Assembly: GCA_963693285.1 (NCBI GenBank)
Contig: OY848929.1
Location: 3,288,501 to 3,352,500, forward strand
Direction: 5' to 3'
Origin: Xestospongia muta
Taxonomy: Eukaryota > Porifera > Demospongiae > Haplosclerida > Petrosiidae
Length of the DNA stretch: 64,000 bases
The stretch's first letter is position 1. Every line of letters begins with the position of its first letter. This document shows positions 1 to 64,000 of this stretch, in pieces. A program made the translations under genes and the position numbers. The notes beneath the pieces were generated by a model. That model saw only the letters and a list, made by a program, of their open reading frames with translations. It was not told where the DNA came from and made no database searches.

Positions 1-3000
1 TTTAGAGTTTTAACCTATTTAAACTACTTTATCCAAAGATTTAAGACTGATAAAGTTGCTAAACTCTTTAGATAAGCTTAATAAAGCAGTTTTCACAGTT
101 AATTTCTAAACTTTCTTAACTTTGAAAAAAGTCTAAACAGTTTATTTTAGAGTTTTAACCTATTTAAACTACTTTATCCAAAGATTTAAGACTGATAAAG
201 TTGCTAAACTCTTTAGATCAGCTTAATAAAGCAGTTTTGACACTTAATTTCTAAACTTTCTTAACTTTCAAAAAGGTCTAAACAGTTTATTTTAGAGTTT
301 TAACCTATTTAAACTACTTTATCCAAAGATTTAAGACTGATAAAGTTGCTAAACTCTTTAGATCAGCTTAATAAAGCAGTTTTGACAGTTAATTTCTAAA
401 CTTTCTTAACTTTCAAAAAGGTCTAAACAGTTTATTTTAGAGTTTTAACCTATTTAAACTACTTTATCCAAAGATTTAAGACTGATAAAGTTGCTAAACT
501 CTTTAGATCAGCTTAATAAAGCAGTTTTGACACTTAATTTCTAAACTTTCTTAACTTTCAAAAAGGTCTAAACAGTTTATTTTAGAGTTTTAACCTATTT
601 AAACTACTTTATCCAAAGATTTAAGACTGATAAAGTTGCTAAACTCTTAGATAAGCTTAAGAAAGCAGTTTTGACAGTTAATTTCTAAACTTTCCTAACT
701 TTCAAAAAGGTCTAAACAGTTTATTTTAGAGTTTTAACCTATTTAAACTACTTTATCCAAAGATTTAAGACTGATAAAGTTGCTAAACTCTTAGATAAGC
801 TTAAGAAAGCAGTTTTGACAGTTAATTTCTAAACTTTCTTAACTTTCAAAAAGGTCTAAACAGTTTATTTTAGAGTTTTAACCTATTTAAACTACTTTAT
901 CCAAAGATTTAAGACTGATAAGTTGCTAAACTCTTTAGATCAGCTAAATAAAGCAGTTTTGACAGTTAATTTCTAAACTTTCTTAACTTTCAAAAAACTA
1001 CATTATCCAAAGATTTAAGACTGATAAAGTTGCTAAACTCTTTAGATCAGCTAAATAAAGCAATTTTGACACTTAATTTCTAAACTTTCTTAACTTTCAA
1101 AAAGGTCTAAACAGTTTATTTTAGAGTTTAACCTATTTAAACTACTTAATCCAAAGATTTAAGACTGATAAAGTTGCTAAACTCTTTAGATCAGCTTAAT
1201 AAAGCAGTTTTGACAGTTAATTTCTAAACTTTCTTAACTTTCAAAAAGGCCTAAACAGTTTATTTCATAGTTTTAACCTATTTAAACTACTTTATCCAAA
1301 GATTTAAGACTGATAAAGTTGCTAAACTCTTTAGATCAGCTAAATAAAGCAGTTTTGACAGTTAATTCTAAACTTTCTTAACTTTCAAAAAGGTCTAAAC
1401 AGTTTATTTTAGAGTTTTAACCTATTTAAACTACTTTATCCAAAGATTTAAGACTGATAAAGTTGCTAAACTCTTTAGATCAGCTTAATAAAGCAGTTTT
1501 GACACTTAATTTCTAAACTTTCTTAACTTTCAAAAAGGTCTAAACAGTTTATTTTAGAGTTTTAACCTATTTAAACTACTTTATCCAAAGATTTAAGACT
1601 GATAAAGTTGCTAAACTCTTTAGATCGGGTTAATAAAGCAGTTTTGACACTTAATTTCTAAACTTTCTTAACTTTCAAAAAGGTCTAAACAGTTTATTTT
1701 AGAGTTTTAACCTATTTAAACTACTATATCCAAAGATTTAAGACTGATAAAGTGGCTAAACTCTTTAGATCAGCTAAATAAAGCAGTTTTGACACTTAAT
1801 TTCTAAACTTTCTTAACTTTCAAAAAGGTCTAAACAGTTTATTTTAGAGTTTTAACCTATTTAAACTACTTTATCCAAAGATTTAAGACTGATAAAGTTA
1901 ATAAACTCTTTAGATCAGATAAATAAAGCAGTTTTGACAGTTAATTTCTAAACTTTCTTAACTTTCAAAAAGGCCTAAACAGTTTATTTCATAGTTTTAA
2001 CCTATTTAAACTACTTTATCCAAAGATTTAAGACTGATAAAGTTGCTAAACTCTTTAGATCAGCTTAATAAAGCAATTTTGACAGTTAATTCTAAACTTT
2101 CTTAACTTTCAAAAAGGTCTAAACAGTTTATTTTAGAGTTTTAACCTATTTAAACTACTTTATCCAAAGATTTAAGACTGATAAAGTTGCTAAACTCTTT
2201 AGATCAGCTTAATAAAGCAGTTTTGACACTTAATTTCTAAACTTTCTTAACTTTCAAAAAGGTCTAAACAGTTTATTTTAGAGTTTTAACCTATTTAAAC
2301 TACTTTATCCAAAGATTTAAGACTGATAAAGTTGCTAAACTCTTTAGATAAGCTTAAGAAAGCAGTTTTGACAGTTAATTTCTAAACTTTCTTAACTTTG
2401 AAAAAAGTCTAAACAGTTTATTTTAGAGTTTTAACCTATTTAAACTACTTTATCCAAAGATTTAAGACTGATAAAGTTGCTAAACTCTTTAGATCAGCTT
2501 AATAAAGCAGTTTTGACACTTAATTTCTAAACTTTCTTAACTTTCAAAAAGGTCTAAACAGTTTATTTTAGAGTTTTAACCTATTTAAACTACTTTATCC
2601 AAAGATTTAAGACTGATAAAGTTGCTAAACTCTTTAGATCAGCTTAATAAAGCAGTTTTGACACTTAATTTCTAAACTTTCTTAACTTTCAAAAAGGTCT
2701 AAACAGTTTATTTTAGAGTTTTAACCTATTTAAACTACTTTATCCAAAGATTTAAGACTGATAAAGTTGCTAAACTCTTTAGATCAGCTTAATAAAGCAG
2801 TTTTGACACTTAATTTCTAAACTTTCTTAACTTTCAAAAAGGTCTAAACAGTTTATTTCAGAGTTTTAACCTATTTAAACTACTTTATCCAAAGATTTAA
2901 GACTGATAAAGTTGCTAAACTCTTAGATAAGCTTAAGAAAGCAGTTCTGACACTTAATTTCTAAACTTTCTTAACTTTCAAAAAGGTCTAAACAGTTTAT

Positions 3001-6000
3001 TTTAGAGTTTTAACCTATTTAAACTACTTTATCCAAAGATTTAAGACTGATAAAGTTGCTAAACTCTTAGATAAGCTTAAGAAAGCAGATTTGACAGTTA
3101 ATTTCTAAACTTTCTTAACTTTCAAAATGGTCTAAACAGTTTATTTTAGAGTTTTAACCTATTTAAACTACTTTATCCAAAGATTTAAGACTGATAAAGT
3201 TGCTAAACTCTTTAGATCAGCCAAATAAAGCAGTTTTGACAGTTAATTTCTAAACTTTCTTAACTTTCAAAAAACTACATTATCCAAACATTTAAGACTG
3301 ATAAAGTTGCTAAACTCTTTAGATCAGCTAAATAAAGCAGTTTTGACAGTTAATTCTAAACTTTCTTAACTTTCAAAAAGGTCTAAACAGTTTATTTTAG
3401 AGTTTTAACCTATTTAAACTACTTTATCCAAAGATTTAAGACTGATAAAGTTGCTAAACTCTTTAGATCAGCTTAATAAAGCAGTTTTGACACTTAATTT
3501 CTAAACTTTCTTAACTTTCAAAAAGGTCTAAACAGTTTATTTTAGAGTTTTAACCTATTTAAACTACTTTATCCAAAGATTTAAGACTGATAAAGTTGCT
3601 AAACTCTTTAGATCGGGTTAATAAAGCAGTTTTGACACTTAATTTCTAAACTTTATTAACTTTCAAAAAGGTCTAAACAGTTTATTTTAGAGTTTTAACC
3701 TATTTAAACTACTATATCCAAAGATTTAAGACTGATAAAGTGGCTAAACTCTTTAGATCAGCTAAATAAAGCAGTTTTGACACTTAATTTTTAAACTTTC
3801 TTAACTTTCAAAAAGGTCTAAACAGTTTATTTTAGAGTTTTAACCTATTTAAACTACTTTATCCAAAGATTTAAGACTGATAAAGTTGCTAAACTCTTTA
3901 GATCAGCTAAATAAAGCAGTTTTGACAGTTAATTTCTAAACTTTCTTAACTTTCAAAAAGGCCTAAACAGTTTATTTCAGAGTTTTAACCTATTTAAACT
4001 ACTTTATCCAAAGATTTAAGACTGATAAAGTTGCTAAACTCTTTAGATCAGCTTAATAAAGCAATTTTGACAGTTAATTCTAAACTTTCTTAACTTTCAA
4101 AAAGGTCTAAACAGTTTATTTTAGAGTTTTAACCTATTTAAACTACTTTATCCAAAGATTTAAGACTGATAAAGTTGCTAAACTCTTTAGATCAGCTTAA
4201 TAAAGCAGTTTTGACACTTAATTTCTAAACTTTCTTAACTTTCAAAAAGGTCTAAACAGTTTATTTTAGAGTTTTAACCTATTTAAACTACTTTATCCAA
4301 AGATTTAAGACTGATAAAGTTGCTAAACTCTTTAGATAAGCTTAAGAAAGCAGTTTTGACAGTTAATTTCTAAACTTTCTTAACTTTGAAAAAAGTCTAA
4401 ACAGTTTATTTTAGAGTTTTAACCTATTTAAACTACTTTATCCAAAGATTTAAGACTGATAAAGTTGCTAAACTCTTTAGATCAGCTTAATAAAGCAGTT
4501 TTGACACTTAATTTCTAAACTTTCTTAACTTTCAAAAAGGTCTAAACAGTTTATTTTAGAGTTTTAACCTATTTAAACTACTTTATCCAAAGATTTAAGA
4601 CTGATAAAGTTGCTAAACTCTTTAGATCAGCTTAATAAAGCAGTTTTGACACTTAATTTCTAAACTTTCTTAACTTTCAAAAAGGTCTAAACAGTTTATT
4701 TTAGAGTTTTAACCTATTTAAACTACTTTATCCAAAGATTTAAGACTGATAAAGTTGCTAAACTCTTTAGATCAGCTTAATAAAGCAGTTTTGACACTTA
4801 ATTTCTAAACTTTCTTAACTTTCAAAAAGGTCTAAACAGTTTATTTCAGAGTTTTAACCTATTTAAACTACTTTATCCAAAGATTTAAGACTGATAAAGT
4901 TGCTAAACTCTTAGATAAGCTTAAGAAAGCAGTTCTGACACTTAATTTCTAAACTTTCTTAACTTTCAAAAAGGTCTAAACAGTTTATTTTAGAGTTTTA
5001 ACCTATTTAAACTACTTTATCCAAAGATTTAAGACTGATAAAGTTGCTAAACTCTTAGATAAGCTTAAGAAAGCAGATTTGACAGTTAATTTCTAAACTT
5101 TCTTAACTTTCAAAATGGTCTAAACAGTTTATTTTAGAGTTTTAACCTATTTAAACTACTTTATCCAAAGATTTAAGACTGATAAAGTTGCTAAACTCTT
5201 TAGATCAGCCAAATAAAGCAGTTTTGACAGTTAATTTCTAAACTTTCTTAACTTTCAAAAAACTACATTATCCAAACATTTAAGACTGATAAAGTTGCTA
5301 AACTCTTTAGATCAGCTAAATAAAGCAGTTTTGACAGTTAATTCTAAACTTTCTTAACTTTCAAAAAGGTCTAAACAGTTTATTTTAGAGTTTTAACCTA
5401 TTTAAACTACTTTATCCAAAGATTTAAGACTGATAAAGTTGCTAAACTCTTTAGATCAGCTTAATAAAGCAGTTTTGACACTTAATTTCTAAACTTTCTT
5501 AACTTTCAAAAAGGTCTAAACAGTTTATTTTAGAGTTTTAACCTATTTAAACTACTTTATCCAAAGATTTAAGACTGATAAAGTTGCTAAACTCTTTAGA
5601 TCGGGTTAATAAAGCAGTTTTGACACTTAATTTCTAAACTTTATTAACTTTCAAAAAGGTCTAAACAGTTTATTTTAGAGTTTTAACCTATTTAAACTAC
5701 TATATCCAAAGATTTAAGACTGATAAAGTGGCTAAACTCTTTAGATCAGCTAAATAAAGCAGTTTTGACACTTAATTTTTAAACTTTCTTAACTTTCAAA
5801 AAGGTCTAAACAGTTTATTTTAGAGTTTTAACCTATTTAAACTACTTTATCCAAAGATTTAAGACTGATAAAGTTGCTAAACTCTTTAGATCAGCTAAAT
5901 AAAGCAGTTTTGACAGTTAATTTCTAAACTTTCTTAACTTTCAAAAAGGCCTAAACAGTTTATTTCAGAGTTTTAACCTATTTAAACTACTTTATCCAAA

Positions 6001-9000
6001 AATTTAAGACTGATAAAGTTGCTAAACTCTTTAGATCAGCCAAATAAAGCAGTTTTGACAGTTAATTCTAAACTTTCTTAACTTTCAAAAAGGTCTAAAC
6101 AGTTTATTTTAGAGTTTTAACCTATTTAAACTACTTTATCCAAAGATTTAAGACTGATAAAGTTGCTAAACTCTTTAGATCAGCTTAATAAAGCAGTTTT
6201 GACACTTAATTTCTAAACTTTCTTAACTTTCAAAAAGGTCTAAACAGTTTATTTTAGAGTTTTAACCTATTTAAACTACTTTATCCAAAGATTTAAGACT
6301 GATAAAGTTGCTAAACTCTTTAGATAAGCTTAATAAAGCAGTTTTCACAGTTAATTTCTAAACTTTCTTAACTTTCAAAAAAGTCTAAACAGTTTATTTT
6401 AGAGTTTTAACCTATTTAAACTACTTTATCCAAAGATTTAAGACTGATAAAGTTGCTAAACTCTTTAGATCAGCTTAATAAAGCAGTTTTGACACTTAAT
6501 TTCTAAACTTTCTTAACTTTCAAAAAGCTCTAAACAGTTTATTTTAGAGTTTTAACCTATTTAAACTACTTTATCCAAAGATTTAAGACTGATAAAGTTG
6601 CTAAACTCTTTAGATCAGCTAAATAAAGCAGTTTTGACAGTTAATTTCTAAACTTTCTTAACTTTCAAAAAGGTCTAAACAGTTTATTTTAGAGTTTTAA
6701 CCTATTTAAACTACTTTATCCAAAGATTTAAGACTGATAAAGTTGCTAAACTCTTTAGATCAGCTTAATAAAGCAGTTTTGACACTTAATTTCTAAACTT
6801 TCTTAACTTTCAAAAAGGTCTAAACAGTTTATTTTAGAGTTTTAACCTATTTAAACTACTTTATCCTAAGATTTAAGACTGATAAAGTTGCTAAACTCTT
6901 AGATAAGCTTAAGAAAGCAGTTTTGACAGTTAATTTCTAAACTTTCTTAACTTTCAAAAAGGTCTAAACAGTTTATTTTAGAGTTTTAACCTATTTAAAC
7001 TACTTTATCCAAAGATTTAAGACTGATAAAGTTGCTAAACTCTTTAGATCAGCTAAATAAAGCAGTTTTGACAGTTAATTTCTAAACTTTCTTAACTTTC
7101 AAAAAACTACATTATCCAAAGATTTAAGACTGATAAAGTTGCTAAACTCTTTAGATCAGCTAAATAAAGCAATTTTGACACTTAATTTCTAAACTTTCTT
7201 AACTTTCAAAAAGGTCTAAACAGTTTATTTTAGAGTTTAACCTATTTAAACTACTTATCCAAAGATTTAAGACTGATAAAGTTGCTAAACTCTTTAGATC
7301 AGCTTAATAAAGCAGTTTTGACAGTTAATTTCTAAACTTTCTTAACTTTCAAAAAGGTCTAAACAGTTTATTTTAGAGTTTTAACCTATTTAAACTACTT
7401 TATCCAAAGATTTAAGACTGATAAAGTTGCTAAACTCTTTAGATCAGCTTAATAAAGCAGTTTTGACACTTAATTTCTAAACTTTCTTAACTTTCAAAAA
7501 GGTCTAAACAGTTTATTTTAGAGTTTTAACCTATTTAAACTACTTTATCCAAAGATTTAAGACTGATAAAGTTGCTAAATTCTTTAGATAAGCTTAATAA
7601 AGCAGTTTTGACAGTTAATTTCTAAACTTTCTTAACTTTCAAAAAGGTCTAAACAGTTTATTTTAGAGTTTTAACCTATTTAAACTACTTTATCCAAAGA
7701 TTTAAGACAGATAAAGTTGCTAAACTCTTTAGATCAGCTTAATAAAGCAGTTTTGACACTTAATTTCTAAACTTTCTTAACTTTCAAAAAGGTCTAAACA
7801 GTTTATTTTAGAGTTTTAACCTATTTAAACTACTTTATCCAAAGATTTAAGACTGATAAAGTTGCTAAACTCTTTAGATCAGCTTAATAAAGCAGTTTTG
7901 ACACTTAATTTCTAAACTTTCTTAACTTTCAAAAAAGTCTAAACAGTTTATTTCAGAGTTTTAACCTATTTAAACTACTTTATCCAAAGATTTAAGACTG
8001 ATAAAGTTGCTAAACTCTTTAGATCAGCCAAATAAAGCAGCTTTGACAGTAATTTCTAAACTTTCTTAACTTTCAAAAAGGTCTAAACAGTTTATTTTAG
8101 AGTTTTAACCTATTTAAACTACTTTATCCAAAGATTTAAGACTGATAAAGTTGCTAAACTCTTTAGATCAGCTTAATAAAGCAGTTTTGACACTTAATTT
8201 CTAAACTTTCTTAACTTTGAAAAAGGTCTAAACAGTTTATTTTAGAGTTTTAACCTATTTAAACTACTTTATCCAAAGATTTAAGACTGATAAAGTTGCT
8301 AAACTCTTTAGATCAGCTTAATAAAGCAGTTTTGACACTTAATTTCTAAACTTTCTTAACTTTCAAAAAGGTCTAAACAGTTTATTTCAGAGTTTTAACC
8401 TATTTAAACTAGTTTATCCAAAGATTTAAGACTGATAAAGTAGCTAAACTCTTTAGATCGGCTTAATAAAGCAGTTTTGACACTTAATTTCTAAACTTTC
8501 TTAACTTTCAAAAAGGTCTAAACAGTTTATTTTAGAGTTTTAACCTATTTAAACTACTTTATCCAAAGATTTAAGACTGATAAAGTTGCTAAACTCTTTA
8601 GATCAGCTTAATAAAGCAGTTTTGACAGTTAATTTCTAAACTTTCTTAACTTTCAAAAAGGTCTAAACAGTTTATTTTAGAGTTTTAACCTATTTAAACT
8701 ACTTTATCCAAAGATTTAAGACTGATAAAGTTGCTAAACTCTTTAGATCAGCTAAATAAAGCAGTTTTGACACTTAATTTCTAAACTTTCGTAACTTTCA
8801 AAAAGGTCTAAACAGTTTATTTCAGAGTTTTAACCTATTTAAACTACTTTATCCAAAGATTTAAGACTGATAAAGTTGCTAAACTCTTTAGATCAGCTAA
8901 ATAAAGCAATTTTGACACTTAATTTCTAAACTTTCTTAACTTTCAAAAAGGTCTAAACAGTTTATTTCAGAGTTTTAACCTATTTAAACTACTTTATCCA

Positions 9001-12000
9001 AAGATTTAAGACTGATAAAGTTGCTAAACTCTTTAGATCAGCTTAATAAAGCAGTTTTGACACTTAATTTCTAAACTTTCTTAACTTTCAAAAAGGTCTA
9101 AACAGTTTATTTTAGAGTTTTAACCTATTTAAACTACTTTATCCAAAGATTTAAGACTGATAAAGTTGCTAAACTCTTTAGATTAGCTTAATAAAGCAGT
9201 TTTGACACTTAATTTCTAAACTTTCTTAACTTTCAAAAAGGTCTAAACAGTTTATTTTAGAGTTTTAACCTATTTAAACTACTTTATCCAAAGATTTAAG
9301 ACTGATAAAGTTGCTAAACTTTTTAGATCAGCTAAATGAAGCAGTTTTGACAGTTAATTTCTAAACTTTCTTAACTTTCAAAAAGGTCTAAACAGTTTAT
9401 TTTAGAGTTTTAACCTATTTAAACTACTTTATCCAAAGATTTAAGACTGATAAAGTTGCTAAACTCTTTAGATAGGCTTAATAAAGCAGTTTTGACACTT
9501 AATTTCTAAACTTTCTTAACTTTCAAAAAGGTCTAAACAGTTTATTTTAGAGTTTTAACCTATTTCAACTACTATATCCAAAGATTTAAGACTGATAAAG
9601 TTGCTAAACTCTTTAGATCAGCTTAATAAAGCAGTTTTGACAGTTAATTTCTAAACTTTCTTAACTTTCAAAAAGGTTTAAACAGTTTATTTCAGAGTTT
9701 TAACCTATTTAAACTACTTTATCCAAAGATTTAAGACAGATAAAGTTGCTAAACTCTTTAGATCAGCCAAATAAAGCAGTTTTGAGAGTTAATTTCTAAA
9801 CTTTCTTAACTTTCAAAAAGGTCTAAACAGTTTATTTTAGAGTTTTAACCTATTTAAACTACTTTATCCAAAGATTTAAGACTGATAAAGTTGCTAAACT
9901 CTTTAGATAAGCTTAATAAAGCAGTTTTGACAGTTAATTTCTAAACTTTCTTAACTTTCAAAAAGGTCTAAACAGTTTATTTTAGAGTTTTAACCTATTT
10001 AAACTACTTTATCCAAAGATTTAAGACTGATAAAGTTGCTAAACTCTTTAGATAAGCTTAATAAAGCAGTTTTGACAGTTAATTTCTAAACTTTCTTAAC
10101 TTTCGAAAAGGCCTAAACAGTTTATTTCAGAGTTTTAACCTATTTAAACTACTTTATCCAAAGATTTAAGACTGATAAAGTTGCTAAACTCATTAGATCA
10201 GCCAATAAAGCAGGTTTGACAGTTAATTTCTAAACTTTCTTAATTTCAAAAAGGTCTAAACAGTTTATTTTAGAGTTTTAACCTATTTAAACTACTTTAT
10301 CCAAAGATTTAAGACTGATAAAGTTGCTAAACACTTTCGATAAGCTAAATAAAGCAGTTTTGACACTTAATTTCTAAACTTTCTTAACTTTCAAAAAGGT
10401 CTAAACAGTTTATTTTAGAGTTTTAACCTATTTAAACTATTTTATCCAAAGATTTAAGACTGATAAAGTTGCTAAACTCTTTAGATCAGCCAAATAAAGC
10501 AGTTTTGACAGTTAATTTCTAAACTTTCTTAACTTTCAAAAAGGTCTAAACAGTTTATTTTAGAGTTTTAACCTATTTAAACTACTTTATCCAAAGATTT
10601 AAGACTGATAAAGTTGCTAAACTCTTTAGATCAGCTTAATAAAGCAGTTTTGACAGTGAATTTCTAAACTTTCTTAACTTTCAAAAAGGTCTAAACAGTT
10701 TATTTTAGAGTTTTAACCTATTTAAACTACTTTATCCAAAGATTTAAGACTGATAAAGTTGCTAAACTCTTTAGATCAGCTAAATAAAGCAGTTTTGACA
10801 CTTAATTTCTAAACTTTCTTAACTTTCAAAAAGGTCTAAACAGTTTATTTTAGAGTTTTAACCTATTTAAACTACTTTATCCAAAGATTTAAGACTGATA
10901 AAGTTGCTAAACTCTTTAGATCAGCTTAATAAAGCAGTTTTGACACTTAATTCCTAAACTTTCTTAACTTTCAAAAAGGTCTAAACAGTTTATTTTAGAG
11001 TTTTAACCTATTTAAACTACTTTATCCAAAGATTTAAGACTGATAAAGTTGCTAAACTCTTTAGATCAGCTTAATAAAGCAGTTTTGACAGTTAATTTCT
11101 AAACTTTCTTAACTTTCAAAAAGGTCTAAACAGTTTATTTTAGAGTTTTAACCTATTTAAACTACTTTATCCAAAGATTTAAGACAGATAAAGTTGCTAA
11201 ACTCTTTAGATCAGCTAAATAAAGCAGTTTTGACAGTTAATTTCTAAACTTTCTTAACTTTCAAAAAGGTCTAAACAGTTTATTTTAGAGTTTTAACCTA
11301 TTTAAACTACTTTATCCAAAGATTTAAGACTGATAAAGTTGCTAAACTCTTTAGATCAGCTAAATAAAGCAATTTTGACACTTAATTTCTAAACTTTCTT
11401 AACTTTCAAAAAGGTCTAAACAGTTTATTTTAGAGTTTTAACCTATTTAAACTACTTTATCCGAAGATTTAAGACTGATAAAATTGCTAAACTCTTTAGA
11501 TCAGCTAAATAAAGCATTTTTGACAGTTAATTTCTAAACTTTCTTAACTTTAAGGCCTAAACAATTTATTTTAGAGTTTTAACCTATTTAAACTACTTTA
11601 TCCAAAGATTTAAGACTGATAAAGTTGCTAAACTCTTTAGATCAGCTAAATAAAGCAGTTTTGACAGTTAATTTCTAAACTTTCTTAACTTTCAAAAAGG
11701 TCTAAACAGTTTATTTTAGAGTTTTAACCTATTTAAACTACTTTATCCAAAGATTTAAGACTGATAAAGTTGCTAAACTCTTTAGATCAGCCAAATAAAG
11801 CAGTTTTGACAGTTAATTTCTAAACTTTCTTAACTTTCAAAAAGGTCTAAACAGTTTATTTTAGAGTTTTAACCTATTTAAACTACTTTATCCAAAGATT
11901 TAAGACTAATAAAGTTGCTAAACTCTTTAGATCAGCTTAATAAAGCAGTTTTGACAGTTAATTTCTAAACTTTCTTAACTTTCAAAAAGGTCTAAACAGT

Positions 12001-13188
12001 TTATTTTAGAGTTTTAACCTATTTAAACTACTTTATCCGAAGATTTAAGACTGATAAAGTTGTTAACTCTTTAGATAAGCTAAATAAAGCAGTTTTGACA
12101 GTTAATTTCTAAACTTTCTTAACTTTCAAAAAGGTCTAAACAGTTTATTTTAGAGTTTTAACCTACTTAAACTACTTTATCCAAAGATTTAAGACTGATA
12201 AAGTTGCTAACTCTTTAGATCAGCTAAATAAAGCAATTTTGACACTTAATTTCTAAACTTTCTTAACTTTCAAAAAGGTCTAAACAGTTTATTTTAGAGT
12301 TTTAACCTATTTAAACTTCTTTATCTAATGATTTAAGACTGATAAAGTTGCTAAACTCTTTAGATCAGCTAAATAAAGCAGTTTTGACAGTTAATTTCTA
12401 AACTTTCTTAACTTTCAAAAAGGTCTAAACAGTTTATTTTAGAGTTTTAACCTATTTAAACTACTTTATCCAAAGATTTAAGACTGATAAAGTTGCTAAA
12501 CTCTTTAGATCAGCTAAATAAAGCAATTTTGACACTTAATTTCTAAACTTTCTTAACTTTCAAAAAGGTCTAAACAGTTTATTTTAGAGTTTTAACCTAT
12601 TTAAACTACTTTATCCGAAGATTTAAGACTGATAAAGTTGCTAAACTCTTTAGATCAGCTAAATAAAGCAATTTTGACACTTAATTTCTAAACTTTCTTA
12701 ACTTTCAAAAAGGTCTAAACAGTTTATTTTAGAGTTTTAACCTATTTAAACTACTTTATCCAAAGATTTAAGACTGTTAAAGTTGCTAACTCTTTAGATC
12801 AGCTAAATAAAGCAATTTTGACACTTAATTTCTAAACTTTCTTAACTTTCAAAAAGGTCTAAACAGTTTATTTTAGAGTTTTAACCTATTTAAACTTCTT
12901 TATCTAATGATTTAAGACTGATAAAGTTGCTAAACTCTTTAGATAAACTTAATAAAGCAGTTTTGACACTTAATTTCTAAACTTTCTTAACTTTCAAAAA
13001 GGTCTAAACAGTTTATTTTAGAGTTTTAACCTATTTTAATTACTTTATCCAAAGATTTAACACTGATAAAGTTGCTAAACTCTTTAGATCAGCTAAATAA
13101 AGCAGTTTTGACAGTTAATTTCTAAACTTTCTGAACTTTCAAAAAGGTCTAAACAGTTTATTTTAGAGTTTTAACCTATTTAAACTAC
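1..13188 (+). repeat. 145-bp satellite array, block A
   Basis: Head-to-tail tandem array of an AT-rich monomer. Successive starts of the same TTTAGAGTTTTAACC motif at 1, 146, 291 and 436 give a 145-bp period, so this block holds about 90 monomers. Copies differ mainly by single substitutions, for example GATCAGCTTAATAAAG against GATCAGCTAAATAAAG or GATAAGCTTAAGAAAG, and by 1-bp deletions. A few monomers lack about 38 bp; the shortened joins lie near 997, 3,270, 5,258 and 7,103. Each monomer carries a small dyad, CTAAA-CTC-TTTAG. No long reading frame exists on either strand. The array is open at the left window edge. Function is unknown; a centromeric, pericentromeric or heterochromatic satellite would look like this, but nothing here proves it. 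Confidence 0.97.
1305..5990 (+). repeat. 1,988-bp higher-order repeat inside block A
   Basis: Rare monomer variants recur at a fixed distance of 1,988 bp. The variant TAGATCGGGT occurs at 1,621, 3,609 and 5,597. TTCAAAATGG occurs at 3,121 and 5,109. The shortened monomer with TATCCAAACATTT recurs at the same spacing. The unit equals fourteen monomers less the roughly 38-bp deletion and a few 1-bp losses. About two full copies and a partial third are visible. The second and third copies share changes absent from the first, such as CTTTATTAAC and CTTAATTTTTAAAC, so they are the younger pair. Edges were read by eye and are approximate. Confidence 0.85.
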
Positions 13189-16100
13189 CTTTTTCAAAGT
13201 TAAGAAAGTTTAGAAATTAACTATCAAAAATGGTTTATTTGGCTGATCTAAAGAGTTTAGCAACTTTATCAGTCTTAAATCTTTGGATAAAGTAGTTTAA
13301 ATAGGTTAAAACTCTAAAATAAACTGTTTAGACCTTTTTGAAAGTTAAGAAAGTTTAGAAATTAACTGTCAAAAATGGTTTATTTAGCTGATCTAAAGAG
13401 TTTAGCAACTTTAGCAGTCTTAAATCTTTGGATAAAGTAGTTTAAATAGGTTAAAACTCTAAAATAAACTTTTTAGACCTTTTTGAAAGTTAAGAAAGTT
13501 TAGAAATTAACTGTCAAAAATGCTTTATTAAGCTGATCTAAAGAGTTTAGCAACTTTATCAGTCTTAAATCTTTGGATAAAGTAGTTTAAATAGGTTAAA
13601 ACTCTGAAATAAACTGTTTAGACTTTTTTCAAAGTTAAGAAAGTTTAGAAATTAACTGTCAAAAATGCTTTATTAAGCTGATCTAAAGAGTTTAGCGACT
13701 TTATCAGTCTTAAATCTTTGGATAAAGTAGTTTAAATAGGTTAAAACTCTAAAATAAACTGTTTAGACCTTTTTGAAAGTTAAGAAAGTTTAGAAATTAA
13801 GTGTAAAAACTGCTTTATTAAGCTGATCTAAAGAGTTTAGCAACTTTATCAGTCTTAAATCTTTGGATAAAGTAGTTTAAATAGGTTAAAACTCTAAAAT
13901 AAACTCTTTAGGCCTTTTTGAAAGTTAAGAAAGTTTAGAAATTAACTGTCAAAACTGCTTTATTAAGCTGATCTAAAGAGTTTAGCAACTTTATCAGTCT
14001 TAAATCTTTGGATAAAGTAGTTTAAATAGGTTAAAACTCTAAAATAAACTCTTTAGGCCTTTTTGAAAGTTAAGAAAGTTTAGAAATTAAGTGTCAAAAC
14101 TGCTTTATTAAGCTGATCTAAAGAGTTTAGCGACTTTATCAGTCTTAAATCTTTGGATAATGTAGTTTAAATAGGTTAAAACTCTAAAATAAACTGTTTA
14201 GACCTTTTTGAAAGTTAAGAAAGTTTAGAAATTAACTGTCAAAACTGCTTTATTTGGCTGATCTAAAGAGTTTAGCAACTTTATCAGTCTTAAATCTTTG
14301 GATAAAGTAGTTTAAATAGGTTAAAACTCTAAAATAAACTGTTTAGGCCTTAAAGTTAAGAAAGTTTAGAAATTAACTGTCAAAATGCTTTATTTGGCTG
14401 ATCTAAAGAGTTTAGCAACTTTATCAGTCTTAAATCTTTAGATAAAGAAGTTTAAATAGGTTAAAACTCTAAAATAAACTGTTTAGACCTTTTTGAAAGT
14501 TAAGAAAGTTTAGAAATTAACTGTCAAAATTGCTTTATTTGGCTGATCTAAAGAGTTTAGCAACTTTATCAATCTTAAATCTTTGGATAAAGTAGTTTAA
14601 ATAGGTTAAAACTCTAAAATAAACTGTTTAGACTTTTTTGAAAGTTAAGAAAGTTTAGAAATTAACTGTTAAAACTGCTTTATTAAGCTGATCTAAAGAG
14701 TTTAGCAACTTTATCAGTCTTAAATCTTTGGATAAAGTAGTTTAAATAGATTAAAACTCTAAAATAAACTGTTTAGACCTTTTTGAAAGTTAAGAAAGTT
14801 TAGAAATTAACTGTCAAAAATAACGGTTTATTTGGCTGATCTACAGAGTTTAGCAACTTTATTAGTCTTAAATCTTTGGATAAAGTAGTTTAAATAGGTT
14901 AAAACTCTAAAATAAACTGTTTAGACCTTTTTGAAAGTTAAGAAAGTTTAGAAATTAACTGTCAAAAATGGTTTTTTTGGCTGATCTAAAGAGTTTAGCA
15001 ACTTTATTAGTCTTAAATCTTTGGATAAAGTAGTTTAAATAGGTTAAAACTCTAAAATAAACTGTTTAGATAGTTTTGAAAGTTAAGAAAGTTTAAAAAT
15101 TAAACGTCAAAACTGCTTTATTAAGCTGATCTAATGAGTTTAGCTACATTATCAGTGTTAAATCTTTGGATAAAGTAGTTTAAATAGGTTAAAACTCTAA
15201 AATAAACTATTTAGGCCTTTTTTAAAGTTAAGAAAGTTTAGAAATTAACTGTCAGAAATGCTTTATTTAGCTGATCTAAAGAGTTTAGCAACTTTATCAG
15301 TCTTAAATCTTTGGATAAAGTAGTTTAAATAGGTTAAAACTCTAAAATAAACTGTTTAGACTTTTTTGAAAGTTAAGAAAGTTTATAAATTAACTGTCAA
15401 AACTGCTTTATTAAGCTGATCTAAAGAGTTTAGCAACTTTATCAGTCTTAAATCTTTGGATAAAGTAGTTTAAATAGGTTAAAACTCTAAAATAAACTGT
15501 TTAGACCTTTTTGAAAGTTAAGAAAGTTTAGAAATTAACTGTCAAAACTGCTTTATTTGGCTGATCTAAAGAGTTTAGCAACTTTATTAGTCTTAAATCT
15601 TTGGATAAAGTAGTTTAAATAGGTTAAGACTCTAAAATAAACTGTTTAGACCTTTTTGAAAGTTAAGAAAGTTTAGAAATTAACTGTCAAAACTGCTTTA
15701 TTAAGCTGATCTAAAGAGTTTAGCTACTTTATCAGTCTTAAATCTTTGGATAAAGTAGTTTAAATAGGTTAAAACTCTAAAATAAACTGTTTAGACCTTT
15801 TTGAAAGTTAAGAAAGTTTAGAAATTAACTGTCAAAAATGCTTTCTTTGGCTGATCTAAAGAGTTTAGCAACTCTATCAGTCTTAAATCTTTGGATAAAG
15901 TAGTTTAAATAGGTTAAAACTCTAAAATAAACTGTTTAGACCTTTTTGAAAGTTAAGAAAGTTTAGAAATTAACAGTCAAAACTGCTTTATTAAGCTGAT
16001 CTAAAGAGTTTAGCAACATTATCAGTCTTAAATCTTTGGATAAAGTAGTTTAAATAGGTTAAAACTCTAAAATAAACTGTTTAGACCTTTTTGAAAGTTA

Positions 16101-19100
16101 AGAAAGTTTAGAAATTAAGTGTCAAAACTGCTTTATTAAGCTGATCTAAAGAGTTAAGCAACTTTATCAGTCTTAAATCTTTGGATAAAGTAGTTTAAAT
16201 AGGTTAAAACTCTAAAATAAACTGTTTAGACTTTTTTGAAAGTTAAGAAAGTTTAGAAATTAAGAGTCAAAACTGCTTTATTTAGCTGATCTAAAGAGTT
16301 TAGCAACTTTATCAGTCTTAAATCTTTGGATAAAGTAGTTTAAATAGGTTAAAAATCTGAAATAAACTGTTTAGACCTTTTTGAAAGTTAAGAAAGTTTA
16401 GAAATTAAGTGTCAAAACTGCTTTATTTAGCTGATCTAAAGAGTTTAGCAACTTTATCAGTCTTAAATCTTTGGATAAAGTAGTTTAAATAGGTTAAAAC
16501 TCTGAAATAAACTGTTTAGGCCTTTTTGAAAGTTAAGAAGTTTAGAAATTAACTGTCAAAAATGCTTTATTTCGCTGATCTAAAGAGTTCAGCAACTTTA
16601 TCAGTCTTAAATCTTTGGATAAGGTAGTTTAAATAGGTTAAGACTCTAAAATAAACTGTTTAGACCTTTTTGAAAGTTAAGAAAGTTTATAAATTAACTG
16701 ATAAAACTGCTTTATTTGGCTGATCTAAAGAGTTTAGCAACTTTATCTGTCTTAAATCTTTGGATAAAGTAGTTTAAATAGGTTAAGACTCTAAAATAAA
16801 CTGTTTCGACCTTTTTGAAAGTTAAGAAAGTTTAGAAATTAACTGTCAAAACTGCTTTATTAAGCTGATCTAAAGAGTTTAGCTACTTTATCAGTCTTAA
16901 ATCTTTGGATAAAGTAGTTTAAATAGGTTAAAACTCTAAAATAAACTGTTTAGACCTTTTTGAAAGTTAAGAAAGTTTAGAAATTAACTGTCAAAAATGC
17001 TTTCTTTGGCTGATCTAAAGAGTTTAGCAACTTTATCAGTCTTAAATCTTTGGATAAAGTAGTTTAAATAGGTTAAAACTCTAAAATAAACTGTTTAGAC
17101 CTTTTTGAAAGTTAAGAAAGTTTAGAAATTAACAGTCAAAACTGCTTTATTAAGCTGATCTAAAGAGTTTAGCAACATTATCAGTCTTAAATCTTTGGAT
17201 AAAGTAGTTTAAATAGGTTAGAACTCTAAAATAAACTGTTTAGACCTTTTTGAAAGTTAAGAAAGTTTAGAAATTAAGTGTCAAAACTGCTTTATTAAGC
17301 TGATCTAAAGAGTTTAGCAACTTTATCAGTCTTAAATCTTTGGATAAAGTAGTTTAAATAGGTTAAAACTCTAAAATAAACTGTTTAGACTTTTTTGAAA
17401 GTTAAGAAAGTTTAGAAATTAAGAGTCAAAACTGCTTTATTTAGCTGATCTAAAGAGTTTAGCAACTTTATCAGTCTTAAATCTTTGGATAAAGTAGTTT
17501 AAATAGGTTAAAAATCTGAAATAAACTGTTTAGACCTTTTTGAAAGTTAAGAAAGTTTAGAAATTAAGTGTCAAAACTGCTTTATTAAGCTGATCTAAAG
17601 AGTTTAGCAACTTTATTAGTCTTAAATCTTTGGATAAAGTAGTTTAAATAGGTTAAAACTCTGAAATAAACTGTTTAGGCCTTTTTGAAAGTTAAGAAGT
17701 TTAGAAATTAACTGTCAAAAATGCTTTATTTCGCTGATCTAAAGAGTTCAGCAACTTTATCAGTCTTAAATCTTTGGATAAGGTAGTTTAAATAGGTTAA
17801 GACTCTAAAATAAACTGTTTAGACCTTTTTGAAAGTTAAGAAAGTTTATAAATTAACTGATAAAACTGCTTTATTTGGCTGATCTAAAGAGTTTAGCAAC
17901 TTTATCAGTCTTAAATCTTTGGATAAAGTAGTTTAAATAGGTTAAAACTCTAAAATAAACTGTTTAGACCTTTTTGAAAGTTAAGAAAGTTTAGAAATTA
18001 ACTGTCAAAACTGCTTTATTAAGCTGATCTAAAGAGTTTAGCAACTTTATCAGTCTTAAATCTTTGGATAAAGTAGTTTAAATAGGTTAAAACTCTAAAA
18101 TAAACTGTTTAGACTTTTTTGAAAGTTAAGAAAGTTTAGAAATTAAGAGTCAAAACTGCTTTATTTAGCTGATCTAAAGAGTTTAGCAACTTTATCAGTC
18201 TTAAATCTTTGGATAAAGTAGTTTAAATAGGTTAAAAATCTGAAATAAACTGTTTAGACCTTTTTGAAAGTTAAGAAAGTTTAGAAATTAAGTGTCAAAA
18301 CTGCTTTATTTAGCTGATCTAAAGAGTTTAGCAACTTTATTAGTCTTAAATCTTTGGATAAAGTAGTTTAAATAGGTTAAAACTCTGAAATAAACTGTTT
18401 AGGCCTTTTTGAAAGTTAAGAAGTTTAGAAATTAACTGTCAAAAATGCTTTATTTCGCTGATCTAAAGAGTTCAGCAACTTTATCAGTCTTAAATCTTTG
18501 GATAAGGTAGTTTAAATAGGTTAAGACTCTAAAATAAACTGTTTAGACCTTTTTGAAAGTTAAGAAAGTTTATAAATTAACTGATAAAACTGCTTTATTT
18601 GGCTGATCTAAAGAGTTTAGCAACTTTATCTGTCTTAAATCTTTGGATAAAGTAGTTTAAATAGGTTAAAACTCTGAAATAAACTGTTTAGGCCTTTTTG
18701 AAAGTTAAGAAGTTTAGAAATTAACTGTCAAAAATGCTTTATTTCGCTTATCTAAAGAGTTCAGCAACTTTATCAGTCTTAAATCTTTGGATAAGGTAGT
18801 TTAAATAGGTTAAGACTCTAAAATAAACTGTTTAGACCTTTTTGAAAGTTAAGAAAGTTTATAAATTAACTGATAAAACTGCTTTATTTGGCTGATCTAA
18901 AGAGTTTAGCAACTTTATCTGTCTTAAATCTTTGGATAAAGTAGTTTAAATAGGTTAAGACTCTAAAATAAACTGTTTCGACCTTTTTGAAAGTTAAGAA
19001 AGTTTAGAAATTAACTGTCAAAACTGCTTTATTAAGCTGATCTAAAGAGTTTAGCAACTTTATTAGTCTTAAATCTTTGGATAAAGTAGTTTAAATAGGT

Positions 19101-20076
19101 TAAAACTATAAAATAAACTGTTTAGACCATTTTGAAAGTTAAGAAAGTTTAGAAATTAACTGTCAAAAATGGTTTATTTGGCTGATCTAAAGAGTTTAGC
19201 AACTTTAGCAGTCTTAAATCTTTGGATAAAGTAGTTTAAATAGGTTAAAACTCTAAAATAAACTGTTTAGGCCTTTTTTAAAGTTAACAAAGTTTAGAAA
19301 TTAAGTGTCAAAACTGCTTTATTTAGCTGATCTAAAGAGTGTAGCAACTTTATCAGTCTTAAATCTTTGGATAAAGTAGTTTAAATAGGTTAAAACTCTA
19401 AAATAAACTGTTTAGACTTTTTTGAAAGTTAAGAAAGTTTAGAAATTAAACGTCAAAACTGCTTTATTAAGCTGATCTAAAGAGTTTAGCAACTTTATCA
19501 GTCTTAAATCTTTGGATAAAGTAGTTTAAATAGGTTAAAACTCTAAAAGAAACTGTTTAGGCCTTTTTTAAAGTTAAGAAAGTTTAGAAATTAAGTGTCA
19601 AAACTGCTTTATTTAGCTGATCTAAAGAGTTTAGCAACTTTATCAGTCTTAAATCTTTGGATAAAGTAGTTTAAATAGGTTAAAACTCTAAAATAAACTG
19701 TTTAGACCTTTTTGAAAGTTAAGAAAGTTTAGAAATTAACTGTCAAAAATGCTTTATTAAGCTGATCTAAAGAGTTTAGCAACTTTATCAGTCTTAAATC
19801 TTTGGATAAAGTAGTTTAAATATGTTAAAACTCTAAAATAAACTGTTTAGACTTTTTTGAAAGTTAAGAAAGTTTAGAAATTAAGTGTCAAAACAGCTTT
19901 ATTTGGCTGATATAAAGAGTTTAGCAACTTTATCAGTCTTAAATCTTTGGATAAAGTAGTTTAAATAGGTTAAAACTCTAAAATAAACTGTTTAGAACTT
20001 TTTGAAAGTTAAGAAAGTTTAGAAATTAACTGTCAAAACTGCTTTATTAAGCTGATCTAAAGAGTTTAGCAACTTT
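13187..20076 (-). repeat. Satellite array, block B (inverted)
   Basis: The same 145-bp monomer as block A in reverse orientation, about 47 copies. The switch lies at about 13,187-13,189, where forward TTAAACTAC meets reverse CCTTTTTCAAAG and shares only about 2 bp. Copies remain closely similar to block A, so the inversion does not coincide with a change in sequence age. No coding potential is seen. Confidence 0.96.
15690..18900 (-). repeat. Higher-order repeats in block B (1,159/724/289 bp)
   Basis: Marker variants in the inverted block repeat at multiples of the monomer. GTCAAAAATGCTTTCTTTGG occurs at 15,831 and 16,990, which is 1,159 bp. TTCGCTGATCTAAAGAGTTC or its close variant occurs at 16,571, 17,730, 18,454 and 18,743, giving steps of 1,159, 724 and 289 bp. 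These equal eight, five and two monomers, each short by 1 bp because the marked unit carries GTTAAGAAGTTTAG with one A missing. This fits unequal exchange among an eight-monomer unit. Outer limits are approximate. Confidence 0.82.
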
Positions 20077-23000
20077 AACCTATTTAAACTACTTTATCCA
20101 AAGATTCAAGACTGATAATGTTGATAAAATCTTTAGATCAGCTTAATAAGCAGTTTTCTTAAATTTCAAAAAAGGACTAAACAGTTTATTTTAGAGTTTT
20201 AACCTATTTAAACTATATTATCCAAAGATTTGAGGATGATAAAGTTCCTAAACTCATTAGATCAGCTTAGTATAGCAGTTTTGACACTTAATTTCTAAAC
20301 GTTCTTAACTTTCAGAAAGGTCTAAACAGTTTATTTTAGAGTTTTAACCTATTTAAACTACATTATCCAAAGATTTGAGAATGATAAAGTTCCTAAACTC
20401 ATTAGATCAGCTTAGTATAGCAGTTGTGACAGTTAATTTCTAAACTTTCTTAACTTTTGAAAAGGTCTAAGCAGTTTATTTTAGAGTTTTAACCTATTTA
20501 AACTACTTTATCAAAAATATTAAGACTGATAAAGTTGCTAAACTCTTTAGATCCGCTTTATAACGCAGTTTTGACTGTTAATTTCTAAACTTTCTTAACT
20601 TTCAATAAGGTCTAAACAGTTAATTTTAGAGTTTTAACCTATATTAAACTACTTTATCCAAAGATTTAATACTGATAAAGTTCCTAAATATTTTAGATCA
20701 GCTTAATAAAGCAGTTTTGACACTTAATTTCTAAAGTTTCTTAACTTTAAAAAAGATCTAAACAGTTTATTTTAGAGTATTAATCTATTTAGACTAGTTT
20801 ATCCAAAGATTTAAGACACATAAAGTAGCAAAACTCTTTAGATCAGCATAATAAAACACTTTTAATAGTTAATTTCTAAACTTTCTTAACTTTCAAAAAA
20901 GTCTAAACAGTTTATTTTAGAGTTTGAACCTATTTAAACTACTTTATCCAAAGATTCAAGAGTGATAATGTTGATAAAATCCTTAGATCAGCTTAATAAG
21001 CAGTTTTCTTAACTTTCAAAAAAGGTCTAAACAGTTTATTTTAGAGTTTTAACGTATTTAAACTACATTATCCAAAGATTTGAGAATGATAAAGTTCCTA
21101 AACTCATTAGATCAGCTTAGTATAGCAGTTTTGACACTTAATTTCTAAACGTTCTTAACTTTCAAAAAGGTCTAAACAGTTTATTTGAGAGTTTTAACCT
21201 ATTTAAACTACATTATCCAAAGATTTGAGAATGATAAAGTTCCTAAACTCACTAGATCAGCTTAGTATAGCAGTTTTGACAGTTAATTTCTAAACTTTCT
21301 TAACTTTTGAAAAGGTCTAAGCAGTTTATTTTAGAGTTTTAACCTATTTAAACTTTTTTATCAAAAAATTTAAGACTGATAAAGTTGCTAAACTCTTTAG
21401 ATCCGCTTTATAACGCAGTTTTGACTGTTAATTTCTAAACTTTCTTAACTTTCAATAAGGTCTAAACAGTTAATTTTGGAGTTTTAACCTATTTAAACTA
21501 ACTTTTTCTATGATTTAAGACTGATAAATTTGCTAAACTCTTTAGATCAGCTTAAAAAAGCAGTTTTGACACTTAATTTCTAAAATTTCTTAACTTTCAA
21601 AAAGGTCTAAACAGTTTATTTTAGAGTTTTAACCTATTTAAACTATTTTATCCAAAGATTTAGTACTGATATAGTTGCTAAACACTTTAGATCAGCTTAA
21701 CAAAGCAGTTTTGACAGTTAATTTTTAAACTTTCTTAACTTTGAAAAAGGTGTAAGCAGTTTATTTTAGAGTTTTAACCTATTTAAACTACTTTATCAAA
21801 AAATTTAAGACTGATAAATTTGCTAAACTGTTTAGATCAGCTTTATAACACAGTTTTGACAGTTAATTTCTAAACTTTCTTAAGTTTCAAAAAGCTCTCA
21901 ACAGTTTATTTTAGATTTTTAAGCTATTTAAACTAATTTCTACAATGATTTAAGACTGATAAAGTTGCTAAACTCTTTAGATCATGTTATTAAAGATGTT
22001 TCGACAGTTAATTTCTAAACTTTTTTAACTTAAAAAAGGTCTAAACAGTTTATTTTAGAGTTTTAACCTATTTAAACTACTTTATCCAAAGATTCAATAA
22101 TTATATATTTGCTAAACTCTTTAGATCAGCTAAATAAAGTAGTTTTTACAGTTAATTTCTAAATTTTCTTAACTTTGAAAAACGTCTAAACAGTTTATTT
22201 TTGAGAGGTTTCACCTATTTAAACTGCTTAATCCAAAGATTTAAGACTGATAAAGTTGCTAAACTCTTTAGATCAGCTTAATAAAGCAATTTTGACAGTT
22301 CATTTCTAAACTTTCTTAACTTTCAAAACGCTCTCAACAGTTTATTTTCGAGATTTAACCTATTTAAACTAAATTTTCGCATGATTTACGTTTGATAAGG
22401 TTGATAATCTCTTTAGATCAGCTTATTAAAGTAGATTTGACAGTTAATTTCTAAACTTTCTTAACTTTCAAAAAGGTCTAAACAGTTTATTTTAGAGTAT
22501 TATTATTTATTTAATCTACTTTATCCAAAGATTTAAGTTTGATAAAGTTGGTATACTCTTTAGATCAGCTTAATAAAGCAGTTTTGACAGTTAATTTCTA
22601 AACTTTCTTAACTTTCAAAAAAGGTCTAAACAGTTTATTTTAGAGTTTTAACCTATTAAATTACTTTATCCAAAGATTTAAGACTGACAAAGTGCTAAAC
22701 TCATTAGATCAGCTTAATAAAGCAGTTTTGACAGTTAATTTCTAAACTTTCTTAACTTTCAAAAAGGTCTAAACAGTTTATTTTAGAGTTTTAACCTATT
22801 TAAACTACTTTATCCAAAGATTTAAGACTGATAAATTTGCTAAACCTTTTATATCAGCTTAATAAAGCAGTTTTGACACTTAATTTCTAAACTTTTTTAA
22901 CTTTCATAGACGTATAAACAGTATATTTTAGACTTTTAACCTTTTTAAAATAGTTTATCTAAAAATCTTAGTCTGATATTTTTACTATACTGTGTAGGTA

Positions 23001-23092
23001 GGCTTAATTAAACAGTTTTGACAGTTAATTTCTAAACTTTCAAAAGCTCAGAACAGTTTATTTTAGAGCTTTAAATTTATTTCAATTACTTT
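20074..23092 (+). repeat. Satellite array, block C, diverged
   Basis: About 21 monomers in forward orientation after a second switch near 20,075, where reverse GCAACTTTA passes into forward TTTAACCTATT. These copies carry many more substitutions and small deletions than blocks A and B. One multi-monomer segment is itself duplicated: the run with GATTCAAGACTGATAATG and TTAGTATAGCAG near 20,100-20,500 returns near 20,950-21,350. This is the older edge of the array. Confidence 0.93.
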
Positions 23093-24008
23093 AGAAAGTT
23101 TAGAAATTAAGAGTGTAAACTGCTTTATTAAGTTGATCTAAAGAGTTTAGCAACTTTATCAGTCTTAAATCTTTGGATAAATTAGTTAAATAGGTTAAAA
23201 CTCTAAAATAAACTGTTTAGACCTTTTTGAAATTTAAGAACATTTAGAAATTAAATGTCAAAACTGCTTTATCAATCAGATCTAAAGAGTTTAGCAACTT
23301 TATCAGTCTTAAATCGTTGGATAATTTAGTTTAAATTTGTTAAAACTCTAAAATAAACTATTAAGAGCTTTTTGAAAATTGAGAATGTGTAGAAATTAAG
23401 TGTCAAAACTGCTTTATTAAGCTGATCTAAAGAGTTTAGCAACTTTGTCAGACTTAAATCTTTGGATAAAGTAGTTTAAATAGGTTAAAACTCTAAAATA
23501 AACTGTTTAGACCTTTTTCAAAGTTAAGAAAGTTTAGAAATTAACTGTCAAAACTGCTTTATTAAGCTGATCTAAAGAGTTTAGCAACTTTATCAGTCTT
23601 AAATCTTTGGATATTTTTTTAAAATAGGTTAAAACTCTAAAATAAACTGTTTAGACCTTTTTGAAAGTTAAGAACATTTACAAATTAACTGTCAATACTG
23701 CTTTATTAGCCTGATCTAAAGAGTTTAGCAACTTTATCAGTCTTATTTGTTTGGATAAATTACTATAAATAGGTTAAAACTCTAAAATAAACTGTTTAGA
23801 CCTTTTTTAAAGTTAAGAAAGTTTAGAAATTAACTGTCAAACTGCTTTATTAAGGTGATGTAAAGAGTTTACCAACTTTATCAGTCTTAAATCATCAGAA
23901 ATCAGTTTAAATATGTCAAAACTCTAAAATAAACTGTTTAGACCTTTTTGATATTAAGAAAGTTTAGAAATTAAGTGTCAAAACTGCTTTATTAAGCTGA
24001 TCTAAAGA
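23092..24008 (-). repeat. Satellite array, block D, diverged and inverted
   Basis: Reverse-orientation monomers begin where forward ATTACTTTA meets reverse AGAAAGTTTAGAAATTAA near 23,092. About six copies are present with many differences. The block stops at CTGATCTAAAGA (ending 24,008), where the retroelement begins, and resumes after it. Confidence 0.92.
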
Positions 24009-24135
24009 CATTTAAACATAGAAATGAATTGAGCTTTATGAACGTGATAGAATTCTGAAAAAAGACAACAGAACGATTCGGCCAAAGGCCTTCATCAGCT
24101 CTTTATGAAACAATGGCAAAAAACAGTCACTTAAA
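24009..24135 (-). repeat. Left inverted terminal copy of the Penelope-like element
   Basis: This segment is the reverse complement of the element's right end (25,345-25,463), about 90 percent identical by eye. Shared landmarks include TTCAGAATTCTATCACGTTC and the hammerhead-like core. Differences include a GAAA-to-GAAT change in that core. The arrangement matches the inverted partial terminal repeats known from Penelope-like elements. Confidence 0.85.
24067..24103 (-). ncRNA. Hammerhead-ribozyme-like motif, broken copy
   Basis: Read on the minus strand this is CTGATGA, then a GGCC-TTT-GGCC hairpin, then GAAT, then CGTT and CTGTT. In the right-hand copy the fourth core base is A (GAAA). Here it is T, and the left helix strand reads AAGAG instead of AACAG, so outer pairing with CTGTT is weakened. 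The core change would be expected to abolish cleavage. Low confidence that it is transcribed. Confidence 0.55.
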
Positions 24136-24139
24136 ATCA

Positions 24140-25175
24140 ACTTTCTTCAGCTATGAGGATGCAATATATGAACGAACAGATGGTACAGCTATGTGATCCC
24201 CACTATCATCTGCATTGGCTAATATCTTCATGGAAGACTTTGAAAACACAGCTATTGCTACATTCCACTTACAACCTAAATTTTGGAAGAGATATGTAGA
24301 TGACACTTTCGTCATTTGGCCACACAACAACTCCTCCTTACAAGAATTCCTGTCTCATATCAATGGTCTACATGATAGAATCAAGTTCACAATGGAGATT
24401 GAGAACAACAACTCTATTGCCTTCTTAGATGTACTTGTTTCTAAAAACAATAGTAGACTGACCACAACTGTTTACAGGAAACCTACACATACTGATAGAT
24501 ACCTGAATTACAGATCCAACCACCACCCACTCATCAAATCAGGTATTATCAAATGCCTCAGGAACAGGGCCCTCAATGTCTGCTCAGAAGGAAACTTCCC
24601 CTCTGAGTTAAACAGATTATACAATGTCTTCAGAGCTAATGGATATTCATCAAGTCGAGTAAACAACAGCCTTAAACCTTCAAGGCTCAAGAGAAATGAA
24701 GATGCTTCCACCCCTCCCTGCGACCTTTTAACAAAGACAGACAGGAAGAGAACCCTAGTTCTCCCTTATGTCAAAGGCCTCAGTGAGGACATTGGGAGAG
24801 CCTGTCGCTTCCTTAACATCACAACAGCCTTTTCCTCAAAATACACACTCAGAAGGTCCTTATCATGGGTCAAGATCCCCACTCCACAGGAAGAAAAGAT
24901 TGGTGTCATCTATAGGATCCCCTGTGAATGTGGAACTATCTACATCGGAAAAACAGGCCGAACATTGAAGACTAGGATAGCTGAACATAAAAGAGCTGTC
25001 ATGAACAGAGATACCAACAACGCTCTTGCATGCCACTACATTGACACAGGACACAGGATTTTATGGTTAGAAAGCCATCTACATCAAAACCACTAGCAAC
25101 ACCATCAACTCTGATCCAGGCTTAATCATCAATCCTACCTGGACTTCTCTATTCTGCAGTAAACGATCTTTATAA
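24140..25175 (+). pseudogene. Reverse transcriptase/GIY-YIG endonuclease, 5'-truncated and broken
   Basis: The reading frame begins inside the reverse transcriptase just upstream of the GTAM-SPLSS motif. A TGA at about 24,195 stands where Penelope-like proteins have the glycine of GTAMGSPLSP. After it the frame runs open from about 24,198 to 25,096. The catalytic RYVDD box lies near 24,290, followed by TVYRKPTHTDRYL near 24,470. A GIY-YIG nuclease follows, with GVIYRIPC and CGTIYIGKTGR near 24,905-24,960 and RIAEHKRAV after that. The frame stops early at 25,094. Another frame continues with AIYIKTTSNTINSDPGL and NPTWTSLFC to a stop at 25,175, so a deletion and frameshift lie near 25,070. The N-terminal reverse transcriptase half is missing. 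The element could not move by itself. Confidence 0.93.
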
Positions 25176-25344
25176 CTTATAGCCACTCCCACAATTAATT
25201 AACCAGTTCGCGTTCATTTCCTGCCTCGTGGTACAACTCTATGCTCTTGATCTCCAACATGGTACAAATTAGCATCCTTCTCTATCTCCCTAGGACAACG
25301 TCTGGCCTACATAATAATTGTAAACATCATGCATTTGCTATATA

Positions 25345-25463
25345 AGTGACTATTTTTTTCCATTGTTTCATAAACAGCTGATGAAGGCCTTTGGCCGAAA
25401 CGTTCTGTTATCTTTTTCAGAATTCTATCACGTTCATAAAGCTCAACTAATTTCTATATTTAA
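25345..25463 (+). repeat. Right terminal repeat of the Penelope-like element
   Basis: Partner of the inverted left copy. It follows the end of the endonuclease frame by about 170 bp and contains the better preserved hammerhead-like core. Its outer end reads ATTTCTATATTTAAAT, matching the left outer end in reverse complement. Confidence 0.85.
25373..25409 (+). ncRNA. Hammerhead-ribozyme-like motif, intact core
   Basis: The order is AACAG, CTGATGA, A, GGCC-TTT-GGCC, GAAA, CGTT, CTGTT. CTGATGA and GAAA are the two invariant hammerhead core boxes, and GGCC/GGCC makes helix II. AACAG and CTGTT can pair as helix I. The ACGT between GAAA and the expected cleavage point (after 25,404) is self-complementary and too short for a hairpin, so helix III would have to form between two molecules. 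Hammerheads in Penelope-like terminal repeats are established; minimal ones with very short helix III are known. The unpaired A before helix II departs from the consensus, so activity is unproven. Confidence 0.65.
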
Positions 25464-25496
25464 ATATGAATAACGTGATAAACAAAATTACTACTT

Positions 25497-25986
25497 CTGA
25501 TACAAAGAGTTTAGCAACTTTATCGGTCTTAAATCTTTGGATAAAGTAGTTTAAATACGTTAAAACTCTGAAATAAACTCTTTAGACCTTTTTGAAAGTT
25601 AAGAAAGTTTACAAACCCTTAACTGTCAATACTGCTTTATTAAGCTGATCTAAAGAGTTTAGGAACTTTATCCTCTTAAATCTTTGGATAAAATAGTTTA
25701 AATAGGTTAAAACTCTAAAATAAACTGTTTAGACCTAGTTTAGAAAGTTTAGAAATTAACTGTCAAAACTGCTTTATTAACATGATATAAAGAGTTTAGC
25801 AACTTTATCAGTCTTAAATCTTTGGATAAAATAGTTTAAATAGGTTAAAACTCTAAAATAAACTGTTTAGAGCTTTTTGAAACTTAAGAAAGTTTAGAAA
25901 TTAACTGTCAAACACCTTAATTAAGCTGATATAAAGAGTTTCGCAACTCTATCATTTCTTACATTTTTAGATAAATAGTTTAAATA
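25497..25986 (-). repeat. Satellite array, block D continued after the element
   Basis: Reverse-orientation monomers resume with CTGATACAAAGAGTTTAGCA and run for about 3.4 diverged copies. One copy has CCC inserted in the TTTACAAACCCTTAACTG stretch; others lost parts. The block ends where TAAATAG meets forward ATCAGCTTAATTGAGC. Confidence 0.9.
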
Positions 25987-26972
25987 GATCAGCTTAATTG
26001 AGCAGTTTTAAGAGTTAAATTTTAAATTTTCTTAAATTTCAAAAGCTCTAAACAGTTTATTTTAGAGTTTTAACCTATTCAAACAACAATATTCAAAGAT
26101 TTAAGACTGACAAAGTTGCTAAACTTTTTAGATCAGCTTAATTAAGCAGTTTTGACAGTTAATTTCTAAACTTTCTTAACTTTCAATAAGGTCTAAACAG
26201 TTTATTTTAGAGATTTAACCTATTTAAACTAATTTATCCAACGATTTAATAAAGCAGTTTTGACAGTTAATTTCTAAACTTTCTAAACTTCAAAAAGGTC
26301 TAAACAGTTTATTTTAGAGTTTTAACCTATTTAATCCAAAGATTTAAGAGAATAAAGTTGCTAAACTCTTTAGATCAGCTTAATAAAGCAGTATTGACAG
26401 TTAATTTCTAAACATTTTTAACTTTCAAAAAGGTCTAAACAGTTTAGTTTAGAGTTTTAACATATTTAAACTAATTCATCCAAAGATTAAAGAGAGATAA
26501 TGTTACTAAACTCTTTAGATCAGCTTAATTAACCAGTTTCAATAGTTAATTTCTAAAGTTTTTAAAGCTCGGAGTAGTTTATTTTAGAGTTTTAACTTAT
26601 TTAAACTAATTTATTATAACATTTAAGACTGATAATCAGCTTAATGACAGTTAATTTCTAAACTTTCTTAACTTTCAAAAAGCTCTAAACAGTTTATTTA
26701 GAGTTTTAACCTATTTAAACTACTTTATCCAAAGATTTAAGATAGATTAAGTTATTCTCTTTAGAATAACTTAATCAAAAAGGTCTAAACAGTTTATTTT
26801 ATAGTTTAAACAGTTTATTTTATAGTTTTTACCTATTTAAACTACTTCATCCAAAGATTGTAGACTGATAAAGTTACTAAAGTCTTTACATCAGCTTAAT
26901 TAAGCAGTTTTGATAGTTAATTTTTAAACTTTCTTAACTTTGAAAAAGGTCTAAATATTTTATTTTAGAGTA
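25987..26972 (+). repeat. Satellite array, block E, most diverged edge
   Basis: About seven degenerate forward monomers, several shortened (for example around 26,235-26,260 and 26,320-26,340) and one with a short internal duplication of TTTAAACAGTTTATTTTATAG near 26,790-26,825. The last recognisable piece is TATTTTAGAGT near 26,970; unique sequence follows. This is the outer boundary of the array. Confidence 0.9.
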
Positions 26973-27049
26973 GAAACATTAAAAGTCGTTTTTCCTTTTA
27001 GACAGAGGAGCACTAATATAGATATGTTTATATACATTTATACAAAAAA

Positions 27050-27245
27050 CTACATATTATACCAAAGTACAATAATGTTTAATTGGTCATCTTCATCATC
27101 GTCCCAGTCCTGTGAGCCCATTGCAATCAGATCCACAGCTTGATCCAGGAGATCATCTTTAGTCATAGGACGAATGAGATTTTCTGTGCTACCAAGAGGA
27201 GGAATGTCATCATCTTCATCAAAGATTTCTAAATTTACTTCTATA
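27050..27245 (-). CDS. Acidic terminal exon of an unrecognised minus-strand gene
   Basis: On the minus strand a good acceptor, a T-rich tract ending in TTTTTACTATAG, is followed by a 62-codon open frame. It begins VNLEIFDEDDDIPPLGS, continues with MTKDDLLDQAVDLIAMG and SQDWDDDEDD, and ends at TAG. The composition is strongly acidic and not what random AT-rich DNA gives. The frame also runs 5' of the acceptor to an ATG at 27,287, but the intron-like tract argues for splicing. The upstream exon is uncertain; a donor AAAAG-GTATGC occurs twice near 28.0-28.15 kb on the same strand. I do not recognise the family. It could be the tail of an acidic regulatory or adaptor protein. Confidence 0.55.
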
Positions 27246-27289
27246 GTAAAAACAATAGTACCAATTAATTTTGTTACCCATTGGTTCAT

Positions 27290-27990
27290 TTAGGAGTATA
27301 TATATATATTCCAAGTTATACTGTAAATCTTGGCCAAGTGTAACTTCTTTCAATCAGTAAGATTGCCAGAATATAAATAGCCATCTTAGGACATTGCTGA
27401 TACAGGATGTAAATGTTGTACTCAGTTGGCTGAGAAGCCACTCTAGCCAGCCAAGACTACATATTATCTTAGTACATAAACAAGCGTGTACTTAGTGTAT
27501 TTATTTGGTTAATGTTCAAAATATAGACAGTATAAGATGTGTATAGAACATCTAGTTCAAAGTCTTCTTCAACCCACTTTACCAAAAAAGGGATATTGTA
27601 GCAATGACAGTTCTATTGTTTTGTCCACATATCAGTTATGAATGTTTACTGATGAGGGAATATATGGTCACACGTTGTCTTTTTGTCCTACAACAATATG
27701 GCTAACATACAAGTAGCACCTAACAAATAGTATGCACAACTTCAAATTCATATGAATTTAATAGTCCAACAATTTCTATTCAAAATTCCACTTACCACTC
27801 ACTAAAAATAATATTGTGTAATAAGGTGTGACCACTTTACTCAGGTATGTGTTGAAACTAGGCTCTTTACCTGTTTTAAACCTAATCACTTGTATGTGCA
27901 ATACAACTATTTAGCAAACACAAGCATTTAATTTAATTCATAATAATTGCTTCCTATCTACTATGTTTAATACAATTAATACAAAGTTAG
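27290..27990. other. No gene seen
   Basis: Unique-looking AT-rich sequence between the acidic exon and a duplicated exon-like segment. If the two belong together this is intron on the minus strand. No supported exon, RNA gene or repeat was found. Confidence 0.4.
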
Positions 27991-27997
27991 CTTTTTA

Positions 27998-28227
27998 GGG
28001 AACTTAATTAATAATTGCTGAAGCATACCTTTTCTTGGACATCCTGCTTTGAGCTTAATGAGAGACGGCTTCACTTTCTGAGGCTTGGTCAAAATAATTA
28101 TCATATTTTAGGGAACTTAAATAATAATTGCTGAAAGCATACCTTTTTCTTGGACATGCTGCTTTGAGCTTAATGAGAGACGGCTTCACTTTCTGATGCT
28201 TGGTCAAAGTAATTATCATATTTAACC
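27998..28227 (-). repeat. 113-bp tandem duplication with a possible exon end
   Basis: Two copies starting GGGAACTTAA at 27,998 and 28,111. On the minus strand each copy contains the stretch coding LTKHQKVKPSLIKLKAACP or a close variant in one frame, then CCAAGAAAAG-GTATGC, a plausible splice donor. The second copy has AAAAAG, one A more. The copies are over 95 percent identical. It looks like a duplicated exon end with its downstream intron, but the true reading frame could not be decided. Confidence 0.6.
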
Positions 28228-28259
28228 ACAGTTTCTTTTTCATCTTGTGTTAACTTTAA

Positions 28260-30780
28260 ACTTTAAGAAACAGTTAGGTTTAGCAGATGAACATCCAGTA
28301 CCACTCACCTGTTACTCTAAAACTGCAGCAGGTTTGCTATCTTGAATCTTAAGGGAATAAATAATTGTTTGTCATGACCATTATCATCATGGTTTTCAAT
28401 GTAGGGTAATCAGTCCATCCAACAGATCAAGTAAATAAATAAGCACATATGCATGTTTATATATATGTATGCATACATATACAATACACACACATATATA
28501 AACAAGTCACCCATTAAGGGCATTGTACCTAAAAACAGCCAGAACAAGTAGTAATATCCATCCCTTCCAGTATAGTTTCGATATGGCTAAATTAGGTCTT
28601 TTAAACGTTAAAGGTATAGATATAGATGAAAGGGGACTACAGGCTGTGATGTCCAATATTCTCTAGTAATGGCACCCTAGGAATGTCTACAAGGTATTGA
28701 ACAATTGAATATAGGTGATCAGGAATGACATAATTAAAACGATACTATAAATTTAGGAGTATACAGAAAGAAGAGCTAGTCACACATGTGAAAAATACAA
28801 ATCTATTTATCCTTTAAATGTCATCCTATTACCTAAGAGACATATTCGTCTAAAGAATAAAATGTGAAGAAGCAATCCATACCAAGGATTGGCTTTTATA
28901 CACTACAGTCATAATTATGAGTACAACATCTGACCTTACAAACTGTTATCAGAAAATATTGTCACTTTCCAGATCAGAAACGGAATACAAACATCACTAT
29001 AGAGATAGTTAAAAAGATATTACTGCACAACACAGGAACGTGGACATGAATGATTGGGTCTGGCAATTAATTATTCATGATGGGTGTTAACTTTTTAAAA
29101 ATAAAATTTTGTTAATTAATCAAATGACCTGCTTTATACGAAGTCTTTGGCAACGTCTGTTAGTGAAATACAATCAAGTTTTTCTTTTGGATATAAAGTA
29201 CCATAATGTCGCTTAGTCGTACCTGTGTTATTTTATTCGTAAATATGACTTCACACTCCTGAGGGAAATAAAGATCTCTTGTACATATACAATATATAAA
29301 CTTACAAACTGTTGTCAAAAAATAATTGTCACATCCCAGATCATCATCTTTGTTGCAGAAATATATACCAACGTCACTATAGAAATAGTTAAAAAGATAC
29401 TATTGCACAACAGTTATCAGAGAACTATATCAGTTCAGTATGACTAGAAGTATATTATCAAAGAAAGAAAGCACAGTAACTTAATGTAATCACATATTTT
29501 CTAAGGAAGAGGTTAGCAAAGATCATCCTTAGAACTCAATTAAGTATTAACAGAAAAGGCTAAATATTCATGCATACAAATCAAAAATATATATGAATAA
29601 ATAATTCAAGCCATATCAATTAATTAGTACATTTATAGTACAACAGAACAAGTCTGAATAAAACCAGGAGGGTGGAAATTTATGCCACAGGAATCGAAGA
29701 ATAGAACGCAAGTAAAGTGTACAGAACAGTTATTTATATTAAAATACAGGGTGATGTAAGAACTCAACAAAAGAATTATACACTAAGACACGTTACTTTA
29801 GGATATACTGAAATGAGTGTTCTTTAGAGGAGTGTACACAGGAGGACACATATACATACTAGCACACAATGAATGGGAATGGATACAGTGAACATAGTGG
29901 ACTTAAGAACAATAATAGGTAAAGATATAGGGTTACTTAAATGGTAATATTGACAATTGGACACAATGAGGGTTACATTAAGGGACAGTGGATAGAATCT
30001 TCTTTGGACATGGTGATCATAGTGGAGTTAGCAACATAAAAGGTAAGGACACTAGTTACCTATAGGAATATGATGATTGTTACATTAGAGGACGATGGAC
30101 ATAGTTTACTTCACAAAATAAGTCTTCTCTTCAGGTGATGAATCACCTTTGCTCTAGTGTGTAAAGAGATTCATTAATTTACAAGCAGATGTACTAGAAA
30201 AAGAAGGGCCATTATTATCAGATGCAACCAAAAGCACTAGATACAAGCTAGGTGGTAACGTGTTAAGTCTTCAGGTAAAAAACCTGAGGATAGTAGGAAA
30301 TGGGTGAGGTATATACCATCACACCCTAATAGAAACTACACACACAAACCTGTATCGAACTAGAAGCACCACACCCACTCATTAAGCTTTCATAGCCACA
30401 CCTACTAACTATTTTGGGTGTGGCTTATTTTGACCACACCTTATTTTTTAACGAATGCTTAAGTAGTCTCATTTTCCACCCAAAAAAGCCTTGGTATGTA
30501 TGTATGTATAAGGCTGGCAACAAACTGTTAATTAGTTGCTTGTGACTTCGTCAGCTTTTTTGCTCTGGATGATATACTCTCCTTTGTCCTTTGCTTTTAA
30601 AAGCATAATCATCTAATACTTACTTACCTTTACCTATTGTTAGAGATTATATAATTGTGCATGATATATAACATACAGATACCCAACTTTTTACGGTAAC
30701 TATGTAATACTACCACATGTAATACTACCAAACATAACACTGCCAAATGTAATACTGCCAGTCATTACATTACACGTCAG
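28260..30780. other. Non-coding region with dispersed repeat pieces
   Basis: No supported gene. It holds two copies of a small minus-strand exon-like module (28,940-28,996 and 29,306-29,376). It also holds a stretch at 29,040-29,130 (GTTAACTTTTTAAAAATAAA) that recurs near 35,215 and 59,645. Degenerate tandem units with AGTGGACTTA at 29,820-30,110 match the array at 57,800-58,400. A possible short minus-strand terminal exon (YIIQSKKADEV then a stop) lies near 30,540-30,610, just downstream of the twelve-exon array, but it is unproven. Confidence 0.5.
28940..29376 (-). repeat. Small exon-like module, type gamma (first two of at least six)
   Basis: Minus-strand cores bounded by an acceptor CTATTTCTATAG and donor GTAAGTT or GTAAGGTC. 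They lie at 28,940-28,996, 29,306-29,376, 35,058-35,124, 35,435-35,504, 59,481-59,551 and 59,829-59,874, with mirror copies on the plus strand in the left arm near 49,290-49,360 and 48,967-49,012. The core begins TGATGTTGGTATTC and often contains AAAGATGATGATCTGG. Lengths are 46 to 71 bp and not all multiples of three. No frame is conserved in all, so these are probably decayed exons spread with the surrounding repeat. Confidence 0.5.
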
Positions 30781-30783
30781 ATG

Positions 30784-32420
30784 TAGTGTATCCTGTTAAC
30801 TTACATCCCCAGACTCTTTTAGATAGATGAGTATCTTGAGCCTTGATCCTGATGTCCAACAATGCTATAGAATTAAAACAGAAATTAAGAATAATGATGC
30901 ATATCAATTAATTTAAACCAGTAGTGTATGCTGTTAACTTACATCCCTGGACTCTTTTAGACAGATGAGTGTCTTGAGCCTTGATCCTGATGTCCAACGA
31001 TGCTAAAGAATTAAAACGAAATAAAGAATAATGATGCATTATCAATTAATTTAAAGTAGTAGTGTATGCTCTTAACTTACATCCCTGGACTCTTTTAGAT
31101 AGATGAGTGTCTTGAGCCTTCATCCAGATGTCCAACGATGCTATAGAATTAAAACAAAAATTAAGAATAGTGATCTCTTATCAATTAATTTAAAGTAGTA
31201 GTGTATGTTGTTAACTTACATCTCTGGACTCTTTTAGATAGATGAGTGTCTTGAGCCTTGATCCTGATGTCCAACGATGCTATAGAATTAAAACAGAAAT
31301 TAAATAAATGATGTATTTATCGATTAATTTAAAGTAGTAGTGTATGCGGTTAACTTACATCCCTGGACTCTTTTAGATAGATGAGTGTCTTGAGCCTTGA
31401 TCCTGATGTCCAGCGATGCTATAGAATTAAAGCAGAAATTAAGAATAATAATGTATTTTCAATTAATTCAAGTAGTAGTTTATGCTGTTAACTTACATCC
31501 CTGGACTCTTTTAGATAGATGAGTGTCTTGAGCCTTCATCCAGATGTCCAACGATGCTATAGAATTAAAACAAAAATTAAGAATAGTGATCTCTTATCAA
31601 TTAATTTAAAGTAGTAGTGTATGTTGTTAACTTACATCCCTGGACTCTTTTAGATAGATGAGTGTCTTGAGCCTTGATCCTGATGTCCAACGATGCTATA
31701 AAATTAAAACAGAAATTAAGAATAATGATGCATTATCAATTAATTTAAAGTAGTAGTCTATGCTGTTAACTTACATCTCTGGACTCTTTTAGATAGATGA
31801 GTGTCTTGAGCCTTCATCCAGATGTCCAACGATGCTATAAAATTAAAACAGAAATGAAGAATAATGATGTCTTATCAATTAATTTAAAGTAGTAGTGTAT
31901 GCTGTTAACTTACATCCTTGGACTCTTTTAGATAGATGAGTGTCTTGAGCCTTCATCCAGATGTCCAACGATGCTATAAAATTAAAACAGAAATGAAGAA
32001 TAATGATGTCTTATCAATTAATTTAAAATAGTAGTGTATGCTGTTAACTTACATCCCTGTACTCTTTTAGATAGATGAGTGTCTTGAGCCTTGATCCTGA
32101 TGTCCAACGATGCTATAAAATTAAAACAGAAATTAAGAATAATGATGCATTATCAATTAATTTAAAGTAGTAGTCTATGCTGTTAACTTACATCTCTGGA
32201 CTCTTTTAGATAGATGAGTGTCTTGAGCCTTGAACCTGATGTCCAACGATGCTATAAAATTAAAACAGAAATTAAGAATAATGATGTCTTATCAATTAAT
32301 TTAAAGTAGTAGTGCATGCTGTTAACTTACATCCCTGGACTCTTTTAGATAGATGAGTGTTTTGAGCCTTCATCCTGATGTCCAACGATGCTATAAAAAA
32401 AACAGAAATAAAGACTAATA
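30784..32420. repeat. 138/139-bp tandem repeat, twelve units
   Basis: Twelve tandem units. The same internal point occurs at 30,805, 30,943, 31,081, 31,220, 31,359, 31,497, 31,636, 31,775, 31,914, 32,053, 32,192 and 32,331, so steps are 138 or 139 bp. All length change lies outside a 60-bp core. Neighbour-to-neighbour similarity has a period of about three units: flanks of units 3-4 match 6-7, and those of 7-8 match 10-11. It therefore grew partly by duplication of a block of about 417 bp. The core reads as an exon on the minus strand. Confidence 0.95.
30805..32390 (-). CDS. Array of twelve 60-bp exons encoding a 20-residue repeat
   Basis: Each repeat unit holds, on the minus strand, an acceptor (T-rich tract ending CTATAG, TTATAG or CTTTAG), a core of exactly 60 bp, and a consensus donor GTAAGTT. 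Exons lie at 30,805-30,864, 30,943-31,002, 31,081-31,140, 31,220-31,279, 31,359-31,418, 31,497-31,556, 31,636-31,695, 31,775-31,834, 31,914-31,973, 32,053-32,112, 32,192-32,251 and 32,331-32,390. The phase-1 frame is open in all twelve and reads SLDIRIKAQDTHLSKRVQG plus one serine codon split across the intron. One other frame has TGA in units 3, 6, 8, 9 and 12; the third has TAA in all. Introns are 78 or 79 bp. Several changes are silent only in the open frame (CTA/CTG, TTG/CTG, GTC/GTA, CAG/CAA). Spliced together they would give a basic repeat protein of about 240 residues. First and last exons of the gene are not identified, and I recognise no family. Confidence 0.7.
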
Positions 32421-33400
32421 ATGTATTATACACTGATGTTACAATATTGTATTGACGACATTACATTTGGCAGTATTACATTTGGCAGTATTACATTTGG
32501 CAGTATTATATTTTGTAGTATTAATTTATGTTGTCAAAGTAGCAGTTAGCATTTATATATTATTGATATACTTACCAATTGAGTGCTTCATCTGCTTGTA
32601 TCCGAGTGTGTGTATGAGTGACATAAAAGATAATGTAATACTGTTTAGTCGTACATTATGATATTAAATATATTTACCATTACACTGATATCCAAGCGGT
32701 ATATCTGGAAGAACAAGAATCATTATCTGTGATTGTAATTGAGTCCATCACTATGTAATAGATTATGTTACCATGTCATATGATAATCTACAAGACAAAT
32801 GCTTTGTCAAAACTGGACATTATCTAGTATATTATATAAAGCTGAATATAACAAGAAAGAGAACACAACAAAATTATGTGAGAAAATGTTTACTTTCTTA
32901 ATTATCTGCCTATGTTGACAGTGATACATAAAAGATATAAAATGTATATGTGTAATATTTAATACCTGTAGATATAGTAATGTCAGATATCATTGAATAG
33001 AATGAAGTGTTTATGAGTAATGTGATAAATACACACAAATAAATCAAAGAGTAAGACTAAAGTTGACTGACCTATTATCTGTAGTCTACAGAAGATTACA
33101 GCCTGTAATATTGATAAAACATTGCACAACATTTTACAGACCTGACTCTTACAAATATTCCACAGACCAGTGACAGTAGTCTGTTCCTACTGACATAGAA
33201 GGTGTGAAGTTTTGGCTAACTAATTGTACAAAGTTAGTAGAGATCTGTGATACATAGAGAGATAACACAACAGTAATTATAACACAGTCTTACATATTCT
33301 ACAAAAATACGTTAGTTGTTCATAAAACACTATTGGTTTTAGATAAGACATAGGCAGTAAGGGAATATACTACTTCATAGATGTGTCACATACATATAAA
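32421..33400. other. No gene seen; possible intron of the exon-array gene
   Basis: AT-rich sequence upstream, in minus-strand terms, of the twelve-exon array. A short run of the 13-bp unit TTACATTTGGCAG (32,460-32,510) mirrors a similar run with opposite sense near 30,715-30,770, on the other side of the array. Near 32,680-32,710 the minus strand has a short open segment (LPDIPLGYQCNG) followed by GTAAAT, which could be a small exon. Nothing else is supported. Confidence 0.35.
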
Positions 33401-34105
33401 AGGCTGGAGGGAAAATAATTTACTACTAATGATACAAAACTACACTACTAAATGTAGGCAATTACAAGATGGGACGAGGTTGTTGCAAAACATAACACTA
33501 AGACTCCTAAAAAGGGAGGGTATACTTGTTCTATATGCAGCAGACTGACTCTAAGCTAATAATTTATAACAAAATATCAGGAAGGCAGTCTAGTACATTT
33601 TACATAGAGCATGCTATTAGGTTATAGAGTCCTTATCAACAATTCACCCTTGCCCACTGAGTGAGCTGTAAAGGCAAGTTCTGTACCATACATGCACCAG
33701 ACCTATACTATATGCTATTAACAAGAATGCTAAGTTGTAATGTGTACTTCAAGGCACATTCCATATAGTATATGTATGCACACCAACTCAAGTAAAATTA
33801 AAAGCTCTATAAAAGCTAAGAATAAGGCTTGGGTCTTAATGCATGCATGTACATATATTTGTGATTACAGTTACTCTGACCAAATTTGTGATTGTCCTTT
33901 TTGTAGGCAGTACAGGTTTTGCTGGGATCTTTGTAGTGCAAAATATCAGAAATATTTTCACTGCCGGGATCATCCATCATCTTGTTGGAGAAACAGAATA
34001 CCAACATCACTGAAGACATTATTCCACACAAGTTTTATCAAAAAGCTATATCATAAGTAAATTTGAAATAACATCCACTATCATTAAATGTTAGATGTAA
34101 CTTAC

Positions 34106-34168
34106 ATGACGTCGATGATACTAAAGGAGTCCAGGGAGATATAGATAGTCTGTGATACAGAGCAGCAA
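34106..34168 (-). pseudogene. Small exon-like module, type beta, copy 1
   Basis: Minus strand: acceptor TTTTCTATAG, 63-bp core, donor GTAAGTT. One frame reads CCSVSQTIYISLDSFSIIDV, another AALYHRLSISPWTPLVSS, and both are open, so the true frame is undecided. The second copy at 35,629-35,689 suggests the AALY frame. Its flanks TCATTAAATGTTAGAT are shared with the other copy. Function unknown. Confidence 0.45.
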
Positions 34169-35628
34169 CTATAGAAAAGAAAGAAAATATATTATTATAA
34201 TATAGTAGTTCAAAGGTTTGAAGGCTAATTTGGACAAAGTGAACACAGTGGATGTAGCAACATAATAGGTAAGGACACAGGTAACTTGTAGGGATAAAAT
34301 GATATCTAGAGTAAAGGACAGAGGATAGAACAGTTCTTCAGATACAGTGAACTTAAAAACATAACAGATAAATATAAACAAATAAAGAATGACAGCTACA
34401 TCAGGGTATAGTCGATATAACAGTACATGTACTTGTATAATTATTCTTGTCATAATACAAGATATGAACTACTAATGATACACAGTACTAAATGTAGGCA
34501 ATTACAAGATGGGATGAACTTGTTGAAAAACTAACTATAAGATTCCTAGAGAAGGAGGATATGCTTGTACTATAATCAGCAGACTGGTGGCTCTAAGCTA
34601 ATGATTTATAAATTAACAAAATATTGGCTAGGTACTCTAGTACTTTTTATATAGTAAATGCTATTATGTTATAGAGTAGTTTTCAACAGTTAACCACTCT
34701 AAAGGCAAATTCTATACTGTATATGCACCAGACCTACTATTAACAAGAATGCTAAGTCATAAACATATTATGTTTGTACTTCAAGTCTCATTCCATATAG
34801 TATCTATGTATGCACAAACTTAAGTAAAATTAAAAGCTAAGAAAAAGGCTTGGCAGTTAATGCATCCATCTACATATTTGTGATTACAGTTACTCTGACC
34901 AAATTTGTGACCATCATTTTCGTAGGCAGTACAGCTTTGTTTCTGCTGGCATCTTTGTGGTACAAAATGTCCTATCAGATCTTCAGTAATAGATACTATA
35001 TATATAATTATAGAAGGAACAAATTAATAATAATTAATCTACAACATCTGATCTTACAAACTGTTATCAGAAAATAGTCACTTTCCAGATTATCATCTTT
35101 TGCAGAAACGGAATACCAACATCACTATAGAAATAGTTAAAAAGATGTTACTGCACAACACAGGAACGTAGACATGAAAGATTTCGTTCGGTAATTAAGT
35201 TTCATGATGGGCGTTAACTTTTTAAAAATAAAATTTTGTTAATTAATCGAATGACCTGCTATATACGAAGTCTTTGGCAACGTCTGTTAGTGAAATACAA
35301 TCAAGTTTTTCTTTGAGGACAAAGTACCATGATGTGGTTTAGTCGTACCTGTGTCAAAATATTATTCGTAAATATGACTTCACACTCCTGAGAGAACTAA
35401 AGATCTCTCTTACATCTACAATATATGAACTTACAAACTGTTATCAGAAATATTGTCACAGTCTGGATCATCATTTTTGTTGCAGTAACAAAATAGCAAC
35501 ATCACTATAGAAATAGTTTACAAGATATTATTGCACAACAATTATCAGAGAACTATTATCATAATAAGTTTGTAATAACATCAATTTGTAATAACATCCA
35601 TTATCATTAAATGTTAGATATAACTTAC

Positions 35629-35689
35629 AAGATGTCGATGATACCAAAAGAGTCCAGGGAGGTAGATAGTCTGTTATATAGAGCAGCAA
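35629..35689 (-). pseudogene. Small exon-like module, type beta, copy 2
   Basis: Minus strand: acceptor TTTTCTGTAG, 61-bp core, donor GTAAGTT. The open frame reads AALYNRLSTSLDSFGIIDI. It is about 85 percent identical to the copy at 34,106-34,168 but 2 bp shorter. One of the two is therefore shifted relative to the other, and at least one is probably not a working exon. Confidence 0.45.
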
Positions 35690-35799
35690 CTACAGAAAAT
35701 AAAGAAAATGTATTATTCTTATACGGTAGTCCTTACTCACCATCGAAAGAACATATACTCAAATATACTAATATATGTTATCAGGTATAACTTACCAGT

Positions 35800-35801
35800 A
35801 C

Positions 35802-35844
<43 letters not shown>

Positions 35845-35940
35845 CACACACACACACATACATATATATCACACACACACGCGCGCGCACACACTCTCTC
35901 TCTCTCTCTCTCTCTTTATATATATGCATATATGTGTAAA
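35800..35940. repeat. Compound microsatellite (TA)n(CA)n(CG)n(CT)n
   Basis: Adjacent runs of TA, CA, CGCGCGCG and CT dinucleotides followed by TATATATG. Nothing else lies in it. Confidence 0.95.
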
Positions 35941-37146
35941 ATAATGACATTAATTTCGGTGACATTTTATATACAACTCACAGCTGTATAGTGGTGGTAT
36001 GTATATATGTAGTTAACAGATCACCAATAATATTATAATATAGTAATTATAAAGAGAAGAGAAGTGATCATTAGCTGGATGTACAACATGTCAATCTTAC
36101 AACAAAAATGAGAGGATAATAGGTTATATATATGCACATATTCAGTAATGCACTATATAAAAAAGGTTCACAAGAAGAGCTTTTATGATACAAATACAAA
36201 TTAGAGCCTAGGAGAAGAAAATAAATAGGTTGGTACTAAATAAAGATACTTGACTGATTTTATTCTCACTTGCTGTATTCTACCAAATATACTGGTTACC
36301 AAATTCCATATATTACACAGAAAAGTACTAATCGGGTATTGTGTTTATAAATGATTTGATGACAGGCTTAGTTTTCAAGTCTGTCAATCCAAGGGCTAAA
36401 AGTGAATCAAAACTCACTGAGTACAAACGCTAAGTGGGACAAGCTAAGTATACTGACACACATGGATACTGTTACTCTGACCGTATTTGTTACTCCTGTC
36501 TTCCAGTTTTGTAGTAGCCAGGAAGAGCTTTGCCTCAGTATTTGCTGCCCTATCAGAATGACTTGACTGCATAGACTTCAGTTCCTTCTTTTGGTCTTGC
36601 TAAACAGTTAAAATCCTAATGGACCAGTTGCTAAAATGAATCAATAGCATTATTTTCTACTACAAAATTGGCACCACTAGAATGGCTAGTCGAACTGAGC
36701 ATGCCCAGTTGATCATCAAGATCGTGCCATGATAGTAACAACAATATAACTCCCTATATGTAATCTAGTACACAATGAAGATTGTCTGTCTGAATGTAAG
36801 TTTATTAAGCACACATATATGAAGCCCTGCCATTGTACAGAAGCATGCCATCATCTTGTTACAATGGGTGGAGTTATTGAGTCTATATTGACTAGCATTT
36901 GGACCAACTGAGCCACATATCCCAGGAAACCATATTGTTTAAGTATCCTTCCAAACGGACAAAAGTTTAAACATTTATGCATGATTTACAATGGTCAGAA
37001 AAGTCCTCTTCTTGTCAACTTTTTTGGTGTAGTGCATTACAGCCTAGTCACTAATTTATTGTTTGTACATGTACATGTACATAATATAAACATTACACAT
37101 ATTAGTGATATATCATAATTATATGTTATTGTATCATTACAATAGA

Positions 37147-37603
37147 AAGTCACTGGTGATACTGCTGTGACTTCTTTGACACTAGAAGCTTCCATAGATC
37201 CCAAACCTGTTGTAGGTGATCCTCGTGTTCAATGTACATTTTTTGTACTGGTTAATGAGGGTCAAATACCATGTGGTCCTTTAAAGACTATTGCTTTTTT
37301 GAAGAGCCTCTGTGGTATCTATTCTCTTATTAATAGTGATCTTTACCACTTTATTTGTAATTATTGTGTATAGTATAATATGAATATTTAATAAGTTGTG
37401 CTAATAATAATCTATGAATTATATTATATTATATTATGTCCTATCTCTAGTCTGTACTTAAAGATCAATTGAAGGATTATGCTAACTCAGCTATTGGACA
37501 AGTTGTATTACTTTTAACAAAGATCAATGAAGAAGCTAGTAATGCAGATCCTGGAATGTATTCCCATAGTAATAGCTGATATGATGCATACAAGTAACAT
37601 CTT

Positions 37604-37638
<35 letters not shown>

Positions 37639-38396
37639 TGCACACACATATACAGTCTGGCTATGTTTAGCTTCTCTGTGTGTCATTGATGAAGAAGATA
37701 TTGTTGCTATCTTCTCAGGATAATGGCTACGAGAATATAGCAAAACTCAGTTGAGGAATGCATGAGGAAGAGAATTATTTATGACAATGTTATTCTTGTC
37801 CTTTTAGCCTCTATGTGACAATCATGATGATGGTGAAACTAAAGCTCCTATATCATGTAATCATTGTGGTAACTTGTGTGGAGAATGCGATCATGTACTG
37901 CATTATCACAAACGTACTGATAACTAATGTGAGTGACAATGACCTCCACTTCTATTCAGATGTTCAAAGAATAATCTGTTAAATTTGATCTTCATGAAGG
38001 TATGGTCATATCAAACCCTACTTGGCTATATCATTCTTAGGTGAATCTTGTACTTTGAATGGATTGGTCAAATTCAATTACACTGTAGGAGGTAAGTAAA
38101 TAGAATTTAAATATTCACTGACAATTGCCATGGCAAAATATATGCACATCCTAAGGAGCCCACTTTATTATAGCAACTAATTGATATTAATTGATTGATA
38201 ATTACCATAGCAACAGTATCCATGACAACACTGACTATCTATATTACAGGTGGAGGTAAACGTGCCTATAGGTTCTGTAGTACTATCAGTAATACTGGTC
38301 TTTTATCTATTAGTAATGTTTGTGGTGATCTTGAGTGTCAAGTGAGAGCTACGTCTGTCTGTGATAGGCTGCTGTCTCTTATAGAGTTATAAAGGG
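37147..38396 (+). pseudogene. MYCBP2: MYCBP2/Highwire-like C-terminal exons, copy 1
   Basis: Ordered exon remnants with GT-AG borders. At 37,154 there is a conserved stretch with ASIDPKPVVGDPRVQC and VNEGQIPCGPLKTIAFLKSL, also found in two other copies here. Another exon is at 37,451 (SVLKDQLKDYANSAIG). The exon at 37,808 reads CDNHDDGETKAPISCNHCGN then LCGECDHVLHYHKRT, a cysteine/histidine zinc cluster. The exon at 37,960-37,999 reads SVKFDLHEG, and 38,041-38,091 reads ESCTLNGLVKFN. The exon from 38,250 reads AYRFCSTISNTGLLSISNV then CGDLECQ. From established knowledge, MYCBP2/PHR ligases carry this order just before their RING. In-frame stops after HKRTDN and FKE, and a changed tail after CDRLL, mark it as a pseudogene. 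MYCBP2 attribution of the first two exons is inference from neighbourhood. Confidence 0.78.
37597..37645. repeat. Compound microsatellite (CT)n(CA)n
   Basis: CT run followed by CA/TG-rich bases. It causes the arginine/glutamate-rich false frame on the minus strand at 37,477-37,743. Confidence 0.9.
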
Positions 38397-38399
38397 ATG

Positions 38400-38630
38400 G
38401 ATTTCTATTTTAAACAAAGTAATAGATTTATAGACGATTGTACAGAGAGAAAGGAAAGGTATAGATAAGTAGTTAGTATTTCTATGTACTATTATCTAGC
38501 AATATATTGAACAGTTATATCTCTCTGATTGACCTGACAAAAATGTCCTGAAAGAAGTTGATAAGGAAAGAAGTACAACACTATTGTTTGCATTAAAATA
38601 CCTCATTTTTTTGATATTATTAATGTGATG

Positions 38631-38673
<43 letters not shown>

Positions 38674-39420
38674 ACTGTGAATATTCTTTTAGCTTCCCTT
38701 TATTGTGTAAGTTGGCTACTAGTCATAAGGGTTGGAAGATTCTCATAGTACCTAATAATGACGAACAGTATAAAGTTGTATGCAAGCTAGACAAGTTGAA
38801 AAACCTCATGATCCTATTATTTATCTATCCATCTATCCATTCAGGTACTAACTTGGTAGTCTCATGGTGTCTACCACTCAATTAAAAAAAAGGAGAAGAT
38901 GAAAAGACAGACTCTAACTTTGAACAAACAGAAGAACCCTCTTCGATGGCTAATATACTCTTCAACAGTCATGTCTGCAGTCTACTAAAAGCAGTCTGTC
39001 ACCATATCACTGACTCATGTATTATTTTTCCATATATTAAACCAAGAGACATTGCTACAATGACTAATGTGACACCTCTTGGTTAGAGTGCTGCATATAG
39101 CTGAGGGAGTTAATTCAGCTGCTACTATCAATCAACTTGGCTTCCTAGACTGTTTTTGGTAAAGTGGAGTCTGTACAAGTAAAAGTGAAAGTGCAGGGCT
39201 CATACATATTACAGGAGAATGTGTCCATTGACATGTTGGAGCCACCACTTTTACATGTATATATGCAATAGTGCCATCAGTTGACTTTCCCAACAGTACT
39301 TCGATGAATAAAGGTCCACCATACTTAGTCACTAATTTATTGTTTGTACATGTACGTAATATAAACGTTACACATATTAGTGATATATTATAATAATTAT
39401 ATGTTATTGTATCATAACAA
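38400..39420. other. Between the MYCBP2-like copies; one weak exon-like segment
   Basis: A TA microsatellite lies at 38,634-38,672. Just after it an open plus-strand stretch reads LLCKLATSHKGWKILIVPNN (38,700-38,760), and a further acceptor-like TCTATCCATTCAG lies near 38,843. The segment 39,345-39,420 repeats the intron before the first MYCBP2-like exon (GTGATATAT, GTATCAT). No complete gene is seen. Confidence 0.4.
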
Positions 39421-39421
39421 T

Positions 39422-39747
39422 AGAAAGTCACTGGTGATACTGCTGTGGCTTCATTGAGACTAGAAACTCCCACAGATCCCAAACCTGTTGTAGGTGATCC
39501 TCGTGTTCAATGTACATTGTTTGTACTGGTTAATGAGGGCCAAATACCACGTGGTCCTTTAAAACTATTGCTTTTTTGAAGAGCCTCTGTGCCATCTATC
39601 ACTTATTCATAGTGATCTTTACCACTTTATTTCTAATTGTATATAGTATAATATGAATATTTAATAAGTTGTGTTAATGATCTATTGATGTTAATTGATT
39701 GATAATTAACCTCGCTGTGCGTGGGCGCAAAGCGAGGGTACTCTAGT

Positions 39748-39779
<32 letters not shown>

Positions 39780-41571
39780 CTGCACTGCCTGTTACCTTTG
39801 AACTACTATAACTTGGGAACCGAAGCGTTAGCAGCTACCAACGTTTAGCAACGAATAGAAAAGCATGTGGACTTTACAACAGTAGTGTCAAGAACATCGT
39901 CAAGAAAAACAGAAGCTTAAAACTCGCAAAAGAATTTTCAGGCTACAGAGGTCAAGTGCCGTTTCTCGAAAAGTTAAAAACTTAACGTGGAGATTTTTTA
40001 CTATGTTGTAAACAGTCTCAGAGGAATACGGATCAGCAAGATAGAAGGCTGTTGGTCGAAGTAATCGTTAGAAAAGTTCTGAAAAATGTTTTTTGGACTT
40101 GGAGCGAAGTAACGCATTCAGGAAACGTCTCCAAGCACTGAAAAGACTGCTACTAATAGATAATATATCGATTTATATTTGTACTACGGGACGTTTCCAA
40201 AGAACGTTTCATCTTCAAGTTACAATAAATTTTGTATATGAAATTTTGATACATTTTAAAGGGTCATGTAAAGACTCAGAGAAAGTTTTCATCACGAAAT
40301 TAGCACTTAATCTTGCTTGGCAATTGAATGATACTATCACTTACTCAGTTACTGCTTCACGGACATGGCAAAGCTAGAAATCAAGCAACAATTAATGAGC
40401 ATATACAGAATGACAAAGCTTACCATTTTATAACCACACCTTCTGGAATGTTAATGAGCATATACAGAATGACAAAGCTTACCATTTTATAACCACACCT
40501 TCTGGAATGTTAATAAATTTTCTTGCAATAACAACATCATAAGCTGGGCCTAAGCTGGCATAGGATTTATAAATAACTTAGAAACTGCAGCGAGGTTCGG
40601 CACTTTAGTGCCTTTCATTATCACAGCAACAGTATCCATGACAACACTGACTATCTATATTACAGGTGGAGGTAAAGGTGCCTATAGGTTCTGTAGTACT
40701 ACCAATAATACTGGTCTGTAATCTATTGGTAATGTTATGGTGATCTTGAGTGTCAAGTGAGAGCTACGTCTGTCTGTGATAAGCTGCTGTTTCTTGGTCA
40801 ACTATGTTGTAGCCTAAAAGAAGCGATGGAGTGTGTATATAGCATGTCTTCATGGGCATGGCAATCAAGATGAATCCACACACTATCGATTAAAACAAGA
40901 TGCTGACGATACGTGTCTGATATTTGATACTGAGAGATTGTCATGTACTCCAGCTATCCAGTTAGAGTGTGATCACATTTTCTCACTATATCAGTGCTTT
41001 CATAATGCTCTCAGTAAGAAGTGATAAGGAGTCACTTCAGGTTTATGTTATGCTCCATTTGTGAGGTAAGAGGGTCCATTTAACTGTATGCATTGTTCTG
41101 TTAATCTGTCATCTATCCATTGTATCATCTGTGGTAGTTGATTCTGTATTCTATTTTTCACTATAAGGACAAATCCATAGCTTATCCTCATCTCTCAGAT
41201 GTGGTCACACCCCTGTTTAAGGTTTATGATGATGTGAAGAGGAAGTGTCAGTTACGTTTGAAGCAATCAAAATGTCACTCTATCATTTTCTCTCATCTTG
41301 TTCTATCAGAAACTATTTGAGTATGCCATTTGGAAATGTGCTTACTATGTCTGTTACAAACGTAAGAAGGTAAGACAATTCGTCCATGTATATGTCTTTC
41401 TCTCCAGTATATTATCAACCATCTATCTATTCATTCATTCTTACAACCTATTTTTATCCATCCATTAGACATGTTACTGTGGAAAACATACTGTGCTGAT
41501 GCTAGTGATGATTTTGATTCTTCTGAACTAATTTGTCCAACTTGTTTTAATACTGGAGGTCAGTCCAGGTA
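39422..41571 (+). pseudogene. MYCBP2: MYCBP2/Highwire-like C-terminal exons, copy 2, with RING and tandem-cysteine remnants
   Basis: The first exon (39,422-39,600) repeats that at 37,147 with a 1-bp deletion after GGTCCTTTAAA. The zinc-cluster exons are missing and a 0.9-kb insertion follows. From 40,679 the RFC exon repeats with a frame change, then one frame continues from LECQVRATSVCD through IACLHGHGNQDES and LKQDADDTCLIF to TPAIQLECDHIFSLYQC, ending at TGA TAA (41,022). This matches the RING of PHR ligases, but the second cysteine of the CxxC pair is F and the HIFHLQC histidine is S. Later exons: DKSIAYPHLSDVVTPLFK and VYDDVKRKCQLRLK (41,170-41,270), EYAIWKCAYYVCYKRKK (41,310-41,369) and YCADASDDFDSSELICPTC (41,469-41,571). 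Lost zinc ligands plus two stops indicate a relic. Confidence 0.85.
39709..40619. mobile_element. 0.9-kb insertion with 10-bp terminal inverted repeats, non-autonomous
   Basis: Perfect inverted repeats AACCTCGCTG (39,708-39,717) and CAGCGAGGTT (40,588-40,597) lie near the ends. The left end can fold as CCTCGCT...AGCGAGG and the right as GGCACT...AGTGCC. Copy 1 of the MYCBP2-like gene shows the empty site: TTGATTGATAATTA then CATAGCAACAGTATCC near 38,190-38,222. Here the two halves are about 910 bp apart. Inside are a TG microsatellite (39,751-39,780) and a 59-bp direct duplication at 40,392-40,450 and 40,451-40,509. No transposase is present; the longest frame (40,093-40,377) has no ATG start. 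It could be a MITE or a Helitron-like non-autonomous element. Confidence 0.7.
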
Positions 41572-43049
41572 AATATGTTATGTAGAAACCATTTCATTAC
41601 TGTAAGAATAGAAGTGAGGCTTCTTTAATGTTATGTGGTACAAATGTTGTTAATGTTTTTCTGTGGCCATGTATTTCTGTTTTGGTACAGATCCACTTTT
41701 GGGTACTTATACAGAGCACAGACTACTTGTAAGTTTGCTACTTTCAGGGAAGTCACACTTGCCTGTATTGAGCAGCAACTTCACATGCATGGAAACATTT
41801 TTTATCACTGAAGTCATTAGAGATTTGTACCTTGTTTTGTAGATCGAATAAACCTAATGGCAAACATTTATCTTCAAGTCATGCATAGACAGTCATTGAG
41901 TTTATATCTTGATGTATGTAATTTTTTCGATAAATTAAATGCTCCTTTCTAGCTCTTTGGAAGAGTAGCTGAGAGCATACTAATGATAAGCATTGTGACA
42001 AGTACTGGGGTACAGTTTATAACTTTCTCAGGTCATTATTGAACAGGTTGTAATGTTGACTACATTATCTGGTGGTACTTAATACAATATTGTAGGTGTT
42101 GTTAGCCAATCTTAGGCCGCTACTTTAAATTTATGTTTCTGTTTTGACACAATGACTTGACTAATGCATGATTAGAAGGGAAATGTGAGACAAATAGCAT
42201 CAGTATATCAAACTTTTAAGAGAGTTTTTCTTGTCAATTTTTCTGTCTATACATTATTGACCAACAAGTCTGTTTGTCTGTTCATTCTTCTAGGAATTGT
42301 CTTTTCTTATTTCAATTCCTTTATCTCAATTATTAACTCTGTCAACAATGTGACATAGCTTGATCAAGGATAAAAGGCTGTCTGTTGTCTCAGACTGTTG
42401 CTGACACCTGGGAAATAAAATGAATCATTGCACATAATCAACTACTGTGTATGGAAATGTGACTGAAACATTGTTGTGTGTAAGAATCAGATACGTACTA
42501 TGTATTGTACTAGACTGAAAGTGAAAGTCATCCATCATGTAGCCTTCCTACATATCTGTGATAGTATACCCCAATAGACCTGAGTCTGATATGCCTACTT
42601 CATTTTTAAGAGTCACAATACCTAGTGAAAAGGATTTATAATTTTTTTTCAGTCTTGGGCTAAGTACTGACGTTGACTAGCTTATAGCATACTATGGTAA
42701 GCATCCTAAGTAACTGTGTTAAGTACTGACATACAGTTTATTAATTTTCCTTGGTCTTGTTATTTTTGTGCCAGCTTCATCTGCTCTTGTTGACCACCTT
42801 TTATTATCTTTTAAAGGTGTAGGCTTAGAGATGAATGATTTTATATATAAAATTATCTTCATTATATGCAACTAACACAATCTTAAATTGCATTAAAAAT
42901 GATTTCTATTGTTTAGTTTTATACTTGAACTGACTAGTACTTCGGTGGATTTAAAAATTATTTGTTGTATAATTATCATCACCATTCGAAGCATAGGCTA
43001 ACACATATTACTACACGAACACCAAAGTTACATTGGTAGGACATGTTAA
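41572..43049. other. No gene seen
   Basis: AT-rich sequence between the MYCBP2-like relic and the Ig exons. Short TTG-rich and T-rich tracts occur but no frame with splice borders could be supported. It may hold further decayed exons of either neighbour. Confidence 0.4.
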
Positions 43050-43154
43050 GACAGAGGAGTATATATATGTAAAGCTGATTTTAATGTGACTGGTATTAAT
43101 GGAAGTAACGATTCAGCAACTGCTACTTATGATGCTCAGTTTACTATGAACTGA
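43050..43154 (+). pseudogene. C-terminal half of an Ig domain
   Basis: Open stretch DRGVYICKADFNVTG, then INGSNDSATATYDAQF and a stop. DxGxYxC is the classic F-strand signature of an immunoglobulin fold. A TAA lies directly before it and no acceptor borders it, so the first half of the domain is missing. It sits 62 bp before the next Ig exon and is probably the remains of the preceding exon of the same gene. Confidence 0.65.
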
Positions 43155-43215
43155 TTGTTCATTGTGAGTTAAACAAGTTCCACTATTATATTAAGTAATT
43201 GTTTTTATTTTGTAG

Positions 43216-43580
43216 TTCCTCCTGTGATACTAAGCATTTCTCAAATTCATCATAGAGTACTCTATGCTGGTACATCTTTCTTTCTCAGATGTGTGATTAC
43301 ATTGAATGATCTTGTGACAATACCTGTTATTGTGAGAAGCCAGTGGACAAGAAATGGCACATCTGTTCCTAGTGGTCTTTCAAATGACGTTACTATTATA
43401 GATAGTCTTACAAAAATTAGCTCTCTTCAGTATAAAGTTACACTGCACTTCAATCCATTAGATAATAGAGATGATAGTGGACAGTATTCCTGTTATTTTT
43501 TAATATACTATCTAATATCACTGACTATATGTATGTAAAGAACACTTCAGCTAATTCTAGCACTACTATTACTGTACAAG
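43216..43580 (+). pseudogene. Ig-domain exon, one-base frameshift near its end
   Basis: Acceptor TTTTATTTTGTAG, then a phase-1 exon starting VPPVILSISQ. The B-strand cysteine is in FFLRCVITL, the core tryptophan in RSQWTRNGTSV, and the F-strand signature is DDSGQYSCYF. After it a run of six T at about 43,496-43,501 shifts the frame; adding one T would restore FNILSNITDYMYVKN, TSANSSTTITVQ and the donor CAAG-GTACAT at 43,580. Several N-x-S/T sites suit an extracellular domain. The single homopolymer change may be a real mutation or a sequencing error. Confidence 0.8.
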
Positions 43581-43675
43581 GTACATTGTATTTAATTCCA
43601 TTTACACTGTATAATATTTTTGTTGGAGTCAAAAAGTGGACTTAGTCATATGATTAATATTTCCATATCTTTTAG

Positions 43676-44033
43676 CAATCCCATCTCCAATAATGAACAT
43701 TATGACAACTGGTATATCCAGACCTGGTGAAGAATATAACATTACTTGTACTGTTGAAGTTATTGATAGACTTATAGTGACACCAACTATTGTATGGATC
43801 AAAGATAGTCTTAATACATCGTTAGTATCTGATGACCTAAATACTGTCGGTGTACCATCAGTACTTAGTAATATCTCAGATACTATGTACTCTCTGTCAC
43901 TGTTCTTTTCTTCACTAAATACCTCTGATGCTGGACAATATACATGTCGAGCAACCATCACAGTGGCTGAGATTAATGTCACAGTAACTAATACCATTTT
44001 ACTAGACCTGCCATTACAAACAAATACTTAACA
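43676..44033 (+). CDS. Ig-domain exon of a cell-surface-type protein
   Basis: Acceptor CCATATCTTTTAG, phase-1 exon. It reads AIPSPIMNIMTTG, then EEYNITCTVEVIDRL with the B-strand cysteine, TPTIVWIKDSLNTS with the core tryptophan, and NTSDAGQYTCRATITVA with the DxGxYxC signature. Phase-1 borders on both sides are typical of Ig exons. The frame continues past the expected domain end (VTNTILLDL) to a TAA at 44,031 without a clear donor. A further acceptor, TTTTCTTATAG, at 44,146 opens VPTPFQAVKC and then a stop, so the downstream domain is lost. Likely part of a decayed Ig receptor or adhesion gene; no membrane segment or leader is seen. Confidence 0.72.
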
Positions 44034-44177
44034 CTGATAACATAGTATTGTTGCATCACATTAGAACCAGCTAGATAATAATACAGTAATGTTAATAATT
44101 TGAGAGTCATTGATGTTAGTGTAACAAACTCTTCCTTTTCTTATAGTTCCCACTCCTTTTCAAGCTGTCAAATGCTA

Positions 44178-44840
44178 GCCATTACATGTACATCCTTGAA
44201 CCAGTGATGTTATCACATTACTATTAGCAGAAAGAGACACAGACAGAGAAAGGATGAATGATGGTGATACAAGTACTCAGACTGTGTTTACAAAGAAAGG
44301 CATAATTAAAAAGAAATGCATTTCTTTAATAATTACTGACTTATAAACCACAATATAATGCTATGATAATAGACTATACCAATGTATTATTATTTTAGCT
44401 TTTTTGTACTAGAGTTGTGTAACATTAGTATTTAATGTGACTATTACAGAGAACATATAATAGCACAGTGATTATAATATGTTGTTATGCTTAAAAATCA
44501 TGTAGAATAAACTCACTGTATTCATTTCCATTGTAGCAACTGTACAGAATTGAACTTATAAAAACTATATTAACAAATAAAGTAAATAATTAGCTATGAC
44601 TAGTCAGATAATGAAGCATTAACAATTTGTAAGTCAAATATTAAGCTATATTGTCAATTGATGGTTTATGGGTTGGGCTAGCATTCAATTCACGTTAACA
44701 TATATGTACACAGCCATTACAATTCATCAACTCACAGAAATTTCAGTCAGTTTGTTCTGTGACAAATCAAGTATCCTTAAATGAGAGAGCTGTCTCTACA
44801 TAGATTAAAGGCAGTTAGAAATTAATTATATCATAAATCT
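44178..44840. other. No gene seen
   Basis: AT-rich sequence between the Ig relic and the first position with a visible mirror copy. The true outer edge of the left palindrome arm could lie here or further left, because the right arm runs off the window. Confidence 0.4.
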
Positions 44841-46588
44841 TAACTTGCCAATTTATATACAGGAGCATTTAATAACGAACAAACACTTAATCCAGACGAT
44901 TGCCATTGATATGATCCGATATAAACTTTTTCGTAATTCATTTAGATTTTGAATCACTGGTCATTTGAATTGAATTGAAAGTTCACATGATGACAATGTT
45001 AATATTAGTAAATAGTTAGTGAAAACAAATCCAAAGTTGATTTCACCTGCAGTACGTTAATGTTTGTACAGGTCGAGGAGTTCAGAGTGGTTAGAGTTTG
45101 AATAAATATTGGGTTAAGTGTTAAGTGTTTAGAATATAAATATTATGACATATGGTTCGTGCATTCATTTAATGCATTCATTTAATGCATTAATTAAGGT
45201 CATTGATCAAGAGTGAGGGTGGGGGGAGTCAGTGTTGTGGTTGTATAGTGGTTGTATAGTGGTTCTATTTCTAGAGCATGTAAAACTGTGATACAATGTG
45301 TACATCTTTGAATCCACCAAGCCTTTCCCTATTGTCTCCCTTCATTTTTGGCATTTCTGGAATGTACATAGAGTAGGATGAAAACAAAATGGAAGAGATA
45401 GGTTATCTCGAAAGGTTTTTTGATTACATCCTGCCTTTTGCATATAGAGTTAAATCAAAGTTGTTGTTCATTCTTTTTACCTGGTATGATGGTGTTTGGT
45501 TTCATTAGAAACTTATGTTGACATTAAAGTAGCTTGACATAGTAGTGCATTGATTGAGCTTTCATAAGGATGAACAGTACATTGTCCTTGGTATTTTAAG
45601 TTTTGTAACTTAAACATGGGATGTTGAGCCTCAACTACCTGATGTGATGGTTCTACATATATTCATGCATAAAGATCAAGTAACATTGTCATATGGGACT
45701 ATTTGTTTCAATATTCTCTTTTTATCCTGTCCTAAGGATTGATTGTTCTTTATCAAGTACAGAGATACAGATAACCTATATATTGTAGAGATAGGTACTC
45801 AAACAAGAGTTAGGACGTTTTCCCACAGTGAGTGATGTTGTGTCAGTGAGTTGAAATTATATACACCCACGCACATTTTCCCTCTGCCTAAAGATGACAA
45901 AAATGTAATAAATCATGACAACATTTTGTTGTTCTGGTGGAACATTCCAACTTTCTGGAATTGAGGGGAAGATTGCAGTACCTTGTTTCAAAGTGTTAAC
46001 AGAGTATCCACTTGTGGACAAGGATGAATATCCAAGGGAAGTAGATGGAAAACGAATGATACATCAGGTTGAGTGGAATTGATATGAGCAAGCTTGAATA
46101 CATCTTGTTGAGTGAATAGGAAACAATTAACATTTACTTGTGATTTTGAGTCCTTTTACGACTATACAGCCATAACATTCTTCCCATCTAATGCATAAAA
46201 AGTGAATTTAGGTAATTATTATGTTATCACTCCATTCCCATAGCATGGATGTTACAGTATACCTAAAAATGTACTAATTATTTGTAATATATACAATGTG
46301 ATAGTGATTGAGTCCTTATAACCTAAGCAAGAGTTTAGCATTGTATAGCAGAATCTACAGATGAAAACACAATCTTTATTGTTTTATTGCACTGCATCAC
46401 TCATCATACTATCCATCCAACATCAAATGGTGATATTCGGGCTTCTACCGTATATCGGCTTATTTGTGCGATGATTTTAATCGTGCTATATAAACGTGCG
46501 TTTTTAGGGCAATCGCACATTTTAACATCCGCATTAATTTGCACACGCAAATGCCACACCCATTTTCATTGCAACAAAGCACGTGGTG
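44841..46588. other. Outer left-arm sequence, no gene seen
   Basis: Contains a doubled 15-bp direct repeat (GCATTCATTTAATGCATTCATTTAATGCAT core near 45,160-45,195), a doubled GGTTGTATAGT near 45,239-45,260 and a G-run (GGTGGGGGGAG). No supported exon. The mirror is 62,253-64,000. Confidence 0.5.
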
Positions 46589-46823
46589 TATTTGGCCAGA
46601 ACTGAACTATCTCAAGAGAAATGCTCCACAGGATGTTGGAGAGTTTCTTTCAGATCCAACAGATTGATCGTCATCAATCAGTGAACGCTCTATTACGCTC
46701 GCAAATGATGAGGTACGTACGTTAACAGAAGCTAGGCCTAAGCGGAGAAAGACGGAGCGGCAGGCTTACTGTGAGAAGACAAGAGCTGAAATAGGCAGGT
46801 ATGCTAGCACCAACGTGCATTAA
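46589..46823 (+). other. Exon-like basic segment in the left arm, one stop
   Basis: One frame reads PELNYLKRNAPQDVGEFLS, a TGA, then SSSISERSITLANDEVRT, LTEARPKRRKTERQAYC and EKTRAEIGR to a TAA at 46,821. The lysine/arginine-rich stretch looks protein-like. GTACGT after AATGATGAG and an acceptor-like TTAACAG would allow a short intron, and GTATGC after ATAGGCAG would be a donor. The frame has a nonsense codon in both arms, so a working gene is doubtful. The mirror copy is at about 62,018-62,252 on the minus strand. Not recognised. Confidence 0.4.
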
Positions 46824-47229
46824 TTGTCATCAGAGATCTATGTTTTCACTTACATATTCGTTATGTAAAACCGCACAAAAGAATAACCGCATAAAATAAT
46901 ATTTACAATAATCAAATTTACATTCGTATGAATAAAGTTGTATGTGGTATACATCAGTCGAGGTACACAAACATGTATTATCACACAACATTCTAAGCTA
47001 ATTTTTAAATTCTGAAATGAATAATACTTGAGATACATAACCTCATTTCACCACCAACTAAATGCAGGTTTGTTATTGTTGTATGACATTTTCAATACTT
47101 ACTCCCCAGAACAGGGCGTTGTCCATCAGAATTCATGACAAGCAATTGGTCAGACACAGAGAGACTCTCACCAGGTGCTAATGTTTTTCAACAAGGTATT
47201 CAATACTAAGTATGCTATTAAATTCTTAC

Positions 47230-47401
47230 CACCCACTAGTTAGATAATGACTGTCATCTCCTACATGATTTGACTGATGTAACCATTTAATGGTTTCATC
47301 ATAAAATTGGTAATTGCAAATCATTAATATATAATCTCTGACCATATCAGAAAAATTACAAAACCATGTATCACCTTTTTTGTATCTCTGAGACGGGGAG
47401 C
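47230..47401 (-). CDS. Candidate internal exon, left-arm mirror copy
   Basis: Exact mirror of the exon at 61,440-61,611, with the same acceptor and donor. The companion exon candidate lies at 47,103-47,177. There one base differs between arms: CTT here against CTG in the right arm, which is silent for leucine in the LSVSDQLLVM frame. Same uncertainties as for its partner. Confidence 0.5.
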
Positions 47402-48169
47402 CTAAAATATAAATCATAAATTACTATACATACTAGTCAAATAGCTATTTCATTGTACATTTTGGCTATATACTTACTAAAAGGTTGACTCTGAGCCAGC
47501 TAAGTCATCTCTAAGCAGCAACAGTTCTTTGTTTTTGGAGCTGCAGGTCATGTGATATAAGGAAGGTGAAGCTAATGCTTCTTTTAGCACACCCACAATA
47601 AAAATAGCTACCAAGAGAGATCACTCTCATATCTCCTTGATTTCTCACATGAAATGTAAATGAGAATAACTGACTATGTGCTCGCAAGTGGTATTTAATT
47701 CTTCGACTTCCAGATTCGTAGTATACCAAGCGGGCATGACATAATAATATTCAAATCTCACATTTTTTTAATAAACATTATTCTCGATATATCTTTTCTT
47801 AATTTACAGACTAAAACACAGGATTGTCTATAGTAGCAGTATCAGCTTATAATGGAGGTATGCAATGTCTCACATTCTTTTCCCTGATCCTGTGACTTTA
47901 TTGGGACTACTCAGCAATTATTATTAAGTGGTCATCCTCTTAATATACTTCTAGATGGTATAATTTAAAGAAAGTCAACTTCATAGACTTAATATGTGGT
48001 GATCTTTGTCATTGATTACACCACATTCTACAAACATAACTGTAAAATATAGACATCAGAGGCGTGTACATCAATGATACTGTGATTATTTGTGTCAATT
48101 ATAATTAGTATCTTTGTTATATTGATGTGGTTTATATTTATAATGTTTCAACTAACGTCATGCATTAAA

Positions 48170-48960
48170 TGTTTGAACTATTGTTCGTTGGGAATGATAC
48201 TTGGGGTATGTGCTCAATAGCTCCTAATGCTAGGCAGTAACTCCCCTCGTTGTAACAAGATGATAACATGCTTCATTACAATAGCAGGACTCCGTAATAT
48301 GTGTGTTAAATAAACTTACATTCAGACAGGCAACGTTCATTGTGTGTTAGATAATATACAGTGAGTTACATTGTTGTTACTATCATGGCACGATCTTGAT
48401 GATCAACTGGGCATGCTCAGTTCGACTAACCACTCTAGTGGCGCCAATTTTGTACTAGAAAATAATAAACTTAGACGCCATTACTTCATTTTAGCAACCA
48501 GTCTGTCAGATGTTACTTCTGCAGGGCTGTTTAGCAAAACAAAAAGAGGGAACTGGAGTCCATGTAGTCGAGTCGTTCAGACAGTCTTCTATGCAGGAAA
48601 TACTGAGACAAAGCTGTTCCTGGCTACAACAAAAATGGAAGACAGTAGTAACAAATACGGTCAGAGTAGCAGTATCCATGTGTGTCGGTATTTAGCTTGT
48701 CCCACGTAGCTTTTGTATTCAGTGAGCTTTTATTCACTTTTAGCCCTTAATCTTAGTGCATTGGTGGCCTTGAACTAAGCCTGTCATAACATCATTTATA
48801 AACACAATACCTGATTTAGTCCTTTTCAGTGTAGTATATGGAATTTAGTAAGCATTATATTTGGTACAATACAGCAAGTATGAATAAAATCAGTCAAGTA
48901 TCTTTTTTACAAGTCTATTTCTTCTCCTTGGGTCAAATTTTGTATTAGTATCAACTATCT
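48170..48960 (-). repeat. Arm segment shared with 36.2-36.9 kb
   Basis: Reads on the minus strand as GTGGGACAAGCTAAATACC, CTGACCGTATTTGTTACTAC and GAGCATGCCCAGTTGATCAT. A diverged copy lies at 36,240-36,990 and the mirror at 59,880-60,670. Overlapping plus-strand open frames here (48,371-48,709) lack ATG-plus-splice support and are not conserved in the diverged copy, so I do not call them genes. Confidence 0.65.
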
Positions 48961-49441
48961 CTATAGTGATGTTGGTATTTCGTGTCTGCAACATATTTTC
49001 TGATAACAGTTTGTAAGTTCACATGTTGTAGATGTAAGAGAGATCTTTAGTTCCTTCAGGAGAGTAAGTCATAATTATGAATAATATGATATAGGTATGA
49101 CTAAACCACATTATGGTACTTTATTTCAGGTCACAAATCTAGACTCTCTCATTTTGGTAGATTCGATTAATTACCATTTTATTTTTAAAAGTTAACGCCT
49201 GTAATGAAAATTATTTAAGCAGACCAAATTTTCTTTCATGTCTACCTTCCTGTGTTTTGAAGTAATGTCTTTTTTAACTATGTCTGTAGTGATGTTGGTA
49301 TTCTGTTTCTGCAACAAAGATGATGATCTGGGCAGTGACAATGTTTTCTGATATGAGTTTGTAAGTTCATATGTTGTAGATGTAATTATTATTAATTTGA
49401 TATGTTGTAGATGTAATTATTATTAATTTGTTCTCCCTATA

Positions 49442-49445
<4 letters not shown>

Positions 49446-49478
<33 letters not shown>
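49446..49478. repeat. TA microsatellite, left arm
   Basis: Run of TA dinucleotides. The mirror run at 59,363-59,395 has the same length, since the coordinate sum of the two arms is unchanged across it. Confidence 0.9.
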
Positions 49479-49480
<2 letters not shown>

Positions 49481-50439
49481 TCTATTATTTAAGATCTGAT
49501 AAGATGGTTTGCACCACAAAGATGCCAGCAGAAACAAAGCTGTACTCCCTACAAAAAGGACAAGTGACAAATTTGCTCAGAGTACTGTACTCACAAGCAT
49601 ATAAACATGCATGCATTAACTGCCAAGCTTTTTTCTTAGCTTTCATATAGTTTTTAATTTAGCTTGAGCCTTGAGTTGGTGCATACATAGGCACTATATG
49701 GAACAAGCCTTGAAGTACACACATAGTATATTTATGACTTAGCATTCTTGTTAATAGCATATAGTATAGGTTTGGTGCATGCATGGTATAGAACTTGCCT
49801 TTACAGTTCAAGGGTTAACTGTTGAAAACTACTCTATAACCAATAACATCCTCTATATAAAATATACTAGAATGTTTAGCCAATATTGTATTATAAATTA
49901 TTAGCTTATTAGAGCCAGTCTGCTGCCTATAGTACAAGTACATCCTCCCTGTTTTGCAACAAGTTCATCCATCTTGTAATTGCCTACTTTTAGTAGTGTA
50001 GTTATATAGCATTACTAGTCATAACTTGTATTATGACAAGAATTATTATTATATATGTACATGTACTAATTTTTTTACTTTGCGTTTTAATACTGCATCT
50101 GGATGACTCTTTTATTCAATGTTCCCTAACCCTTATTATGTTGCAGTGTCAAAGCATCCTCTATATAAAATGTAGCCGATATTTTGTTATTAATTACCTA
50201 GCCAATATTTTGTTATAAATAATTATTAGCTTAGAGCTAGTCTGCTGCCTGTAGTACAGGTATATCCTCCCTCTTTAGGAGTCTTAGGGTTACATTTTGC
50301 AACAAGTAAATCCCATTATGTAATTGCCTACTTTTAGTGGTGTAGTTATATATCATTAGTAGTCATACCTTTTATTATGACAAGAATTATTATACAAGTA
50401 CCTGTGCTAATTTATGTGTAATGTAATTCTCATGTTAAC

Positions 50440-51080
50440 TGTATCTGAATGACTCTTGTATTCAATGTCCCCTAATGTAACCCTCATTATATCCCAGCCT
50501 CAAATTCACTGTCCCTTAATGTAACCCTCATTATGTCCCAGTGTCATTGTAATCCTGCAAGTATCCTTGTGTCGTACCTATTAATTGATCTTTCTTAAGT
50601 CCACTATGTTTGCTGTGTCCAAATGACTCTTCTATCCATTATCCTCAAATGTAACACTTATTCCAGTGTCAAAGTGATCCTGTGTCCATACCTGTTGTTG
50701 TTATTGTTGTTAAGTCCACTATGTTCACTTTTCCAAACAAATCTTATATTCACTATGCCCTAATTTAACTGTCATTATATCCTTGTTTCTCCTTGTTTAA
50801 GTCCACCTGGTTATCAGTGTCTGAATCACCCTTTTATCTACTGTACCCAAAGGAGCTGTCATTATATCCCTATACTAACCTGTGTCCTTAGATATTATAT
50901 GCTAAGTCTACTGTGTACACTGTGTCCAAATGATCTTATCATTTGTATACTAAATTAACCTTCATTATATCCTTGATTGTCTTTATCTATTATTTTATAA
51001 AGTCCATTGTGTTCACTGTGTCAAAACAACTCTTCTATTGACTACCCCCTAATGAAACTATCATTATACCCCTTAAGTAT
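50440..51080 (-). repeat. Degenerate tandem units with TAAGTCCACTATGTTCACTG
   Basis: Irregular units of roughly 70-130 bp, each with a form of AGTGGACTTA (minus strand), a form of GGATATAATGACAG, and ATAGAAGAGTCATTTGGACA. About six units are present here, with the mirror at 57,760-58,400 and related pieces at 29,820-30,110 and 34,220-34,350. No coding frame is conserved. Confidence 0.65.
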
Positions 51081-51189
51081 CCATTTATCTCTTCAATTTT
51101 TCAATTGAACCCTATAATTTATCAAGTCTGTCCATGCAAACATCCATTTATCTATTTATCTTTTCAAGTGATCCTTATATGAACATTGC

Positions 51190-54130
51190 TAGGCATTAAT
51201 CAGTCTCTACTATTTATCAAATGGAGGAAACCTCAATTACACAGTCTTTGTTCTATGACTTCAACTTTGATATATGGAGGAAACCTCAATTAAACAGTCT
51301 TTGTTCTATGACTTCTGCATTGAGGTAGCCATAATATTAATGTAGTTCAATTTATGTAGGTTTACATACCCAGTATTAAGCATTTTAGATTGATTAGTAC
51401 TGCATCGACAATGCATTTTAGTTTGTAGCCTAATGCTTTCTCTATTCCTTTTGTTTCTTTACAGTACAACTCTGCTGTGAATACTATGAAAATCTGTTTA
51501 GTTCTGTCCTCATAAGGAGAGTAAATGGCTGGATAGATCACGACAATATGAATAGATAGTACCTGTACAATGTTTCTTTGATAGCTATGTATCAATCCAT
51601 TTATTCAATTATTTATCATGTCTGTCCATGCATCCATCCCTTTATCTTTTCAAGTGATCACTATACCGGTATGAAGATTTCTAGGCATTTATCAGTCTCT
51701 ACTATTTATCAAACGAAGGAAACCTCAATTAAACAGTCTTTGTTCTATGACTTCTGCATTGAGGTAGGCATAATATTAATGTAGTTCAATGTATGTAGGT
51801 TTACATACCCAGTATTAATCATTTTAGAATGATTAGTACTGCATCGACAGTGCATTTTAGTTTGTAGCCTAATGCTTTCTCTATTCTTATTGTTCTTTTA
51901 CAGTTGGTACAACTTGCAATGAATAATGCTCCAAAACTCTTATCTGTTAAATGTTTGTCTTGGTAAGGAGAGTGAATGCCTGGTTAGATTGCTGAGCATG
52001 TGGATAGCATAAGTGTATAATGTATCATTTGATAGCTATGTATCAATCCATTTATTCAACTTATTATCATGTCTGTCCATGTATCTATCCATTTATCTTT
52101 TAACAGATCTCATTATGAATATTGCTAGGCATTTATCAGTCTTGACTATTTATCAAATAGAGGAAACCTCAATTAAACAGACTCTATTTGTGATCCACAA
52201 CTGGTCATGTAAATTGTTCTTTGTTCTATGACTTCTGCTTTGAGGTAGCCATAATATTAATGTAGTTCAATGCATGTAGGTACACGTACCCGGTGTTAAC
52301 TACTTTAGAATGATTAGTACTGCATCGACAATGCATTTTAGTTGGTAGCCTAATGCTTTTTCTATTCCTTTTGTTCCTTTACAGTACAACTCTGCTGTGA
52401 ATACTATGAAAATCTGTTTAATTCTGTCCTCATAAGGAGAGTGAATGACTGGATAGATCACGAGCATATGAATAGATGGTACCTGTACAATGTATCTTTT
52501 GGCAGCTATGTAGCAATCCGTTTATTCAACTATTTATTATGTCTGTCCATACATCCATCTATTTATCTTTTAACTGATCCAATGGAGAAAACATCAATTA
52601 AACAGACTTCATTTGTGATCCATAACTGGTCATGTAAATAGTTCTTTGTTTTATGACTACCATTTTGAGATAGCCATAATATTAATGTAGTTCAATGCAT
52701 GTACCTTTACGTACTGAGTATTAATCATTTTCGATTGATTAGTACTGCATGGACAATGCATTTTAGTTCGTAACCTAATTCTTTCTCTATTCTTATTGTT
52801 CTTTTACAGTTGGTACAACTTACTATTCAATGAAGATGGCTCCAACAAATCTGTTGTGAATACTATAAATATCTGTAAAATGTTTGTCCTGGTAAGGAGA
52901 GTGAATGGCTGGATAGATTGCTCAGGATATGAATTTATGGTAGCTTATAATGTATCTCTTAATAGCTATGTATCAATCCACTTATTCAACTATTTATCAT
53001 GTCTGTCTTTTAACTGATCCCTATAAGAACATTGCTAGTCTTGACTATTTATCGAATGGAGGAAACATCAATTAAATGACACCATTTGTGATCCACAACT
53101 GGTCATGTAAATTGTTCTTTGTTCTACGACTACTGCTTTGAGGTAGCCAAAATATTAATGTAGTTCAATGCATGTACCTTCACGTACTTAGTATTAATCA
53201 TTTTTGATTGATTTATACTGCATCGACAATGAATTTTAGTTTGTAGCCTAATTCTTTCTCTATTCTTATTGTTCTTTAACAATTGGTACAACTTGCAATG
53301 AATAATGCTCCAAAACTCTTCTGTGAATACCATCAATATCTGTTCAATGTTTGTCTTGGTAAGGAGAGTGAATGCCTGGTTAGATTGCTGAGCATGTATC
53401 ATTTGATAGCTATGTATCAATCCATTTATTCAACTATTTTATCATGTCTTTCCATGCATCCATCCATTTATCTTTTAACGGATCTCATTATGAATATTGC
53501 TAGGCATTGATCAGTCTTGACTATTTGATCATTTTTGATTGATTTATACTGCATCGACAATGCATTTTAGTTTGTAGCCTAATACTTGCTCTATTCTTAT
53601 TGTTCTTTTACAGTTGGTACAACTTAGTTTTCAAAGAAGATGGCTCCAACAAATCTGCTGTGAATGCTATCAATATCTGTAAAATGTTTGTCCTGGTTAG
53701 GAGAGGGAATGGCTGGATACATGCCTGAGCTTATGAATATATGGTAGCTTATAATATATCTCTTGATAGCTATGTATCAATCCACTTATTCAACTATTTA
53801 TCATGTTTGTCCATGCATCCATCCATTTATCTTTTAACGAATCCCATTATTAATATTGCTAGGCATATGTCAGTCTTGACTATTTATCATTGACTATATA
53901 GTGATCCCTATATCAAGATTACTAGGCATTTATCAGTCTCTACTATTTATCAAATGGAGGAAACCTCAATTAAACAGTCTTTGTTCTTTGACTTCTGCAT
54001 TGAGGTAGCCATAATATTAATGTAGCTCAATGTATGTAGGTTTACATACACAGCATTAATCAGTTTAGATTGATTAGTACTGCATCGACAATGCATTATA
54101 GTTGGTAGGCTAATTCTTTCTCTATTCTTA
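51190..54130 (+). repeat. Tandem array of exon-plus-intron modules of about 330-530 bp
   Basis: The landmark GCATCGACAATGCATTTTAG recurs, with changes, at about 51,401, 51,841, 52,322, 52,747, 53,220, 53,551 and 54,082. Each is followed by a C/T-rich tract (TCTCTATTCTTATTGTTC). Most have an acceptor TTTACAG, an exon-like core and GTAAGGAGAGTGAATG. Cores include 51,904-51,962, 52,810-52,891 and 53,614-53,695. A shared frame reads WYNLLFNEDGSNKSVV then NTINICKMFVLV in the better copies, and SAVNTMKICLVL or SSVNTINICSMFVLV in others. Some acceptors (53,280, CAG to CAA) and donors (51,511 and 52,431, GTAAGG to ATAAGG) are broken. The last unit runs into satellite instead of an exon. Confidence 0.7.
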
Positions 54131-54133
54131 TAG

Positions 54134-54401
54134 TTCTTTAGATCAGCTTAATTAAGCACTTTCTAAACTTTCTTAACTATCAAAAAGCTTTAAACAGTCT
54201 AATTTAGAGGTTTGATATATTTAACTCTTTAGGTCAGTTTAATTAAGCAGTTTTGATAGTTATTTTCTAAACTTTCTTAACTATCAAAAAGCTCTAAACA
54301 ATCTATTAAGAGTTTTAACCTATTTAAACTAAGTCATCCAAAGATTTAAGACAGATAAAGTTACTAAACTCTTTAGATCAGCTTAATTTAGCAGTTTTGA
54401 T
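54134..54401 (+). repeat. Isolated satellite fragment in the palindrome spacer
   Basis: About 1.9 degenerate copies of the 145-bp satellite monomer, 27 kb away from the main array. Matches include TTTAGATCAGCTTAATTAAG, TCTAAACTTTCTTAACT and AAAGATTTAAGACAGATAAA. It resembles the diverged edge type (TTAATTAAGCAG, CTATCAAAAAGCTC) rather than the homogeneous core. Its left border replaces the exon of a tandem module at TTCTTTA, a possible microhomology. Confidence 0.93.
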
Positions 54402-54734
54402 ACATTTATTTGCTTGACTGTGAGTTTTTGTTGCAACTATTTGCATGTCAGTCATTTCAATTTAGCCATTCATTCATTCATCTGTCATTTATTTATCTTA
54501 TTTGTTTATCCATCTATCTATGTACTCATTGATTCATTCATCTATTCATTCATCCATTCCAACCTCTGTTGATCCTACTGCATCAGATCTTGAACTAAAG
54601 ACAACAGGTGTTCCAGTTGTCAATAAACAGATAGAGTTTATTGTATGTCCTCATGACTAAGTGGTATTTATTGAAGGCGTAAATGTAAGATAACATCTTT
54701 GTTAAACGTAATACAGCTTGTCTAATAGCTGACT

Positions 54735-55250
54735 TAGCATTAATTAACCTATAAAGTGATACGACATAATATAATATGATATAATTCATAGATGATTAGA
54801 CAGTACTTATTAAATATTCATATTAAACACTATACAATTACAAATAAAGAGGTAAAGACCACTATGAATAAGAGAATAGATGCTACACAGGTTTTTCAAA
54901 ATAGCAATGGTCTTTAAAGGACCACGTTCTATTTGGCCTTCATTAGTAACCAATATATATATAAAATGTACACATACATATACATGTACAAGTACACATG
55001 TGTATACTTTCATCATATCATTGAGTAGTTTAACAACTCTATCGCTACTTCTTGTTCAATGGATCCTTATAGGTACAAAAGTTGATGACTTCTAACTTGA
55101 GCCTCACCCACAACAGATTTGGGATATTTAGGAGTTTCGAGTGTCACTATAGCCACAGCAGTATCAAGCAAGTTACTAATGTTATGATAGAAATAACACA
55201 TAGTTATAATATATCACTAATATGTGTAATGTATGTACATATACAAACAA
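54735..55250 (-). pseudogene. MYCBP2-like exon relic, copy 3
   Basis: Minus-strand copy of the exon found at 37,147 and 39,422. One part (55,085-55,160) reads DTAVAIVTLETPKYPKSVVG. The other (54,850-54,960) reads LVTNEGQIERGPLKTIAILK then NLCSIYSLIHSG. About 120 bp of CA/TA-rich sequence separates the two halves, so the exon is split. Intron sequence on both sides also matches the other copies (TGATATATTATAACTA; GAATTATATCATATTATA). It lies only in the spacer and has no mirror in the arms. Confidence 0.8.
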
Positions 55251-55536
55251 TGCATTAGTGACTAGGGATGGTGAACCTCATTCATCTAAGTACTATTGGC
55301 CAACTTAACTGATGACATTATTCAGGTAATTTAGCACATATAAACGCTTTCCATTTCTAATTATAAACATGTAGTTATCATCTTTTGTATGATTGATATA
55401 AATTCACTACATAACCATTCAGATTTAAAAAGGCCAAAGATTTTAAAACCATATAAAATACACATGCATAATTTATACATGGTCCTCTATTTATAGTAAC
55501 ATTATACAGATATAGCATAGACGTAACGATTGATAC

Positions 55537-58500
55537 ATACATAGCTATCAAATGATACATGCTCAGCAATCTAACCAGGCATTCACTCTCCTTACCAAGA
55601 CAAACATTGAACAGATATTGATGGTATTCACAGAAGAGTTTTGGAGCATTATTCATTGCAAGTTGTACCAATTGTTAAAGAACAATAAGAATAGAGAAAG
55701 AATTAGGCTACAAACTAAAATTCATTGTCGATGCAGTATAAATCAATCAAAAATGATTAATACTAAGTACGTGAAGGTACATGCATTGAACTACATTAAT
55801 ATTTTGGCTACCTCAAAGCAGTAGTCGTAGAACAAAGAACAATTTACATGACCAGTTGTGGATCACAAATGGTGTCAGTTTAATTGATGTTTCCTCCATT
55901 CGATAAATAGTCAAGACTAGCAATGTTCTTATAGGGATCAGTTAAAAGACAGACATGATAAATAGTTGAATAAGTGGATTGATACATAGCTATTAAGAGA
56001 TACATTATAAGCTACCATAAATTCATATCCTGAGCAATCTATCCAGCCATTCACTCTCCTTACCAGGACAAACATTTTACAGATATTTATAGTATTCACA
56101 ACAGATTTGTTGGAGCCATCTTCATTGAATAGTAAGTTGTAAAGGTACATGCATTGAACTACATTAATATTATGGCTATCTCAAAATGGTAGTCATAAAA
56201 CAAAGAACTATTTACATGACCAGTTATGGATCACAAATGAAGTCTGTTTAATTGATGTTTTCTCCATTGGATCAGTTAAAAGATAAATAGATGGATGTAT
56301 GGACAGACATAATAAATAGTTGAATAAACGGATTGCTACATAGCTGCCAAAAGATACATTGTACAGGTACCATCTATTCATATGCTCGTGATCTATCCAG
56401 TCATTCACTCTCCTTATGAGGACAGAATTAAACAGATTTTCATAGTATTCACAGCAGAGTTGTACTGTAAAGGAACAAAAGGAATAGAAAAAGCATTAGG
56501 CTACCAACTAAAATGCATTGTCGATGCAGTACTAATCATTCTAAAGTAGTTAACACCGGGTACGTGTACCTACATGCATTGAACTACATTAATATTATGG
56601 CTACCTCAAAGCAGAAGTCATAGAACAAAGAACAATTTACATGACCAGTTGTGGATCACAAATAGAGTCTGTTTAATTGAGGTTTCCTCTATTTGATAAA
56701 TAGTCAAGACTGATAAATGCCTAGCAATATTCATAATGAGATCTGTTAAAAGATAAATGGATAGATACATGGACAGACATGATAATAAGTTGAATAAATG
56801 GATTGATACATAGCTATCAAATGATACATTATACACTTATGCTATCCACATGCTCAGCAATCTAACCAGGCATTCACTCTCCTTACCAAGACAAACATTT
56901 AACAGATAAGAGTTTTGGAGCATTATTCATTGCAAGTTGTACCAACTGTAAAAGAACAATAAGAATAGAGAAAGCATTAGGCTACAAACTAAAATGCACT
57001 GTCGATGCAGTACTAATCATTCTAAAATGATTAATACTGGGTATGTAAACCTACATACATTGAACTACATTAATATTATGCCTACCTCAATGCAGAAGTC
57101 ATAGAACAAAGACTGTTTAATTGAGGTTTCCTTCGTTTGATAAATAGTAGAGACTGATAAATGCCTAGAAATCTTCATACCGGTATAGTGATCACTTGAA
57201 AAGATAAAGGGATGGATGCATGGACAGACATGATAAATAATTGAATAAATGGATTGATACATAGCTATCAAAGAAACATTGTACAGGTACTATCTATTCA
57301 TATTGTCGTGATCTATCCAGCCATTTACTCTCCTTATGAGGACAGAACTAAACAGATTTTCATAGTATTCACAGCAGAGTTGTACTGTAAAGAAACAAAA
57401 GGAATAGAGAAAGCATTAGGCTACAAACTAAAATGCATTGTCGATGCAGTACTAATCAATCTAAAATGCTTAATACTGGGTATGTAAACCTACATAAATT
57501 GAACTACATTAATATTATGGCTACCTCAATGCAGAAGTCATAGAACAAAGACTGTTTAATTGAGGTTTCCTCCATATATCAAAGTTGAAGTCATAGAACA
57601 AAGACTGTGTAATTGAGGTTTCCTCCATTTGATAAATAGTAGAGACTGATTAATGCCTAGCAATGTTCATATAAGGATCACTTGAAAAGATAAATGGATG
57701 TTTGCATGGACAGACTTGATAAATTATAGGGTTCAATTGAAAAATTGAAGAGATAAATGGATACTTAAGGGGTATAATGATAGTTTCATTAGGGGGTAGT
57801 CAATAGAAGAGTTGTTTTGACACAGTGAACACAATGGACTTTATAAAATAATAGATAAAGACAATCAAGGATATAATGAAGGTTAATTTAGTATACAAAT
57901 GATAAGATCATTTGGACACAGTGTACACAGTAGACTTAGCATATAATATCTAAGGACACAGGTTAGTATAGGGATATAATGACAGCTCCTTTGGGTACAG
58001 TAGATAAAAGGGTGATTCAGACACTGATAACCAGGTGGACTTAAACAAGGAGAAACAAGGATATAATGACAGTTAAATTAGGGCATAGTGAATATAAGAT
58101 TTGTTTGGAAAAGTGAACATAGTGGACTTAACAACAATAACAACAACAGGTATGGACACAGGATCACTTTGACACTGGAATAAGTGTTACATTTGAGGAT
58201 AATGGATAGAAGAGTCATTTGGACACAGCAAACATAGTGGACTTAAGAAAGATCAATTAATAGGTACGACACAAGGATACTTGCAGGATTACAATGACAC
58301 TGGGACATAATGAGGGTTACATTAAGGGACAGTGAATTTGAGGCTGGGATATAATGAGGGTTACATTAGGGGACATTGAATACAAGAGTCATTCAGATAC
58401 AGTTAACATGAGAATTACATTACACATAAATTAGCACAGGTACTTGTATAATAATTCTTGTCATAATAAAAGGTATGACTACTAATGATATATAACTACA

Positions 58501-59360
58501 CCACTAAAAGTAGGCAATTACATAATGGGATTTACTTGTTGCAAAATGTAACCCTAAGACTCCTAAAGAGGGAGGATATACCTGTACTACAGGCAGCAGA
58601 CTAGCTCTAAGCTAATAATTATTTATAACAAAATATTGGCTAGGTAATTAATAACAAAATATCGGCTACATTTTATATAGAGGATGCTTTGACACTGCAA
58701 CATAATAAGGGTTAGGGAACATTGAATAAAAGAGTCATCCAGATGCAGTATTAAAACGCAAAGTAAAAAAATTAGTACATGTACATATATAATAATAATT
58801 CTTGTCATAATACAAGTTATGACTAGTAATGCTATATAACTACACTACTAAAAGTAGGCAATTACAAGATGGATGAACTTGTTGCAAAACAGGGAGGATG
58901 TACTTGTACTATAGGCAGCAGACTGGCTCTAATAAGCTAATAATTTATAATACAATATTGGCTAAACATTCTAGTATATTTTATATAGAGGATGTTATTG
59001 GTTATAGAGTAGTTTTCAACAGTTAACCCTTGAACTGTAAAGGCAAGTTCTATACCATGCATGCACCAAACCTATACTATATGCTATTAACAAGAATGCT
59101 AAGTCATAAATATACTATGTGTGTACTTCAAGGCTTGTTCCATATAGTGCCTATGTATGCACCAACTCAAGGCTCAAGCTAAATTAAAAACTATATGAAA
59201 GCTAAGAAAAAAGCTTGGCAGTTAATGCATGCATGTTTATATGCTTGTGAGTACAGTACTCTGAGCAAATTTGTCACTTGTCCTTTTTGTAGGGAGTACA
59301 GCTTTGTTTCTGCTGGCATCTTTGTGGTGCAAACCATCTTATCAGATCTTAAATAATAGA

Positions 59361-59399
<39 letters not shown>

Positions 59400-62300
59400 T
59401 ATAGGGAGAACAAATTAATAATAATTACATCTACAACATATCAAATTAATAATAATTACATCTACAACATATGAACTTACAAACTCATATCAGAAAACAT
59501 TGTCACTGCCCAGATCATCATCTTTGTTGCAGAAACAGAATACCAACATCACTACAGACATAGTTAAAAAAGACATTACTTCAAAACACAGGAAGGTAGA
59601 CATGAAAGAAAATTTGGTCTGCTTAAATAATTTTCATTACAGGCGTTAACTTTTAAAAATAAAATGGTAATTAATCGAATCTACCAAAATGAGAGAGTCT
59701 AGATTTGTGACCTGAAATAAAGTACCATAATGTGGTTTAGTCATACCTATATCATATTATTCATAATTATGACTTACTCTCCTGAAGGAACTAAAGATCT
59801 CTCTTACATCTACAACATGTGAACTTACAAACTGTTATCAGAAAATATGTTGCAGACACGAAATACCAACATCACTATAGAGATAGTTGATACTAATACA
59901 AAATTTGACCCAAGGAGAAGAAATAGACTTGTAAAAAAGATACTTGACTGATTTTATTCATACTTGCTGTATTGTACCAAATATAATGCTTACTAAATTC
60001 CATATACTACACTGAAAAGGACTAAATCAGGTATTGTGTTTATAAATGATGTTATGACAGGCTTAGTTCAAGGCCACCAATGCACTAAGATTAAGGGCTA
60101 AAAGTGAATAAAAGCTCACTGAATACAAAAGCTACGTGGGACAAGCTAAATACCGACACACATGGATACTGCTACTCTGACCGTATTTGTTACTACTGTC
60201 TTCCATTTTTGTTGTAGCCAGGAACAGCTTTGTCTCAGTATTTCCTGCATAGAAGACTGTCTGAACGACTCGACTACATGGACTCCAGTTCCCTCTTTTT
60301 GTTTTGCTAAACAGCCCTGCAGAAGTAACATCTGACAGACTGGTTGCTAAAATGAAGTAATGGCGTCTAAGTTTATTATTTTCTAGTACAAAATTGGCGC
60401 CACTAGAGTGGTTAGTCGAACTGAGCATGCCCAGTTGATCATCAAGATCGTGCCATGATAGTAACAACAATGTAACTCACTGTATATTATCTAACACACA
60501 ATGAACGTTGCCTGTCTGAATGTAAGTTTATTTAACACACATATTACGGAGTCCTGCTATTGTAATGAAGCATGTTATCATCTTGTTACAACGAGGGGAG
60601 TTACTGCCTAGCATTAGGAGCTATTGAGCACATACCCCAAGTATCATTCCCAACGAACAATAGTTCAAACATTTAATGCATGACGTTAGTTGAAACATTA
60701 TAAATATAAACCACATCAATATAACAAAGATACTAATTATAATTGACACAAATAATCACAGTATCATTGATGTACACGCCTCTGATGTCTATATTTTACA
60801 GTTATGTTTGTAGAATGTGGTGTAATCAATGACAAAGATCACCACATATTAAGTCTATGAAGTTGACTTTCTTTAAATTATACCATCTAGAAGTATATTA
60901 AGAGGATGACCACTTAATAATAATTGCTGAGTAGTCCCAATAAAGTCACAGGATCAGGGAAAAGAATGTGAGACATTGCATACCTCCATTATAAGCTGAT
61001 ACTGCTACTATAGACAATCCTGTGTTTTAGTCTGTAAATTAAGAAAAGATATATCGAGAATAATGTTTATTAAAAAAATGTGAGATTTGAATATTATTAT
61101 GTCATGCCCGCTTGGTATACTACGAATCTGGAAGTCGAAGAATTAAATACCACTTGCGAGCACATAGTCAGTTATTCTCATTTACATTTCATGTGAGAAA
61201 TCAAGGAGATATGAGAGTGATCTCTCTTGGTAGCTATTTTTATTGTGGGTGTGCTAAAAGAAGCATTAGCTTCACCTTCCTTATATCACATGACCTGCAG
61301 CTCCAAAAACAAAGAACTGTTGCTGCTTAGAGATGACTTAGCTGGCTCAGAGTCAACCTTTTAGTAAGTATATAGCCAAAATGTACAATGAAATAGCTAT
61401 TTGACTAGTATGTATAGTAATTTATGATTTATATTTTAGGCTCCCCGTCTCAGAGATACAAAAAAGGTGATACATGGTTTTGTAATTTTTCTGATATGGT
61501 CAGAGATTATATATTAATGATTTGCAATTACCAATTTTATGATGAAACCATTAAATGGTTACATCAGTCAAATCATGTAGGAGATGACAGTCATTATCTA
61601 ACTAGTGGGTGGTAAGAATTTAATAGCATACTTAGTATTGAATACCTTGTTGAAAAACATTAGCACCTGGTGAGAGTCTCTCTGTGTCTGACCAATTGCT
61701 GGTCATGAATTCTGATGGACAACGCCCTGTTCTGGGGAGTAAGTATTGAAAATGTCATACAACAATAACAAACCTGCATTTAGTTGGTGGTGAAATGAGG
61801 TTATGTATCTCAAGTATTATTCATTTCAGAATTTAAAAATTAGCTTAGAATGTTGTGTGATAATACATGTTTGTGTACCTCGACTGATGTATACCACATA
61901 CAACTTTATTCATACGAATGTAAATTTGATTATTGTAAATATTATTTTATGCGGTTATTCTTTTGTGCGGTTTTACATAACGAATATGTAAGTGAAAACA
62001 TAGATCTCTGATGACAATTAATGCACGTTGGTGCTAGCATACCTGCCTATTTCAGCTCTTGTCTTCTCACAGTAAGCCTGCCGCTCCGTCTTTCTCCGCT
62101 TAGGCCTAGCTTCTGTTAACGTACGTACCTCATCATTTGCGAGCGTAATAGAGCGTTCACTGATTGATGACGATCAATCTGTTGGATCTGAAAGAAACTC
62201 TCCAACATCCTGTGGAGCATTTCTCTTGAGATAGTTCAGTTCTGGCCAAATACACCACGTGCTTTGTTGCAATGAAAATGGGTGTGGCATTTGCGTGTGC

Positions 62301-64000
62301 AAATTAATGCGGATGTTAAAATGTGCGATTGCCCTAAAAACGCACGTTTATATAGCACGATTAAAATCATCGCACAAATAAGCCGATATACGGTAGAAGC
62401 CCGAATATCACCATTTGATGTTGGATGGATAGTATGATGAGTGATGCAGTGCAATAAAACAATAAAGATTGTGTTTTCATCTGTAGATTCTGCTATACAA
62501 TGCTAAACTCTTGCTTAGGTTATAAGGACTCAATCACTATCACATTGTATATATTACAAATAATTAGTACATTTTTAGGTATACTGTAACATCCATGCTA
62601 TGGGAATGGAGTGATAACATAATAATTACCTAAATTCACTTTTTATGCATTAGATGGGAAGAATGTTATGGCTGTATAGTCGTAAAAGGACTCAAAATCA
62701 CAAGTAAATGTTAATTGTTTCCTATTCACTCAACAAGATGTATTCAAGCTTGCTCATATCAATTCCACTCAACCTGATGTATCATTCGTTTTCCATCTAC
62801 TTCCCTTGGATATTCATCCTTGTCCACAAGTGGATACTCTGTTAACACTTTGAAACAAGGTACTGCAATCTTCCCCTCAATTCCAGAAAGTTGGAATGTT
62901 CCACCAGAACAACAAAATGTTGTCATGATTTATTACATTTTTGTCATCTTTAGGCAGAGGGAAAATGTGCGTGGGTGTATATAATTTCAACTCACTGACA
63001 CAACATCACTCACTGTGGGAAAACGTCCTAACTCTTGTTTGAGTACCTATCTCTACAATATATAGGTTATCTGTATCTCTGTACTTGATAAAGAACAATC
63101 AATCCTTAGGACAGGATAAAAAGAGAATATTGAAACAAATAGTCCCATATGACAATGTTACTTGATCTTTATGCATGAATATATGTAGAACCATCACATC
63201 AGGTAGTTGAGGCTCAACATCCCATGTTTAAGTTACAAAACTTAAAATACCAAGGACAATGTACTGTTCATCCTTATGAAAGCTCAATCAATGCACTACT
63301 ATGTCAAGCTACTTTAATGTCAACATAAGTTTCTAATGAAACCAAACACCATCATACCAGGTAAAAAGAATGAACAACAACTTTGATTTAACTCTATATG
63401 CAAAAGGCAGGATGTAATCAAAAAACCTTTCGAGATAACCTATCTCTTCCATTTTGTTTTCATCCTACTCTATGTACATTCCAGAAATGCCAAAAATGAA
63501 GGGAGACAATAGGGAAAGGCTTGGTGGATTCAAAGATGTACACATTGTATCACAGTTTTACATGCTCTAGAAATAGAACCACTATACAACCACTATACAA
63601 CCACAACACTGACTCCCCCCACCCTCACTCTTGATCAATGACCTTAATTAATGCATTAAATGAATGCATTAAATGAATGCACGAACCATATGTCATAATA
63701 TTTATATTCTAAACACTTAACACTTAACCCAATATTTATTCAAACTCTAACCACTCTGAACTCCTCGACCTGTACAAACATTAACGTACTGCAGGTGAAA
63801 TCAACTTTGGATTTGTTTTCACTAACTATTTACTAATATTAACATTGTCATCATGTGAACTTTCAATTCAATTCAAATGACCAGTGATTCAAAATCTAAA
63901 TGAATTACGAAAAAGTTTATATCGGATCATATCAATGGCAATCGTCTGGATTAAGTGTTTGTTCGTTATTAAATGCTCCTGTATATAAATTGGCAAGTTA
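55537..64000 (-). repeat. Right arm of the inverted duplication (open at window end)
   Basis: Reverse complement of 44,841-53,417. The last bases, TTGGCAAGTTA, pair with TAACTTGCCAA at 44,841, so the arm continues beyond the window. The inner edge is where TGATAGCTATGTAT is shared and the following bases differ. Every element listed for one arm has its mirror in the other. Confidence 0.96.
61440..61611 (+). CDS. Candidate internal exon, right arm
   Basis: Strong acceptor TTTATATTTTAG, a 172-bp core and a consensus donor GTAAGAA. The open frame reads GSPSQRYKKGDTWFCNF, SDMVRDYILMICNYQFYDE, TIKWLHQSNHVGDDSHYL and TSGW. Composition and borders argue for a real exon. Nearby upstream, 61,112-61,330 has a second open stretch (YYESGSRRIKYHLRAHS, SLGSYFYCGCAKRS). 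Downstream, 61,664-61,738 has APGESLSVSDQLLVMNSD with donor GTAAGT. I could not join the three in one frame, so the gene model is incomplete. The family is not recognised. Confidence 0.5.

Follow-up and report, generated by a model that had tools for sequence, protein, structure and literature searches.

Does a row of twelve exon-like units of identical length in the sponge Xestospongia muta belong to a gene for a protein whose length is set by repeat number, to a gene of another kind, or to a repeat without gene function? The window, by which we mean the whole 64,000-nucleotide stretch that was analyzed (C13:3288501-3352500 of a 158-Mb, 28-contig assembly), carries an array of such cores with a unit spacing of 138-139 bp, the 139-base repeat (Table 1). 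On contig C28 of this assembly, a complete COX1 open frame of 538 aa reads TGA as tryptophan (12 TGA codons) and retains AGA and AGG codons, and it resembles the COX1 of a demosponge. As the initial annotation had described, the twelve cores lie where it had placed them on the minus strand, 12 of 12 are exactly 60 bp, each sits between an AG and a GTAAGT, and the intervening parts measure 78 or 79 bp. Its account of the reading frames stood in part. The frame that it had read, referred to as offset 2 herein (offset 0 is frame 0 and offset 1 is frame 1), is open in all twelve window cores, and offset 1 contains stops in all twelve as claimed, but the stops attributed to offset 0 occur in only 5 of the 12, which leaves that part of the claim weak.

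Table 1. Features of the array and of the rest of the window (positions counted within the window)
Feature	Position	Strand	Remarks
Array	30805..32390	minus	twelve exon-like 60-bp cores and 78-79-bp intron-like spacers
First core (unit 1)	32331..32390	minus	acceptor AG at 32391-32392
Last core (unit 12)	30805..30864	minus	followed by GTAAGT
Upstream arm	32460..32527	minus	15-bp minisatellite, AATACTGCCAAATGT in array sense
Downstream arm	30702..30760	minus	same 15-mer inverted, complementary to the upstream arm
Piece D	32576..32591	minus	exon-like, 16 bp, ATGAAGCACTCAATTG before GTAAGT; ATG in offset-2 frame
5' flank	32806..33303	minus	conserved in the family, without convincing coding signal
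3' flank	30120..30804	minus	conserved
145-bp satellite	1-24008		about 24 kb
299-codon open frame	24197-25096	plus	
Two immunoglobulin-like exon frames	43173-44028	plus	
Near-perfect palindrome	44841-64000		center near 54420
439-bp direct repeat, two copies	56669-57575		inside the palindrome

Elsewhere in the window, the 145-bp satellite undergoes at least two changes of orientation, with its TRF consensus flipping near 13.2 kb and 20.1 kb. A 46-bp satellite piece matches the genome 1722 times with at most 1 mismatch and, among the matches listed, all are on C13 at 3.03-3.19 Mb. The palindrome has 6316-nt arms that are 100% complementary and an inner 1570-nt pair; its outer arm runs past the window end, and it could be biology or an assembly fold-back. 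The 299-codon open frame weakly resembles reverse transcriptase, with a score under the Pfam cut-off, and its tail presumably resembles a GIY-YIG nuclease as in Penelope-like elements. The second of the immunoglobulin-like frames passes the Pfam cut-offs (Ig_3, I-set and ig) and the first falls below them.

The array in the window has relatives throughout the assembly. We read the repeat unit at 20 places on 8 contigs, with about 3 to 20 units at each. Seventeen arrays yielded 198 units (seven near-identical arrays on C13, three on C15, three on C14, two on C3 and one each on C9 and C12), and the further places were an array of 20 units on C4, 3 degenerate units at C9_3918, and 3 degenerate units plus one about 5 kb away on C2. 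A 41-bp unit pattern with at most 3 mismatches gave 185 matches in the genome, and the reversed control gave 0. Searches of the genome with the flanks returned more places, on C5 and others, plus weaker pieces near contig ends; these place counts are lower bounds, with only the best candidates scored. The homology of the window's 3' flank with the C12 and C2 copies stops near 30120. Diverged flank pieces, both 5' and 3' at ∼68-72% identity, lie near the ends of C1, C3, C8, C10, C12, C13, C14 and C15, unlike the arrays that we read, which sit well inside contigs and in several cases near the middle. The copies on C13 are recent duplicates and in effect one observation.

Comparison of the family members bears on what holds the cores at 60 bp. 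The claim that length change is confined to the introns is true of the window and fails in the family, since 11 of the 198 cores in the 17 arrays are not 60 bp (they measure 52, 58, 59, 62 or 64 bp, against 60 bp in 187) and since 19 of the 20 units on C4 have cores of 59 bp, the other unit being without a donor. Because of these C4 and other off-length cores, we regard core length as evened out within each array; the family does not hold it to a multiple of three. In the C4 array of 20 units with 59-bp cores (L024 1156-3850), units 5-9 and 10-14 resemble a duplicated block. Indel events numbered 6 in cores versus 22 in intron middles (p = 0.0016), which favors some constraint, whether on coding or on exon length, unless the core just contains fewer slippery runs. 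Such a constraint would speak against a little-coding family.

The splice-like borders are better kept than the sequence around them. Across the 17 arrays, the acceptor AG was found in 198 of 198 units and the donor begins GTAAG in 186. Donors without GT occur in 6 of the 15 units of C9_2900, the sole losses among these arrays, and in 1 of 20 units on C4, and the acceptor is lost in 1 of the 3 units of C9_3918. Variable sites amounted to 2 of 28 at the splice dinucleotides versus 237 of 942 elsewhere (p = 0.026), and the same comparison without C9 gave 1 of 24 versus 191 of 807 (p = 0.025). Since the splice dinucleotides vary less than other sites, splicing is plausible; since the test treats related copies as independent, which they are not, the depletion is moderate evidence only. 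Together with the upstream piece D and its in-frame ATG, these observations uphold the exon-like anatomy that had been proposed. We also gauged how readily such anatomy arises by chance. Upon 5000 dinucleotide shuffles of the 139-mer, a GTRAGT donor preceded at 30-110 bp by a pyrimidine-rich AG appeared in 2.0% of shuffled units on the given strand and in 10.6% on either strand. For one ancestral unit, the anatomy is above the usual chance level but not extreme, and the cores, being copies of one unit, do not count as twelve independent observations.

Our leading, if tentative, reading is that the window array would be the block of exons in one copy of a dispersed gene-like family with many members, which would make spliced RNA, would code for little or be decaying, and may owe back-splicing or block skipping to the minisatellite arms described below. 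Its nearest rival is a repeat family without gene function, that is, a non-genic repeat or a non-autonomous mobile family in which splice-like motifs were present by chance in the founding unit and were copied along. We consider this possible, if somewhat unlikely. The dispersal of copies over many contigs with degenerate pieces near contig ends fits such a repeat, as does the frequency at which shuffled units acquire a donor and acceptor pair, and C9_2900 retains its 15 units while its donors decay. Substitution is also alike in core and intron (variable sites 97 of 419 in cores and 106 of 397 in intron middles, p = 0.26). The depletion of change at the splice dinucleotides, however, is not what a repeat of this kind predicts. 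Retroelement fragments adjoin several copies, but no transposase or reverse transcriptase was recognized within the shared block, and comparison of the copies by eye revealed no shared clean ends, terminal repeats or target-site duplication, the ends of homology varying by lineage. Sharp mobile-element ends, which we had first suspected, proved to be a breakpoint private to C14 and C3.

Regarding the protein that the initial annotation had envisaged, the open frame in the cores is no surprise because at least one frame, joined head to tail, is open in 97% of shuffled 60-mers. Among the 198 units, 148 are open in frame 0, 141 in the offset-2 frame and 57 in frame 1, and the favored frame varies by lineage. 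For instance, all 33 C14 units and 13 of the 22 C3 units are interrupted by a stop in the offset-2 frame; frame 0 is free of stops in all 33 and in 19 of the 22, respectively. We then read from the ATG of piece D, leaving out one C13 copy (3020). The reading runs for 245 aa and is open to the array end in the window, and it gave 245 aa in C13_3368 and C13_3165, 285 aa in C13_3139, 101 aa in C13_3027, 175-180 aa in C15 and 229 aa in C4. On C14 and C3, a stop ends it at 13-24 aa in all 5 arrays. The ATG is kept in the C13, C15, C14, C3 and C4 copies, is followed by a stop after 1 aa in C9_2900 and is lost in C12; piece D was not matched by the pattern in C13_3487, whose donor reads GTAAGC. That the window and C13_3139 are open throughout from an ATG counts against a little-coding family.

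Substitutions in the offset-2 frame point the other way. Our census covered 168 units, from four of the seven C13 arrays and from the other arrays whole, with the last unit of each dropped; distinct substitutions were merged by related lineages, and C4 was left out since its cores are not 60 bp. Silent changes in the offset-2 frame were 20 of 81 versus 23.3 expected, with 7 changes making stops. The corresponding count was 19 versus 20.6 expected in frame 1 and 31 versus 21.2 expected in frame 0 (p = 0.012), where the excess comes from C14 and C3 (11 of 17, p = 0.0006 as the best of nine lineage-by-frame tests) and speaks against a little-coding family. Within C13, C15 and C9, the offset-2 frame showed 12 silent changes of 47 (13.8 expected) and 4 stop-making changes (2.4 expected), and no silent excess was found in any frame within the window's own group. 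Replacement in the proposed frame thus appears to proceed at a neutral rate, as far as copies within one genome tell, an outcome that the initial annotation had itself named as counting against its protein. On C4, where 59-bp exons rotate the frame, a stop falls in the unit's own slot in 1 of 20 units from the piece-D start versus 5 and 7 for the other starts, and a hand estimate that ignores kinship puts the probability of the frame-1 share of this avoidance at ∼0.04. Stop-bearing variants of the C4 array largely avoid the slots read from the ATG of piece D.

These data do not bear out a protein frame that keeps the cores at 60 bp, given the 59-bp cores on C4, the early stops on C14 and C3 and the neutral look of offset-2 substitutions. 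Likewise, a protein with repeat-set length is at odds with a reading frame that the family does not preserve and with an exon length on C4 that is not a multiple of three, and a spliced or decaying RNA gene is more likely. Signs of translation are patchy and fall in different frames in different lineages. A narrower version, in which the offset-2 frame encodes a repeat protein that is functional in C13, the window included, and perhaps in C15 and C4, and is a pseudogene elsewhere, is in our estimation unlikely. The long readings from piece D, the stop avoidance on C4 and the fewer indels in cores would suit it, but it must accommodate the absence of a silent excess, the truncated readings on C14, C3, C15 and C13_3027, a stop in C13_3487, C13 copies that amount to one observation, and the want of any homologue. 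A frame-0 protein with a 20-residue unit and phase-0 borders, functional in C14 and C3 with the window copy a pseudogene (TGA in 5 of 12 units), is very improbable: its open units and silent excess on C14 and C3 are offset by the lack of an in-frame ATG, by a stop that piece D, read by eye in frame-0 phase, meets just before the array, by a scan of upstream phase-0 donors that gave no convincing first exon, by the ease with which shuffles yield an open frame, and by the same want of a homologue.

That no known domain is present, as first reported, agrees with our searches, in which neither a homologue nor a believable domain was found. A protein search with the frame-0 and offset-2 repeats gave no candidate, a PDB search with the frame-0 repeat gave none at E 1, and Rfam returned nothing at gathering score over the whole window. 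Several Pfam families matched the repeats, two of them above the whole-protein cut-off (AlphaC_N2 in frame 0 and SspK in offset 2); with no single stretch passing, we discarded both as chance similarity that adds up over the copies of a repeat. We also rejected coding exons in the 5' flank, for frames on both strands are alike conserved and no convincing phase-0 first exon emerged.

A new feature of the family is a 15-bp minisatellite, specific to it, that stands on both sides of the array in opposite orientation, ∼70 bp upstream of the first core and ∼45 bp downstream of the last. A 36-bp minisatellite pattern (at most 3 mismatches) matched the genome 68 times, and by-eye comparison showed all 68 to coincide with places matched by the 5' or 3' flank of the family. 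The computed pairing of the arms was -93.8 kcal/mol in the window versus -35.3 for shuffled arms, with energy controls throughout being mononucleotide shuffles (20-100 each). Similar values were obtained for C15 (-100.1), C12 (-113.6), C14 (-105.1), C3 (-107.2) and C4 (-103.9 kcal/mol), and strong arms were also present in five further C13 and C15 copies. C9_3918 reached -44.0 kcal/mol (z -5.0), and C9_2900 at -22.7 (z ∼0) was no better than shuffled. In all, 14 of the 16 copies tested, a set that left out three C13 copies and the C2 copy, pair strongly (z -9.4 or lower), one weakly and one not. In an eight-copy alignment, the arms rank with the most conserved parts of the family (0.96-0.97 versus means of 0.81 and 0.70), along with a 5'-flank piece ending GTAAGAG and, to a lesser degree, piece D. 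Pair-specific co-evolution was discarded, as copies pair with each other's arms as strongly as with their own. Minisatellites can stay alike through exchange without function, which counts against our preferred reading. The copies with weak or lost arms, C9_3918 and C9_2900, have also lost splice dinucleotides; C4, with strong arms yet one donor of 20 lost, speaks against such a tie.

Returning to the spliced, little-coding or decaying RNA gene, each member would consist of a conserved 5' flank, a short exon-like piece containing an ATG, an intron with the 15-bp minisatellite, ∼3 to 20 near-identical exons of 59/60 bp with short introns, and an intron with the inverted minisatellite. A spliced RNA is probably made, and exon number would drift by unequal exchange; the family would be little-coding or decaying, as the unconserved protein frame implies. 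The arms, whose distances from the outer splice sites sum to ∼115 bases, may pair and loop out the whole block, which would place the last donor beside the first acceptor. The block would then either be joined into a circular RNA or be skipped altogether. Because complementary intron sequences are known to favor back-splicing, arm pairing should favor one of these outcomes. The specific proposal that the private inverted minisatellite loops the exon row so that the locus makes circular RNAs, sized by the unit number of the exon minisatellite, is decidedly unlikely as it stands.

If the family is transcribed, it would provide a natural experiment on the interplay of repeat number, intron complementarity and splicing, as its members within a single genome carry about 3 to 20 units, have exons of 59 or 60 bp, and have either kept or lost their arms. 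If it is not, it would illustrate how easily a tandem repeat is mistaken for a gene when it happens to contain a donor, an acceptor and an open frame, which matters for annotation.

None of the papers returned by our literature searches describes such an array, judged by titles and opening abstracts. The idea of an exon row is known in kind, from micro-exon genes in the part of the literature that we cite and from collagens; combined with private inverted arms it is a variant that we have not found described. Minisatellites inside genes are tandem arrays with a drifting unit number, a likeness to the sponge array, whose unit differs in spanning a whole exon and intron. Fibrillar collagen genes contain rows of equal-length 54-bp exons that originated by tandem duplication, as the exon row here appears to have done, and differ in that collagen exons have diverged and are under strong coding constraint. 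The absence of fibrillar collagen genes with 54-bp exons has been reported in a ctenophore, according to the available portion of that article (PMC5395295). Inverted repeats in flanking introns facilitate exon circularization and, in the excerpt that we draw on, are described as neither sufficient nor always needed (PMC4479058); complementary sequences flank the exon block on both sides here as well. Our arms, known from sequence alone, differ from those in consisting of a private 15-bp minisatellite that encloses near-identical exons in a row. Also comparable are the micro-exon genes of Schistosoma, whose exons are mostly 36 bp or less and whose transcripts are known, as the accessible text of one report has it (PMC8293314). 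Unlike those genes, the sponge family has near-identical tandem units of 60 bp (59 bp in a sister array), has no conserved frame and is represented by genomic sequence only; what the two share is many short exons that could be skipped without a frameshift, as in the window copy.
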